This document shows positions 1 to 51,849 of a stretch of 51,849 nucleotides of DNA, piece by piece. How positions within the stretch are numbered: the first letter of the stretch is position 1; each line of letters begins with the position of its first letter. Location: assembly GCA_903879705.1 (NCBI GenBank), contig CAIRMO010000012.1, positions 1 to 51,849 on the forward strand, given 5' to 3'. The notes beneath the pieces were generated by a model. The model was not told the origin of the DNA and searched no databases. It saw only the letters and a list, made by a program, of their open reading frames with translations. The DNA comes from an uncultured Candidatus Competibacteraceae bacterium (GTDB lineage Bacteria > Pseudomonadota > Gammaproteobacteria > Competibacterales > Competibacteraceae). The position numbers and the translations under genes were made by a program.

Positions 1-100
1 AATTAATTAGGCGTTTTTGAACGCTTTGGGATTCTTTTATTCTTTTTTATTGGACTATCCTAAAGCCGCTAATTGATCCGCTTAAAATCAGCCTAAATAC

Positions 101-118
101 AGAGACCGGGAATTGCTG
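101..118. mobile_element. Terminal inverted repeat of an insertion element (end only)
   Basis: The sequence here (AGAGACCGGGAATTGCTG) is the same as the right end of the 124-bp MITE at 46478-46601, which is bounded by inverted repeats and a 9-bp target duplication. Similarity stops beyond the terminal repeat, so this is either the end of a larger related element lying mostly outside the window or a decayed relative. Positions 1-100 hold no recognisable gene and are AT-rich. Confidence 0.5.
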
Positions 119-212
119 ACTCATAGCCCGGTGCGGTTGGCGACGAATCTTGACAGCAGACGCCGGTAAACCGTAAAAACGATCTGTCTATTTCATCGAA
201 GGTGATCACGGC

Positions 213-1499
213 TTGAACGATATTCACATTGGCGCTTTGTGCGTCGCGCTGGTCGTGCTGATTGGCTGTTCCGCGTTCTTTTCCGGTTCCGAAACCGGTT
301 TGATGACGATGAATCGCTACCGCCTGCGCCACCGCGCCAAAGCCGGTGACAAGGCCGCGCAACGGGTTGGCCGGTTGCTGGAACGGCCCGACCGGCTGAT
401 TGGCCTGATTCTGCTGGGCAACAACTTTGTCAACATCCTGGCCTCATCGCTGGCGACGGTCATTGCCATTCATTTTCTCGGCGAGACCGGCATTGTGATC
501 TCCACCGTCGCCATGACCCTGATTGTGCTGGTGTTCGGCGAAGTCGCGCCCAAAACCCTGGCGGCCCTGTATCCCGAGCGGGTAGCCTATCCGGCGGCGG
601 CGGTGCTGACGCCGCTGCTCAAATTGCTCTATCCGCTGGTGTGGCTGACCAATCTGGTGGTCAACAGCCTGTTGCGGCTGTTCCGGGTCACCATCCAGAC
701 CGGCGCGGCTCAACATTCCCTCAGCGCCGAGGAATTGCGCACCGTGGTGCTGGAAGCCGGGGTGATGATCCCCAAGCGTCACCAGACCATGCTGCTGGGC
801 ATTCTTGAACTGGAAGAAATCACGGTTGAGGACATTATGGTGCCGCGCAATGAGGTCGCGGGCATCGATCTGGAGGACGACTGGGAGGCTATCGTGGCTG
901 AACTGAACCGCAGCCCCTATACCCGACTGCTGGTGTACCGCGACACCATTGATCAAGCCATAGGTTTTGTGCATCTACGCAAGGTGCTGAACCTGATGAC
1001 CCAGAAGCCGGACTTCAACCGGGCTGATCTGGAAAGCCTGATCCGGGAGCCGTATTTCATCCCGGAAGGCGCGTCGCTGACCCGGCAACTGCTGAATTTT
1101 CAACAACAAAAGCGGCGGATCGGACTGGTCGTGGATGAGTACGGCGATGTGCTGGGGCTGGTGACGCTGGAGGACATTCTGGAGGAGATCGTCGGCGAGT
1201 TCACCACGGATCCGGCCGCCAATGACCAATGCCAACTGACCGCTCGGGCGGACGGCGGTTATCTGGTCAATGGCCGAACCACGATCCGGCTCCTGAACCG
1301 GGCGCTGGGCTGGCATCTGCCCACCGACGGTCCGCGCACTCTGAACGGGCTAGTGATGGAGCAACTGGAAGCGATTCCGGAACCGGGGGTTCGGTTGACC
1401 TTGACCGGTCATCCGACCGAGATTATTGAAACTACCGGCAACCGGGTTAAAACCGCGGTGATCTGGCCGAATGCCGATGCCGGAAAAGATCATCACTGA
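213..1499 (+). CDS. CNNM/CorB-CorC family membrane protein (HlyC/CorC type)
   Basis: Inner-membrane protein of the CNNM/CorB family, thought to take part in magnesium or other divalent-cation efflux. The order is an N-terminal transmembrane DUF21 region (roughly residues 5-180, with a conserved GSETGLM start and an FGEVAPKTLA motif), a CBS-domain pair (about 200-330, with VEDIMVPRN and GDVLGLVTLEDILEEIVGE) and a C-terminal CorC_HlyC domain (about 345-415). The length of 428 residues is normal for the family. The start is TTG at 213, preceded by GAAGGTGA about 8 nt upstream. The gene converges on the dehydratase gene and overlaps it by 7 bp at the 3' end. The family is certain; the transported ion is not. 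Confidence 0.9.
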   Translation: MNDIHIGALCVALVVLIGCSAFFSGSETGLMTMNRYRLRHRAKAGDKAAQRVGRLLERPDRLIGLILLGNNFVNILASSLATVIAIHFLGETGIVISTVAMTLIVLVFGEVAPKTLAALYPERVAYPAAAVLTPLLKLLYPLVWLTNLVVNSLLRLFRVTIQTGAAQHSLSAEELRTVVLEAGVMIPKRHQTMLLGILELEEITVEDIMVPRNEVAGIDLEDDWEAIVAELNRSPYTRLLVYRDTIDQAIGFVHLRKVLNLMTQKPDFNRADLESLIREPYFIPEGASLTRQLLNFQQQKRRIGLVVDEYGDVLGLVTLEDILEEIVGEFTTDPAANDQCQLTARADGGYLVNGRTTIRLLNRALGWHLPTDGPRTLNGLVMEQLEAIPEPGVRLTLTGHPTEIIETTGNRVKTAVIWPNADAGKDHH

Positions 1500-3436
1500 T
1501 TGTTCCGGGCACCTGATTCAACCTTTAACTCCGAACTCCGCGCTCGCCACACCCAATCCTCGATGCCGTTCTCTGGCTGATACTCGGCCACCGCTTCCTG
1601 CAACAACGCCCGCACCGCCGGATAATCAAACTGGTGTGCCGCCCGGTCCAACCGTTCCAGCACCTCCCGGATCACCGGCCAAGGCGGATGATCCTCGCGG
1701 GCGCGGCGGATCATCGGATGTTCGGTCGGCAGATCATCTAAACCGATCAACAATTCCTCGCGCAATTTCTCGCCGCTGCGCAATCCGGTAAAGCCAATTT
1801 CGACATCGCCTTCGGGATGTTCCGCATCGCACACCGTTAGTCCGGATAACCGAATCAGCCGTCGCGCCAAATCGAGAATCCGCACTGGTTCGCCCATGTC
1901 CAGCAGGAACAGATCACCGCCCTGAGCCATCGCGCTGGCCTGAATGACCAGTTGCGCCGCCTCCGGGATGGTCATGAAATAGCGTTCGACCTCCGGGTGC
2001 GTCACTGTGACCGGCCCGCCCTTGCGAATTTGCTCGCGAAACAGTGGCACGACCGACCCGGACGAGTCCAGCACATTGCCAAAGCGCACCATGCACAGCC
2101 GGGTGGGACTGCCCTCCCCGGCCAACCCCTGCAAAATCAGCTCCGCCAATCGTTTGGTCGCGCCCATGACGTTGGTGGGCCGTACCGCTTTGTCGCTGGA
2201 GATCAGCACGAAAGTTTCGACGCCAGCGGCGACCGCCGCCTCGGCAGCGTAGCGGGTGCCAAACACGTTGTTGCGAACGCCTTCAATCGGATTGTGTTCA
2301 ACGATAGGCACATGCTTATAGGCGGCAGCATGGTAAACGGTCTGCACCGCGAACCGCTCCATGACCACCTGCAAGCGCCGCCGGTGAACCACCGACCCCA
2401 ACAACGGGATCAGATCGACTGGCGGCGGGTAGCCCATGTTGGCGGTCATCGCGCCCAGTTCCTGCTCGATGGCGTACAGGGCGTATTCAGAACGCTCGAA
2501 CAGCACCAGCCGGCGTGGCCGCAGCGCCAGAATTTGCCGGCACAGTTCAGCGCCGATCGAACCGCCCGCGCCAGTCACCATCACGTTTTTGCCGCTCACC
2601 CGCGCCTGTAATAAGGCCGGATGGGGCTGGACCGAATCACGGCCCAGGATGTCCTCGACGCCGACCTCGCGGAATTCATCGATACGCCGGGCGCCGCTGG
2701 TCAATTCAGCCAAGGTTGGCAAGGCCAGCACTCGTACCGGCACCCCCGCCAGCGTCTCCAGAATTTCCCGGCGGCGGCGATGGGAGGCGGAAGGTAGCGC
2801 CAGCAGAATCAATCGGGCGTCGTAGCGGGTCGTCAAGCGAGAAAGTTTGAACGGGGCGCGGACTTTCAGCCCCAGCACCACACTGCCCCACAACTGCTTG
2901 TTGTCATCGACGAAAGCGACCGGTTCAAATTCAGTGCTGTAGCGTAGAGCGTGAACCAGTTGCGCTCCGGCCTCACCCGCGCCGTAAATCAGCACCGGCG
3001 TCCGGATCGTGGCCCGGCGAAACCGTCGCCGCAACACCCGGCGCAATAGCAACCGGCCACCGCCGACCAGCGCGATCAGCACCAGCCAGCCGATCAGCCA
3101 GGATGACCGTGGCACCAGCCCTTCCCGCAGAAACACCCACATCGCCATTAACAACAGAATGCCGGCGCTGACGCCCAGCACGATGGTGTACAGCAGGCTT
3201 TCGTCGGCATAGCGCAGAATAGGCCGGTACAAACCGATCAGGGTGAAGGTGGCGATCAGGGTGACGACGGCGAGCGGAAACAGCCAGAGGACTTCTTGCA
3301 GCATATCCGGCCACCACTCGCCGAGGCGAATGGCAAACGAGGCCCACACGGCAACCAGCACGGCTAGCGCGTCGCCGATCACCAGTAGCAGCCGACGGGC
3401 GGGTGGGGGGAGATTTAACAGGGATTCGAGCTTCAC
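1493..3436 (-). CDS. Membrane-bound nucleoside-diphosphate-sugar 4,6-dehydratase (WbpM/CapD/PglF family)
   Basis: Large SDR that makes 4-keto-6-deoxy sugar nucleotides, usually from UDP-GlcNAc, for O-antigen, capsule or glycoprotein sugars. About four N-terminal membrane segments (residues ~15-130) are followed by a CoA-binding-like Rossmann region (GAGEAGAQL near 155) and the catalytic Rossmann domain with TGAGGSIGAEL near 288. The family active-site stretch SSDKAVRPTNVMGATKR is present, with Met-Lys where a classical SDR has Tyr-Lys. An upstream ATG exists at 3472 inside the neighbouring gene, but GTG at 3436 makes a GTGA overlap with that gene's stop and gives a normal length (647 aa), so I prefer it. 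It is translationally coupled to the WecA-like transferase gene just upstream, the classic WbpL/WbpM pairing. Confidence 0.93.
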   Translation of the reverse strand: MKLESLLNLPPPARRLLLVIGDALAVLVAVWASFAIRLGEWWPDMLQEVLWLFPLAVVTLIATFTLIGLYRPILRYADESLLYTIVLGVSAGILLLMAMWVFLREGLVPRSSWLIGWLVLIALVGGGRLLLRRVLRRRFRRATIRTPVLIYGAGEAGAQLVHALRYSTEFEPVAFVDDNKQLWGSVVLGLKVRAPFKLSRLTTRYDARLILLALPSASHRRRREILETLAGVPVRVLALPTLAELTSGARRIDEFREVGVEDILGRDSVQPHPALLQARVSGKNVMVTGAGGSIGAELCRQILALRPRRLVLFERSEYALYAIEQELGAMTANMGYPPPVDLIPLLGSVVHRRRLQVVMERFAVQTVYHAAAYKHVPIVEHNPIEGVRNNVFGTRYAAEAAVAAGVETFVLISSDKAVRPTNVMGATKRLAELILQGLAGEGSPTRLCMVRFGNVLDSSGSVVPLFREQIRKGGPVTVTHPEVERYFMTIPEAAQLVIQASAMAQGGDLFLLDMGEPVRILDLARRLIRLSGLTVCDAEHPEGDVEIGFTGLRSGEKLREELLIGLDDLPTEHPMIRRAREDHPPWPVIREVLERLDRAAHQFDYPAVRALLQEAVAEYQPENGIEDWVWRARSSELKVESGARNNQ

Positions 3437-4461
3437 GGCGCGGATACTGGCACAGCGCGCTGTTCCAGCCAACCGACCGTCGCCGTTAGCAGCGCATAAA
3501 TCACGATCCAGCTACCGGCCAGCGCTGCTTGACCGACCGGTGGAAGTTGAACCGCCAGTAATGTTGAACCGGCACAGGCCAGCATCAGCGCGTATTCAGC
3601 CAGCACGGTGCGGCGGTGGCCCCAGCCGAGCAAGACCAGCCGCTGGTAATAATGGCTGCGGTGCGCCTCCCAGACTTTTTCGCCGCGCCACAGCCGCCGC
3701 AGCAGGGTCAATGTGGCGTCAACGCTGAAGGGCGAAAAGATCAGCAACGCCATCCAGAGCGGGAACAATCCCGCCTTGCTTCCCCACAGGCTACAGGCCG
3801 CCGCCAGAAAACCCAGAGTGGTCGAACCGGTATCGCCAAGGAAGATTTTGGCCGGCGGGAAGTTGTGAATCAGAAACCCGGCGCTCGCCGCCGCCACCGT
3901 CAGGCAGACTGCGGCGAACCCGGCATCGGCCCGCCCCAGCCAGGCCAGCGCGGCAAAGCCAATGACCGCCATGCCGCCAGCAAAGCCATCCATTCCGTCC
4001 ATGAAGTTGTAGAGGTTGATCATCCAGACGGTGAACAGGATGGTCAGGGAGATGGCGATCCCGGTGGGTAAGACGCAGGCAAAGCCGGGCAGGTCGAGGC
4101 GGTCTGGAGCAAAACCGGCGATCAACAGGCTGACAGCGGCCCAGAGATGAACTAGAATCCGCGACCTTGCGGTGATATCCGTACGATCATCTACGAATGA
4201 CACCACGGCCAGAGACGCCAAACCGGTCAGCAGGGAGATCAAGGTTCGGGACGGCAGCGTGCTGGTCTCCAGCGTGATCAAGGTCAGGCCAGCCAGTGTT
4301 CCCGCAATCATGGCTAAACCGCCGGTTCGGGGGATAGGACGCTGATGCAGGGAGCGAGCGTTTGGATGGTCAAGAATGTGTAGATGCGATACCGGGTTAG
4401 CCAAATACCGGCTAAAGAAGAATGCGCCAATAAAGGCTAATAGGCTACTGGATGCTGACAT
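3433..4461 (-). CDS. WecA/WbpL-type polyprenyl-phosphate HexNAc-1-phosphate transferase (GT4 MraY family)
   Basis: Integral membrane enzyme that loads a HexNAc-1-phosphate onto undecaprenyl phosphate, the first step of O-antigen or capsule repeat synthesis. It is 342 residues with about ten membrane segments. Family motifs visible are RPIPRTGG near 41-48, VSFVDDRTD near 87-95 (Asp pair 91-92), NLYNFMDGMDG near 149-159, IFLGDTGS near 206-213 and the HRSHYYQRL loop near 267. In minus orientation AAGGAAA lies about 7 nt before the ATG. The product feeds the divergent polysaccharide island. Sugar specificity (GlcNAc, QuiNAc or FucNAc) cannot be read from sequence, but pairing with a WbpM-type dehydratase favours a 6-deoxy-HexNAc derivative. 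Confidence 0.92.
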   Translation of the reverse strand: MSASSSLLAFIGAFFFSRYLANPVSHLHILDHPNARSLHQRPIPRTGGLAMIAGTLAGLTLITLETSTLPSRTLISLLTGLASLAVVSFVDDRTDITARSRILVHLWAAVSLLIAGFAPDRLDLPGFACVLPTGIAISLTILFTVWMINLYNFMDGMDGFAGGMAVIGFAALAWLGRADAGFAAVCLTVAAASAGFLIHNFPPAKIFLGDTGSTTLGFLAAACSLWGSKAGLFPLWMALLIFSPFSVDATLTLLRRLWRGEKVWEAHRSHYYQRLVLLGWGHRRTVLAEYALMLACAGSTLLAVQLPPVGQAALAGSWIVIYALLTATVGWLEQRAVPVSAP

Positions 4462-4517
4462 AATGACTTTCCTTAAAATTAAAAAACTAACGCCGCTGGT
4501 TGTGGATTAAATGATCG

Positions 4518-5285
4518 ATGCATAAAGCCCGGTACTTCGAGCTGGTTTTTTACAAGACTTATGCCGATCTTAGGGCTGAAGCTGCGCGCACCTATATCAG
4601 TTTTTTATGGTGGATTCTCGATCCATTAATTAATATGGTCGTTTTTTATTTTGTTTTTAAGGTTATTCTCAACCATGGCACTGAGAACTTTGTCAGCGTC
4701 TTGTTGGTTGGGCTGGTTTTTTGGAAATGGTTTACTAATTCAATCCAGCATGCCTTAAATAGCATTCCGATTCATTTGGGCCTTATTCAGCAAATCTATT
4801 TGCCCAAACTTTTGTTGCCGCTGATTACAATCCTGACGGATTTCATAAAATTCATGGTGGTGTTTTCCGTGCTGATTCTGCTGCTGCTACTGATCGGAAT
4901 AACCCCAAGTGTTGCTTGGATTAGCTTGCCGGTTTTATTTGCTCTACAGCTATTACTCGTTACAGGCGGTGGTTGCCTGGTTGCGGCGATTAATCCTTTT
5001 TTTCCGGATTTACGGATATTGACTGAACATGGTTTAACGCTATTAATGTTCTTGTCTGGAGTTTTTTTTGATGTTAGCGTTGTTCCAGAACCTTACCGGG
5101 TATTTTTTTTCGTCAATCCAATGGCGGTTATGATTGATGCCTTCAGGTTAGTCATTCTTGAAAATCGGTTACCGAACTGGTTTGCTCTTGGTTATGTTTT
5201 TGTCTTTGGCGCTATTATCCTGGCGGTAGCCCTGACTATGCTGGCGCGCTTCGATCGCGTCTATCCACGGCTGACGCTGGCATGA
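4518..5285 (+). CDS. wzm: ABC-2 type polysaccharide export permease (Wzm-like)
   Basis: Membrane half of an ABC exporter that moves lipid-linked polysaccharide across the inner membrane. It has 255 residues, about six hydrophobic segments, an amphipathic N-terminus and the ABC2_membrane pattern (SFLWWILDPLINMVVFYFVF near 28-47, NPMAVMIDAFR near 195-207). It is the first gene of the plus-strand island, divergent from the WecA-like gene across a 56-bp AT-rich gap that should hold both promoters, although I see no convincing -35/-10 pair. It overlaps the ATPase gene by 4 bp (ATGA). Base composition is clearly more AT-rich than the genes at 0-4.4 kb. KpsM/TagG-like naming would be equally acceptable. 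Confidence 0.9.
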   Translation: MHKARYFELVFYKTYADLRAEAARTYISFLWWILDPLINMVVFYFVFKVILNHGTENFVSVLLVGLVFWKWFTNSIQHALNSIPIHLGLIQQIYLPKLLLPLITILTDFIKFMVVFSVLILLLLLIGITPSVAWISLPVLFALQLLLVTGGGCLVAAINPFFPDLRILTEHGLTLLMFLSGVFFDVSVVPEPYRVFFFVNPMAVMIDAFRLVILENRLPNWFALGYVFVFGAIILAVALTMLARFDRVYPRLTLA

Positions 5286-6043
5286 ATGCTAACTTGATGT
5301 GTTCATCACCCATCCGATCCTTACATAATGTAGGGGTCTGTTATCAGCGTCGATCAGGGTTATTCCGACAGAGTCCTTTTTGGGCGCTGAATGATGTTTC
5401 CTTTGATCTGTTCAGGGGCGAAGTATTGGGGATCATCGGACGTAATGGTGCGGGAAAAACCACATTGCTGCAACTGCTCGCTGATATCATTAAACCCGAT
5501 CGGGGTGTGTTACAAACAAATGGGGCACAGGCTACCCTGCTTTCCTTACAAATTGGCTTCATTCCTAACTTGAGTGGCCGTGAAAATGCTATTATGAGTG
5601 GTTTACTGCTTGGATTGCGACGCAGCACTATTCAATCCCGCATGAAAGACATCATCGCCTTTTCAGAGTTAGAAGAGTTTATTGATCAACCGATTCGTCA
5701 ATACTCGACTGGAATGCGTGCTCGCCTAGGTTTTTCCGTAGCACTGCAATTAAATCCAGATATTTTCCTTATTGATGAGGTGATGGGTGTAGGTGATGCA
5801 AATTTTAAAAAAAAATCATCAGAAGCCATGCTTGAAAAATTTCACTCGGATCGAACCTTTGTTTTAGTTTCTCATGATTTATCGATGATTCGCCGGTTGT
5901 GTAGTCGGGTGGTTTGGATTGAACACGGCGCGACTCGAGATGAAGGAAATCCGGAAGCAGTGATTCGCGCCTATCAAGCCTGCTTGATCCCGCCCTCAAA
6001 TCCCTTGCCTCGTATACCCAAGGAAACTACAGGAAAACCCTGA
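5282..6043 (+). CDS. wzt: Polysaccharide ABC exporter ATP-binding protein (Wzt-like, short form)
   Basis: Cytoplasmic ATPase partner of the Wzm-like permease. Walker A is GRNGAGKTT near residues 54-62, the signature region is YSTGMRARLGFS near 141-152, Walker B is IFLIDEV near 161-167, and the switch histidine is in LVSHDLS near 196-202. At 253 residues it ends soon after the nucleotide-binding domain and lacks the C-terminal carbohydrate-binding domain of long Wzt proteins, so recognition of a terminal glycan modification is not expected to be built into it (inference). Its start overlaps wzm by 4 bp. Its stop (TGA 6041-6043) overlaps the next ATG by one base, so three genes are coupled. Confidence 0.92.
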   Translation: MNANLMCSSPIRSLHNVGVCYQRRSGLFRQSPFWALNDVSFDLFRGEVLGIIGRNGAGKTTLLQLLADIIKPDRGVLQTNGAQATLLSLQIGFIPNLSGRENAIMSGLLLGLRRSTIQSRMKDIIAFSELEEFIDQPIRQYSTGMRARLGFSVALQLNPDIFLIDEVMGVGDANFKKKSSEAMLEKFHSDRTFVLVSHDLSMIRRLCSRVVWIEHGATRDEGNPEAVIRAYQACLIPPSNPLPRIPKETTGKP

Positions 6044-9000
6044 TGCAAATCATCGTACTCGGTATGCACCGCTCTGGCACTTCAGCAGTAGCGCGCCTGA
6101 TTAACATGATGGGGGCCGATACTGGTCCGTCCCACTTAATCGGCGAACCGGCTGCTGACAATGAGAAAGGGTTCTGGGAACGCCAGGATGTCAGGGATCT
6201 GGACGATGCTTTATTGGAAACAGTGGGCTGTGCTTGGGACGATGTTACCTGCTTCGCTCAGGACAAACTTTTAAAAGTTGAGCATGCCGAACTGAGCATC
6301 CAAGCAAAGCGCATCATTTTCAACATGGATACTCATCGGCCTTGGGTGCTTAAAGAGCCGCGTCTGTGTCTAACTTTACCCTTCTGGCTCCCTTTTCTTG
6401 AAGTACCGGTTTGCGTTCTCCCCTCCCGTTCTCCGCTGGAAATCGCCAAGTCCTTGCAATCTCGCAATGGGTTTTCTTTGGTGTACGGCGTTGCCCTATG
6501 GGAAAAGTATACTGTCGAGGCTCTTCGCAGCTCTCAGAATCCTCCACGAATTATTGTTTCTTATTCAAGACTGATTAGTAATCCAATCGATACTGTACAT
6601 AGTCTATATCAAAATTTGTGTGAGTTTGACGTTCAGGGATTGCGGATGCCTTCTGAACGCGAGATTTTAGCTTTTGTGGAAAGCCGGCTTTATCATCAGC
6701 GTGAAGCCGTTCAAGATACTGAAGGTACTTTGAATGAGAGTCAGCGCCAACTAGCAAAAGCTGTGGAAGATGGTTCTGTTCTATCTTGGGGTAAAATTCC
6801 TGACCTGTCGGCAGGCGCTTCTGAAATTCTTGCTCAGAATTACCAGATGAATAGCGCACAACAAGAGATAGCCGAGACGCGGCGGATTTTAAAATCTGCC
6901 CAAGAGGAAACCCAGAATTTATCCCAGCAACTCGAAAACATTCGATGTGAATCCGTAGATGTGCGCCAATGCTTGGAAACGACTCTGGGTGAGGTAGCGG
7001 AACTACGCCAAGAACGGGATGCCGTCCGCCACGAGGTCATTGAACGTGACCAGCAGCTCCAGAAAAACAGAAGTGAATCTTTAGATCTGCGCCAGTGCTT
7101 GGAAACAGTACAGGGTGAAGCGATAGGATTGCGCCGGGATCGAGATTCAGCGATGGCTAAACAAAATACCGCTTTGGCTGAGCGTGATGCCGCCCGCAGC
7201 CAAGTTTTTGAGATCGACCAGCAGCTTGAACAAACCCAGATTGAAGCTGGAAAACTGCGTCAGGATCGGGATGTTGCTCGCACTCAAATCATTGGACTTA
7301 ACCAGCAGCTTGAACAAACCCAGATTGAAGCTGGAAAACTGCGTCAGGATCGGGATGCTGCTCGCACTCAAATCATTGGACTTAACCAGCAGCTTGAACA
7401 AACCCAGATTGAAGCTGGAAAACTGCATCGGCGCCTCTTAGTAGCTCAAAACGAAATAGAACATGTCCGTAATAGCCAGCAGTTATCTATCATGGTTAAA
7501 CAGAATGAAATTGAAACAGCTAATCAGCAGCTTAATGATATAAATTTGCAATTAACTCACTTGAATCAAGATATGGTAGCCAAAGATCAACAGTTGGTAT
7601 TTTTGTCTGGTGAACTAAAATTGTTAGAGGAGTGGCTAAAGCAAATTGAACAGAGTTTCATATCAACCCTGCATTCTTGGCGGTGGCGGGTAGGCCATAG
7701 CTCCGTGTCTCTAATAGAAAAATTGTTACTGCGACGGCGGGGGTTGCTGGGGGCCGATCATATTCAAAATTTGCTCCGGCAATTTCAGGACTGGTCTACC
7801 AAAGCTCGAAAGTGGGAGACAATGGTACGGCGTACGCATCTGCCGCTGCCTTCACTTGGCAGTGTTGCCCCTCTTGGCGAAGTCATGGCGTCGCCAGCGC
7901 CGACAACAGCTTGCTATGATTTGATCTGCTTTGCCAACATTGACTGGAATGCTCGCTATCAACGGCCGCAACAACTGGCTGTTCAGTTTTCTCGTCACGG
8001 CCATCGCGTATTTTATGTAGTAGCCTCGCGTTGCCTATCCCCCAATGATGCACAGGGTTTTCGAGCATCAGTAGTTGCCAACAACATCTATGAAGTGGAA
8101 TTGATGGCTCATGCAGTGCCGGATCGTTATTCTAATGTACTCGATGCCGCTAATACTGAGCTTTTTTTGCAATCATTAAGCCGCCTACGGGATGCCTTTG
8201 GTATAGTAGACGCTGTCTGTAATGTGCATTTGGCTTTCTGGACTCCACTCGTATTGCGTCTACGCCAATGTTGGGATTGGCGGGTCTTGTATGACTGCAT
8301 GGATGAGTGGGAGGATTTTCCCAATATAGGCAAGCCGTTGCTGGAAGCTGAAAAGGAGCTGGTTCAGCGAAGCGATGTAGTAACGGTCACCGCTGCGTTG
8401 CTGGAACAGAAGTGGCGTAACGACAACCCTCGTTGTCTCTTGGTACGCAACGGAGTTGATTTCGATTTTTTCCGCCAGCACTACCAGCCAACTCATATCT
8501 TGGGCGATATCAGCCATCCAGTAATCGGTTTTTATGGTGCGCTGGCCGAGTGGGTGAATCTGGGTCTACTCGCTAGCATGGCTAGAGCGCGTCCTAACTG
8601 GTCCCTCGTATTGCTGGGTGATGTTTTTGTTACAGATCTGGAAGGATTGGATGGTTTGCCCAACGTCCATTTATTGGGTCGCCGGCCCTACGAAGAAATG
8701 CCTCTTTATCTTTATCACTTCGATGTTTGTCTGGTGCCGTTTCGCATCAATCAAGTGACTCATGCAGTGGATCCAGTCAAATTTTATGAGTACATCAGCG
8801 CCGGTAAACCAGTCATTTCGGCGCCTCTTAAGGAATTGGAAATTTACAAGGATTATCTGTACTTTGCGGCCACACCCGATGCGTTTGTCGACCAAATTGA
8901 GCGGGCTTTGGCGGAAAACGACTTAAAATTGCAGCAACGACGTATTGATCTGGCCCGTGATAATGATTGGCGAAACCGTTATCAGGCTATGGCCCAAGCG

Positions 9001-9771
9001 ATTAGTGCTGTCTATAATCGAGTCAGCATCATCGTTGTCACTTATAAAAACATGGACATCAGCCAGTTATGTCTTGAGAAACTGTTAAGCAATACCACCT
9101 ACCCCAACTATGAAATTATCGTTGTGGATAACGATTCCAAGGATGGCACTGCTAACTACTTAAACTATATGCAGGAACGCTACGATAATATAAAAATTAT
9201 CGTCAACAATGAGAATCGTGGTTTTGCGGCGGCGAATAATCAGGGGCTTGCTATTGCGAGCGGTGATTACTTGGTGCTACTCAATAACGACACGGTACCT
9301 CCTCGTGGCTGGCTGGCCCCATTACTTAAACATTTACGGGATGCACAGCTTGGCTTGGTCGGGCCGGTCACCAACTTTGTTGGCAATGAAGCAAAGATCG
9401 ATGTATCCTATAATAATCTGGATGAGATGGAACATTTTGCGCTCCACCAAATGCGAACGCATGAAGGTAGAATATTCGACATTAAAGTTTTGGCAATGTT
9501 CTGCGTCGCAATGCGTCGGGACGTCTACGAGCGGGTAGGTCCATTGGATGAGAGTTTTGGTATTGGTATGTTTGAGGACGATGATTACAGTAACCGAATT
9601 CGACAACTTGGATATAGAGTTGTTTGTGCCGAGGATTCCTTCGTTCATCACTTTGGTCAGGCAGCATTTAAAAAACTGATAGAAACGGGTGAATATCACG
9701 AAATTTGGAAAAAAAACCAAGCTTATTACGAGCAAAAATGGGGGAAATGGAATCCTCACATTCATCGATAA
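6043..9771 (+). CDS. Giant fusion: sulfotransferase-like domain, coiled coil, GT4-type and GT2-type glycosyltransferases
   Basis: A 1242-residue protein with four visible parts. Residues ~1-225 are a sulfotransferase-family P-loop domain (VLGMHRSGTSAVARL near the N-terminus, the place where PAPS-binding enzymes have a 5'-phosphosulfate loop). Residues ~235-540 are a long Gln/Glu/Leu-rich coiled coil including 28-residue repeats. Residues ~620-985 resemble a GT-B glycosyltransferase (NARYQRPQQLA, then VDPVKFYEYISAGKPVIS). Residues ~993-1242 are a GT2 domain (VSIIVVTYKN, VVDNDSKDG, LLNNDTVPP, MFEDDDYSNRI). Such a protein could couple chain extension and sulfation, with the coiled coil acting as a spacer or oligomeriser, as in some bifunctional O-antigen polymerising enzymes. 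The domain calls are firm for GT2, good for GT4 and the P-loop. Substrates are unknown. Confidence 0.88.
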   Translation: MQIIVLGMHRSGTSAVARLINMMGADTGPSHLIGEPAADNEKGFWERQDVRDLDDALLETVGCAWDDVTCFAQDKLLKVEHAELSIQAKRIIFNMDTHRPWVLKEPRLCLTLPFWLPFLEVPVCVLPSRSPLEIAKSLQSRNGFSLVYGVALWEKYTVEALRSSQNPPRIIVSYSRLISNPIDTVHSLYQNLCEFDVQGLRMPSEREILAFVESRLYHQREAVQDTEGTLNESQRQLAKAVEDGSVLSWGKIPDLSAGASEILAQNYQMNSAQQEIAETRRILKSAQEETQNLSQQLENIRCESVDVRQCLETTLGEVAELRQERDAVRHEVIERDQQLQKNRSESLDLRQCLETVQGEAIGLRRDRDSAMAKQNTALAERDAARSQVFEIDQQLEQTQIEAGKLRQDRDVARTQIIGLNQQLEQTQIEAGKLRQDRDAARTQIIGLNQQLEQTQIEAGKLHRRLLVAQNEIEHVRNSQQLSIMVKQNEIETANQQLNDINLQLTHLNQDMVAKDQQLVFLSGELKLLEEWLKQIEQSFISTLHSWRWRVGHSSVSLIEKLLLRRRGLLGADHIQNLLRQFQDWSTKARKWETMVRRTHLPLPSLGSVAPLGEVMASPAPTTACYDLICFANIDWNARYQRPQQLAVQFSRHGHRVFYVVASRCLSPNDAQGFRASVVANNIYEVELMAHAVPDRYSNVLDAANTELFLQSLSRLRDAFGIVDAVCNVHLAFWTPLVLRLRQCWDWRVLYDCMDEWEDFPNIGKPLLEAEKELVQRSDVVTVTAALLEQKWRNDNPRCLLVRNGVDFDFFRQHYQPTHILGDISHPVIGFYGALAEWVNLGLLASMARARPNWSLVLLGDVFVTDLEGLDGLPNVHLLGRRPYEEMPLYLYHFDVCLVPFRINQVTHAVDPVKFYEYISAGKPVISAPLKELEIYKDYLYFAATPDAFVDQIERALAENDLKLQQRRIDLARDNDWRNRYQAMAQAISAVYNRVSIIVVTYKNMDISQLCLEKLLSNTTYPNYEIIVVDNDSKDGTANYLNYMQERYDNIKIIVNNENRGFAAANNQGLAIASGDYLVLLNNDTVPPRGWLAPLLKHLRDAQLGLVGPVTNFVGNEAKIDVSYNNLDEMEHFALHQMRTHEGRIFDIKVLAMFCVAMRRDVYERVGPLDESFGIGMFEDDDYSNRIRQLGYRVVCAEDSFVHHFGQAAFKKLIETGEYHEIWKKNQAYYEQKWGKWNPHIHR
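7219..7426 (+). repeat. 84-bp in-frame tandem repeat (2.5 copies) in the coiled-coil region
   Basis: Units begin at 7219, 7303 and 7387 with exact 84-bp spacing; the third is partial. The unit encodes 28 residues, i.e. four heptads, containing QQLEQTQIEAGKL. Units 2 and 3 are nearly identical in DNA, which points to recent duplication and to possible length variation of the coiled-coil rod without frame loss. Confidence 0.9.
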
Positions 9772-9812
9772 GTTAGGATAAATTTACTTTCGAAAAGTTC
9801 GGAGATTAATGT

Positions 9813-10757
9813 ATGGATGATGATGATGATAAAAAGAAGATTGTTGACTATTGGTCGGAAAATATAGCAGGCTCCAATCCTTTCTCCTCTGATGTTTATT
9901 GGCTGGCTATACCGGCTGTTCAGGAGCGTTATCAAAAAAAGGCTTGCGCTAATAAGCCTTATTCAAGTTGGGTAGAATACTGTGTCAAGGAATTTTTAGG
10001 AGTTGCTGTCCCTGTACAGCGAATGCTGAGTATTGGTTGTGGTACGGGTAGCTTGGAGCGTCACTTATATAGTTTGGATGTTTTTCAGCAATGCGATGCT
10101 GTTGATATCTCTCTCAAAGCTGTTGAAATTGCCAAACAGGAAGCAGATAAGCTTAATATAACTTCCATAAGTTATTCGGCATATGACATCGAAGCTATGG
10201 AGTTAGTAACAGACCGGTATGATGTTGTTTGGTTTAATGGTTCGCTACATCATATTAAGGAACTCGAATTCGTTTTGAATCGAGTAAAACAAGCGCTAAA
10301 ACCCAATGGTTGGCTATTTTTTAATGAATATGTCGGTTTTAATCGATTTGCTTTTTCAAGTCGTCAGCGTGAGATTTTTCAACATGCGTTTTACCTGATT
10401 CCATCGCGATACCGGCGATCTTTTCAACATCAACCTACTACAAATGCTCATCAAACTATTCCACCTCTCCCTGATCCCAGTGAAGTTGCGCATGTAGATC
10501 CATCTGAAGCGGTGCGATCGCAAGATATTTTATCAGTTGTTAATAGTCTGTTTGAGATCGTAAAAATTAATAGCTGTGGTGGTTCATTGCTGCAATTTTT
10601 ACTGAGCGGAATTGCCGGCAACTTTAAGCAGTCTGACCCCCAATCAATGTTAATTCTGAATATGTTATTTGCAATAGAAGACGCACTGATTGAATCTGGA
10701 GTTATTCAGAGTGATTTTGTTGTTGTGGCGGCACGGCAATATTCACTGGTTTCTTGA
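9813..10757 (+). CDS. Class I SAM-dependent methyltransferase
   Basis: Cytoplasmic methyltransferase of 314 residues, probably acting on a sugar or glycan intermediate of the island. SAM motif I is MLSIGCGTGSLERHL near residues 71-85; a post-motif region has VDISLKAVEIAKQEA, and motif II/III is seen as YDVVWFNGSLHHIKE and ALKPNGWLFFNEYVG. An SD-like GGAG lies 8 nt before the ATG. The N-terminus carries an odd run of five Asp. The C-terminal end (SDFVVVAARQ) reappears as a degraded copy at 11732-11836, so this gene or a close relative was duplicated around the next gene. The methyl acceptor is not known. Confidence 0.85.
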   Translation: MDDDDDKKKIVDYWSENIAGSNPFSSDVYWLAIPAVQERYQKKACANKPYSSWVEYCVKEFLGVAVPVQRMLSIGCGTGSLERHLYSLDVFQQCDAVDISLKAVEIAKQEADKLNITSISYSAYDIEAMELVTDRYDVVWFNGSLHHIKELEFVLNRVKQALKPNGWLFFNEYVGFNRFAFSSRQREIFQHAFYLIPSRYRRSFQHQPTTNAHQTIPPLPDPSEVAHVDPSEAVRSQDILSVVNSLFEIVKINSCGGSLLQFLLSGIAGNFKQSDPQSMLILNMLFAIEDALIESGVIQSDFVVVAARQYSLVS

Positions 10758-10824
10758 CTTTAAAGTTGCGATCTGGTGGCGTCAAGGTTTCCATTTTAAG
10801 CAGGCTAAATGAGAAAATTTTATC

Positions 10825-11730
10825 ATGTCCGATTTAATTAAAAATGCAACTCCACTGTTTGTTATTGGTGTGCCTCGCAGCGGCACCACAATGCTGGCAC
10901 GGCTTTTAAGTAATCACCCTAATATTGTACAAACTTATGAAACCTCAGCTTTTCTTTTATTCGATAACATAATAAAAAATGCTGAGCGTGGTTCCAAAGC
11001 AGGCATTCTATATGGCAAAGAGTACCAAACTCTCTGGTCAAAGCATCTGGCTAGTGTGGCAAAAGACGTTATTGAGTCTTTCTATGAAAAAATCTTTGAA
11101 ACAGAAGGTCGTGATGATGTGCGTTACTGGGGAGATAAACATCCTCATCACAATGCTTGTTTGCCTTTTATAGAATGGCTTTACCCTAATGCCCTATATA
11201 TTTATATCGTCAGAGATCCAAGAGATGTTGCCTGTTCTATTGCTGAAAATCGAAAATTAAGTTTTGAACAGGCGTTTGATATATGGGGGAAAATTTCTGA
11301 AGACTATGAAAAATTCCAAAGTTCTGTCAGTGGCGATCGTTTGTGCCGTGTTCAATATGAACATATCGTTAAAAATTATGAAGAAGGTATCAGTCAGATT
11401 ATGAACTGGCTGGATATTGAATTTAGTCCTGCCGTTAGAGAACATGTCAGGTGTAAACAAGGACAAGATTTCCATAATCCTAAAAAACAGGACACTATTA
11501 ATTTTGCTGAAAAATCTATGGGGAGATGGAAAGATCGAATAACTCAAGAAGAAAATAACTATGCGTTATCCCATGCAGTCGATTATATGATTAAATATAA
11601 CTATTCAATCGATACTTTGACTCTTCCTGCAGAGTTAAATCCACCAGCTTTGGAGTTAGATTTGCGGGACAAGTTAGAGCCTGCTAAAGGATGGCTGGAA
11701 AATATCTTTCGAAAACACAGTACTAAGTAG
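10825..11730 (+). CDS. Sulfotransferase family protein
   Basis: 301 residues with the two PAPS-binding signatures of the family: the 5'-phosphosulfate loop VIGVPRSGTTMLARLL near residues 13-28 and the 3'-phosphate-binding stretch IYIVRDPRDVACS near 130-142. It also has the family YEHIVKNYEEG region near 173. It probably transfers sulfate from PAPS to a glycan hydroxyl in the cytoplasm before export. It lies between a methyltransferase and wecB in the same direction. This is the second sulfotransferase-type domain in the island, after the N-terminus of the giant fusion. The PAPS supply genes are not in the window. Confidence 0.87.
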   Translation: MSDLIKNATPLFVIGVPRSGTTMLARLLSNHPNIVQTYETSAFLLFDNIIKNAERGSKAGILYGKEYQTLWSKHLASVAKDVIESFYEKIFETEGRDDVRYWGDKHPHHNACLPFIEWLYPNALYIYIVRDPRDVACSIAENRKLSFEQAFDIWGKISEDYEKFQSSVSGDRLCRVQYEHIVKNYEEGISQIMNWLDIEFSPAVREHVRCKQGQDFHNPKKQDTINFAEKSMGRWKDRITQEENNYALSHAVDYMIKYNYSIDTLTLPAELNPPALELDLRDKLEPAKGWLENIFRKHSTK

Positions 11731-11731
11731 G

Positions 11732-11836
11732 TCTAGTTTCAATTATCGTGGTTCCAATTCAGAGCCGGATACATTATTAGAACTAGGTGATATTAATAGT
11801 GATTTTGCTGTGGTTGTAGCACAGCCAAAGTCTTAG
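11732..11836 (+). pseudogene. Remnant of a methyltransferase C-terminus
   Basis: Reading the frame that ends at TAG 11834-11836 gives a tail with LLELGDINSDFAVVVAQPKS and no start. It matches the C-terminal tail of the methyltransferase at 9813-10757 (LIESGVIQSDFVVVAARQ) in order and spacing. It looks like what is left of a duplicated methyltransferase gene after insertion or replacement by the sulfotransferase gene. The match is short, so confidence is moderate. Confidence 0.5.
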
Positions 11837-11875
11837 TTTGACTAATCTCCTGTAAAGTTAAATCCATAACAAAAA

Positions 11876-12979
11876 ATGGCAAAAAAAATAGTTTGCGTAG
11901 TCGGCACCCGCCCTGAAGCCATCAAGATGGCGCCTGTTATTTTGGCTTTGAAAAAAGAGTCTTGGATCGAAGTGCGGGTGCTGGCTACCGCCCAACACCG
12001 ACACATGCTGGATCAAGTGTTGGCCGCTTTCGCCGTCGAACCAGACGTTGACCTTGACATCATGCGCCCCAATCAGGCACTTACCACGCTCACCGCACGG
12101 CTGCTACTCGACCTTGATGATGTATTGCAGGCGGAAAAACCGGATGTCGTGTTAGCGCAGGGAGATACCACGACAGTTATGACGGTTGCTTTGGCCTGTT
12201 TCTATCATCGTATTTCATTCGGTCATGTCGAAGCTGGCTTGCGTACTGGCGATATAAACAATCCTTTCCCAGAGGAAATGAACCGCACGGTAGCCGGACG
12301 ACTTTCGCGGTGGCATTTTGCACCGACGCAAAGTTCCCGTTATAACCTGTTGCGTGAAGGCGTATCGGGTGCTGATATTTATGTCACCGGCAACACAGTG
12401 ATCGATGCGCTAATGACGGTAGCGAAGCGTGATCTCGATATTGGGATTGATCTGGATTCTTCAAAACGCTTGATTTTAGTTACGGCGCATCGCCGGGAAA
12501 ATTTCGGCGAACCCTTTCGCCAAGTGTGCCGTGCCATCCGTGCTTTAGCTGATGCCTATCCGGATATCGAGATTCTTTACCCGGTTCATCCTAATCCAAA
12601 TGTTACCGAGATGGCTCATGCCTTGTTGGCCGATCATCCGCGTATCCGGCTTTGCGCTCCACTGGATTATCTGCCGTTTGTAGCGGCAATGAAGCGGGCT
12701 TATTTGATTCTGAGCGACTCCGGCGGAGTGCAGGAAGAGGCACCTGCATTAGGAAAGCCAGTACTAGTTTTACGTCGGGAAACAGAGCGGCCAGAAGCAG
12801 TGACCGAAGGCGTGGTGAAATTAGTGGGACCTGATTACGACGCGATCATGATGGAATCGATGCGGTTACTGGATGACCCGGCCTACTACGCATCGATGGC
12901 GCGTGGAGTCTCTCCTTACGGCGATGGTCATGCCTCTGAACGAATTGTCGCTATTTTACAGAAAGATCTGACTGACTAG
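11876..12979 (+). CDS. wecB: UDP-N-acetylglucosamine 2-epimerase, non-hydrolysing
   Basis: Interconverts UDP-GlcNAc and UDP-ManNAc, supplying ManNAc-type precursors. It is 367 residues, the usual size. Conserved family stretches are VVGTRPEAIKMAPV at the N-terminus, LAQGDTTTV near 96, GHVEAGLRTGD near 116, PFPEEMNR near 129, VTAHRRENFGEP near 204 and the C-terminal SGGVQEEAPALGKPVLVLR with TERPEA. These carry the catalytic acidic residues and His known from E. coli WecB. The gene is followed after 3 bp by a glycosyltransferase with a TTG start, so they are probably co-transcribed. Confidence 0.95.
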   Translation: MAKKIVCVVGTRPEAIKMAPVILALKKESWIEVRVLATAQHRHMLDQVLAAFAVEPDVDLDIMRPNQALTTLTARLLLDLDDVLQAEKPDVVLAQGDTTTVMTVALACFYHRISFGHVEAGLRTGDINNPFPEEMNRTVAGRLSRWHFAPTQSSRYNLLREGVSGADIYVTGNTVIDALMTVAKRDLDIGIDLDSSKRLILVTAHRRENFGEPFRQVCRAIRALADAYPDIEILYPVHPNPNVTEMAHALLADHPRIRLCAPLDYLPFVAAMKRAYLILSDSGGVQEEAPALGKPVLVLRRETERPEAVTEGVVKLVGPDYDAIMMESMRLLDDPAYYASMARGVSPYGDGHASERIVAILQKDLTD

Positions 12980-12982
12980 ACC

Positions 12983-14281
12983 TTGCGTATTCTACTCATC
13001 GCTTACGAATTCCCGCCAATTCAAGCAGCGCAATCATTGCGCTGGTATTATCTTGGCAACGCGTTGGCTGGTTGTGGCGCTGAAATTGATGTTTTAACGG
13101 TACGGATTCATGATCTGTGGGGCGAGGACTGGCCTTTGCATCCTAATATATCAGTGCATCGCTGTTTTCCGGGACCGTTTGTAGGTGTTTCTGGCTGGTT
13201 GCGTCATCGGTTAACCCGGGCAGACACTGCCGAATTGTCGAGTGCTGAAAACCGTATAGGGATCGCTGAAAAGATATACCGGTTGTTACGGCGGGGATTG
13301 GATCAACTGCTGATTCCGGATGTGCGTACCGAGTGGTTTCCGTTTGCCTGGAGTCGGCTGCAAGCACTGGTTGCCCAGCGTTGTCCTGATTTGATCATCA
13401 GTTCCCATGAACCAGGCGTTGATTTGCTACTGGGATTGCGGGCCAAGCGTCGTTGGAATTTACCATGGATCGCTGATCTTGCCGACCCTGTGCTAGCACC
13501 TTATACTCCACGCTGGCGAAAAATGGTGGACAACGCTCTTGAACGCCGGGTTTGCCAGACCGCTGATTGTATTGTGGTGACGAACCAGGCCATGACTGAA
13601 CTAATGCACCAGCGTCACGGGTTACCGCTGAAGCAGTGTGTTGTAATTCAGCAAGGTTTTCCTACCACTGAATTACCGTCAAGCGTGTTTTCGCTATCGA
13701 TTAAAGCTTGCAATCATTGCTCAATGCTTGATCTGGTTTATACCGGCACTTTTTACAAGGACTTCCGTAATCCTGACCCATTATTCCAAGCCATTAAACA
13801 AGTACCTGGGGTGAGACTGGTTTACGCTGGTGATAGCAGTGGCTTTGAGAAAGAACTGGCCGCTTTGGGAGATCAGGCACTGGTGTTGGGCCGACGTAAA
13901 CACCTGGAATGTCTAATCTTACAAAGTCAGGCTGCTTTACTGATTAGCATCGGTAATCGCCAGGCGCACCAGATACCGGGTAAGATATTTGAGTATTTCG
14001 GTGCCTGTCGACCGATTCTACATCTGTTCTATGATCCATGCGATCCGGTCAAACAACTCCTTGAAACGTTACGCCGTGGTCGGAGTATCCCTAATGAGCA
14101 GGAGGCTATTCAGGCTAATCTTCAAAGTCTGCGCGATTCTTTCCATGCAGATAAAATGGATGAAACTTTTGACTTATCACCTCAAATAGTGTCTAATTTT
14201 TCTTGGCAAGCTCAAGGAGATAAACTTTGGGCCGGTTGTAAACTAATAGTTACCCTATCTAGAGAGAAAGTTAATGACTAA
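12983..14281 (+). CDS. Glycosyltransferase, GT4-like (GT-B fold)
   Basis: 432 residues. The N-terminus RILLIAYEFPPIQAAQSLRWYYLGNAL is the typical start of GT4 enzymes acting on cell-surface polysaccharide, and the C-terminal half has LVYTGTFYKDFRNPDPLFQAI and IPGKIFEYFGACRPIL, the donor-binding EX7E-like area in degenerate form. The start is TTG at 12983, only 3 bp after the wecB stop. The 3' end overlaps the next gene by 8 bp. It probably adds one sugar to the repeat unit on the cytoplasmic side; donor and linkage are unknown. Confidence 0.83.
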   Translation: MRILLIAYEFPPIQAAQSLRWYYLGNALAGCGAEIDVLTVRIHDLWGEDWPLHPNISVHRCFPGPFVGVSGWLRHRLTRADTAELSSAENRIGIAEKIYRLLRRGLDQLLIPDVRTEWFPFAWSRLQALVAQRCPDLIISSHEPGVDLLLGLRAKRRWNLPWIADLADPVLAPYTPRWRKMVDNALERRVCQTADCIVVTNQAMTELMHQRHGLPLKQCVVIQQGFPTTELPSSVFSLSIKACNHCSMLDLVYTGTFYKDFRNPDPLFQAIKQVPGVRLVYAGDSSGFEKELAALGDQALVLGRRKHLECLILQSQAALLISIGNRQAHQIPGKIFEYFGACRPILHLFYDPCDPVKQLLETLRRGRSIPNEQEAIQANLQSLRDSFHADKMDETFDLSPQIVSNFSWQAQGDKLWAGCKLIVTLSREKVND

Positions 14282-15869
14282 TACTGAAGAACAATTCTCG
14301 TTGGGACAATTAGAGTCGTCAATACAAGGTACTTTAGTACAGTATTGGCCCCATTTCCTTGCCTGTGTATTAATTTTTGTAGTTTTGTATTTTTCCGAAT
14401 TTTCGGAATACAGAATAAGGGTTGATGAGGAAATGCAAGGATCATATACAGAGACAACCCGTCTTCTTGTTCCTTTGATTTCAGTGGGACGATGGGGAGC
14501 AGCTATCATTGAAACATTTTTAATTCGCTTACTGAATCCGTACTTTTCGATGGTCGTATTTGCTTCTTGTCTTGTAATTTCGTTCCTCATGTTCTGTAAA
14601 GCAGTTCGAATTCAACTAAGTCCATCGATCATCTTATCATTTTTTCTATTTGCCGGATTTCCCACATGGTATTATCTGATTGAGTTCAAAGGCGTACTAT
14701 TTTTTAATAGTTTATCTATTTTATTTTCCTCAGTTGCCGGATATCTATTTGTTTCACGACAACGACTGGCGTCCTTATTTTTTGTCTTATTTCTCACTGC
14801 TGCTATATCAATCTATCAATCTGCTATCTTTGTGGCGTTAACTATTTCTGTCGCGGCAATCTTTGTTAGAAAGGATTGTGCTAATTCAACATATCCATGT
14901 CCAGCACTTTTCTACTCCTTATTAAAGCTAATCATCCTTAGCATTATATCCGTGTCTTTGTATCTAATAATCTGGAAGTTATTGCTGTCATGGTTCAATT
15001 TGAAACCGGCATATATAGACACCTATCTTAACCTAAATATTTTGACGCAAAATCCTCTAACATTAATCAGAAATACTCTAGGACAAGCCATATCTCTTTA
15101 TTCAGGTGCAAACCCTGTATTCTATGGGTTATTTGAAGTTACGGGAATTTTGTTCCTCTTCGGATTTGTGTCACTGATTGTTCGTGAGTACCAATTAAAT
15201 AAAAATGCAGTCAATAGAATTATATCTTTCTTTCCCATCATCATATTGGTACTGATTCCCTTTACATTAAACCTATTAAGCGGTGGTCAATTGCCTGAGC
15301 GCACCTTGTTTGCAGTTCCATTCGCATATTGGTTTATTGTTGCTATGACTCTGCAATCACCTTATTCATGTATCCGCTTAACAGGGAAAGCGTTAATGCT
15401 CATAGTTGCTCTTCAATATTTTCAACTCTCAAATTTCGCTTCATTTTCACACTATTATGTATCAATTCATGATCAACTTATTGCAAGCCAAATTTATCAG
15501 CGGGTTAGTCAAGAAATAGATCACTATGACCGCAATAAAGTTTATTCAATAGATTTTGTAGGTCCGCTCCATTTTCGAAATGTTGGAGGATATCTCCGCG
15601 GACATAACGCAGTTACGGGAAGTTCCATTTTCGAATGGGCTAATAATAGTGATCCTAGCCGTCCGATTGCTTTCTTGAGCTTATTTGATATGGGAAAATT
15701 CAAACCCATAAATAACGAGAAACGTGCGACCATTATTGCACAGATTGATCAGATGCCTTTATGGCCGGATAAGGGTTCTGTCAGGAATATCAATGGCATT
15801 ATTATCGTTAAGTTTGGAGATTATCCAAAAAGCATCAGAAATGCAATTGACAGTATGAAACAGGAGTAA
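14274..15869 (+). CDS. Multi-pass membrane protein, GtrII-type glucosyltransferase family
   Basis: 531 residues with about ten hydrophobic segments. After a first membrane helix it has YRIRVDEEMQ with acidic residues in the first periplasmic loop, followed by ISVGRWGAAIIETFLI, a pattern of GtrII-type enzymes that transfer glucose from bactoprenol-P-glucose onto O-antigen in the periplasm. A soluble C-terminal part follows about residue 400. With the GtrB-like (17262) and GtrA-like (21683) genes downstream it would complete a side-branch glucosylation set. The GtrII assignment rests on the N-terminal pattern. The gene is strongly AT-rich. Confidence 0.65.
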   Translation: MTNTEEQFSLGQLESSIQGTLVQYWPHFLACVLIFVVLYFSEFSEYRIRVDEEMQGSYTETTRLLVPLISVGRWGAAIIETFLIRLLNPYFSMVVFASCLVISFLMFCKAVRIQLSPSIILSFFLFAGFPTWYYLIEFKGVLFFNSLSILFSSVAGYLFVSRQRLASLFFVLFLTAAISIYQSAIFVALTISVAAIFVRKDCANSTYPCPALFYSLLKLIILSIISVSLYLIIWKLLLSWFNLKPAYIDTYLNLNILTQNPLTLIRNTLGQAISLYSGANPVFYGLFEVTGILFLFGFVSLIVREYQLNKNAVNRIISFFPIIILVLIPFTLNLLSGGQLPERTLFAVPFAYWFIVAMTLQSPYSCIRLTGKALMLIVALQYFQLSNFASFSHYYVSIHDQLIASQIYQRVSQEIDHYDRNKVYSIDFVGPLHFRNVGGYLRGHNAVTGSSIFEWANNSDPSRPIAFLSLFDMGKFKPINNEKRATIIAQIDQMPLWPDKGSVRNINGIIIVKFGDYPKSIRNAIDSMKQE

Positions 15870-16011
15870 AAATTTGTAATTTCATTGTTCTATCCTTTTT
15901 CAATGGTTCGGACAGTTTTGACGGGTCTACAGCAAGAACTTGGCTTCTGTAGCCCCTATTAAATCCAACTTCGGAATGTGTCAATCATTTTGAGACACAG
16001 CGAGTCAACAA

Positions 16012-16580
16012 TTAGTGTAGATCGTGAGAGTTGTTGGATATCGACGGCGGGGTCTCCTCAGGCTTAGATTTGGGGGGAGGGTTGATCCAAGCGGCCTCGG
16101 GTAGGGGTGGCGCAGAAGGTGGCTGAGCCCTTGAACCGTTCGGGATGGTTGGTGAAGGCGGCCTGTAGGACGTGGTTGCGTTTGACTAGGATGTCGGCGG
16201 CTTGGCCGGTATGGACACTGGCGGGGGTCAGCAGGGCGATTCCCGAATGGTAGTGTTCGTGGTTATATCGTCTTCCCAATAGTGATTCGGACATGGTCGC
16301 CGACCACTTTTAGCTTATTTGTTTAAAAACAACTGGTTATTGATTGGATGTGTCCGGCTCTGTATTGGGACCACGATACCAGTCGAAGAAGGCGCGGCAG
16401 TGCGCTTGGGCATCGGCCAAGGAACCGAACTGAGCCGGGAACTGGGGACGGTATTTGAGGGTTTTGAACTGGGCCTCGGAATAAGGGTTATCGTCGGACA
16501 CATGAGGACGGGAATGAGTCTTGGTGACCCCCAGATCGACTAAAAGTTGTTCGACTCCCTTGGAGGTTAACCCCGAACCA
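16012..16580 (-). pseudogene. IS3-family transposase (rve integrase) remnant
   Basis: On the minus strand, from about 16580 downwards, the reading runs GLTSKGVEQLLVDLGVTKTH, then SRPHVSDDNPYSEAQFKTLK and ends at FFDWY. The frame is then broken by the MITE and resumes at about 16265 with YNHEHYHSGIALLTPASVHT. A further frameshift follows after FKGSATF: the conserved ending PPLPEAAWINPPPKSK is found in another frame near 16060-16110. So there are three lesions: 5' deletion, MITE insertion, and a 1-nt indel. The DDE region and C-terminus are recognisable as IS3 family beyond reasonable doubt. Confidence 0.85.
16268..16376. mobile_element. 109-bp MITE (TA target duplication), copy 1
   Basis: Bounded by imperfect inverted repeats (TCGTCTTCCCAATA at the left; TCGTGGTCCCAATA read from the right) and flanked by TA dinucleotides at 16266-16267 and 16377-16378. 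Removing the element plus one TA restores the uninterrupted IS3 transposase codons for FFDWYNHEHYHSG, which proves both boundaries. It has no coding capacity. TA duplication is the habit of IS630/Tc1-mariner elements. A second copy, also 109 bp with 3 differences, is at 16734. Confidence 0.92.
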
Positions 16581-16733
16581 TTGGCTTTTCAAGGAGTTTC
16601 GCAGCCTTACCCAAAACGGCAAACTCTCTTCTGCCTGATCTGCTTAGGTTTTTGAAAAATAAAAACTGTCCGAACCATTGCTTTTTATAATGAATAAGAA
16701 AGTATTAAGCAATTTTTGAGATAATTTGTGTTA

Positions 16734-16842
16734 TCGTCTTCCCAATAGTGATTCGGACATGGTCGCTGACCACTTTTAGCTTATTTGTTTAAAAACAACT
16801 GGTTATTGATTGGATGTGTCCGGCTCTATATTGGAACCACGA
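16734..16842. mobile_element. 109-bp MITE (TA target duplication), copy 2
   Basis: Same length and sequence as the copy at 16268-16376 except for three substitutions, same orientation, and again flanked by TA at 16732-16733 and 16843-16844. It sits 53 bp beyond the end of the IS3 remnant in AT-rich non-coding DNA. Confidence 0.92.
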
Positions 16843-16992
16843 TAATGATGGAAGTGAGGATAACACGTTGAATACTTTGTTGAAATTTCATGAGCAGGAT
16901 AAAAGAATACGAATTATAGGAATCCGATTTGAGTTGTGGAATAGTGTACTGTAATGCTAAATTAATCTACCACTTTTCTGGAGTAAAAACTC

Positions 16993-17155
16993 ATGACAAC
17001 AATTGACGATTTCATTGATATTCCCTGAGTATCGGGAAGCGAGAAGATCACTTGCGGTCAAGATGGTTTAGATGAACTTTAAAACAAAAGACATTTGTGA
17101 ATTATTAAGTTGGATAGTAATTAGACTGAACCAATCCCCAAAGCTAATGGTTTAA
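16993..17155 (+). pseudogene. Probable N-terminal remnant of an IS630-like transposase
   Basis: From the ATG at 16993 the reading is MTTIDDFIDIP then stop. With a +1 shift at about 17024 it continues as EYREARRSLAVKMV, a stop, then TKDICELLSW and a stop at 17153-17155. The pattern REARRSLAVKMVL followed by KDICELL resembles the N-terminal helix-turn-helix of IS630-family transposases. It is short and heavily mutated, so this is a moderate call. The rest of 16845-17246 holds nothing I recognise. Confidence 0.4.
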
Positions 17156-17261
17156 TCATGATTAATTAATTATAGCCTAACAATGCGATGCAATATGCTG
17201 TTATCTCTGTCTTACCTGATGGCTTAGTTTACTAGCCTTTTATTAGGTGTATTTTGATCCC

Positions 17262-18242
17262 ATGAATGCCCTTACCACGCACAGTATCTCCCTCGTCATC
17301 CCCGTGTACTGCGGAGAAAAAACACTCCCGGTTCTAATCGAAGAAATTACGCCATTGACACTGGGGCAGATGACGCCCGATGGAAACTGCTTCGTTATCT
17401 GTGAAGTCTTGCTCGTTCATGATTGCGGCCCTGACCGATCCGACAAGAGTATTGAAGATCTTATAGTCCAGTATCCGTTTGTACGGCCAGTGTGGCTGTC
17501 TAGGAACTACGGCCAGCACCCCGCGACTCTGGCGGGCATGGCCAGCGCAACCGGCGACTGGGTTGCAACGATTGATGAAGATGGGCAACAAAACCCAGCA
17601 GACATTGGCCGGATGTTGGATGTCGCTTTGGCTCGATCGTTACAACTTGTGTATGCCCAGCCAACGAATCCACCACCGCACGGCTGGTTGCGAAATATCC
17701 TAAGTCGAACTGCTAAGACTATTACCACCAGGCTACTCAGCAATAGCAAGGTTGGGCGGTTTAGCAGCTTCCGTTTAGTGGATGGTGAAATTGCAAGAAC
17801 TTTAGCGGCTTACTGTGGTAGTGGTGTCTATCTCGACGTAGGACTTTTCTGGATCACCGGACGCATCGGGCACTGTCCAGTGCGGCTAAGAAACGAGATG
17901 GATCGGCCCTCCGGGTACTCATATATCAAATTGCTTTCCCACTTCTGGCGTCTGATCCTTACTACGGGTACGCGCCCACTCAGATTGATCACCCTAATGG
18001 GCGTTAGTTCGGTGGTCTTGGCTATTGTCATTGCCGGCTATGCGCTTTATGGAAAATTTCTTGGAGAGGTGCCTGTCCAAGGCTGGACGTCACTTTTAAT
18101 TGTCGTAGCCTTTTTCTCAGGGTGTATTCTGACTGCGCTTGGCGTCATCGCTGAATATCTTGCGGTAACTATGGGTATCGTCATGGGTAAACCTTTGTAT
18201 GTCGTGACTACTAAACCTACGCGGCCAGTGATTCACGAATGA
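17262..18242 (+). CDS. GT2 polyprenyl-phosphate glycosyltransferase (GtrB/ArnC/DPM1-like)
   Basis: Transfers a sugar from a nucleotide donor to undecaprenyl phosphate at the inner membrane. It has an N-terminal GT2 domain (SISLVIPVYCGEKTL, WLSRNYGQHPATLAGMASAT, then VATIDEDGQQNP with the acidic metal site) and two C-terminal membrane helices near residues 245-270 and 278-305, the GtrB/ArnC layout. An in-frame GTG at 17247 could extend it by five residues, but AGGTG at 17245-17249 reads better as an SD for ATG 17262. The 3' end overlaps the next gene by 4 bp (ATGA). It pairs logically with GtrA (21683) and the GtrII-like protein (14274). Confidence 0.87.
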   Translation: MNALTTHSISLVIPVYCGEKTLPVLIEEITPLTLGQMTPDGNCFVICEVLLVHDCGPDRSDKSIEDLIVQYPFVRPVWLSRNYGQHPATLAGMASATGDWVATIDEDGQQNPADIGRMLDVALARSLQLVYAQPTNPPPHGWLRNILSRTAKTITTRLLSNSKVGRFSSFRLVDGEIARTLAAYCGSGVYLDVGLFWITGRIGHCPVRLRNEMDRPSGYSYIKLLSHFWRLILTTGTRPLRLITLMGVSSVVLAIVIAGYALYGKFLGEVPVQGWTSLLIVVAFFSGCILTALGVIAEYLAVTMGIVMGKPLYVVTTKPTRPVIHE

Positions 18243-19201
18243 TCATTGCTTGGGTTGTGGGAAGCACAGGCCTTTTAGGCTCGGCGCTGTGTCGCGCGTT
18301 ATGCGGCAAAGAAACCCAATTATTCTCGCCCACTGAGCGCTTTCTCTGGAGCAATGAGCCAGAACTCGCGTCTCAACTTACGGCAACTGTTAAAGCATTT
18401 GCTGCTTGCATCGATGCTACTGTTGGGCGATGGGAAATCTACTGGGCCGCAGGGCTAGGCACCATGAGCAGTGCGGAGGCTGACCTTGCGCTTGAAACAC
18501 AAGCGCTGTCGTTATTGCTACGACTGGTAGACTCTGAGCCACGGCTTATGGCCATGCCCGGTGCCGTTGCTTTCACCAGTTCAGCCGGCGCGATTTATGC
18601 GGGGTCACCTGATTACGTTATTAACGAGAACAGTGATCCTGCACCGACTACTGCATATGCTTATGAGAAGCTCAGGCAGGAAGATTTGGTGCGGTCATTT
18701 GCACTCACAAATAAACAGATAGCTGTGTTGCTTGCTCGACTATCAACGCTCTACGGCCCTGGTCAATCGGTCGGAAAACAGCAGGGTCTTTTTGCACATA
18801 TTGCCCGCTGTATACTCAGGAATCAGCCTATCCAGATTTACGTTCCATTTGACACAATTCGCGATTATATTGCTGCCGATGACGCGGCAACCATAATGGT
18901 TTCTACTTTGCGTGCAACAAGCGATAAACCAGGTGTTCTCACCAAGATCATTGCCTCAGAACAACCGACGACAATTGCTGAAATCATTTCAGTCTTTAAA
19001 CGAATTGCCCGGCGCGCTCCGAGAATTATCACGAGTGCGAGTAGATTGAGCAGCATCTATTCCCGCCGAGTTCGATTTCAGTCCGTAGTAATTCCAGAAT
19101 GCTCCCGAGTACCACAAACAAGCCTTCTGGTTGGTATTTCCCAAGTCATGGCCGCAGAACGTGCTGCATTCGTGCGGGGTCTTGGTGAAATTTTAAAGTG
19201 A
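18239..19201 (+). CDS. NAD-dependent epimerase/dehydratase (extended SDR)
   Basis: 320 residues with an N-terminal nucleotide-binding motif WVVGSTGLLGSALCRAL, a TSSAGAIYAGS stretch near residues 114-124 and the catalytic YAYEK (Tyr/Lys of YxxxK) near 138-142, plus RLSTLYGPGQ near 162. It probably forms or interconverts a sugar nucleotide for the polysaccharide. It overlaps both neighbours by 4 bp (ATGA upstream, GTGA downstream), so it is in a tightly coupled operon. The exact reaction (4-epimerase, reductase or other) cannot be told. Confidence 0.82.
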   Translation: MIIAWVVGSTGLLGSALCRALCGKETQLFSPTERFLWSNEPELASQLTATVKAFAACIDATVGRWEIYWAAGLGTMSSAEADLALETQALSLLLRLVDSEPRLMAMPGAVAFTSSAGAIYAGSPDYVINENSDPAPTTAYAYEKLRQEDLVRSFALTNKQIAVLLARLSTLYGPGQSVGKQQGLFAHIARCILRNQPIQIYVPFDTIRDYIAADDAATIMVSTLRATSDKPGVLTKIIASEQPTTIAEIISVFKRIARRAPRIITSASRLSSIYSRRVRFQSVVIPECSRVPQTSLLVGISQVMAAERAAFVRGLGEILK

Positions 19202-20058
19202 GTCTTTCAAACCGCTATCTAATAATGATAAATCCACTGGTTTCCGTATGTATCCCCACTTATCAGGGTGCCGCTTTTTTACCGGCCACGATTGATTCAG
19301 TATTGAATCAATCATACTCAAATATTGAAATCTGGATTCTTGACGACAATTCGCCAGATGACACGCAGGCAGTCGTCGCCTGCTATACTGATTCGCGTAT
19401 TCGATACCTGCGCAATGTAGAAAATCTTGGACCTGAGGGCAATTGGAATAAGTGTTTCGATTTTGCGCGGGGCAAGTACTTCAAACTTCTTCCACAAGAT
19501 GATCTGCTTGAGCCTGATTGTCTTCAGGAGCAGGTATCGTTGCTCGAAGCGGATACTACACATGAAATCGCCTTAGTTTTCGGCTCGAGGAGAATCATCG
19601 ATCCACAAGGTCGAACATTGATCACCCGTGGTCTTCCCCGAACGAAACCTGGCCGCATTGATGGATTAGCATTGATCAAACGCTGCGTCCGTTCTGGAAC
19701 AAATCTGATCGGGGAGCCTGGAAATGTACTATTTCGCCGCGAGATCGTTGATAAAGTCGGTGCCTACGATGCAACCTATCCTTACCTTGTCGATCTCGAC
19801 TACTGGTTTAGAATTCTCATATATGGCGATGCTTACTACACTGCAAAGTGTATGTCCTCATTTCGAGTTTCCCAAGGATCATGGAGCGTCGTAATAGGTA
19901 ATAAGCAGTACCGAGATTTCAAAGGCTTTATTGAGAAGTTTTTTGCCGATGCAAGATTTCGGATATCGAGTGCTGATCGGTTACTGGGCTTTGCCAAAGC
20001 CCGTATGAATACTGTGGGCCGTACTCTCCTCTATTACTTCCTTTTTCTAGGAAAATAA
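19198..20058 (+). CDS. Glycosyltransferase family 2
   Basis: 286 residues with a standard GT-A/GT2 start (PLVSVCIPTYQGAAFLPATI), a first acidic site in ILDDNSPDDTQ near 49-59 and KLLPQDDLLEPDC near 99-111 carrying the DXD-like metal motif. The start is GTG at 19198 overlapping the previous stop (GTGA); an internal ATG at 19225 would remove nine residues and is possible. It ends 2 bp before the following methyltransferase gene. It probably adds one sugar to the repeat unit. Acceptor and donor are unknown. Confidence 0.86.
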   Translation: MSLSNRYLIMINPLVSVCIPTYQGAAFLPATIDSVLNQSYSNIEIWILDDNSPDDTQAVVACYTDSRIRYLRNVENLGPEGNWNKCFDFARGKYFKLLPQDDLLEPDCLQEQVSLLEADTTHEIALVFGSRRIIDPQGRTLITRGLPRTKPGRIDGLALIKRCVRSGTNLIGEPGNVLFRREIVDKVGAYDATYPYLVDLDYWFRILIYGDAYYTAKCMSSFRVSQGSWSVVIGNKQYRDFKGFIEKFFADARFRISSADRLLGFAKARMNTVGRTLLYYFLFLGK

Positions 20059-20060
20059 AA

Positions 20061-20708
20061 ATGAAACAAGATCATGAATATGGACGCACCTATGCGCAAA
20101 GGCAAATCGACCGACAACGAAATCCGTTACGCAAGTTGATCAAGTTCTTCTATATTTCACGCATTTTGCGCCATATTACCGGTCCAACGATTGATCTGGG
20201 ATGCGGTGCTGGACAGATACTTGAACGCCTTCCTTCAGGCTCTCTCGGCATTGAGGTCAATCCATTTCTTGTTGAAGACCTTATCCAGCGTGGACTTCGA
20301 GTTTTTTCAGCACGGGAAAGTCAGGAAGGATTTGATTTAAGCGAAGTAACCCCACATGAATTCAATACTCTAGTGTTATCACACGTCCTTGAACATTTTG
20401 ATAATGCGGATCAAGTTTTACATCGCCTTTTCCGTGATTGTGTTAGTTTAGGCATTTCGACTGTGATTATCGTAGTTCCTAGCGAGGCGGGCTTTCGCTC
20501 TGATTCTACGCATAAGACTTTCATCGACATAGATTATCTTCGCTCCAAGAGTATGATTGAGTGTGAGGGTTTCCGAATGTTTCATCACTCATTCTTTCCC
20601 GGAAATATGCGATTCATTGGAAAATTTTTTGTTTACCACGAACTGATGGTGGTATATCATTTTACGCAGGAGAGTGTCTCTATCGTAAACACGAAATATC
20701 CCAACTAA
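20061..20708 (+). CDS. Class I SAM-dependent methyltransferase
   Basis: 215 residues. SAM motif I is TIDLGCGAGQILERL near residues 50-64, with LGIEVNPFLVEDL as the acidic post-I segment and NTLVLSHVLEHFDNAD near 113-128 as motif II. AGGAAA lies about 7 nt before the ATG, and the gene follows the GT2 gene after only 2 bp. It is likely a sugar methyltransferase of the island, one of three in 9.8-21.6 kb. The true acceptor is unknown. Confidence 0.82.
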   Translation: MKQDHEYGRTYAQRQIDRQRNPLRKLIKFFYISRILRHITGPTIDLGCGAGQILERLPSGSLGIEVNPFLVEDLIQRGLRVFSARESQEGFDLSEVTPHEFNTLVLSHVLEHFDNADQVLHRLFRDCVSLGISTVIIVVPSEAGFRSDSTHKTFIDIDYLRSKSMIECEGFRMFHHSFFPGNMRFIGKFFVYHELMVVYHFTQESVSIVNTKYPN

Positions 20709-20783
20709 TTAGATTATTTATCGCGTAGTTGCAGCGATATTAGGTAGTAGGCGGTGCGTCTGGTTAATACTGAGGAGTTTTGA

Positions 20784-21638
20784 ATGAATTTTGAGTGTCT
20801 TTTCTGCCGTAGCACTGAAGGTTTAATCTTGTATGAATCATGCCAAGATTACTTTTTAGGCAAACCCTATATTGTCGATTATTATCGCTGCGCTGGTTGT
20901 GGCCTAGTTCAGCAATTTCCAATACCAAAAAATATAAATGAGTTTTATGATGCATACCCAATTCATATGAATAAATCAATTTTTCACCGCATCATGCAAA
21001 AAATTGTGATGGCACCCGTCTATTACCAAATTGAACAGCCAGTTACGGCTAAGGTTCTCCTTGATTATGGTTGTGGCAACGGTTGGTTTCTTGGGACGCT
21101 TGAGGGTCAAGGAATGGAACTTATTGGGTTTGAGCCGGACTCAACTCACTCGAGTCGAATAGAGACATTCAGTGCATTTCAGATATTCAGTAATCTCGAT
21201 CTCTTAATTCAATCATACAAGGGAAAGGTAGATATTCTTACGATGCATTTCGTTATGGAGCATTTACCGAATCTTGCTGAAGCATTTAGCAACGTGACTC
21301 AGTTACTCAAACCAGGCGGGATTTTCTTTTTTACTATTCCTAATTTTGACTCACTTGAATCAAGGATTTTTGGAAAAAAATGGCATAATCTTGATCCTCC
21401 CCGCCACTTGAGTTTCCCTAACGAAAAAATAATTAGGATGTTGTCAGGTCAGTACGGATTTCGATGGCTTCGGCAAAAATCGCTCCCATTTCCGAATGGA
21501 TTTGCGGGAAGTATTCCAGTCCTGCTGAGTGGTCATTTCAGATTTCCGATTTTCCTACTAATGTTACCTTTTGGAATTATTTTTTCAAGACTTTTTCCAA
21601 ATGGAATTCATGGCTACTGGCTGGTTAAGGAGCTTTGA
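20784..21638 (+). CDS. SAM-dependent methyltransferase with N-terminal zinc-ribbon-like CxxC pairs
   Basis: 284 residues. The N-terminus has CLFC (residues 5-8) and CAGC (about 37-40), a putative zinc ribbon as found in sugar C-methyltransferases and some glycan methyltransferases. The catalytic part has LLDYGCGNGWFLGTL near 93-107, IGFEPD, and LTMHFVMEHLPN near 152-163, with LKPGGIFFFTIPN. SD GAGGAG is visible at 20772-20777 ahead of the ATG. A hydrophobic stretch near the C-terminus (FPIFLLMLPFGIIFS) may associate with membrane. The family call is firm, the substrate is not. Confidence 0.83.
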   Translation: MNFECLFCRSTEGLILYESCQDYFLGKPYIVDYYRCAGCGLVQQFPIPKNINEFYDAYPIHMNKSIFHRIMQKIVMAPVYYQIEQPVTAKVLLDYGCGNGWFLGTLEGQGMELIGFEPDSTHSSRIETFSAFQIFSNLDLLIQSYKGKVDILTMHFVMEHLPNLAEAFSNVTQLLKPGGIFFFTIPNFDSLESRIFGKKWHNLDPPRHLSFPNEKIIRMLSGQYGFRWLRQKSLPFPNGFAGSIPVLLSGHFRFPIFLLMLPFGIIFSRLFPNGIHGYWLVKEL

Positions 21639-21682
21639 GTCAGACCGCATGGGGCGTTAGCAAATTCTCTAAGGAAATAATT

Positions 21683-22114
21683 ATGGAAAGATCAGCAATG
21701 CTAATCGGCCAGTTGCGGAAATGCCAAGTGTTGCACTTCCTCATCATCGGTATCGTCAATACCTCCTTCAGCTACGGAATCTATGCGGGACTGCTATTTG
21801 TTGGCGTTAGTTATGCTCTTGCCAACCTTGTGGCCTTGGTGACAGGTATCCTGTTTAGTTTTAAGACGCAAGGGCGTTTGGTGTTCGGTAACCCAGATAA
21901 CCGTCTGCTGGGGCGATTCATATTAAGTTGGGGATTAATTTATATTTGTACAATCATTTTTATTGGTCGGATAATAGCCTTGGGCCTTGATGCATACTCC
22001 GCGGGCGCACTGGCATTGCCTCTTAGTGTTTTACTTTCTTACCTAACCCAGAAGTATTTCGTTTTCCGAAAATCTGGCGTTGCCGCACATCCCACAGAGA
22101 TTGATCGTGTTTAG
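21683..22114 (+). CDS. gtrA: GtrA family membrane protein (putative bactoprenol-sugar flippase)
   Basis: 143 residues with four hydrophobic helices and the GtrA pattern (FLIIGIVNTSFSYGIYAGLLF, VALVTGILFSFKTQGRLVF, LSVLLSYLTQKYFVFRK). Proteins of this family flip undecaprenyl-P-glucose across the inner membrane. An upstream in-frame TTG at 21635 overlaps the methyltransferase stop, but ATG 21683 has AAGGA at 21671-21675 with ideal spacing and gives the usual family length, so I take it as the start. It is the last gene of the AT-rich island. Confidence 0.85.
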   Translation: MERSAMLIGQLRKCQVLHFLIIGIVNTSFSYGIYAGLLFVGVSYALANLVALVTGILFSFKTQGRLVFGNPDNRLLGRFILSWGLIYICTIIFIGRIIALGLDAYSAGALALPLSVLLSYLTQKYFVFRKSGVAAHPTEIDRV

Positions 22115-22140
22115 TGACGTAGAGATAACCCCTAAACTAA

Positions 22141-22212
22141 ATGACTCCCCGGCTAAAGCCAGTGGGTAGTGAGGCGAGAAACCTGCGCACAACAGCCATT
22201 GGCGAAACCGTG
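22141..22212 (+). other. Junction sequence, possible remnant of a TnpB-type 3' end
   Basis: An in-frame ATG at 22141 would extend the next glycosyltransferase by 24 residues reading TPRLKPVGSEARN and TTAIGETVMP, which does not look like a glycosyltransferase N-terminus and has no SD. It resembles the hydrophilic tails of IS200/IS605 TnpB proteins. It sits exactly where composition changes from AT-rich to GC-rich. The identification is weak. Confidence 0.25.
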
Positions 22213-23379
22213 ATGCCTGTAGTCAAGATTGTCCTCAGCGTCGACATCATCCGCCCACCGCTGGCCGGTATTGGTCACTACACCCTGCAACTGGCGCGAG
22301 GGTTGCGCGCTGATCCGGCTGTTACCGATCTCCGCTATTTTTCCACCTACCGCTGGCTGGCTGATCCCGAATCGGCGCTGGTTGCTGGTCCTTCCCTGCA
22401 CCAGGCCCGGCGTTGGCTGCCCTGCAAGCCGCAAGTGGCCCTGCTTTACGGCGCGCTGCAATCGCGCTGGTTTCGCCGCCAGGTCGAGCGCTTTCCCGAT
22501 CATCTGCTGCACGTTCCCAACTTTATTTTGCCGCCCTGCGCCAATCCGACCGTCGTCACCCTGCATGACCTCTCGCATCTGCATTACCCGCAGTTTCATC
22601 CCCGCGAGCGGATTGTTTATCTCGAGCGCTACCTGCCCCAAACCCTGCAACAAGCGACCCGGCTGATTGCGGTATCCGAGTTTGTGCGCCAGGAAATCAT
22701 CACTCTGCTGGGGGTGGCTCCAGAACGGATCGTGACCGTTCACAACGGCGTGGACCCGGCGTTCCATCCTTACTCCAGCATCGAGCTGGCCCCGGTGCTG
22801 AGTCGGCACGGTCTGCAAGCCGGTAGTTATCTGCTGGCGGTCGCCACCCTGGAGCCGCGCAAGAACCTGGGCCGGCTGGCCGAGGCTTACGGCGGACTGC
22901 CGGCGACGCTGCGGCAGCGCTATCCGCTGGTTCTGGTCGGTGCGCGCGGCTGGCTGACCGAGGCTTTGGAACAGCAACTGGCCCCGCTGGAACGCTGCGG
23001 CCAACTGCGTCGGCTGGGCTACGTTCCCCAAGAGGAATTGCCCCGGCTGTACGCTGGCGCCCATGCCTTCGCTTATCCTTCACTCTATGAAGGCTTTGGA
23101 CTGCCGGTGCTGGAGGCAATGAGTTGCGGCATTCCGGTGCTAACCGCTAACCGCGCTTCCCTGCCTGAAGTCGCTGGCGATGCCACACTCCTGGTGAATC
23201 CCGAAGACGTGGACGCCATCGCCGCCGGTCTGGAGCGATTGCTGACCGATCAGGAATGGCGGGCGGGCGCGGTTCAGCGGGGATTGCAGCAGGCGGGGCG
23301 GTTTTCGTGGACGCGGTGTATAAAGGAAACCATCGCAGTCTATCAACGAAATTCAGAGACGAAAATCAATGTACACTGA
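22213..23379 (+). CDS. Glycosyltransferase family 4 (GT-B)
   Basis: 388 residues from the preferred start. The start of homology is KIVLSVDIIRPPLAGIGHYTLQLARGL, the classic GT4 mannosyltransferase-like N-terminus. The C-terminal donor domain has LLAVATLEPRKNLGRL, GYVPQEELPRLYAGAHAFAY and EGFGLPVLEAMSCGIPVLT, which contains the EX7E motif. An ATG at 22141 in frame adds a non-homologous leader; ATG 22213 fits the family. It is GC-rich, unlike the island upstream, so it belongs to the older backbone. The last 11 bp overlap the following methyltransferase gene. Confidence 0.88.
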   Translation: MPVVKIVLSVDIIRPPLAGIGHYTLQLARGLRADPAVTDLRYFSTYRWLADPESALVAGPSLHQARRWLPCKPQVALLYGALQSRWFRRQVERFPDHLLHVPNFILPPCANPTVVTLHDLSHLHYPQFHPRERIVYLERYLPQTLQQATRLIAVSEFVRQEIITLLGVAPERIVTVHNGVDPAFHPYSSIELAPVLSRHGLQAGSYLLAVATLEPRKNLGRLAEAYGGLPATLRQRYPLVLVGARGWLTEALEQQLAPLERCGQLRRLGYVPQEELPRLYAGAHAFAYPSLYEGFGLPVLEAMSCGIPVLTANRASLPEVAGDATLLVNPEDVDAIAAGLERLLTDQEWRAGAVQRGLQQAGRFSWTRCIKETIAVYQRNSETKINVH

Positions 23380-23899
23380 ATCACGCTTACTCCTCCTTGA
23401 ACAGATGCCTAAGCACTCAATCTGCGCCGAGATTGGCGTTTGGAAAGGGGATTTCAGTGATCTGATCATCCGGTACACGACCCCCGCCGAATTGCATCTG
23501 ATCGACCCTTGGGTGTTTACAACGGCCTATGGACGACGGTGGTATGGCGGCAAAAAGGCCCAAAGCCAGGCTGACATGGACGCGATCCACGATGAGGTGC
23601 AGTTTCGGTTCCATGAAGCGCCAGCCGTGCGAATTCACCGGGAGCTATCGGCGGTGGCGGCTGACCGATTCCCTGACTGGTTCTTCGACTGGATCTATAT
23701 CGATGGCAACCACTACTACGAATTTGTAAAGCAGGATCTCGAACGCTACTTACCAAAGATCAAGCCTGGCGGAATCATCGCTGGCGATGATTTTGAGTGG
23801 ACGTGTGAGGAACTGGCCGGAATGTTACCCATCAAGACCGCCGTCGACGAGTTTGTCGCTAACCACGGACTGCCGCTGACGCTGATAGGGGAGTCGTAA
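23369..23899 (+). CDS. Class I SAM-dependent methyltransferase (Methyltransf_24-like)
   Basis: 176 residues. The N-terminal SAM motif ICAEIGVWKGDFSDLI near 17-32, LHLIDPWVF near 44-52, DWIYIDGNHYYEFVKQDLERY near 110-130 and GGIIAGDDFEW near 139-149 match the small methyltransferases often found beside surface-polysaccharide glycosyltransferases. It overlaps the GT4 gene by 11 bp. It ends 63 bp before the T2SS operon. Acceptor unknown. Confidence 0.8.
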   Translation: MYTESRLLLLEQMPKHSICAEIGVWKGDFSDLIIRYTTPAELHLIDPWVFTTAYGRRWYGGKKAQSQADMDAIHDEVQFRFHEAPAVRIHRELSAVAADRFPDWFFDWIYIDGNHYYEFVKQDLERYLPKIKPGGIIAGDDFEWTCEELAGMLPIKTAVDEFVANHGLPLTLIGES

Positions 23900-23962
23900 T
23901 ACGTTATCCAATGCCCGCGGTGTGACGGTTAACGAGCCGCTGCCTCACCACAAAGATCGCAC

Positions 23963-25624
23963 ATGATTTCTCCCCGACTGGGTGAGTTGTTACTCGCCAA
24001 GGAACTGATTAACGCCGCCGATCTGGATAAGGCGCTCCTGCTGCAACAGCAAATCGGCGGACGGCTGGGCGCATTACTGATCCGGATCGGTGCGCTCTCC
24101 GAAGATGGCCTGCTGCCAGTGCTGGCCGAACAGTTGGAGATGCCGCTGCTCGATGCCGACGAACTGCTCACCCTCGGCAGCGCCTGGCTGGAACAGACCG
24201 GCGTCGAGCTGAACTGGTGGATCGATCAGGAAGTGCTGGCCTGGGAAACCGGCTCGGGCGCGATCCGTTGCGTGGCGCGCGATCCCCTCAATCCGGCTCT
24301 CAGCGAGGCCATTGAACGGATTTTTCCGGGGCGGGCGCTGGAATGGCGGCTGGCACGCAGTCACGATCTGGAGCGGGCGCTGGATCTATTGAGCCGCAGC
24401 AACGCCGCGTTACTGTCCGGCGACGCCACCGTCGCCCACCTGCGCGAACTGGCCGAAGAAGCGCCGGTGATCGAGTTCGTCAACAACCTGCTGTCGCAAG
24501 CCTTTGAAGCCCGCGCCTCGGATATCCACATCGAACCCGAAGAAACCGTCTGCATGGTGCGCTACCGCATCGATGGCATTCTCTACACCCGCTTTAACCT
24601 GCCCCGGGATCGCTTCAACGCCATCGCCTCCCGGATCAAGCTGATTTCCGGCATGGATATCGCCGAGCGCCGTTTGCCCCAGGATGGGCGACTGGGTGCC
24701 CGGGTGAGTGGCTCGGAAGTGGATATCCGGGTCTCGGCGCTACCCGGAGTGCATGGCGAATCCATCGTCATGCGGCTGTTGCCCAAGGAACGGCAGGATT
24801 ACCGGCTGGACCGGCTCGGTCTGGAAGACGATCATCTGGAGTTGCTATCCCGGCTGATTCAGGAACCGCACGGCATTCTGCTGGTGACCGGCCCGACCGG
24901 TTCCGGCAAGTCGACCACGCTCTACGCCGCGCTGGAGGCGGTCAATGACCGCAAGCGCAAGGTCATCACCGTCGAGGATCCGGTGGAATATCAACTGGCC
25001 GGGATTACCCAGATTCAGGCCCACGCTGAAATCGGCTACACCTTCGCCCGGGCTTTGCGGGCGATCCTGCGTCAGGACCCCGACATCATCATGATCGGGG
25101 AAATCCGCGATCAGGAAACCGCCGAAATCGCAGTCCAGGCTTCGCTGACCGGTCATTTGGTGCTGTCAACCCTGCACACCAACGACGCCCTGAGCGCGTT
25201 CACCCGACTGATTGACATGGGCGTCGAGCCGTTCCTGGTCGCCACTCCAATCCGGGCGGTGATGGCGCAACGATTGGTGCGCCGGCTGTGTCCTGCCTGT
25301 GCCGCCCCGATGGCTGCGCCCGCCTTCAGCGCCGAGATTCAGCAGGCGCTGCCGCCCGCCTGGCGGGATGCCGCACCGCAATGGCGACAAGCGGTCGGCT
25401 GTCCGGCCTGCCAGGGCACCGGCTACCGTGGCCGGGTCGGGATTTATGAACTGGTAGAAGTCAGCCCGCCATTGCAAACCCTGATTTTGAAGGCCGCCCC
25501 TCTTGAGGAATTGCGGGAACTGACCCGCCAGCAGGGTTGGCGCACCTTGCGCGGCGATGGCTTTCTCAAAGCCTGGCAAGGTCGCACCAGCCTCGATGAA
25601 GTGTTGCGGGTCACCGCGCAATAA
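23963..25624 (+). CDS. gspE: Type II secretion ATPase GspE
   Basis: Cytoplasmic hexameric ATPase powering pseudopilus assembly. It is 553 residues. The N-terminal MshEN/N1E domain (residues ~1-140, RLGELLLAKELI and GRLGALLIRIGAL) is followed by the N2E/C-terminal ATPase core. Walker A is GPTGSGKSTT near 311-320, the Asp box region is ITVEDPVEYQL, and Walker B is DIIMIGEIRDQET near 375-387. A zinc-binding tetracysteine module (CPACAAPM ... CPACQGTGYRGRVGIYE) near 446-495 is typical of GspE/PilB. It is the first gene of a ten-gene cluster in the order E-F-G-H-I-J-K-L-M-C/N. Confidence 0.96.
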   Translation: MISPRLGELLLAKELINAADLDKALLLQQQIGGRLGALLIRIGALSEDGLLPVLAEQLEMPLLDADELLTLGSAWLEQTGVELNWWIDQEVLAWETGSGAIRCVARDPLNPALSEAIERIFPGRALEWRLARSHDLERALDLLSRSNAALLSGDATVAHLRELAEEAPVIEFVNNLLSQAFEARASDIHIEPEETVCMVRYRIDGILYTRFNLPRDRFNAIASRIKLISGMDIAERRLPQDGRLGARVSGSEVDIRVSALPGVHGESIVMRLLPKERQDYRLDRLGLEDDHLELLSRLIQEPHGILLVTGPTGSGKSTTLYAALEAVNDRKRKVITVEDPVEYQLAGITQIQAHAEIGYTFARALRAILRQDPDIIMIGEIRDQETAEIAVQASLTGHLVLSTLHTNDALSAFTRLIDMGVEPFLVATPIRAVMAQRLVRRLCPACAAPMAAPAFSAEIQQALPPAWRDAAPQWRQAVGCPACQGTGYRGRVGIYELVEVSPPLQTLILKAAPLEELRELTRQQGWRTLRGDGFLKAWQGRTSLDEVLRVTAQ

Positions 25625-25657
25625 CCGCTTGCCCGACATCAGCCCATAGCGATCCCC

Positions 25658-26854
25658 ATGAAATACCAGTACAGCGCATTCAACGCCCAGAGCAAGTCGA
25701 TTGAAGGGACCGTGCAGGCCGATCACGAGCGGGCCGCCATCCGCCAGTTGCAACGGCAGGGTCTGACCGTGGTCGAACTGCGCCAGGCGATCGCGCCAGT
25801 CCGGGCGGGCAGCCAGCGGCCGCCGGGTTCTCAGGAACTGCAAATGGCGCTGCACCAGTTGATCACCCTGCTGGAATCGGGCGTCACCCTCAACGAAGCG
25901 ATCACCTCGCTGGCCGAAACCCAGCCGCATCCGTTCATGGCCCGCGCCTTTACCGGCATGGCGACCCAATTACAGCGCGGCGCAGGGTTCGCCGCTGCCC
26001 TGCGCCAGAGCGGCTTGCCGCTGCCGGGCTATTTTCAGCAACTGGCCGAGGCCGGCGAACTGACCGGCCATCTGGCCGAGGCGCTGCGCGGCGGGCTGAA
26101 CCAGTATCAGTATGAACAAACCATCGCGGCGGAATTTCGCAACGCCCTGATCTATCCCACCATCCTGATCGTGTCCGGCATCGCGGCCGTGCTGCTGATC
26201 TTTATCCTGGTGGTGCCAAAATTCTCCTCCCTGCTGACCAAGACCAAGGCGACCGTGCCGCTGCTGTCCGAGTGGGTGCTGGGCCTGGGCATGTTCGTGA
26301 ATCAGCATCTGGCTGGGTTCGCCCTGGTCGGGATCGCGCTGGCGCTGATCGTGGCGACCACGGCGGCCCGGCCGGCGGCCCAACAATGGGCGCTGGATGC
26401 CGCCAGTCGTGCCCCGTTGATCGGCAGTTGGCTACGCCAGGCCGAAATCGGGCGCTGGGCGGCGCTGCTGGGTACGCTGCTGACCAACCGGGTCGAGCTG
26501 ATGCGGGCGCTGGAGTTGAGCGGACGGGGTACCCGCTTGAGCCAGTTCCGCTCCGGCTTGCAACAGGTTGGCGCGGCAGTGCGGCGCGGGGTGCATCTAT
26601 CGCAGGCGCTGGCGGATCATGTCGCCTTCGACGCCACCAGTTGCAACCTGATTCGGGTTGGCGAGCGCAGCGGCGAATTGCCGCGGATGTTGCAATCCCT
26701 GGCCGTCCTGTACACCGAAAATGGCCGGCAACGAATGAAACGGTTTCTGTTGTTGCTGGAACCGGCGGCGATTTTATTGATCGGCGGCGTGATCGGCTTG
26801 ATCATGACCGGCATCATTCTGGCCATCGTGACAGTCAATGACATCAAGATTTGA
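25658..26854 (+). CDS. gspF: Type II secretion inner-membrane platform protein GspF
   Basis: 398 residues, standard length, with two repeated cytoplasmic T2SSF domains and three membrane segments. Landmarks are YQYSAFNAQSKSIEGTVQAD at the N-terminus, LLESGVTLNEAI near 70, LAEAGELTGHLAEALRG near 130 and the membrane segments NALIYPTILIVSGIAAVLLIF (from residue 160) and a second Gly/Ile-rich helix at the C-terminus. It is the polytopic base for the GspE ATPase. It follows gspE after 33 bp. Confidence 0.95.
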   Translation: MKYQYSAFNAQSKSIEGTVQADHERAAIRQLQRQGLTVVELRQAIAPVRAGSQRPPGSQELQMALHQLITLLESGVTLNEAITSLAETQPHPFMARAFTGMATQLQRGAGFAAALRQSGLPLPGYFQQLAEAGELTGHLAEALRGGLNQYQYEQTIAAEFRNALIYPTILIVSGIAAVLLIFILVVPKFSSLLTKTKATVPLLSEWVLGLGMFVNQHLAGFALVGIALALIVATTAARPAAQQWALDAASRAPLIGSWLRQAEIGRWAALLGTLLTNRVELMRALELSGRGTRLSQFRSGLQQVGAAVRRGVHLSQALADHVAFDATSCNLIRVGERSGELPRMLQSLAVLYTENGRQRMKRFLLLLEPAAILLIGGVIGLIMTGIILAIVTVNDIKI

Positions 26855-26902
26855 AGGCTACCGGATTTGAATGAACGTCATTACCAACGAGGATCAATGC
26901 TG

Positions 26903-27340
26903 ATGGGTCAACAACGAAACCTGCGCGGCTTCACCCTGCTGGAAATGCTGGTGGTGCTGGTCATCATCGGCCTGCTGGCGGGACTGGTCGGGCCGCGTCT
27001 GTTTGGCAAGGTGGATGAATCCAAGGTGAAGACCACACAAACCCAGATCAAAATGCTGCGCGGCGCGCTGGAAGCGATGCGGCTGGACACCGGGCGTTTT
27101 CCGACCCCGCAGGAGGGCTTGGCCACTCTGTACTCCCCGCCCGGTGACGAAAAATTGAAAACCCGCTGGAAGGGGCCTTACCTGGACGAGCGGGTGCCGC
27201 TGGATGCGTGGGGCAACCCTTATCAATACGGCTTTCCCGGCCCCGAAGGCCAGCCGTTCGCGCTGTATTCGCTGGGGGCCGACGGGCAGCTCGGCGGCGA
27301 GGGTTACGATGCCGATCTTGGCTATCTGCCGCCGCGCTGA
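26903..27340 (+). CDS. gspG: Major pseudopilin GspG
   Basis: 145 residues from ATG 26903. The prepilin peptidase site is RG/FTLLEMLVVLVIIGLL with Gly -1 and Glu +5, followed by the hydrophobic helix. The globular part has the GspG end pattern (LDAWGNPYQYGFPG, YSLGADGQLGGEG) with the Asp/Gly loop that binds calcium in this family. An in-frame TTG at 26867 would add a 12-residue leader, but GAGGA at 26889-26893 is well placed for 26903. It forms the pseudopilus shaft. Confidence 0.95.
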   Translation: MGQQRNLRGFTLLEMLVVLVIIGLLAGLVGPRLFGKVDESKVKTTQTQIKMLRGALEAMRLDTGRFPTPQEGLATLYSPPGDEKLKTRWKGPYLDERVPLDAWGNPYQYGFPGPEGQPFALYSLGADGQLGGEGYDADLGYLPPR

Positions 27341-27728
27341 TGATCGGGGGCGGGGATTTACCCTGCTGGAGCTGCTGATCGTGTTGGCGCTGTTTGGCCT
27401 ACTGACGGCGCTGGTGGTTCCCCGTTTTGTCGCGCTCTATGACAGCCTCAACGCAGCCCATCAGCGCGACGAGGCGTTGCGCCAGATTGCCGGGTTGGGT
27501 TATCGGGCGTTCCAGAAGGGGCAGGAACTGGTGGTCGGGGTTCCAGCGGCGGGTGCCTCGTCGCAGTGGTCCCTGCCGGACGGCTGGTCGCTCCAGGCCA
27601 AGCCGCCGGTGCGCTATTACCGCAACGGGGCCTGCTCAGGCGGGGTGATCGAGGTGACTTCTCCGCAGGGGGTGGAACGGTTGGTCCTGGTTCCGCCATT
27701 GTGCCGACCGCAGGTCAACGCCCGTTGA
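27309..27728 (+). CDS. gspH: Minor pseudopilin GspH
   Basis: About 139 residues. The prepilin motif RG/FTLLELLIVLALFGLLTAL has Gly -1 and Glu +5. The start is uncertain: ATG 27309 (overlapping gspG by 32 bp) or TTG 27318 both give a sensible 13-16-residue leader; a longer frame opening at 27204 is not plausible as a pseudopilin. It carries a GspH-like globular domain with one Cys pair near the C-terminus (ACSG ... PLCRPQ). The stop overlaps the gspI start (TTGA). Confidence 0.88.
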   Translation: MPILAICRRADDRGRGFTLLELLIVLALFGLLTALVVPRFVALYDSLNAAHQRDEALRQIAGLGYRAFQKGQELVVGVPAAGASSQWSLPDGWSLQAKPPVRYYRNGACSGGVIEVTSPQGVERLVLVPPLCRPQVNAR

Positions 27729-28141
27729 ACCGTCGCAACGCCGGCTTCTCGCTGCTGGAGGCGATCGTGGCGCTGGCGCTGGTGGCCAGCGTTGGCATGA
27801 CCCTGCTGAGCTGGTTGAATAACAGTCTGTTGGGACTGCGCCGGGCGCAGGCGGTCAGCGACATTCAGGCGGCGCGGCGCAACGCGCTGGCTTATCTGGA
27901 AACCCTCAATCCGATGGTGACCCCACAAGGCGAAGCGGAACTGGGCGGCTGGCGACTGCGCTGGCAGGCGCGCGAAGTGGAGCCTACCCGGGATGGCGTC
28001 GATCATCCGATCGGCATCAGCCTGTATCTCATGGGGTTATACGATACCCGGGTTTGGCTCGAGCGCGGGCCGGATGCAACCGATGAATTTGTGCTGCGCC
28101 AGGTCGGCTACCGGCAAGTCCGCCAACCGTCGCTCGATTAG
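27725..28141 (+). CDS. gspI: Minor pseudopilin GspI
   Basis: 138 residues from TTG at 27725, which overlaps the gspH stop as TTGA. The leader is only seven residues (MNRRNAG) before the cleavage site AG/FSLLEAIVALALVASVGM, with Glu +5 present. The globular part has LLSWLNNSLLGLRRAQ and GGWRLRWQAREVEP as in GspI. It forms the pseudopilus tip with H, J and K. A longer upstream frame opening at 27566 is just the gspH coding region read in another frame. Confidence 0.88.
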   Translation: MNRRNAGFSLLEAIVALALVASVGMTLLSWLNNSLLGLRRAQAVSDIQAARRNALAYLETLNPMVTPQGEAELGGWRLRWQAREVEPTRDGVDHPIGISLYLMGLYDTRVWLERGPDATDEFVLRQVGYRQVRQPSLD

Positions 28142-28152
28142 ACGCCCTGACT

Positions 28153-28836
28153 ATGGCTGCAAGCCCTCACCCCCAACCCCTCTCCCACCGGGAGAGGGGA
28201 GTTTTTAGGCTGTTTTTTACCACCGGTTTTACCCTGCTGGAAATGCTGGTGACCCTGGTGATTGTCAGTCTGCTGATGGCGTTGTTGATGCAAACCCTGC
28301 TGTATGCGCTGCAATTGCGCACCCGGATTCTGGAGCAGCAATGGCAACAACAGGCAGTGGTCTTGCAAGAGTACTGGTTTCGCAGCAGCAGCGCGGCGCT
28401 GGCCCCTGGCAAAAAAGATCAGCCCGAGGGGGTGTTCAGCGGCGATCGCGTCGGTTTCCGGGGCCTGAGTCTGGCGCCATTGCTGGGCGACCTGGGCATA
28501 CCGATCCGGATCGAGTGGCGGCTGGAGACCGAGGCAAAGGACATCACCTTGCGTTACCGGCAGAGCGAGGATGCGCAGGGCTGGATCATCGCCCATTGGG
28601 TGGGAATCCAGGCTGGATTCCGTTACCGCGACGAAGCCGGGCAATGGAGCGAGCGCTGGCCACCGGCGGGGTTAGCGGTTTCCGCGACCGAACCCGGCCT
28701 TCCGCAACTCCCCACCGCCATCCGGCTGGACATCACCAGGACCGAAGCGCCGGTGCTGTGGTTATCCGCCATCACCGGTCGGCGGGATCCGAAAATGGAT
28801 ATCCAGGAATGGTTACGCTCCGCGAATCCCCTGTAA
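28153..28836 (+). CDS. gspJ: Minor pseudopilin GspJ with a repeat-derived leader
   Basis: 227 residues. The cleavage site is TG/FTLLEMLVTLVIVSLLMALL with Glu +5. The globular region has QQQAVVLQEYWFRSSSAAL and YRDEAGQWSERWPP, typical of GspJ. The unusual point is the leader of about 25 residues: its first half (ASPHPQPLSHRERG) is encoded by a dispersed intergenic repeat at 28164-28200. I see no other ATG, GTG or TTG between the repeat and the cleavage site, so the gene apparently uses the repeat as part of its leader. The 3' end overlaps gspK by 28 bp. Confidence 0.88.
   Translation: MAASPHPQPLSHRERGVFRLFFTTGFTLLEMLVTLVIVSLLMALLMQTLLYALQLRTRILEQQWQQQAVVLQEYWFRSSSAALAPGKKDQPEGVFSGDRVGFRGLSLAPLLGDLGIPIRIEWRLETEAKDITLRYRQSEDAQGWIIAHWVGIQAGFRYRDEAGQWSERWPPAGLAVSATEPGLPQLPTAIRLDITRTEAPVLWLSAITGRRDPKMDIQEWLRSANPL
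28164..28200. repeat. Dispersed palindromic repeat inside the gspJ leader
   Basis: CCCTCACCCCCAACCCCTCT followed by CCCACCGGGAGAGGGGA forms a stem-loop (CCCCTCTCCC / GGGAGAGGGG) known as a common intergenic repeat of many proteobacteria. A related copy lies at 51490-51524. Here it is within coding sequence. Confidence 0.8.
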
Positions 28837-29876
28837 CCTGCGCTTTGCACCGGCAACGTGGTTTTATCCTGGTCGCGACGCTGTGGTTACTAGCCCTGCT
28901 CACCGTCGCCGCATCCTATCTGGCCTACTGGACCACCGAGGCCATCGACAACGCCTGGCGGGAGCAGCAAGCCTGGCGAGCGGCCATCGACGCACATGGC
29001 ACCCAGGCCGCGGTGCTGTATTTGCTTAGCACTCAGCGTTTTACTGTAGCGGGGCTGACGCTTGAATTACCACTGACTCCGGCCAACACTGAGGAGTTCG
29101 AGCAACCAGTCGGTAATGAGTTGACGCTGGATGACCGGCGTTATCGCGGCCTGGGCCAAACCGTATTCGCACTGCAAGACGAAGCCGGATTGGTGGGACT
29201 AACCTACCCTAATTCCACCCAACTGGAGCAATTGCTGGGCTTGCTGGGCATCCCTCTGGAGCAACGTAGTCCGTTGATCGCAAAGCTCCAGGATTACAGC
29301 GACACTGACGACCTGTACCGACTGAACGGCGCGGAAGCCCGGCAGTATCAGGAACGCGGCCAGTCCCCGCCGCCGAATCGCGAACTGCTGACCGCTTGGG
29401 AAGCTCGCGCCGTTCTCGATTGGTCGGGCTACGAGGCCTTGTGGCAGAGCCAGCGCCTGCCGCGCCTGACGACAGCGCGGGTAAGCAACTACCCCAATCC
29501 CAACACCGCGCCGTTGCTTAACTTGCAAACGCTCACCAACGTCGATGTTGAAGCGGCCCGCCGGATTGTGGCGGGCCGCCCTTACCTGAGTTATTACGCG
29601 CTTAATGTGGTGGTCGGGGCACCTCTGCCGATTGACGAACTGTCGTTCAGTCTCTTGCCCTCGGAATCCATCCGTCTGACCCTGAGCCATCCAGACTGGC
29701 CGGGGCGGCGGGAGATCCATATCGAATTGACGCCCCAAAACACCGCACAACCCTGGTTGATTGATTATGCCCTCGACCTTCCTGCCGACAATGATCCAAC
29801 GACTTCGCCTCCCGCCCCAGTGGCAAGCCCTGTTTTCGCCGAGGCGCCTGCTGCGCCGCCAGCACGAACTCGATGA
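28809..29876 (+). CDS. gspK: Minor pseudopilin GspK
   Basis: 355 residues from ATG 28809 (TTG 28845 is an alternative). The cleavage site is RG/FILVATLWLLALLTVAASYLA; it lacks Glu +5, as is normal for GspK, the tip pseudopilin. The large alpha-helical insert domain is present (EEFEQPVGNEL through KLQDYSDTDDLYRLNGAEA, the latter being the characteristic GspK aspartate-rich stretch, and a helix-hairpin-helix-like NLQTLTNVDVEAARRIVAGRP). The frame is open far upstream through gspJ (from 28341), but that part is a shadow. The 3' end overlaps the gspL reading frame unusually far. Confidence 0.9.
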   Translation: MVTLRESPVTCALHRQRGFILVATLWLLALLTVAASYLAYWTTEAIDNAWREQQAWRAAIDAHGTQAAVLYLLSTQRFTVAGLTLELPLTPANTEEFEQPVGNELTLDDRRYRGLGQTVFALQDEAGLVGLTYPNSTQLEQLLGLLGIPLEQRSPLIAKLQDYSDTDDLYRLNGAEARQYQERGQSPPPNRELLTAWEARAVLDWSGYEALWQSQRLPRLTTARVSNYPNPNTAPLLNLQTLTNVDVEAARRIVAGRPYLSYYALNVVVGAPLPIDELSFSLLPSESIRLTLSHPDWPGRREIHIELTPQNTAQPWLIDYALDLPADNDPTTSPPAPVASPVFAEAPAAPPARTR

Positions 29877-30879
29877 CGCTGGCGGCGGCTATGGCGGGCG
29901 CGAGTGGGTACTGGCGCGCAGTCTGTGCCGGTTCCGTTGCTTTGACTTGGAGACGGTCCCGGCTCGCGACCGGGCGAGTGCGCTGCGCCTGAAAATCCGC
30001 CAGTGGACTCCTTTTCCGAGCAGCGGCGATTATGTGGTCTGGCGCGGTGAGCAGGCGCTGGTGTGGCTGTGGGATGCCGCCAGCCAGCAGGAAGCGATGA
30101 CCCAAGCCGGCATCCGCAATGCGCGGATTTTACCGGAAACGGTGCTGCATCCGCTGCCGGCCACCGATGGGCCGCGCCTGATCCAAAGCCTGGATGGGGT
30201 TGAGGGACAACACTGGCAGGATGGACAACTGCTGGCCAGCCACTGGTGGCCGGAGTTGCCGACCGCGGCGACCTGGCGGCATTTTCAGCGCGGCAATGGT
30301 GGCATTGTGCTGGCTGAGCCGCCAGCGGCTGAGCCGGTCACCTTGCTGGCGCGGCCCTGGGGACGGCCATCACGGTTTGCCGGCTGGCTGGGACTGGACG
30401 CCCGCCAGCAGCAACTGGGCTTGATTGCCGCAGCGCTGGTGTGGTGGGTGCTGGTCTGCTGGCAGTTGGCCATCGGCTGGCAATGGCGACAGGCCAACGA
30501 AGCGCTGGCGGCGCAACTGGAGGTGGAGCAGATGAAGGTTGAGCCGGTGTTGAAACTGCGCGAGCAGGCGCTGGCCGAACGCGAGGCGGCGCTGACCCTG
30601 TTGCAGTTGCTGCAATATCCCCGGCAGTTGGAACTCTGGGCGCGGCTGGCGGAGAAGCTGCCGCGCGGTTCGCCGAAGCTGATCGAATGGCGTTATGCGG
30701 TCGATAAACTGGAAATTCTGGTCAACGATCCGGAGGCCGATCCGCGCGAATATGTCTCGGCTTTACAGACCGCGCCGGAGTTTAGCGACGTGAGCGCCGA
30801 GGCGGGCCGGGAGCCGGGGCAATTTCGGGTGCGGTTGCAACTGAAGGGCCGGGAAGCGGCGGTCAAGGCGAAGGAATAA
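29791..30879 (+). CDS. gspL: Type II secretion protein GspL-like (PilN/GspL)
   Basis: About 362 residues. The N-terminal cytoplasmic part has RDRASALRLKIRQWTPFPS near 55-75 and VLHPLPATDG, as in divergent GspL proteins. One membrane helix follows (LGLIAAALVWWVLVCWQLAIG, from about residue 210), and then a periplasmic coiled coil and ferredoxin-like fold. It links GspE to GspM. The start is unclear: TTG 29761, ATG 29767 and ATG 29791 are all inside gspK with no good SD, giving an 86-116 bp overlap. The order and topology support GspL although sequence similarity is low. Confidence 0.78.
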   Translation: MIQRLRLPPQWQALFSPRRLLRRQHELDDAGGGYGGREWVLARSLCRFRCFDLETVPARDRASALRLKIRQWTPFPSSGDYVVWRGEQALVWLWDAASQQEAMTQAGIRNARILPETVLHPLPATDGPRLIQSLDGVEGQHWQDGQLLASHWWPELPTAATWRHFQRGNGGIVLAEPPAAEPVTLLARPWGRPSRFAGWLGLDARQQQLGLIAAALVWWVLVCWQLAIGWQWRQANEALAAQLEVEQMKVEPVLKLREQALAEREAALTLLQLLQYPRQLELWARLAEKLPRGSPKLIEWRYAVDKLEILVNDPEADPREYVSALQTAPEFSDVSAEAGREPGQFRVRLQLKGREAAVKAKE

Positions 30880-30882
30880 CCA

Positions 30883-31455
30883 ATGGCGATAGCGACGGGT
30901 TGGTGGGATCCGGTGGTGGACGAGTGGCGGCGGAATCTGCGGCTGCGGCTGGGCGTGCTGGCGCTGGCGGTGATTTTGGCCGGTTACGCGCTGCTGACGC
31001 TGGCCGATCAGCTTAAGCCATTGCGCGCCGAGCATCAGCGGCTGCGCCAGCAGTTGGTCAATGTGCGAACTCTGGCGGAACAGCGGTTCTGGGAGGAGCG
31101 GCTCAATGCGGCCCGTGCGCTGCGGGTACAAGTGGAAGGCTGGTTGTGGCGAGCGGACAGCCGAGGACTGGCTAACGCCGATGTGCAGAACTGGCTCAAC
31201 GCCCAACTGAAAACGGCACAGATCACGCCGACCCGGGTGCAGGTCGAACCGGCGCGGGAGCTGACCGATCATCCTGGTCTGTGGGAAGTGACGGCTCGAC
31301 TGGACGCTCCGCTGGCGTTAGAAAATCTGCGCGAGTTGCTGCGGCTGATTGAGGGCGATGCCCGGCTGACCGTGATTGAGCGGCTCGAAGCGCTGCCCGG
31401 CGATCCGCCGCGGTTTTCGCTGGGGCTGAAAGCCTACTTTCAGGATTTGCCATGA
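30883..31455 (+). CDS. gspM: Type II secretion protein GspM-like
   Basis: 190 residues. A short cytoplasmic start is followed by one membrane helix (LGVLALAVILAGYALLTLA near 24-42), a coiled coil (KPLRAEHQRLRQQLVNVRTL) and a periplasmic ferredoxin-like domain (ITPTRVQVEPA ... WEVTARLDAPLALENLRELLRLIE). This is the GspM/PilO topology. It begins 3 bp after gspL and overlaps the next gene by 4 bp (ATGA). It stabilises GspL in the assembly platform. Confidence 0.8.
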   Translation: MAIATGWWDPVVDEWRRNLRLRLGVLALAVILAGYALLTLADQLKPLRAEHQRLRQQLVNVRTLAEQRFWEERLNAARALRVQVEGWLWRADSRGLANADVQNWLNAQLKTAQITPTRVQVEPARELTDHPGLWEVTARLDAPLALENLRELLRLIEGDARLTVIERLEALPGDPPRFSLGLKAYFQDLP

Positions 31456-31943
31456 ACCGCCGCAGTAGATGGGCCGTCGGATTGTTTCTGGCCGGACCCG
31501 TGCTGGCCTTCTGGCTGGCACCGGAACCACCCCCGGCGGGCCGCACTGGGGCCGTCGCCGAAACGCCGTGGATGTTGCCATCGTTGCCATCGACGGGGGC
31601 GGTGCAGGCCGCTTATGAGCAGTTGCGGGCCCGGCGGGCGGCGGCGTTAGCCAAGAGCGGTGGCAGCGGCAATTCAGATCGCGCGGACGGAACCGATCCG
31701 CCGCTGGCGGAAGGCGACTGGCGGCTGCGGGGAGTGGTTCAGGCGGATGGTCAGCGCTACGCGGTGATTGAGACGGTGGCGGGCAAGACTCAGCGGTTCC
31801 GCGAAGGCGAGTTGTTGCCCAAGGGCGAAAAACTGGTGGCGGTACGGCGGGATTCCATCGAGATTCGGGATCGGGATGCGACGAAAACCCGGACGCTGTA
31901 TCGGGTGAAGACTGAGCCGCCGGTTGAGAAGAAGCAGCCCTGA
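31452..31943 (+). CDS. GspC/XpsN-like protein with HR domain
   Basis: 163 residues. An N-terminal membrane anchor (WAVGLFLAGPVLAFWLAP) is followed by a Pro/Ala-rich linker and a small beta domain (WRLRGVVQADGQRYAVIETV ... RFREGELLPKGEKLVAVRRD) of the homology-region type of GspC, which contacts the secretin N0 domain. There is no PDZ domain, so it is like the short XpsN/GspC variants. It overlaps gspM by 4 bp and ends the operon; a palindromic repeat lies directly downstream. Its partner gspD is 6 kb away. Confidence 0.72.
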   Translation: MNRRSRWAVGLFLAGPVLAFWLAPEPPPAGRTGAVAETPWMLPSLPSTGAVQAAYEQLRARRAAALAKSGGSGNSDRADGTDPPLAEGDWRLRGVVQADGQRYAVIETVAGKTQRFREGELLPKGEKLVAVRRDSIEIRDRDATKTRTLYRVKTEPPVEKKQP

Positions 31944-31950
31944 AAACACT

Positions 31951-32050
31951 GTAGCCCGGATGCAGGCCGTCAGGCCGTAATCCGGGGATTGCCGATTCGC
32001 TGCTGCCTTCCGCAATCGTCCCGGATTCCGCTTCGCTGCATCCGGGCTAC
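31951..32050. repeat. GTAGCCCGGATG palindromic repeat (family A)
   Basis: A 100-bp unit starting GTAGCCCGGATGCAGGCCGT and ending CATCCGGGCTAC, so the ends are complementary. It lies between the convergent gspC/N-like and GT41 genes and may act as a bidirectional transcription barrier (inference). Confidence 0.85.
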
Positions 32051-32063
32051 GGGGCGACAGGAT

Positions 32064-35000
32064 TCAAGCGACTTCCGTTTCCGCCTCCAGCTTCCGCGCC
32101 AGCGTGAAGCATTCTTCAGCTTCTTTGCCATAGCCGCCCAGCGCCTGCCATACCGTTCCTAACTGATGAAGAGTTTTGGCATCGCGCGGACGCAGTTCTA
32201 GCGCCTTGCGATAACTCTCGATGGCCTCATCCACCCGGCCCGCGCCGCGCAACGCATTGCCCAGGTTGTAGTGGCCTTCGGCGAAAAACGGCTCAAATTC
32301 CAGCACCCGTTTGTAGTGTTTCGCGGCTGAGGTGAACCGGCTTTGCGCCTCCAGCGCGGCGCCCATGTTGTTAAGCGCCTCAACATAATCGGGTTTCAGC
32401 GCCAGGGCGCGGCGGCAACTGGCCTCGGCCTGATCCGGTTTGCCCAGCATCAGGCGGGCAATCGCCAAATTGTTATGGAACTGCGGATGATCGCCAAAGC
32501 ATTCCACCGCTCGTGCCAGATACTCCTCAGCCTTGGCGAAATCGCCGCGCTGGTAATAAATGCCACCCAGCCGGTTCCAGGCATCGGCATGTTCAGGCAC
32601 CGCCTCGACCACGGCTTGATACACCTCTTCTGCTGCCTCCAGTTCCCCCACTCGCAGCCACTCATAGCCGCGTTGCAACGCCTGGGTCAGCGTCATCGGC
32701 ATGCCCCTAATCATCAGTTTGATCGCGGGCGGGGCCAGGGTCGGGGCGGGGGCGCCTTGCGCAATGGCGGCGACCGCGGCGATGGCTTCGACCGCTTCCG
32801 AACCCATCGAATCGGAATCCTGCCCGGTCTCAGCCGCTTCAGGGGCAGGGAGGCGCTGCGTAACCGGCACTTGCAACGCCGCTTCGTCGGGCGGTGGAAC
32901 GATGAGCGGGGTGCGCTGGGCAAAATCGAAGTCCGGGTCGGCGCACCATAGCTGCCACATCGCCCGGTAGGCATTTTCCAGGGTGCGGGTGAAACGCAGG
33001 GCGTCCATGATCGGCGCTACCGCCACTTGCGCCCGTAACCGCCGCCGCAAGTCCGCCAGCCCCGGTAAATCGTTGGCCAGCCGGACGGCGATGGCGATGT
33101 ACTCCTCCGGGGTCTCCGCCACCAGATCACTCAATCCGGAGTTATTGAGCAGGCTGGCGCCGATTCGTCCCAGAAACCGGTCGCCGGCCAGCGCCACCAC
33201 CGGCACTCCCATCCACAAGGTGTCGCAGGTGGTGGTAGCGCCGTTGTAGGGGAAGGGATCAAGCCCGATATCGACCTGGTGATACCACAACAAATGCTCG
33301 TGCTGGCCGGCGTCGGCACCGGAAAACAGCAGGCGATCGGCGGGAATGCCATGACTGGCGAACTGCTCGCGCACCTTGGCCTGGTGCTTGAGATTGGCGA
33401 AATCGCCGTTTTTGAGCAGCAGGCGGGAATTCGGGATCGCCTCCAGTAACTGCGCCCACAGGGCGATCACGTTCGGGGTGACCTTGGCGAAGTTGTTGAA
33501 GCAGCCGAAGGTGAGCGGGCGACCGTCCAGCGCTGGCAGTTCGCTGACCTCCGGGCTTTCCTGGGGAGGCTGGAAGGCCATGAACACCCCCGGCAACCGG
33601 CACAACGCCTCGCTGTGAATCGCCTCCATGCCCGGCGGATGGGTGTAGTGATCGACGATGCAGTAATCCATGCCGTTGAGGCCGGTGGTGCTGGGATAGC
33701 CCAGCCAGGTGGCCTGCACCGGGGCCGGTTTGCGGGCGAACACCAGCAGGCGGTTGTAGGCGGTGACGCCAGCCAGATCGACCAGGATGTCGATTTGATC
33801 CTCGCGGATCAGGTCTGCGACTTCGTCATCAGTCAGTTTGGCCACTTCCCGCCAGTGATCGGCAGCGTCCTTGAACCGGGCAGTGACGGCATCCTGCATC
33901 TCCAGGGTGCAGGAGGAATAACAGAAAATTTCAAAAGGGCCATGGTCATGGCGGGCCAGCACCGGCTCCAGGAAGAACGCCACCGAGTGCTTGCGAAAAT
34001 CGCCGGAGACATAACCGATCCGCAGCCGACGTTCTGGATCCCGATCGTTAGGGTGGGGTCGCCATTGCGCTTTCAGTGGGGTTTCGAACCGTTCGGCAAA
34101 CCGGCGATGTTCTTCGTACAGGTCTTGCGGAGTTTTGCCGGGCGCATAGTTCATCGAGAACAACATGCCGGCGTGGCCACCGGGATTATCGGGGATCAAG
34201 TTCAGCGCCCGTTGGTAGTATTCCAGTGCTTGCTCATGATCGCCGTGGCGCTGGTAGAACCCGGCCATCCCGGTCAACCCCCGGTTGTCGTTGGGGTTAA
34301 GTTCCAGCACCCGCTCAAAACAGGCCATGGCGTCGTCGTGGCGACGTTGCTTGAGTAGCAGGTCGCCCAATTGATAATGGGCATCGGCGTAGTCGGGGGC
34401 CAGGGCGATGGCCTGGCGATAGCGGGGTTCGGCTTCTTCGCCTTGGCCCCGATCCATCAGGGCGTTGCCCAGTTGGCAATGGGCCTCGGCAAGGGTCGGT
34501 TGCAAATTGAGCGCCTTGCAGAAGTTGGCGATGGCGTCCCAGGGCTGGCCGTTAGCAAACAGCACTTTGCCCAGACTGCAATAATCGTCGGCCGCGTCTG
34601 GACACACCTCCACCAGGCGCTGGAAGTGGGGAATGGCGTCGGCGTAGCGTTGCCGGGTGGCCAACAGAATCCCCAGATTTTTCAGGGCGTCGGCGTAGTC
34701 TGGGGTCAGCTCCAGCGCTCGCTTAAGGTTGGCTTCGGCTTCATCCAGTTTGCCCTGGGCTTGTTGCACCCCGGCCAGATTGTTGTAGTGCAGGGCGTTT
34801 TCTTCCAGCGCCAAACTGCGTTCCAGGTAATGTTCGACGTCGGTGAGTTCGCCGCGCTGATAATGCACCGCGCCGATCAGGTTGAGGGCGGCCAGATGGT
34901 CGGGCAGCAGCTCCAGCACCGCCCGACTGATCTCGGCAGCGGCGTCGAGTTGCCCAGCCTGATAGGCACGCTGGGCTTCGTCCAGCGCCCGGTCGGCCTG

Positions 35001-35633
35001 CAGGCGGCGACCGTCAGGGAGGGTCACGATGGCGGTGAAGCTGGCCGGACGGCTGGTGAGAACCGGGGCGGGACGGACTGCTGGGAGTTTGGCTGGTTTG
35101 CTGGGCGCTGACGCAACCACTGGTCTGGAAATGACCGGCGGCGGGTTGGCTTGGTTCCGATTTTTGGGCTTGCCTTTGTCTTTGCCCTTGCTCTTTTTTT
35201 GGCTCCCCTTTTTCTGACTATCGGGGTCAGGGGCGACGGGGGCGGGCAGGCCGTTGGTCAGCCATTCCGCTACGTCGGGCTGGGCAGCGTCCAACGTCAG
35301 GCTTTGCCGCCACTGGAACCGGGCTTCGTTCGGACAGCCCAGCCGCCACAGCGCTTGGCCGAGGGTGGCCAGTAACGCGGCTTTGAGCGTCGTTGTGGCA
35401 GGTTGCCCTTGCACGGCGGCCAAGGCGCGGTTGAGCCGTGATTCAGCGGCTTCGGGCTGCTGTTGGCGCAGCGCGATCCGGCCCAGACCGAGCAGGGCGT
35501 CCGGCTGGTTGGGAATCTGACTCAGAATGCCCCAGTAGAGGGTTTCGGCGTCGGTCAGCCGGCCGGAGTCCAGCGCGTGTTGACCGTGAGCCAGAGCTTG
35601 CTCCAGCGTCATCGTGGTGGTGGCGGTGTTCAT
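32064..35633 (-). CDS. TPR-GT41 O-linked N-acetylglucosamine transferase, SPINDLY type, with second TPR block
   Basis: A 1189-residue protein. N-terminal TPR units run to ~500, with clear helices such as ALHYNNLAGVQQAQGKLDEA. The GT41 catalytic region spans ~520-900 (LRIGYVSGDFRKHSVAFFLE, DILVDLAGVTAYNRL, APVQATWLGYPSTTGLNGMD and LTFGCFNNFAKVTPNV). A low-complexity linker follows, then a second TPR block at ~1000-1189 after the catalytic domain. GT41 enzymes glycosylate Ser/Thr of cytoplasmic proteins in eukaryotes; bacterial relatives modify proteins or flagellins. It is transcribed against the T2SS operon and lies between that operon and gspD. A basic spacer (QKKGSQKKSKGKDKGK) separates early TPRs. 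Target proteins are unknown. Confidence 0.92.
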   Translation of the reverse strand: MNTATTTMTLEQALAHGQHALDSGRLTDAETLYWGILSQIPNQPDALLGLGRIALRQQQPEAAESRLNRALAAVQGQPATTTLKAALLATLGQALWRLGCPNEARFQWRQSLTLDAAQPDVAEWLTNGLPAPVAPDPDSQKKGSQKKSKGKDKGKPKNRNQANPPPVISRPVVASAPSKPAKLPAVRPAPVLTSRPASFTAIVTLPDGRRLQADRALDEAQRAYQAGQLDAAAEISRAVLELLPDHLAALNLIGAVHYQRGELTDVEHYLERSLALEENALHYNNLAGVQQAQGKLDEAEANLKRALELTPDYADALKNLGILLATRQRYADAIPHFQRLVEVCPDAADDYCSLGKVLFANGQPWDAIANFCKALNLQPTLAEAHCQLGNALMDRGQGEEAEPRYRQAIALAPDYADAHYQLGDLLLKQRRHDDAMACFERVLELNPNDNRGLTGMAGFYQRHGDHEQALEYYQRALNLIPDNPGGHAGMLFSMNYAPGKTPQDLYEEHRRFAERFETPLKAQWRPHPNDRDPERRLRIGYVSGDFRKHSVAFFLEPVLARHDHGPFEIFCYSSCTLEMQDAVTARFKDAADHWREVAKLTDDEVADLIREDQIDILVDLAGVTAYNRLLVFARKPAPVQATWLGYPSTTGLNGMDYCIVDHYTHPPGMEAIHSEALCRLPGVFMAFQPPQESPEVSELPALDGRPLTFGCFNNFAKVTPNVIALWAQLLEAIPNSRLLLKNGDFANLKHQAKVREQFASHGIPADRLLFSGADAGQHEHLLWYHQVDIGLDPFPYNGATTTCDTLWMGVPVVALAGDRFLGRIGASLLNNSGLSDLVAETPEEYIAIAVRLANDLPGLADLRRRLRAQVAVAPIMDALRFTRTLENAYRAMWQLWCADPDFDFAQRTPLIVPPPDEAALQVPVTQRLPAPEAAETGQDSDSMGSEAVEAIAAVAAIAQGAPAPTLAPPAIKLMIRGMPMTLTQALQRGYEWLRVGELEAAEEVYQAVVEAVPEHADAWNRLGGIYYQRGDFAKAEEYLARAVECFGDHPQFHNNLAIARLMLGKPDQAEASCRRALALKPDYVEALNNMGAALEAQSRFTSAAKHYKRVLEFEPFFAEGHYNLGNALRGAGRVDEAIESYRKALELRPRDAKTLHQLGTVWQALGGYGKEAEECFTLARKLEAETEVA

Positions 35634-35715
35634 GGTGAGGTCCGGTTCGGGGGTTGCAAATGATGGCGATTAGTCATTTAATCTTAATGGAAGTTGGGGT
35701 GGATTGCGTAGCGGC

Positions 35716-35804
35716 GTAACCCGGATGCAGGCCATCAGGCTGGACTCCGGGGCCGGTGGGGTGGGACGACAATCCCGGATTGCGCTCCGCTTCATCCGGG
35801 TTAC
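35716..35804. repeat. Family A palindromic repeat, diverged copy
   Basis: Starts GTAACCCGGATGCAGGCCAT and ends CATCCGGGTTAC; the outer G/C pair has changed to A/T on both ends, keeping the stem, which suggests selection on pairing or joint spread of a variant. Confidence 0.8.
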
Positions 35805-35812
35805 GCATCTTT

Positions 35813-35840
35813 CCGTCATTCCCGCAGATGCGGGAATCCA
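35813..35840. repeat. CCGTCATTCCCGC repeat (family B)
   Basis: Short palindrome CCGTCATTCCCGCAGATGCG followed by GGAATCCA. It is the same family as copies at 37578, 42698, 44664, 45455, 45690 and 46307-46415. Confidence 0.8.
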
Positions 35841-35901
35841 ATGAATTTTTGTTCAACTCAACAAACGAGAACACCGAAATGTCTATTGCCCCCCCCATCG
35901 T

Positions 35902-36720
35902 TTGGAACAAGTTGGCTTTTTTCAGGTTTGCTCACCTCTGTTGAGTTATCAGAGTAATGTTGCTTCCCAGACTGGGGAAGACGGAATCATCCAAAGAATT
36001 TTTCAGATTATTAAACCTCGGAATAATTATTGTGTAGAGTTTGGTGCTTGGGATGGAAAATATTTGTCAAATTGCTGGAATCTTATTGCCAACCATAGTT
36101 GGTCAGGGTGTTTTATTGAAGCAAATGCCGATAAGTTTAAGGATTTGATGGCGAATCATGGCGATAATAAGAAAGTTTCTTGCGTCAATAAGTTTGTTGA
36201 TTTTGAAGGCGCAAACAGTCTTGACAATATTCTCACATCAGTCAACGCACCACAAAACTTCGATTTTTTATCAATCGATGTTGATGGCACTGACTATTTT
36301 ATTTTCGAAAGTTTGAATGTCTATAAACCCAACGTAGTCGTTATTGAGTTTAATCCAACAATACCGAACGACGTTATCTTTGTACAGGCGAAAGATAGTT
36401 CAATAAATCAAGGATGCTCACTTTTAGCGCTCATTTTGCTTGGCAAGGAAAAAGGTTACGAACTCATTTGCTGCACGAACTGGAATGCTTTCTTTGTCAG
36501 AGCTGAACTCTATGCGGAATTCAAGATCGAAAATAATTCGATCATATATATGTACCGACCAAGTTTAGATGGTCGCATATTTCACGGATATGACTCTTAT
36601 GTATATGTTGTCGGGATGCCATCCCTTTTTTGGTCTGGCATCCCGATTTCAAGTGATGATTTTCAGGTTGTACCTCAATCTCTTCGAAGATTTTGTGATT
36701 CTCAGGGCGGGAAAAGTTAA
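35902..36720 (+). CDS. FkbM-like methyltransferase, possibly phase-variable
   Basis: 272 residues as an open frame from TTG 35902, which has no SD. Methyltransferase features are YCVEFGAWDGKYLSNCWNLI near 42-61, CFIEANADKFKDL near 71-83, FDFLSIDVDGTDYFIFESL near 120-138 and VVVIEFNP near 146, matching FkbM-type sugar or glycan methyltransferases. A better start, ATG 35879, lies just upstream in another frame; between them is a run of eight C (35889-35896). With nine C the ATG would be in frame (MSIAPPHRLEQVGFFQ). So expression may depend on tract length, or the gene is off here. It is AT-rich and likely acquired. Confidence 0.78.
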   Translation: MEQVGFFQVCSPLLSYQSNVASQTGEDGIIQRIFQIIKPRNNYCVEFGAWDGKYLSNCWNLIANHSWSGCFIEANADKFKDLMANHGDNKKVSCVNKFVDFEGANSLDNILTSVNAPQNFDFLSIDVDGTDYFIFESLNVYKPNVVVIEFNPTIPNDVIFVQAKDSSINQGCSLLALILLGKEKGYELICCTNWNAFFVRAELYAEFKIENNSIIYMYRPSLDGRIFHGYDSYVYVVGMPSLFWSGIPISSDDFQVVPQSLRRFCDSQGGKS

Positions 36721-36760
36721 AATGTATGGTATTGGTTGGCATCTATGACCGGAGACCGTG

Positions 36761-36850
36761 ATGAGAACTGATACCGAAATCCGTGCTGAAGGTTTTCACG
36801 TCCTCAACAATAAAAATCTGCCATACGGGGCCAACTCGACCAAAAGTTGA
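36761..36850 (+). pseudogene. Truncated small ORF, MxxxTEIRxEG-type hypothetical protein remnant
   Basis: ATG 36761 opens 29 codons (MRTDTEIRAEGFHVLNNK then divergent). The opening resembles the N-terminus of small conserved hypothetical proteins found in accessory regions next to toxin-antitoxin genes, but the similarity ends after about 18 residues and the rest looks like unrelated sequence. Weak call. Confidence 0.3.
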
Positions 36851-36866
36851 CGAACCTGATTTTTAA

Positions 36867-37460
36867 TTAATGATCTACCCACACAATAGTAGCGCTGCTT
36901 GAGGACGTCGAGCTACCACCTTGATTTTTAATTTTTTTAGGTTTTTCCGCAACCATATTGAGGCTAATTGCCACCCCTTTATAGATGTAGTTACTGGTAT
37001 CATCAAATAATCCAAAGTGTTTCACTCTTCTCATATTGACATAGCCACAATAATGAAGATAGTTAGCAAGAATCTCCTCATTTAGGCCCACTTTATGGTG
37101 GTCATATTGGTCTATATGCGCTCCAAACATCATTTGCATGACCGAAAATCGCTCCGCAGCCGACAGTTCCTTTTTTTGGAGAAATAACTGAGCCAGAACA
37201 TCCAGATCAGGGACGCTGATATAGATTTTCCCGCCAGGTCGCAAGACGCGGCACCATTCTTTCAGCGTGGACGGCAGTTCGCCGATAAAATCAAAGTGTT
37301 CAACCACATGGGATGCGTATATATCGGAGAATGTATTATCCGAGAACTGCGAAAGGTTGGCGGCATTACAGACATGATCCACATAAGGCGCTGGATTCGC
37401 ATTGAGAACTTCCCATCCCGCCACCCGGACTTGCCCACCAATATGTAATCGTCTGGTCAT
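36867..37460 (-). CDS. Class I SAM-dependent methyltransferase (Methyltransf_11-like)
   Basis: 197 residues. The protein begins directly with RRLHIGGQVRVAGWEVLNAN, lacking a full glycine motif I, then has IYASHVVEHFDFIGELP near 47-63, LRPGGKIYISVPDLD near 74-88 and a C-terminal HHKVGLNEEILANYL. This is the short predicted SAM methyltransferase type common in glycan clusters. GAGGAG lies 7 nt before the ATG in minus orientation. It converges on the FkbM-like gene with a 146-bp gap. Target unknown. Confidence 0.8.
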   Translation of the reverse strand: MTRRLHIGGQVRVAGWEVLNANPAPYVDHVCNAANLSQFSDNTFSDIYASHVVEHFDFIGELPSTLKEWCRVLRPGGKIYISVPDLDVLAQLFLQKKELSAAERFSVMQMMFGAHIDQYDHHKVGLNEEILANYLHYCGYVNMRRVKHFGLFDDTSNYIYKGVAISLNMVAEKPKKIKNQGGSSTSSSSATIVWVDH

Positions 37461-37577
37461 TGAAAACTCCTCGTTGATTTTCGAGTTATCTCTATGTTCT
37501 GGTTCCCATACTGGAGCGTCATTGCCATTAAGTCAAGGGTGATTAATGCCAGACTCATAGCGCGCAGACTTGGTTTT

Positions 37578-37651
37578 CCGTCATTCCTGCGTATGTGGGA
37601 ATCCAGTAAATCGCTGAAAAGTCTGGATACTCGCATTCGCGGGTATGACGG
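37578..37651. repeat. Family B repeat, full inverted pair
   Basis: CCGTCATTCCTGCGTATGTG at the left and a reverse half (CTGGATACTCGCATTCGCGG GTATGACGG) at the right form a long imperfect hairpin. The 37461-37949 gap holds this, the repeat at 37758 and otherwise nothing I recognise. Confidence 0.8.
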
Positions 37652-37757
37652 AAAGATATAGGTTTCCTGAATGTAGTGTTGGTCGCGTCTGGCTGAAAAA
37701 TCCCCCGCCTCCTTTCCAGTCAGACACTATAGCAATCCGCTTGGAGTTGTGGATTTT

Positions 37758-37800
37758 CCCCTCCTTGGCTAAGGAGGGGTGGCGCGAAGCGCCGGGGTGG
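37758..37800. repeat. CCCCTCCTTGGCTAAGGAGGGG repeat
   Basis: A perfect stem (CCCCTCCTTGG/CTAAGGAGGGG with nearly no loop) followed by GGCGCGAAGCGCC, a second small palindrome. It is a common dispersed intergenic unit, upstream of gspD. Confidence 0.7.
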
Positions 37801-37949
37801 TTCGAAGCCGTGAAGTCGGGTGAGCATGGCCTACCTTCACCACTCCTCCGCCGCGCCGCGAAGGGTCACGGCCACGGGAAGCTGACCCATACCGGTAGAC
37901 CAGTATAGAATGCCGGCCTTGGTCAAAGCTGCATTCTGGAAATCACCTT

Positions 37950-40109
37950 TTGAACAGTCTGTCCCTCTTGGCGCGGCCCGGCCGCCCCCGAAATCGCCGA
38001 TGGCTGGTGCCAGCCGTGATCGGAGCCGTGATCCTCGCGCTGGCCGGGTGCGCCAGCGAGCCGCCAGTCACCATTCCCGAACCCCTCCGTGCGCCATTAT
38101 CCACTGCCGATCAGGTTCCCGCACCGTCGCCTGACATCGCTCCCGCGCCGCCACCCCCGTCGGGGCCGCGCTTTTCCACCACCCCGAGTCTGCCGTCGAC
38201 CGGAGCCAAGCCGGCGAACACGCCGATTGCGCCGCTGCAAGCGGGCGATGCCCGGCAGGTGACGGTCAATATTGAAGGATTGGCGGTGCCGGCTTTCATT
38301 AACGAGGTGTACGGCAATCTGCTGGGCGTGTCATTCCAGATGGATGCGGCGGTCCAGAAAAAAACCGACACGGTCAATTTGCGCCTGACCAGCCCGCAAC
38401 CGGCGGCGAAAGTGCGGATCCTGGCCGATCAGACGCTGAAGGATTATGGCGTGACGGTCGAGCCGCGTGGCGAGGTGTTGCGTTTCACCACCGGGGAGGC
38501 TCAGCGGGGGCCGGATTCGCCGGTATTCGTGTTTGGCCCCCGGTTGCCGGCAGGATTGAACGAGGATACCCGGGTGGCGCTGTTTCTGCCGCTGGAGGTG
38601 GTCAACGTCAACCAGGTCGCTAGCTGGATGCGCCTCAGTTTTGCCGGGCAGAAGCTCGAGATCGGTGAGGATAGCTCGCGCAACGCGGTGGTGCTGACCG
38701 GGCCAGCCGGCATCGTGCGCCAGGCAGCGGAGGCCGCCCGGTTGCTGGATCAGCCGGCGCTGCGCGGGCGCTATAGCGTCAGCATCGAGCCGGCCGCCTG
38801 GACAGCCAGCCAGTTGGCCAAGCGGCTGGATGATGTGTTGCAAATCGAGGGCTACGCACTGGGCCGGCCCGGATCGGCCGCAGGGGCCATTGTCCTGTTG
38901 CCGCTGGACGAGGTGAACCTGCTGCTGGTCTTTGCCGCTGATCCGGCGCTGCTGGCCTATGTGCGGCGCTGGGTGGAGAAACTGGATCAACCGCGCCCGG
39001 AGGTCGTGCTGGAAAAGGAGCGGCAAAGCGATGGCTTTTTCTATTACCTGGCCCGCAATGTCGCGGCGGAAGAACTGGCCAAGACGGTCAGTCCGCTGCT
39101 GTCGGGGGTGATGCGGGTCAGTGCGCCGCCGCCCCGACTGACCGGACCGGCGGGCGCAACAGCATCGGCCATGCCGCCGCCAGTCACTGGCGACCTCAGC
39201 AGCAGTCTGGTGGTGGACAAGGGGCGCAACGCCGTGATCTTCAACGGCAGCGGCGCGCAGTGGCAGAAGTTGCGCCCGGTGCTGGAGGCCATGGATCAAC
39301 CGGCCCGGCTGGTGCTGATCGAGGTGACGGTCGCCGAAATCACCTTGGGCAATACCCAGGAAACTGGGATTGACTGGATTTTCAAGAACGTCCAGATCGG
39401 TGACTGGACCGGAACCATTTCGAACACCCTGGATTTGGGCACTAAGGGGTTCAATACCTTACTGACTCAGCCCGACGGCAGCCGGATTCTGCTCAACGCG
39501 CTGGCCACTAACAGCCAGGTGAGTATCCTGTCCAATCCCAAGATCATGGTGCGCAACGGCGAGGAAGCGACGATTGATGTGGGTACCGAAGTGCCGATCC
39601 TGACCTCACAAGCCACGACCGCCGGAACCGGGCAGGCGGGCGATCCGGCGATTTTGCAGCAGATTCAATACCGTAAGACCGGGGTGTTGCTGAAGGTCAA
39701 ACCGAACATTTACGCCGGGCGCCGGGTCGACCTGCAAGTGCAGCAGGAAGTCAGCGAGGCGCAGCGCAATACCACCAGCAGCATCAGTTCGCCGCAAATT
39801 CTCAATCGCAAGATCAACACCAGCCTGACCCTGAAAGACGGCGGTTCGGTGTTGTTGGGCGGGCTGGTATCGACCAATAGCAGCTTCGGCGATCGTGGCA
39901 TTCCGCTGATTAAGGACATCCCGGTGCTGGGCCGGCTGTTCCGGGCCGACAGTTCCAGCACTAACCGCACTGAACTGATTATTTTGATCACGCCGTACAT
40001 TCTCGGCGATGAGCGCGAGGCTCAGGCGATCACTGCGGTGTTTCGCCAGCGGCTGAGTTTTGGCGCACCGCCCGAACCGCCGGTCGTGAATCCCGCGGCT
40101 AACCCGTAG
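37950..40109 (+). CDS. gspD: Type II secretion secretin GspD (lipoprotein)
   Basis: Outer-membrane channel of the T2SS, 719 residues. A basic start and hydrophobic segment end in a lipobox LALAGC (Cys ~34), so it is probably lipidated, as in XpsD/PilQ-like secretins that do not need a pilotin. N0/N1-type domains follow (VNIEGLAVPAFINEVYGNLL near 110; VALFLPLEVVNVNQVASWM near 210), and then the secretin core at ~470-690 (SQVSILSNPKIMVRNGEEAT, TEVPILTSQ, GVLLKVKPNIYAGRRVDLQV, GGSVLLGGLVSTNSS, FRADSSSTNRTELIILITPY). The start is TTG 37950 with GGAAA upstream. It is separated from the other gsp genes by 6 kb. A family A repeat overlaps its stop codon. Confidence 0.94.
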   Translation: MNSLSLLARPGRPRNRRWLVPAVIGAVILALAGCASEPPVTIPEPLRAPLSTADQVPAPSPDIAPAPPPPSGPRFSTTPSLPSTGAKPANTPIAPLQAGDARQVTVNIEGLAVPAFINEVYGNLLGVSFQMDAAVQKKTDTVNLRLTSPQPAAKVRILADQTLKDYGVTVEPRGEVLRFTTGEAQRGPDSPVFVFGPRLPAGLNEDTRVALFLPLEVVNVNQVASWMRLSFAGQKLEIGEDSSRNAVVLTGPAGIVRQAAEAARLLDQPALRGRYSVSIEPAAWTASQLAKRLDDVLQIEGYALGRPGSAAGAIVLLPLDEVNLLLVFAADPALLAYVRRWVEKLDQPRPEVVLEKERQSDGFFYYLARNVAAEELAKTVSPLLSGVMRVSAPPPRLTGPAGATASAMPPPVTGDLSSSLVVDKGRNAVIFNGSGAQWQKLRPVLEAMDQPARLVLIEVTVAEITLGNTQETGIDWIFKNVQIGDWTGTISNTLDLGTKGFNTLLTQPDGSRILLNALATNSQVSILSNPKIMVRNGEEATIDVGTEVPILTSQATTAGTGQAGDPAILQQIQYRKTGVLLKVKPNIYAGRRVDLQVQQEVSEAQRNTTSSISSPQILNRKINTSLTLKDGGSVLLGGLVSTNSSFGDRGIPLIKDIPVLGRLFRADSSSTNRTELIILITPYILGDEREAQAITAVFRQRLSFGAPPEPPVVNPAANP

Positions 40110-40188
40110 CCCGGATGGAGCGGAGCGCAATCCGGGATCGGTGCCATTCCACCCCGGATTCCGGCCTGGCGGCCTGCATCCGGGCTAC
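40106..40188. repeat. Family A palindromic repeat
   Basis: 83 bp from GTAGCCCGGATGGAGCGGAG to CATCCGGGCTAC. The first bases overlap the gspD stop codon. Confidence 0.88.
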
Positions 40189-40371
40189 GCGCTGGCTGAA
40201 CAGCGCCGCGCCCGGGGTTCGCAAAAAGCGCCGCTGAAGGTGCCCACCACCATTCGCTTTGATGCCGATGTGCTGGTGGCCTTAAAAGCCACCGGCAAGG
40301 GTTGGCAAACCCGGGTCAATGCGGTGATACGCCAGTGGATTCAGGATCATTCGCATCCGGCTAACCCGTAG
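40189..40371 (+). pseudogene. Duplicated 3' end of brnA, no start of its own
   Basis: Near-identical to 40918-41100, the C-terminal ribbon-helix-helix part of the BrnA-like antitoxin (RGSQKAPLKVPTTIRFDADV). The copy begins right after a family A repeat and continues into another, so the duplicated unit is about 263 bp including the repeat. A frame through the repeat (from 40141) could give a chimeric peptide but has no visible SD. Confidence 0.8.
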
Positions 40372-40452
40372 CCCGGATGGAGCGCAGCGCAATCCGGGAT
40401 CAGCGCCGCTCCCGGCCCCGGATTCCGGTCTGGCGGCCTGCATCCGGGCTAC
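40368..40452. repeat. Family A palindromic repeat
   Basis: 85 bp, GTAGCCCGGATGGAGCGCAG to CATCCGGGCTAC; lies immediately after the duplicated brnA end. Confidence 0.88.
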
Positions 40453-40490
40453 TCGCTGGCAATTTTTCATAATTGTTAATACAATTTATT

Positions 40491-40732
40491 ATGATCACTT
40501 GGGATGAGCCGAAACGGTTGGAAAACTTCCGCAAGCACGGGCTGGATTTCGCGGGATGCGAGGTGGTGTTCGATCATCCGGTGTTTACTCAAGAAGATGC
40601 CCGCGATAGCTATAGCGAACCGCGTATGAACCTGATCGGCTGGTTGCATATGGGCAATGGGTTCATCTCACCTATACCGAGCGTGGCGAAATGTTGCGCG
40701 TGATTTCACTGCGGGAAGGCGACCCCTCATGA
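40491..40732 (+). pseudogene. brnT: BrnT-family toxin gene with frameshift
   Basis: ATG 40491 gives a good BrnT N-terminus (MITWDEPKRLENFRKHGLDF, then SEPRMNLIGWL). At about 40649 one base appears to be lost: the original frame runs into unrelated residues, while the neighbouring frame reads GQWVHLTYTERGEMLRVISL and ends at TGA 40730-40732, overlapping the brnA ATG as in normal brnTA operons. BrnT is an RNase toxin; the frameshift removes the C-terminal catalytic part, so the toxin is probably dead. It is also shorter at the C-terminus than usual. Confidence 0.8.
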
Positions 40733-41100
40733 AATCCGTCAATATCGAAAAGCCGTTTCCAAGCACTGATGCCGAGTGGGAGGCGTTGATTGCTGAGGCA
40801 CCAGAGGCGTCGACCGATTCCGACGCCGGCTATGATCCAAACGATCCAGCAGCGGTTGAAGCCTTTTGGGCGAAGGCGGTCGTGGTGCGGGAGGGCGGGC
40901 CGGCGGCAGTCCGGGCGGCGCTGGCTGAACAGCGCCGCGCCCGGGGTTCGCAAAAAGCGCCGCTGAAGGTGCCCACCACCATTCGCTTTGATGCCGATGT
41001 GCTGGTGGCCTTAAAAGCCACCGGCAAGGGTTGGCAAACCCGAGTCAATGTGGTGATGCGCCAGTGGATTCAGGATCATTCGCATCCGGCTAATCCGTAG
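40729..41100 (+). CDS. brnA: BrnA-family antitoxin
   Basis: 123 residues, ATG overlapping the brnT-frame stop (ATGA). The N-terminal half is acidic (STDAEWEALIAEAPEAS) and contacts the toxin in this family; the C-terminal half has TIRFDADVLVALKATGKGWQ and TRVNVVMRQWI, the BrnA ribbon-helix-helix DNA-binding pattern with the conserved GKGWQTR. It likely autoregulates the pair. It is intact although its toxin partner is frameshifted. Confidence 0.82.
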   Translation: MKSVNIEKPFPSTDAEWEALIAEAPEASTDSDAGYDPNDPAAVEAFWAKAVVVREGGPAAVRAALAEQRRARGSQKAPLKVPTTIRFDADVLVALKATGKGWQTRVNVVMRQWIQDHSHPANP

Positions 41101-41179
41101 CCCGGATGGAGCGGCGCGCAACCCGGGATCGGTGCCATTCCACCCCGGATTCCAGCCGGACGGCCTGCATCCGAGCTAC
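41097..41179. repeat. Family A palindromic repeat
   Basis: 83 bp, overlaps the last bases of brnA (TAG within GTAGCCCGGATG) and ends CATCCGAGCTAC with one stem mismatch. Confidence 0.88.
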
Positions 41180-41212
41180 TCACTGCTGAAAAACAGCGTG
41201 CAGAGGTACACC

Positions 41213-41489
41213 ATGACTGCCTTAACCCTAACCATTCCCGATTCCGCGCTGTCCGCCCTGCGGTACTCGCCCACCGAGTTTGTTCATGAAATCAAACTGG
41301 CCGCCGCCATCCACTGGTATCAGCACGGCGTGATCTCCCAAGAGCGGGCCGCTGAGCGGGCCGGGCTGAACCGGCGCGACTTTATCCCGTGCGTTGACCC
41401 GTGAAGGTGTGAATGTGTTCATCTTGGACGATGCCAGCCTCGCCCGGGAACTGGGATTGGATGATGGCGCGGAGACCGGTATGGCATGA
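41213..41489 (+). pseudogene. UPF0175-family antitoxin-like gene with +1 frameshift
   Basis: ATG 41213 opens LTLTIPDSALSALRYSPTEF, then AAAIHWYQHGVISQERAAERAGLNRRDF, the UPF0175 pattern. After RRDFI one extra C (around 41389-41391) shifts the frame to a stop at 41402-41404. In the other frame the family ending continues as RALTREGVNVFILDDASLAR and ends at TGA 41487-41489, overlapping the Fic gene start. One base deleted would restore a 91-residue protein. UPF0175 proteins are small HTH-like antitoxins often beside PIN or Fic genes. Confidence 0.82.
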
Positions 41490-42259
41490 AGTTCGCCCGC
41501 ATCGATCAACTCAAGGCGCGGTTGGACGCTGACCGACCGTTGCCCGCAGCGACGCTCGCTAGCCTGCGCGAAGATCTCATTCTGCGCTGGACTTACCATT
41601 CCAATGCCATCGAGGGCAACACCCTGACCCTCAATGAAACCAAGGTCGTGTTGGAAGGCATCACCATTGGCGGCAAATCGCTGCGCGAACACTTCGAAGT
41701 CATCAACCATAGAGACGCCATTTTCTATGTCGAAGCGATCGGGCGCGGTCAGGAAACGCTTTCGGAGTGGCAGATCAAAAATCTCCATCAATTAGTCCTC
41801 AAAAATATCAACCATGAGCAGGCGGGTCGCTACCGCAGCGCGGATGTGAAAATCGCCGGAGCGCGGCATCATCCCCCGCCCCACTATCGGGTTGCAGAGC
41901 AGATGACCAAATTCCTGCGCTGGTATCACACTGCCGCCGGTACCCTGCATCCAGTCGCACGCGCCGCTGCAGTACATACCCGTTTTGTCCTCATCCATCC
42001 TTTCATCGATGGCAACGGACGGACAGCCCGATTGCTGCTCAATCTCGAACTGCTCAAATCCGGTTACTGGCCGGTCGTGCTGCCCGTTGAAGCGCGGCTG
42101 CGCTATTATGAGGCACTCGATGCCGCTTGGGACAACGAGCAACCCGGCGACCTGACCCCGATCACCGATTTAATCGCCGAATATATCGAACAGGGACTGG
42201 GCGAACTGGTCGCCTTTCTGAACGGCGTCAGGGTACTGGTTCAGTATGATTCTGTATAA
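41486..42259 (+). CDS. Fic-family AMP-transferase-like protein with N-terminal inhibitory motif
   Basis: 257 residues, full length. The Fic core HPFIDGNGRTAR is at residues 171-182 with catalytic His 171. An N-terminal SNAIEGN (39-45) matches the [S/T]xxxE[G/N] inhibitory helix, with Glu 43 expected to block productive ATP binding; this is the self-inhibited class II arrangement. A C-terminal winged-helix-like tail is possible. The ATG overlaps the stop of the UPF0175 frame. Fic proteins usually transfer AMP to Tyr/Ser/Thr of target proteins. Because inhibition is internal, loss of the upstream partner may be harmless (inference). Confidence 0.9.
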   Translation: MKFARIDQLKARLDADRPLPAATLASLREDLILRWTYHSNAIEGNTLTLNETKVVLEGITIGGKSLREHFEVINHRDAIFYVEAIGRGQETLSEWQIKNLHQLVLKNINHEQAGRYRSADVKIAGARHHPPPHYRVAEQMTKFLRWYHTAAGTLHPVARAAAVHTRFVLIHPFIDGNGRTARLLLNLELLKSGYWPVVLPVEARLRYYEALDAAWDNEQPGDLTPITDLIAEYIEQGLGELVAFLNGVRVLVQYDSV

Positions 42260-42282
42260 TCTATTGAAAAATCAATAGATTA
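42259..42282. terminator. Inverted repeat just after the Fic stop
   Basis: AATCTATTGA (42259-42268), AAAA loop, TCAATAGATT (42273-42282): a perfect 10-bp stem directly at the stop codon. There is no T-run after it, so it may be an mRNA-stabilising stem or a weak terminator. The following 42283-42599 holds no gene I can recognise. Confidence 0.4.
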
Positions 42283-42599
42283 CATGATTTATCTGCGCAT
42301 TTCACTCGCTATAAAATGGGACGACCTCCACATGGCCCGCATAACGGCTGGACTCATTGGCAAATGAACATGCACACCATTTATCTATAATTATTTGATA
42401 AATAATAGTATTTATGCACAATCATACTGAACCAGTCCCCGTGTCCACACTTGCCGGGCCGCGATCACGAGATCGGAACTCGGTCGTGCTGTGAGATACG
42501 ATACAACAGAGGTTTCCAGATAAACGATGGGATTCATCAATGGGTTGCCTTAGTGAAGTAGGTGGGCCGCGCCCACCTTACTCGACTGTAGCCCAGCCC

Positions 42600-42684
42600 G
42601 TAGCCCGGATGGAGCGCAGCGCAATCCGGGATCGGCACCGCTCCCGGCCCCGGATTTCGGCCTGGCGGCCTGCATCCGGGCTAC
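42600..42684. repeat. Family A palindromic repeat
   Basis: 85 bp, GTAGCCCGGATGGAGCGCAG to CATCCGGGCTAC, nearly identical to the copy at 40368-40452. Confidence 0.88.
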
Positions 42685-42697
42685 TCGTTATTATTTC

Positions 42698-42726
42698 CCG
42701 TCATTCCCGCGAATGCGGGAATCCAG
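42698..42726. repeat. Family B repeat
   Basis: CCGTCATTCCCGCGAATGCG followed by GGAATCCAG, a single half unit. Confidence 0.8.
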
Positions 42727-42739
42727 CAGGTAGCAGGTA

Positions 42740-42820
42740 GGGCGGGTTAGAGCGTCAGCTCGTAACCCGCCTTTGGGAAACTCCCATGGCATCGGCGGGT
42801 TACGCTGCGCTAACCCGCCC
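42740..42820. repeat. GGGCGGGTTAG / CTAACCCGCCC inverted repeat
   Basis: An 81-bp unit with complementary ends (GGGCGGGTTAG at the left, CTAACCCGCCC at the right) and internal GTAACCCGCC and GGCGGGTTAC, giving a four-part fold. This is a separate dispersed family. Confidence 0.75.
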
Positions 42821-42982
42821 TTCCTGTGGTGAAGAGAGTAGCGCTTTTAGCCGCTGCTGCTCCTTGACCAAACGCACCAGCTTATATACGCTAGGGGTCA
42901 GCGGCTGTACAATTCCGCATTCTGCAACAGATTGTGGTTTTTTTGCACCGGGTTTGACGTACAGGGCCGGGGTTTGACGCAT
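42800..42982 (-). CDS. Small hypothetical ORF or remnant
   Basis: From ATG 42982 downward it reads MRQTPALYVKPGAKKPQSVA, then ECGIVQPLTPSVYKLVRLVK and EQQRLKALLS, 60 residues. The middle looks like real protein (amphipathic, Lys/Leu-rich), but I recognise no family, there is no SD, and its end runs into the repeat at 42740-42820. It also overlaps the promoter region of the 43046 gene on the other strand. It may be a remnant. Confidence 0.22.
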   Translation of the reverse strand: MRQTPALYVKPGAKKPQSVAECGIVQPLTPSVYKLVRLVKEQQRLKALLSSPQEGRVSAA

Positions 42983-43045
42983 TGCAAATGCGGACAGCCT
43001 TGCTACCCTTCTTAAGGTCATTTCATCCTGTAGGAGTATCGAACA

Positions 43046-44599
43046 ATGCGTTTTGACAAGAAGCAACTGACTTTGGCGGTAGCAAGCGTTCTCACGGCAG
43101 GCGTGGCCGGCGCGAGTGTGAGTTTGGATACCGGCGCGAACGCCCCCCTGAACTACGCCAACGAAATCACGACTACGGCTCTGACGCTCCCCGCAGTTGG
43201 TACGTCGAATGTTGACACCAGCTTGGGCGTGGCTTTTTCGGGGGTCGGCACTGCCTTTACCCGCATCGACTTGGGCAATGGTGCCAAGTTCAGCCAAGTA
43301 CCCGTGATGCAGGTCGTTGAGAATTGCACGCTTGCTCTGACATATTCAAGCGCAGGTGCAGCCACATTCACATGGACCGCGTCGGTAGGTGCAGGTGCTA
43401 ATACCACTACTGTTAATTTCACTGCGGCTGTGACTGCTGGAGGCACTATTACTGCCACAGGCAGCTATTCAGTGGCTCTTTCTGCCTCGGCAGGCACAGC
43501 GGGTGTGGGCGCTACTTTCGCGCTGTTCGCATTGCCGCTGGACACTGCCAGTGTTTCCGTCACTAATTCCGTCGCTGGGCAAACTGCAAGTCAAACCTGC
43601 GCCTTTGCTTCAAATGCCTCAGTGACCTTTGCGCCGGGTAACGCGCTGACTGCGTCGGGCGTCCTCGTCGTCCCCAGCAAAGCGGCTCCGGTGACGCTGA
43701 CGTATGGCCTGTACCTCAATGGCGCCGCTGCCCAGAACGCGGCTGGCGCGGTCAAGCAGGTTGGCGTCAATTACCTGAATTTTGTCCCTCTTGCGGGGCT
43801 GCAGGTCAGCACCAACTTGGTGACCGCTGACGCGGCGGCGACTCCCGCATTCGGCAAGTTCGCTAACAGCGCCAGTACCGCCATCATCGGTACGTTCGTT
43901 ATCGGTCCTCCGGTCGCGGGGGCTGTTTATGGGGCGGCCGGCACCGCTATCTTGCCGGGTGATGTGGTGACCAGCATCAGCTCACCGCAGTTGGTGTTCT
44001 CGGGTGATTTCACGGCGCGCGGAAGCGTGAGAATCGCGGGTTGCGCTGGTGCTTCGGTGGGTACGGTCGGCGATACCTCCGCCCAGAATAGCTTTGTGAC
44101 GGGCGGGACGCTGTGCTACATCGTCAATGGCACCACCCCGATTGCCAATTCAACCTACACCGTGGCCTTCAATCCAACGTCAGCGACCGGTTACACGGTA
44201 GCCACGCAATCCACTATCCTCGGCGAAGTCCGGCGCAACGGTATCGTGCTGGTCGCTCCGCTGGTGCAGGTTCCGACCGCAGCCGTGGCGACCCGGCTGG
44301 TGCTGAACAACACCGGCAGCACCGCTCAGACTGCCACCATCACCGCGCTGGCGGCGGATGGATCGACGGTGACATTGGCTGCTGGTTTGTCGAGCGTTGC
44401 GTTGCCAGCGGGCAAGACCACGGTTGTGGATTTGATCGACTCGGCGGGTGCGCCCTTGTTCACGGTGACGGGTACCCAGAAGCGCACCGGTCTGCGGGTA
44501 GTCATCCCTGCGCCGGCTGCCTCGGTTCAGGGCTACTACATGTTCCTCAACGGGAACAACGGGACGATCAGCAACTTCACGCTGGTTAATGGAACCTGA
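43046..44599 (+). CDS. Secreted Ala/Thr/Val-rich protein of unknown function
   Basis: 517 residues. A signal peptide is clear (MRFDKKQLTLAVASVLTAGV, cleavage near AGA/SVSL at ~23). The mature part is rich in Ala, Thr, Val, Ser and Gly with many predicted beta strands and few charged residues; cysteine pairs near 95/195 and 330/355 could form disulfides. There are no catalytic motifs I recognise. It has its own SD (AGGAG about 9 nt before ATG) and strong terminator, so it is a stand-alone, probably highly expressed gene. It could be an S-layer-like or fibre surface protein and a cargo of the nearby T2SS (inference). Two GGTTTGACG copies 20 bp apart lie 66-95 bp upstream. Confidence 0.82.
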   Translation: MRFDKKQLTLAVASVLTAGVAGASVSLDTGANAPLNYANEITTTALTLPAVGTSNVDTSLGVAFSGVGTAFTRIDLGNGAKFSQVPVMQVVENCTLALTYSSAGAATFTWTASVGAGANTTTVNFTAAVTAGGTITATGSYSVALSASAGTAGVGATFALFALPLDTASVSVTNSVAGQTASQTCAFASNASVTFAPGNALTASGVLVVPSKAAPVTLTYGLYLNGAAAQNAAGAVKQVGVNYLNFVPLAGLQVSTNLVTADAAATPAFGKFANSASTAIIGTFVIGPPVAGAVYGAAGTAILPGDVVTSISSPQLVFSGDFTARGSVRIAGCAGASVGTVGDTSAQNSFVTGGTLCYIVNGTTPIANSTYTVAFNPTSATGYTVATQSTILGEVRRNGIVLVAPLVQVPTAAVATRLVLNNTGSTAQTATITALAADGSTVTLAAGLSSVALPAGKTTVVDLIDSAGAPLFTVTGTQKRTGLRVVIPAPAASVQGYYMFLNGNNGTISNFTLVNGT

Positions 44600-44624
44600 T
44601 CACTGAACGGTTAGACTGAAGTAA

Positions 44625-44651
44625 AGAGGGGGGCTTCGGCTCCCCTTTTTT
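44625..44651 (+). terminator. Rho-independent terminator of the secreted-protein gene
   Basis: A GAGGGGGGC stem, TTCG tetraloop, GCTCCCC return arm and a T6 run, 25 bp after the stop codon: a textbook intrinsic terminator. Confidence 0.9.
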
Positions 44652-44663
44652 GTGGGCGGGTTT

Positions 44664-44846
44664 CCGTCATTCCCGCGAATGCGGGAATCCAGCGACCCGC
44701 GGTTTCCCCCCTTTAGCAAAGGGGGGTAGGGGGGATTTGAAGGTCATGGAGTGATGCTAGCCGATTGAAATCCCCCCCGCCCCCCTTTTTCAAAGGGGGG
44801 AGACCAGATGAAGGCCGTCAGGCCGCAATCCGGGATCGGCCTCCCG
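44664..44846. repeat. 183-bp composite direct repeat, left copy
   Basis: Contains a family B unit, a CCCCCCTTTAGCAAAGGGGGG palindromic unit, its mirror (CCCCCTTTTTCAAAGGGGGG) and part of a family A unit. It differs from 45455-45637 at only about four positions, offset 791 bp. It bounds the left side of the DUF4258/MqsA-like pair. Confidence 0.9.
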
Positions 44847-44878
44847 CGGGACCTACGAGTTCATCAAGAGCAGGAACG

Positions 44879-45157
44879 ATGCTCAATACCTACAGACAAC
44901 ACGCCATTAAGCGAATGTTTGAGCGTGGAATGACTGAAATTGATGTAGATTCTGCGCTATCCAATGGACGAGTGATCGAAAATTACCCAAATGACTATCC
45001 GTTACCGAGTTGTTTGTGGCTTGGTTATAGCGATCATCGACCTATCCATATTGTGTTTGCCGATCATCATCAACGCGGTGAACGAATTATTATCACTGTT
45101 TATGAACCGAACCCTTCGCAATGGTCAACTGATTTCAGCAAGAGGATCATGTTATGA
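44879..45157 (+). CDS. DUF4258 family protein (putative toxin)
   Basis: 92 residues from ATG 44879; AGGA lies just upstream. The sequence YRQHAIKRMFERGMTEIDVD, NYPNDYPLPSCLWLGYSDHR and HIVFADHH with VYEPNPSQWS is the DUF4258 fold (RelE-like in appearance, with the typical H..RM..RGI/M opening). In many genomes this gene precedes an MqsA/YgiT-type zinc-finger antitoxin, as here (4-bp ATGA overlap). The toxin role is inferred from this pairing. It appears intact. Confidence 0.78.
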   Translation: MLNTYRQHAIKRMFERGMTEIDVDSALSNGRVIENYPNDYPLPSCLWLGYSDHRPIHIVFADHHQRGERIIITVYEPNPSQWSTDFSKRIML

Positions 45158-45384
45158 AGTGCGTCATTTGCAAATATGGCGAAACGCAGCCAGGAACCGC
45201 CAATATTACCTTAGAGCGGGGAGGCGCTATGATGATGATTCGGGATGTACCTGGAGAAATCTGTGATACCTGCGGTGAGACTTACCACAGTGAAGAAGTC
45301 ACCTCGATTTTATTGAAGGAAGCAGAACAAGCCTATCGATCTGGAATTGATATCGAAGTTCGGCATTATCGAAAAGCGGCTTGA
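45154..45384 (+). CDS. YgiT/MqsA-type zinc-finger antitoxin
   Basis: 76 residues. Two CxxC pairs (CVIC near 3-6 and CDTC near 37-40) form the zinc site of the MqsA N-terminal domain, with the conserved GE(I/V)CDTCGE stretch and a basic C-terminus (EVRHYRKAA). There is no C-terminal HTH, so it is the short YgiT-only form. It overlaps the DUF4258 gene by 4 bp. It likely neutralises that protein and represses the operon. Confidence 0.83.
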   Translation: MKCVICKYGETQPGTANITLERGGAMMMIRDVPGEICDTCGETYHSEEVTSILLKEAEQAYRSGIDIEVRHYRKAA

Positions 45385-45454
45385 TTCACCGTTTACCAAT
45401 CGGCGATTGGCCCCGGATTCCGCTCCGCTCCATCCGGGCTACGGGCTATGCTTG

Positions 45455-45637
45455 CCGTCATTCCCGCGAATGCGGGAATCCAGTGACCCGCGGTTTCCCC
45501 CCTTTAGCAAAGGGGGGTAGGGGGGATTTGAAGGTCATGGAGTGATGCTAGCCGATCGAAATCCCCCCCGCCTCCCTTTTTCAAAGGGGGGAGACCAGAT
45601 GAAGGCCGTCAGGCCGCAATCCGGGAGCGGCCTCCCG
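45455..45637. repeat. 183-bp composite direct repeat, right copy
   Basis: Same structure as 44664-44846 with about four substitutions, same orientation, bounding the TA pair on the right. The family A part continues to about 45676 (CATCCGGGCTAC). The 45385-45845 gap is made almost wholly of these repeats. Confidence 0.9.
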
Positions 45638-45689
45638 GCGATTGGCCCCGGATTGCGCTGCGCTGCATCCGGGCTACGGGCTACGCTTG

Positions 45690-45761
45690 CCGTCATTCCC
45701 GCGAATGCGGGAATCCAGCGACCCACTGCAATACTGGATACCCGCTTTCGCGGGTATGACG
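45690..45761. repeat. Family B repeat, full inverted pair
   Basis: CCGTCATTCCCGCGAATGCG at the left and CCCGCTTTCGCGGGTATGAC at the right form a hairpin; 84 bp before the hicB start. Confidence 0.82.
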
Positions 45762-45845
45762 ACCATAAATACGAAAACCTACCGAGAATGGGTATTAGAC
45801 CGTCTCTAAGCTAAGCCATCGGCATGAATTTAACTGGAGGGAAAA

Positions 45846-46055
45846 ATGAATTTCACCATCGAACAGGAACAAGAGTCTGACGGGCGTTGGCTGGCGGAAG
45901 TCTTGCAATTGCCGGGAGTCCTTGCTTACGGCGCGACTTCGCTGGAAGCCGTGGCCAAGGCTGAGATTCTTGCCCTTCGCGTCATTGCTGAACGGCTTGA
46001 ACACCGCGAAAGCCGTCCCTTTCCCATTAACATTTCTATCCCCATTGCGGCATGA
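45846..46055 (+). CDS. hicB: HicB-family antitoxin
   Basis: 69 residues, with GGAGG about 5-8 nt before the ATG. The partial RNase-H-like fold of HicB is visible: FTIEQEQESDGRWLAEVLQL, PGVLAYGATSLEAVAKAEIL and a short C-terminus without a DNA-binding extension. It overlaps hicA by 4 bp (ATGA) with the antitoxin gene first. It appears intact while the toxin gene carries a nonsense codon. Confidence 0.85.
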   Translation: MNFTIEQEQESDGRWLAEVLQLPGVLAYGATSLEAVAKAEILALRVIAERLEHRESRPFPINISIPIAA

Positions 46056-46264
46056 ACCCATGGCCGTCAGTAAAAGCCAAGCACCTGCTCGCCGCGCTGC
46101 TACGGATCGGCTGGCAAGTGAAACGACAATCCGGCTCCCATAAAACTCTCGCCCGGAGTGGCTAGCCTGATTTTGTTTTCGCCTTCCACGATAACGATGA
46201 AATCGGCCCCAAAATGCTGGCCCGCGTGGCAAAGCATACGGGGCTGTCTCCGAGCGATCTGTAA
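46052..46264 (+). pseudogene. hicA: HicA-family mRNA interferase toxin with in-frame amber codon
   Basis: The frame from ATG 46052 reads PSVKAKHLLAALLRIGWQVK, RQSGSHKTLARSG, then TAG at 46163-46165, then PDFVFAFHDNDEIGPKMLAR and VAKHTGLSPSDL, stop 46262-46264. The catalytic His of the dsRBD-like fold (GSHKTL) is kept, but the stop falls where relatives have Trp (TGG to TAG), truncating the protein to 37 residues. A single base change inactivates it; otherwise the whole gene is conserved, so the lesion is recent. Confidence 0.85.
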
Positions 46265-46306
46265 TACCCATTTTCGGTAGGTTTTCGTATTCACGGTTCT
46301 CGCTTG

Positions 46307-46415
46307 CCGTCATACCCACGAATGCGGGAATCCACTTTTTTTTCCGTCATTCCCGCGAATGCGGGAATCCAGCGAACCGCTGCAAGACTGGATACCCGCT
46401 TTCGCGGGTATGACG
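46307..46415. repeat. Family B repeats, one and a half units
   Basis: A degenerate copy at 46307-46335 (CCGTCATACCCACGAATGCG) followed by a full inverted pair at 46344-46415 ending CGCGGGTATGACG. Confidence 0.8.
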
Positions 46416-46424
46416 AAAAAGCCA

Positions 46425-46645
46425 GTAGCCCGGATGAAGGCCGTCAGGCCGCAATCCGGGAGCGGCCTCCCGGCGATCAGCAGTTCCCGGTCTCTTGATT
46501 TGTGATTGATTTATAAGAAGTTTTTTATATATAACCAGAGTTGCATTGAGAAAAATAGCATTACAATTCAATAATCTGCAAAAAGAGACCGGGAATTGCT
46601 GCCCGGCGATTGGCCCCGGATTCCGCTGTGCTGCATCCGGGCTAC
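46425..46645. repeat. Family A palindromic repeat interrupted by a MITE
   Basis: Left half GTAGCCCGGATGAAGGCCGT to CCCGGCGAT (46477), right half CCCGGCGATTGGCCCCGG to CATCCGGGCTAC. Joining them at the 9-bp duplication gives a normal family A unit like the one at 47642-47729. Confidence 0.9.
46478..46601. mobile_element. 124-bp MITE with 9-bp target duplication
   Basis: Ends are inverted repeats CAGCAGTTCCCGGTCTCTT and CAGCAATTCCCGGTCTCTT (read inward, one mismatch). It is flanked by CCCGGCGAT on both sides (46469-46477 and 46602-46610). The interior is AT-rich and non-coding. The empty-site sequence is known from other family A repeats in the window, confirming insertion. A matching terminus lies at 101-118. 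The parental IS family is not identifiable from the ends alone; a 9-bp duplication fits IS4-like groups among others. Confidence 0.92.
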
Positions 46646-46687
46646 GGGCGGGTTAAAATTGGCTGAGCAACTCGAGGAAATGAAGCA

Positions 46688-47638
46688 ATGGCTGATCCCG
46701 ATCGAGTCCTGGATGATTACGATTCACCGTGGAAGGAGGCGCTGGAGCAATATTTCCCGGCATTTTGCGCGTTCTACTTTCTGCTGGCCTATGCCGGGAT
46801 TGCCTGGGAGCGCGGCTATGAGTGGCTGGACAAGGAATTACAGCAGGTGGTGCGGGATGCCGAGGTCGGACGGCGCTACGCCGACAAGCTGATCAAGGTG
46901 TGGCGGCGGGATGGCGTGGAAACCTGGATGCTGGTTCATGTCGAGGTGCAGGGCCAGTATGAAGCGGGGTTCGCCGAACGGATGTTTCAGTACTACAGCC
47001 GGTTGTCGGACCGCTATCGGCGACCGGTCGCCAGTCTGGTGGTATTGACCGATCAACGGCCGAACTGGCGACCGAGCCGCTATCGGCAGGCGTTGTGGGG
47101 CTGCGAGCTACGGTTGCGCTATCCGGTGGTCAAACTGCTGGACTATCGAGGGCGGGATGCCGAACTGGAAGCGCACCCCAATCCATTTGCGCTGGTGACT
47201 TTGGCGCATTTGAAGGCGCAGGACACCGCCCACGACCCGACCACCCGCTATCAGTGGAAGCGGCGACTGGTGCAAGGGCTGTACGAACGGGGCTGGGAAC
47301 GGCAGGACGTGCTGGAACTGTTCCGGTTTCTGGATTGGATGCTGCGCTTGCCGGACGCGGATGAAGATCGATTATGGGTGGAACTCCAACAGTTTGAGGA
47401 GCAACGCGTGATGCAATACGTGACCAGCGTGGAACGGATCGGGATCAAAAAGGGCTTGCAACAGGGTTTGCAACAGGGCGAGGGCCGGATATTGCGGCGA
47501 TTGCTGGCCCGCAAGTTTGGGTCAATCCCGGACTGGGTGGAAACGCGACTGGCGGCGGCAACCCCGGACCAGTTGGAGAATTGGAGCGAGCGGGTGCTGG
47601 ATGCCGCGACGCTAGGGGCGGTATTTGCCGATGCTTAG
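46688..47638 (+). CDS. Rpn/PD-(D/E)XK-type transposase-like protein with C-terminal DUF4351
   Basis: 316 residues. The N-terminal half shows the Rpn/YhgA-like nuclease pattern (DSPWKEALEQYFPAFCAFYF, then YADKLIKVWRRDGVETWMLV with the HVEVQGQYEAGFAERMFQYY core that includes the E-x-Q catalytic pair). The C-terminus has GRILRRLLARKFGSIPDWVE followed by TPDQLENWSERVLDA, which is DUF4351. A GLQQGLQQGEG hinge joins them. Such proteins are linked to RecA-independent DNA exchange. The ATG at 46688 follows a family A/MITE block. The function in this host is unproven. Confidence 0.85.
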   Translation: MADPDRVLDDYDSPWKEALEQYFPAFCAFYFLLAYAGIAWERGYEWLDKELQQVVRDAEVGRRYADKLIKVWRRDGVETWMLVHVEVQGQYEAGFAERMFQYYSRLSDRYRRPVASLVVLTDQRPNWRPSRYRQALWGCELRLRYPVVKLLDYRGRDAELEAHPNPFALVTLAHLKAQDTAHDPTTRYQWKRRLVQGLYERGWERQDVLELFRFLDWMLRLPDADEDRLWVELQQFEEQRVMQYVTSVERIGIKKGLQQGLQQGEGRILRRLLARKFGSIPDWVETRLAAATPDQLENWSERVLDAATLGAVFADA

Positions 47639-47641
47639 CCT

Positions 47642-47729
47642 GTCGCCCGGATGAAGGCCGTCAGGCCGCAATCCGGGATCGGCATCCCGGCGATTGGCCC
47701 CGGATTCCGCTCCGCTGCATCCGGGCTAC
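47642..47729. repeat. Family A palindromic repeat
   Basis: 88 bp, GTCGCCCGGATGAAGGCCGT to CATCCGGGCTAC, one change in the first stem. Confidence 0.86.
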
Positions 47730-47750
47730 GGGCTTCTCAGTCACGGTGAA

Positions 47751-49643
47751 ATGGACACGATGCGCAATAACTTGATTTCCATGGTCGTAGACGGCTTGCC
47801 GGAACACTATTACAAAGCCGAACTGCTGTTATTCACGCTCGATCGCCTGGCTCAGGTTCCGGCGGCGAACATTCTGGTGCAATGCGTGGATCGAGTCGAT
47901 CCGGCCTTTATCCGCTTCGTCCAGGATCGCGGCCATCGCTGCCGCACCATCGCGCCTTATCTGGACGGCGCGTATTGCAACAAACTCCAGCAGTTGGAAG
48001 GCTTGGAACCCGAACTTCAAGGCATTGCCGGCCTCTTCCTGCTCGACATCGACATGGTGGTGCTGGACCGGCTGGAGTTGCCGGTGCCGGAGACGGTTTG
48101 CGGCAAAGTGGTCGATGCGCCTAATCCGCCGCTCCCGATTCTACAACGCATCTTTGCCGCCGCCGGCATCCCGCGACCGGCTGACCTGCCCTGTGACTGG
48201 GGGATGGGGCCAACCGTCGCCACCAACTGGAACGGCGGCTTTCTCTATGTGCCAACGCAATGGCTCAACGAAGTCTCAACCCGCTGGCGGCATTGGGGAA
48301 GCTGGCTGTTCAAACACCCGGAACTGTTCGACGATCCCGGGCAGCGCGTCCACACCGATCAGGTCGCACTGGCGCTGGCGCTGGCCGCCGGCTCGATACC
48401 ATTCGCGCCGCTGCCCGCCAACCTGAATTTTCCCACCCATACCCAGCAGCTCCCCAGCACGTTCGATTCCCACCAACCGCTGCGGGTGCTGCACTACCAC
48501 GCGGGACTGGACGCCTTCGGCTTACTCCAACCCACGCTCAAGGGCTGCGCCGCGCTCGATACCGCGATTGAACAGGTCAATGGGCTGATCGCCGAGCAGC
48601 GGATCTTCCGGTTTTTCGATGGCTACAAGCGCGACCAGGCCAGAAAAGCGCGGCAACCGGGCGCGGGCGTCGCCACCACGGGCGAGCAGTTGCAAACCCT
48701 GTTGCAGCAAGTCGGCCTGCTAAACGGCCAGCGTCGCCGCCTGATTCTGCACACCGGCACCCCGAAAACCGGCACCTCCTCGCTGCAATACAGCTTCGAT
48801 CAGCACCGCGAAGTCTTGCGCCGGCAGGGGATTTTGTACCCCCGCAGCGACGGCAGCACCAAGATGCCCAAACACCAGTGGCTGGCCAACTGCCTGGTGG
48901 CCGCCGACGAAGCGCAATTCTGTCAGCACCTTCGGGCCGGTCTGGCCGAAATGGACGCTGCAACCCATACCGTGTTCTATTCAACCGAAGGGCTGTTCAA
49001 CCACTGGTGGGATTTTCCGCCTGCCGCCAAAGCCTTGTTGGCGACGCTCACGCAAGGTTTCGCGGTAGAAATCTGGGTATGGTTCCGAGAACCGGAATCG
49101 TTTATCAGTAGTTGCTACCGGCAATTTCTTTCCAACCCGCGCCTGGAGCGGATCGCGGTTTACGGTCGGGATTTAGCGGTTGCCGACATGCTCGACGACC
49201 CGTGGTTTGTCCGCCATCTCGACTACCTCGGATTCGTCCGGGAAGCGCAAAGTCTAATGGGCGAAGCGGCGGTGCAAGTCATCCGCTATACCGGCGACAC
49301 CGTGGCAACGGCAGTGAAGCGTCTGGGCGTTTCTGACTGGCCCGGCCATGAAACCCGACAAAATCCGGGCATTGGCGCGGTCGGCGTGGATTTGATGCGA
49401 CGGATCAACCGGCATCCGCTCACCGCACCGGACAAAGAGCAAGCGATGCGGCTGATTAAAGAACTGGACCGCCTGCTGAGCAGTCACCAAACCCCGTTTG
49501 AACTCTCCGAGTCCGATCGGCGTCGGGTGCAGCGCATGACCGCCTTGGGCGGGGCGGTATTAGCCGCCGAATTTGGACTGAACTGGTCATCCGTTGCATC
49601 AACCATGATATTTCATTCCACGGTTGACTTCCTGCTTCAATGA
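47751..49643 (+). CDS. Fusion of a GT-A glycosyltransferase-like domain and a sulfotransferase-like domain
   Basis: 630 residues from ATG 47751 (ATG 47760 is also possible; the frame is open from 47694, but that part is repeat-derived). Residues ~1-300 look like a GT-A transferase with FLLDIDMVVLDRLELP near 98-113 carrying a DxD, and WNGGFLYVPTQWLNE near 165. After a linker, residues ~340-630 are sulfotransferase-like: RLILHTGTPKTGTSSLQYSF near 337-356 is the PAPS 5' loop, YSTEGLFNHWW and IWVWFREPESFISSCYRQFL near 450-470 match the 3' region of bacterial sulfotransferases. A single protein could add a sugar and sulfate it. It has no close operon partner in the window. Confidence 0.82.
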   Translation: MDTMRNNLISMVVDGLPEHYYKAELLLFTLDRLAQVPAANILVQCVDRVDPAFIRFVQDRGHRCRTIAPYLDGAYCNKLQQLEGLEPELQGIAGLFLLDIDMVVLDRLELPVPETVCGKVVDAPNPPLPILQRIFAAAGIPRPADLPCDWGMGPTVATNWNGGFLYVPTQWLNEVSTRWRHWGSWLFKHPELFDDPGQRVHTDQVALALALAAGSIPFAPLPANLNFPTHTQQLPSTFDSHQPLRVLHYHAGLDAFGLLQPTLKGCAALDTAIEQVNGLIAEQRIFRFFDGYKRDQARKARQPGAGVATTGEQLQTLLQQVGLLNGQRRRLILHTGTPKTGTSSLQYSFDQHREVLRRQGILYPRSDGSTKMPKHQWLANCLVAADEAQFCQHLRAGLAEMDAATHTVFYSTEGLFNHWWDFPPAAKALLATLTQGFAVEIWVWFREPESFISSCYRQFLSNPRLERIAVYGRDLAVADMLDDPWFVRHLDYLGFVREAQSLMGEAAVQVIRYTGDTVATAVKRLGVSDWPGHETRQNPGIGAVGVDLMRRINRHPLTAPDKEQAMRLIKELDRLLSSHQTPFELSESDRRRVQRMTALGGAVLAAEFGLNWSSVASTMIFHSTVDFLLQ

Positions 49644-49663
49644 GGCCGGTTTCACCAGGGTTG

Positions 49664-49741
49664 TTAAATCCTAGCCAGCGCCTTCCTCTCCACAGGCGTT
49701 ACTTCCCGCCCAACTGGCGATAGGTTCCTGAGAACGAGTAA
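49664..49741 (-). pseudogene. Possible remnant of a TnpB-type C-terminus
   Basis: On the minus strand a short open stretch reads LRNLSPVGREVTPVERKALA and stops at 49664-49666. The TPVERKAL tail resembles the end of IS200/IS605 TnpB proteins. Only about 26 codons remain; weak call. The rest of 49644-49873 shows nothing. Confidence 0.28.
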
Positions 49742-49873
49742 AACTATACATTTAACGACTAGGAAGTCAACAATTTCTATCAGAGCTAATGGCCTATGAA
49801 CTGAGTTTAATGACGTATGAAATGCACTGTTGTAGCCTATTATGAAATAAAAATTTCAATAGCTGAAAACCCC

Positions 49874-49958
49874 GTAGCCCGGATGCAGCGAAGCGGAATC
49901 CGGGATCAGCGCTGCTTCCGGCCCCGGATTCCGGCCTGACGGCCTCCATCCGGGCTAC
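49874..49958. repeat. Family A palindromic repeat
   Basis: 85 bp, GTAGCCCGGATGCAGCGAAG to CATCCGGGCTAC, 11 bp beyond the stop of the minus-strand FkbM gene. Confidence 0.88.
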
Positions 49959-49969
49959 GGGTTATGGAG

Positions 49970-51433
49970 CTACAGCGCCTTGCCCGCCCAATACTCCGGA
50001 TTCAAATTATCGGGCCGGGCCGCCGCCAGCACCGCTGCCGCACTGGGCTTCGCCTGCAACCCGTGTCTCATCCGCATCAACTGCCGACGCCGTTCCATTT
50101 CGGGGCGCTGGAACCCGGTGGCGCACAGTCCCTCCAGATTTTGTAAATTACCCTGACCGGCCTGATAACTGGACATCAGAATCAGCGCTTCATAGTGATC
50201 GATCAGCATGGCAGTCAACCAGGGTTTGAATTCCTTACCCGGTTCGATGTCCTCAAAGGCGGCGCTGGCCGGGAGAAACGGCTCCTCAAGCGAGGAATAA
50301 CCGGGCTGGGTCGCCAACTGGTAGGCCCGGCCAATCAAATCCAGCGCCTGCCGCCGTTCTCCCAATTCCTGAGCGATGCGCGCCGCAGTGCTGACCCGAA
50401 ACGGCGTTGGGGCCTGTTTACACACCGCCAGCACCCGTTTATAGGCCGCCTTCAGCGCAGCATGGCGCACGGTGGCCGAATGCGCGGGATCATGGGCGAC
50501 GCCATAGAGCGCCAGCGCCGTCTCATACTCGGCGCGGCCCAAACCGGCGGCCCGCTCGGCATCCGTCAGCCACGCTGAACGAAAAGCGCGGGCAAATGGC
50601 CGCTGGGTCAACTCCTCCCGCCACCATGCCCCCGGCGTCATGGCCGGCAATTCCGGATCATTACCCTCGCTCAACACCCCGCCCGCCACCAACGCCACCG
50701 CCCGATCCGCTTTGCAGCAGAACAGATTGAGCAGATAGGGATAGTCCCGACCGGCTTGGAACGGCTCCAGCAAATCCAGCCCCGGCACCAAGCGATAGCT
50801 GGCATAACCGATCCCGGCAAAACAATCGATTAAACGATCGTTCATCTTGTCGGTGAAGGCTTCATACATGATCAGCGGGCTTTCGTGGTTCAGGAAGGTC
50901 ATCCCGCCGGTCACGATCCGTTCCTCAGCACCCTCAGCATCCATCTTGATGAAATCAATTCCGGCGCAACCCTGCTTAGTGACCAGCCGATCCAGGGTAT
51001 TCAGCGACACTTCCTCGACCGTGTCCGCCGTCTCGCCTTCGCCTAGCAAAGCGTTCTGTTCCGGGTCGCGCTCCAAGCGCAGGCGGGCCGTCCCCACCTG
51101 ATCCGACAAGGCCGCCTGAATCAGGGTAACTTGGGCAAAGTCATTCAGCGCCAGGCTTTCCCGCAAATGCGCCGCGGTATTGCTGCACGGCTCCACCGCC
51201 CACACCCGGCCTGCCGCGCCCACCGCCCGAGCCATCGCTGTGGTGTACAGCCCATAGTTGGCGCCGATGTCGATCACCCGCATCCCGGGCCGCAGATAAC
51301 CCCGCAAAAACTTGATTTCATCCTCAAACCAATCCTCCTGTTCCCGCAACACATACGGCGTCATGTACTGCACGGAGTCGGGCACCGACATCAAGACATC
51401 GCCCTTTACACGGATCACAGCGCTCTCATTCAC
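49970..51433 (-). CDS. FkbM family methyltransferase with C-terminal helical extension
   Basis: 487 residues from GTG 51433, chosen because GAGGAG lies 8 nt upstream; the frame is open 58 codons further but that part is repeat-derived. The FkbM core at ~35-260 has MRVIDIGANYGLYTTAMARA near 51-70, VWAVEPCSNTAAHL near 75-88, VSLNTLDRL, GIDFIKMDAEGAEERIVTGG near 155-180 and PLIMYEAF. A further ~220 residues follow, with Ala/Leu-rich helices including ALKAAYKRVLAVCKQAPTPF and AQELGERRQALDLIGRAYQL, a TPR-like pattern. FkbM enzymes O-methylate sugars or peptides. The GC-rich codon use matches the backbone. Confidence 0.87.
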   Translation of the reverse strand: MNESAVIRVKGDVLMSVPDSVQYMTPYVLREQEDWFEDEIKFLRGYLRPGMRVIDIGANYGLYTTAMARAVGAAGRVWAVEPCSNTAAHLRESLALNDFAQVTLIQAALSDQVGTARLRLERDPEQNALLGEGETADTVEEVSLNTLDRLVTKQGCAGIDFIKMDAEGAEERIVTGGMTFLNHESPLIMYEAFTDKMNDRLIDCFAGIGYASYRLVPGLDLLEPFQAGRDYPYLLNLFCCKADRAVALVAGGVLSEGNDPELPAMTPGAWWREELTQRPFARAFRSAWLTDAERAAGLGRAEYETALALYGVAHDPAHSATVRHAALKAAYKRVLAVCKQAPTPFRVSTAARIAQELGERRQALDLIGRAYQLATQPGYSSLEEPFLPASAAFEDIEPGKEFKPWLTAMLIDHYEALILMSSYQAGQGNLQNLEGLCATGFQRPEMERRRQLMRMRHGLQAKPSAAAVLAAARPDNLNPEYWAGKAL

Positions 51434-51489
51434 TACGGTATCTCCTCGATATATGGCTTGATCATTATAATGGCTTAAACATAGCCCGC

Positions 51490-51524
51490 TGACCCCCTCT
51501 CCCCCATGAATGGAGGAGAGGGGA
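51490..51524. repeat. CCCCTCTCC / GGAGAGGGG stem repeat
   Basis: Same class as the repeat inside gspJ (28164-28200), in an intergenic position. It is followed by a half family A unit ending at about 51577. Confidence 0.7.
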
Positions 51525-51609
51525 CTGGACGGTTGCGCCGCTCCAACCTCCGGCCTGACGGCCTGCATCCGGGCTATAGCGATCCGGTTCAAGTTGTGGA
51601 AAAGCACCG

Positions 51610-51698
51610 TAGCCCGGATGCAGCGCAGCGCAATCCGGGGATCGCACGGCCCCCGCCAACGCCCCGGATTCCGGCCTGACGGCCTTCATCCGGGCTAC
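51610..51698. repeat. Family A palindromic repeat
   Basis: 89 bp, GTAGCCCGGATGCAGCGCAG to CATCCGGGCTAC. The 51434-51849 stretch otherwise contains no convincing gene. Confidence 0.88.
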
Positions 51699-51828
51699 AG
51701 CGTCTAGCACGAGTCACTCGCCAAAATCGCCTTCTTCCGCCGTACTGGCCCAATCCGGTGATAAAATCCCGGTCTCGATGTACCGATGAATCGACGACGA
51801 CGGCCAAGCCGCTGGCCGGTCAGGCACC

Positions 51829-51849
51829 GTAGCCCGGATGTAGCGTAGC
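51829..51849. repeat. Family A repeat, cut by the window end
   Basis: GTAGCCCGGATGTAGCGTAG is the left end of another copy. Confidence 0.75.

Follow-up and report, generated by a model that had tools for sequence, protein, structure and literature searches.

A sulfotransferase, coiled coil, GT4 and GT2 in one polypeptide beside Wzm/Wzt: a candidate capping polymerase in Competibacteraceae

The chain-ending groups given as proven in excerpts of the literature are methyl, methylphosphate and Kdo, and pyruvate is a terminal group in Klebsiella O1b. ORF6 of Klebsiella O7 is a proven terminator that carries a methyltransferase, a kinase with the catalytic residue D441, a coil and glycosyltransferases (GTs), and Wzt carries a carbohydrate-binding domain in all the examples of terminated O-polysaccharides given in the excerpted text (PMC11231755). 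In A. salmonicida, a separate small sulfotransferase-domain protein adjoins wbbB; according to the excerpt of that report, the O-chain showed its authors no residue of this kind (PMC4483657), which calls for caution in deducing sulfate from a gene.

Here we describe a gene in which a sulfotransferase (STF) is itself part of such a chain. It lies in the window, the whole stretch of 51,849 nucleotides from an uncultured Candidatus Competibacteraceae bacterium that was analysed. We consider that its single-chain product may elongate, measure and terminate, by a sulfate cap, a polysaccharide that leaves the cell through Wzm/Wzt, acting as polymerase, ruler and terminator at once, and assign this reading a probability of roughly 0.57.

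A four-part polypeptide behind the export genes

The open reading frame is real and has the layout that the first-pass annotation had read from it, with an ATG start and with STF, coil, GT4 and GT2 in one chain, as confirmed by Pfam, AF2 and the heptad score. The features of the gene and its cluster are as follows.

3433..4461, − strand: WecA/MraY-type sugar-phosphate transferase, likely the initiating enzyme (PF00953)
4518..5285, + strand: Wzm-like ABC-2 permease (PF01061)
5282..6043, + strand: Wzt-like ATPase, 253 aa, without C-terminal carbohydrate-binding domain (PF00005; no Wzt_C match; alignment)
6043..9771, + strand: whole gene, STF + coiled coil + GT4 + GT2, 1242 aa
6043..6762, + strand: PAPS sulfotransferase domain (aa 1-240), which may be the chain-capping module (Pfam, AF2, Foldseek, invariant residues)
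6061..6084, + strand: GMHRSGTS, aa 7-14; G7, H9, R10, G12, T13 and S14 invariant in 44/44 rows
6178..6183, + strand: E46-R47, invariant in 44/44 rows
6427..6453, + strand: R129-SPLEIAK-S137; R129 and S137 invariant in 44/44 rows
6802..7662, + strand: coiled-coil rod, aa 254-540 (heptad score against shuffles; composition rule)
7217..7426, + strand: 84-bp (28-aa, four-heptad) tandem repeat in the rod, 2.5 copies, 99% matches (TRF)
7663..7902, + strand: segment after the rod, SWRW at aa 545; may be a membrane-proximal linker
7906..8997, + strand: GT4 domain, about aa 622-985 (Pfam PF13692; alignment)
9016..9687, + strand: GT2 domain, about aa 992-1215 (Pfam PF00535; PDB sequence matches)
9813..10757, + strand: class I methyltransferase; L028 and L029 have it in the same place (74-76% to that of the window)
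10825..11730, + strand: second sulfotransferase, free-standing (PF13469, E 1.1e-30)
11876..12979, + strand: UDP-GlcNAc 2-epimerase (PF02350), conserved in L028, L029 and L040

The gene directly follows Wzm and Wzt, and the 1-bp overlap claimed for it was confirmed, since the Wzt stop TGA (6041-6043) shares one base with the ATG (6043-6045). Both GT domains score above the Pfam cut-offs: Glyco_trans_1_4 matches aa 826-957 with 38.4 bits (cut-off 27), and Glycos_transf_2 matches aa 995-1165 with 102.4 bits; the GT2 domain has the acidic motifs NND at 1081 and EDDD at 1178. Neither Pfam nor alignment gave a Wzt_C match in the 253-aa Wzt, and the Wzt proteins of the window's near relatives are also short and without a carbohydrate-binding domain. 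The second sulfotransferase of the cluster could account for any sulfation.

The Sulfotransfer_3 match of the window protein (aa 3-191, E 0.0079, 16.9 bits) lies below the 27-bit cut-off, as do those of L031 (26.8), L034 (24.9) and L071 (22.9), and the homologues L029 (29.7), L033 (31.3) and L065 of Lysobacter soli (35.8) lie above it. Structure prediction, the check suggested for the PAPS-type P-loop domain, gave a confident sulfotransferase fold: the AF2 model has a pLDDT of 91.1, sulfotransferases fill Foldseek ranks 1-17, and human TPST1 matches with Z 16.2. The PAPS-binding residues are retained, with motifs invariant across the 44 rows of alignment A3 (the window, 41 of the 80 loci described below, L034 and L035). 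We take GMHRSGTS to be the 5'-phosphosulfate loop and R129-SPLEIAK-S137 the 3'-phosphate motif, and E46-R47 is a candidate catalytic base. The fold and the residue invariance rule out a chance Pfam match. Since kinase-like folds rank below sulfotransferases in Foldseek, a P-loop kinase is also ruled out.

In the mechanism that we propose, the C-terminal GT4 and GT2 would extend a lipid-linked chain close to the membrane, and a ~43-nm coiled coil would carry the STF at its distal end. A chain long enough to reach the STF would be sulfated with PAPS at its non-reducing end, growth would stop, and the neighbouring Wzm/Wzt ABC transporter would export the polysaccharide. The cap module would be exchangeable, being either a sulfotransferase or a methyltransferase-kinase, and a second polymerase lineage would have no such module in its chain. 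We infer the sulfation of the glycan, the terminal position of the sulfate, the stop signal and the use of rod length as a ruler.

Cap modules and homologous loci

The sister genomes G022 (locus L028) and G014 (locus L029) have an identical gene order around a coil-GT4-GT2 gene, with identities of 76% for Wzm, 83% for Wzt, 80% for the methyltransferase and 78% for WecB. The coil-GT4-GT2 parts are 72% identical from aa 253 of the L029 protein and aa 576 of the L028 protein onward, and the GT parts have about 60% identity to the window GTs. Upstream of these residues, no BLAST match was found between the two proteins; up to the coil border, the N-terminal module is an STF in L029 and a methyltransferase plus a kinase-like domain in L028, in which D461, N466 and D479 are invariant. 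In this single genome pair, compared by sequence, the cap module looks like an exchangeable part on a homologous polymerase. Since these transporters have no cap-reading domain, they may tolerate such an exchange. The window Wzm and Wzt differ in type from their counterparts in L028 and L029 (23-24% and 45% identity). Relatives of the L028 methyltransferase-kinase module lie directly after a Wzt with Wzt_C in two of eight fetched loci (L140 and L142), and the L160 protein matches only the methyltransferase part of the module (query 98-207).

A GT4-GT2 pair of the window type was found in only 3/39 genomes of the family and 3/369 of the class. In G024 and G015, a related GT2-GT2 polymerase without STF or coil in its chain directly follows Wzt, and the cap module is therefore dispensable there. 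G024 also encodes an STF-coil-GT protein of another subgroup ~8 kb from this polymerase, which could act in trans. The first-pass annotation had suggested a possible polymerase or terminator with a rod that measures the chain, by analogy with chain-length regulators like WbdD. This proposal is supported in part, by the STF across the coil from two GTs, the position after Wzm/Wzt and the methyltransferase-kinase homologue in L028, but the window Wzt lacks the C-terminal cap-binding domain and there are related polymerases that have no cap or coil.

Homologous STF loci were taken as the best 80 of 122, and 79 remained because L082 has no usable ORF. Wzt lies directly upstream of 13/72 STF genes and of 9/288 other ORFs from the same loci (p 3e-5), a comparison in which some loci are close relatives and the control ORFs, picked mechanically, may not all be genuine, so that the control rate could be too low. 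All five STF+coil proteins scanned from the Xanthomonadaceae genera Lysobacter, Luteimonas and Pseudoxanthomonas (586-689 aa) are without a GT match, and a Wzt-like gene is present in five of the six loci of this type (L098 counted; the GT scan covered the other five). A Wzt with Wzt_C adjoins STF-coil-GT in L069 and L077. Extensions of Xanthomonadaceae Wzt proteins were modelled in search of a hidden carbohydrate-binding domain; four scanned extensions gave no Wzt_C match at E 10, and the model from the 5-row alignment A5 (pLDDT 74.6) best matches the TarL beta domain (Z 7.5, 98 residues, 4.1 Å).

For 55 of the 79 STF loci, the fetched flank showed no Wzt, so not all STF homologues need serve ABC export. 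This observation is in line with an alternative in which the STF decorates internal residues or each repeat during growth, the coil merely tethers the enzymes, and length is set by the transporter and polymerase kinetics, as in Wzm/Wzt systems without a carbohydrate-binding module. The absence of a cap-reading domain from the window Wzt and the existence of bacterial sulfated exopolysaccharides, such as synechan (excerpt of PMC8205485), also fit. However, the module that takes the place of the STF at this site belongs to a class with demonstrated action at chain ends (excerpt of PMC11231755), and the architecture of terminators recurs in the GT-less STF+coil proteins that have a Wzt-like gene in their locus. 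We regard this alternative as unlikely and retain terminal capping as the preferred reading.

The coiled-coil rod and linked APS kinase genes

The coil of ~300 residues noted at first pass corresponds to a rod of ~287 residues (aa 254-540) without proline, whose heptad z of 9.4 is reached by 0/500 shuffles; the STF, GT4 and GT2 parts have z of 1.0, -0.3 and 0.3. The rod would span ~42.6 nm if it is one continuous helix. Its length across orthologues is 97 residues in L043, 263 in L040 (Thiocystis minor) and 287 in the window, and the rod repeats of the window and L040 arose from different units. Repeats were surveyed in 86 genes, namely the window gene, those of the 79 loci and six further Competibacteraceae genes (among them L028, which has no STF), with some ORFs ending at a contig edge and rod boundaries set by the composition rule. 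The rod-confined tandem repeats are in frame, and their period is a multiple of 21 bp in 24/32, as in 3/6 arrays outside the main rod. Since arrays of low percent match may merely reflect similar heptads, those with ≥90% matches are given separately: 11 of these 14 lie in the main rod, and for seven of the 11 the period is divisible by 21 bp.

The wide variation in rod length (97 to 287 residues), with no known phenotype, would also suit a coil that acts as an oligomerising scaffold, its length without effect on the chain, beneath a real sulfate cap. An excerpt of a 2026 capsule-typing paper (PMC13171606) already notes, for E. coli group 3 capsules, that putative methyltransferase genes vary in the length of their coil. 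On the other hand, in-frame repeats that are mostly heptad multiples and mostly rod-confined fit selection on a continuous rod, and an excerpt of PMC11231755 describes the coils of E. coli O9 and Klebsiella O12 as established molecular rulers. A mere scaffold seems rather improbable to us, and analogy with these systems together with the repeat patterns suggests that the rod may serve as a ruler.

APS kinase was found in 5/5 Competibacteraceae genomes tested, including the window genome. An APS kinase-like gene is present in 7/80 loci (BLAST, E 1e-10), of which L092, L102, L105 and L107 may be related rather than independent; in L086, the only one of the seven checked with Pfam, it precedes the STF-coil gene by 18 bp. 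That the N-terminal domain is catalytically dead or repurposed, for example for chain binding only, would suit the window's Pfam score under the gathering cut-off, but is very improbable given PAPS motifs that do not vary across the 44 rows, several homologues above the cut-off and others linked to APS kinase genes.

Meaning and comparison with described systems

A wider proposition, which we put forward tentatively and at somewhat under even odds, is that sulfate joins the caps that terminate ABC-exported polysaccharides of bacteria, acting through a widespread sulfotransferase-ruler family. In Competibacteraceae, caps would be swapped or lost on homologous polymerases since they go unread by the transporter, rods would drift by duplicating units of 7 to 36 residues, and end chemistry and chain length would be freely evolvable. 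A sulfate cap would extend the range of chain-ending chemistries, and nature has, in the cap exchange, performed an experiment in which cap, ruler, polymerase and export can be told apart. Among the literature matches listed, none describes a sulfate terminator; the terminator census that Mann, Kimber and Whitfield published in Glycobiology in 2019 and the WbdD ruler and WbbB papers fall outside that scope. The priority of the prediction is thus uncertain, and we do not claim its absence from print.

Competibacteraceae are a family of sludge bacteria. In the granular sludge matrix, sulfated glycoconjugates are common, yet BLAST found few sulfotransferases in the abundant genera, as stated in an excerpt of PMC10483923. 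Distant fused sulfotransferases like that of the window might belong to this missing set.

The window STF has the fold and PAPS motifs of the PAPS sulfotransferases (Sulfotransfer_3; TPST, NDST and 3-OST folds), but is fused to a coil and GTs and has ~8-17% identity to the structures compared. Of the features of coiled-coil terminators (WbdD, WbbB and Klebsiella O7 ORF6), the N-terminal group-transferring module, the long coil and the Wzm/Wzt location are present in the window, and the cap-binding carbohydrate module on Wzt, present in L069 and L077, is missing. As in Klebsiella O1/O2 export with its relaxed transporter (excerpt of PMC10629545), length regulation would be uncoupled from cap-reading export; the window nevertheless has a terminator-like module. 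WbbB of Klebsiella O12 likewise joins polymerase and terminator in a single polypeptide, but terminates with Kdo by a glycosyltransferase. In WbdD of E. coli O9a and Klebsiella O3, a coil also separates the cap enzyme from polymerization, a layout seen again in the STF+coil proteins of Lysobacter and its relatives; that system differs in its methyl-phosphate cap, its separate polymerase WbdA and a Wzt with a cap-binding domain. ORF6 of Klebsiella pneumoniae O7 shares with the window an N-terminal cap enzyme, a coiled coil and two C-terminal GT modules in one chain with ABC export. In place of its methyltransferase-kinase and two GT2 modules, the window has a sulfotransferase and a GT4-GT2 polymerase, and an O7-type methyltransferase-kinase cap is also carried by the G022 polymerase, which is homologous to that of the window.

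Architecture and fold of the sulfotransferase protein

The gene at 6043-9771 (+) is an uninterrupted open reading frame of 1242 aa whose ATG shares one base with the stop codon of Wzt, in agreement with the four-part single chain and 1-base overlap described in the first-pass annotation. Its parts, all on the plus strand, are as follows.

aa 1-240: sulfotransferase domain (STF)
aa 254-540: rod, a coiled coil
aa 545: SWRW, in a short segment following the rod
about aa 622-985: GT4 domain
about aa 992-1215: GT2 domain

Both glycosyltransferase domains score above the Pfam cut-off, and a Sulfotransfer_3 match at aa 3-191 lies under the threshold. The earlier assignment of a coiled coil is borne out, since the rod contains no proline and its heptad score is far above those of shuffled sequences, whereas the scores of the STF, GT4, and GT2 parts are not. 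At aa 900-917 (8740-8793), the first Glu of the GT4 EX7E motif is replaced by Ala, likewise in L028 and L029 (the loci of the compared genomes G022 and G014), and the activity of this GT4 subgroup is putative.

Structure prediction, proposed in the first-pass annotation, gave an AF2 model of the STF with a pLDDT of 91.1 (44 rows). Sulfotransferases fill Foldseek ranks 1-17 in the PDB, and VIA-align matches the model with TPST1 (Z 16.2, 203 residues, 3.6 Å), NDST1 (Z 12.1), and a 3-OST (Z 11.9). PDB matches by sequence profile only were weak, the best being a mycobacterial sulfotransferase (E 0.011). Loss of the PAPS-binding residues, named beforehand as evidence against this assignment, was not seen: Gly7, His9, Arg10, Gly12, Thr13, and Ser14 of the 5′-phosphosulfate loop are kept in 44/44 rows. 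Lys104, Pro106, Arg107, Arg129, and Ser137, as well as Asn40, Lys42, Gly43, Trp45, Glu46, and Arg47, are also invariant in all 44 rows. APS kinase is present in the window's genome (3.6 Mb) and in 4/4 relatives tested, and an APS kinase-like gene lies within 7 of the 80 fetched STF loci. In L086 (6386-9205), where Pfam confirms its identity, it shares the strand of the STF-coil gene and precedes it by 18 bp; it is directly downstream and convergent in L092, L102, L105, and L107, and farther off in L099 and L119. Given the fold, the invariant motifs, and the APS kinases in genomes and loci, PAPS is the likely substrate of the predicted sulfotransferase domain.

Distribution, gene neighbourhood, and rod repeats

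A scan of genome contigs yielded 122 STF-domain relatives, of which the best 80 were kept. Among these, Wzt lies immediately upstream of 13/72 STF genes with enough flank versus 9/288 of the remaining ORFs in these loci (p 3e-5). Counting any position, 24/79 loci have a Wzt, and in the other 55 it was not seen in the fetched flank. Thiocystis minor DSM 178 encodes a full-length orthologue (62% overall identity), with Wzm/Wzt genes just upstream on the opposite strand. STF+coil proteins of 586-689 aa occur in Lysobacter, Luteimonas, and Pseudoxanthomonas species (Xanthomonadaceae); none of the five scanned (all but L098) shows a GT domain, and a Wzt-like gene is found in 5/6 of their loci (L065, L081, L093, L098, and L111, not L071). 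The window also encodes a 1189-aa TPR protein with a Glyco_transf_41 (O-GlcNAc-transferase-like) domain (32064-35633, minus strand), a PilB-like type II/IV secretion ATPase (23963-25624), and a secretin (37950-40109).

The rods of orthologues span 97 to 287 residues. Tandem repeats of 84 bp, with differing units, are found in the rods of the window and the Thiocystis minor locus, and L029 has a 21-bp repeat. In 86 genes surveyed, 32/38 tandem arrays fall in the rod, which makes up 14,102/84,011 residues. Since their periods are multiples of 3 in 31/32 and of 21 bp in 24/32 (3/6 outside the rod are also multiples of 21 bp), rod length shifts by frame-keeping, mostly heptad-keeping steps. An unbroken rod being important would predict such a pattern, which is nevertheless no proof of a ruler.

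Exchange of candidate caps and polymerases

In L028, the gene in the same place after Wzt encodes 1376 aa comprising a methyltransferase, a kinase-like domain, a short coil, GT4, and GT2, while L029 encodes STF, coil, GT4, and GT2 in 1057 aa. Their neighbours are 76% (Wzm), 83% (Wzt), 80% (next methyltransferase), and 78% (WecB) identical, and the large proteins share 72% identity from aa 576 of L028 and aa 253 of L029 through to their C-termini, while BLAST finds nothing in common ahead of these positions. As judged from the sequences, the border between cap and coil is the exchange point. This methyltransferase-kinase/STF exchange is a single case. The GT4-GT2 part of the window is 59-60% identical to both counterparts, and its downstream methyltransferase (74-76%) and WecB (74-83%) resemble both loci, while its Wzm and Wzt differ in type (23-24% and 45% identity). 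Window-type GT4-GT2 occurs in 3/39 family and 3/369 class genomes (E 1e-60); the third class match, in G339, begins at a contig end, so that any cap region would lie outside the contig. A second, free-standing sulfotransferase (10825-11730; Sulfotransfer_3, E 1e-30) follows the methyltransferase in the window; in neither L028 nor L029 do the corresponding neighbours enclose a listed ORF of at least 120 aa.

In the L028 module, Asp461, Asn466, Asp479, Glu481, and Trp482 are invariant across 9 aligned rows. According to PMC11231755, Klebsiella O7 ORF6, with the same kind of module and the catalytic Asp441, was shown to add the terminal methylphosphate. Two of eight fetched relatives of the module (L140 and L142) directly follow Wzt genes with Wzt_C, the cap-reading domain; Wzt was not seen in the fetched stretches of the other six. 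Since the methyltransferase-kinase proteins of L145 and L146 (570-578 aa) lie near Wzx-type flippase-like genes (judged by eye), such modules may serve other export routes too. Both module types occur on a single contig (G057:C354; L027 and L141): an STF relative in an open frame of 310 aa and, at a distance of about 16 kb, a methyltransferase-kinase protein.

The converse exchange also holds at the sequence level, one cap type being joined to several polymerases: in Competibacteraceae, the STF is fused to GT4-GT2, GT2-GT4, GT2-GT2, and GT2-GT2-GT4. In a second polymerase lineage, three genomes (G010, G023, and G028) have STF-coil-GT2-GT2, whereas in G024 and G015 the gene directly after Wzt encodes a GT2-GT2 relative of 62-63% identity whose chain has neither STF nor coil. 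G024 encodes an STF-coil-GT protein of a different subgroup (L039) about 8 kb off on the opposite strand, which could work in trans; in G015, the window protein gave no match at E 1e-20. STF-coil-GT genes near Wzt in G021 (L032 7618-12352, the same as L073) and G025 (L036 8536-11713) are split over at least two frames, possibly by frameshift or decay, or else by assembly error.

Proposed mechanism and comparison with known terminators

The mechanism is based on the observed anatomy, fold, motifs, gene order, and one exchange. In the most likely reading, GT4 and GT2 would lengthen a lipid-linked chain close to the membrane, and the STF at the far end of the rod would sulfate the non-reducing end once the chain arrives there. 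Sulfation would stop chain growth, and Wzm/Wzt would then export the chain. We infer the acceptor, the end position of the sulfate, the stop signal, and the ruler function.

The window protein is proposed to work like WbdD, WbbB, and Klebsiella O7 ORF6, known coiled-coil chain terminators. The main texts of PMC11231755 and PMC10629545 contain no word beginning with "sulf", and a 2019 Glycobiology census may already list sulfotransferase terminators. In known capped systems, a carbohydrate-binding module lets Wzt read the cap (PMC11231755), whereas the Wzt of the window, tested for this domain, lacks it. Short Wzt proteins (232-253 aa) are found in the window, L028 (judged by length alone), L029, and L031, and a Wzt with Wzt_C adjoins STF-coil-GT in L069 and L077. 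The Wzt of the window cannot read a cap by such a module, which fits the cap exchange, since PMC10629545 argues that end chemistry is restricted from changing by cap reading but may change where the transporter is relaxed. The WbdD-like terminator suggested in the first-pass annotation is kept as a proposal for the manner of working, and since the cap-binding domain of Wzt is absent, the window system is classed as a variant, rather than a member, of the capped coiled-coil terminators.
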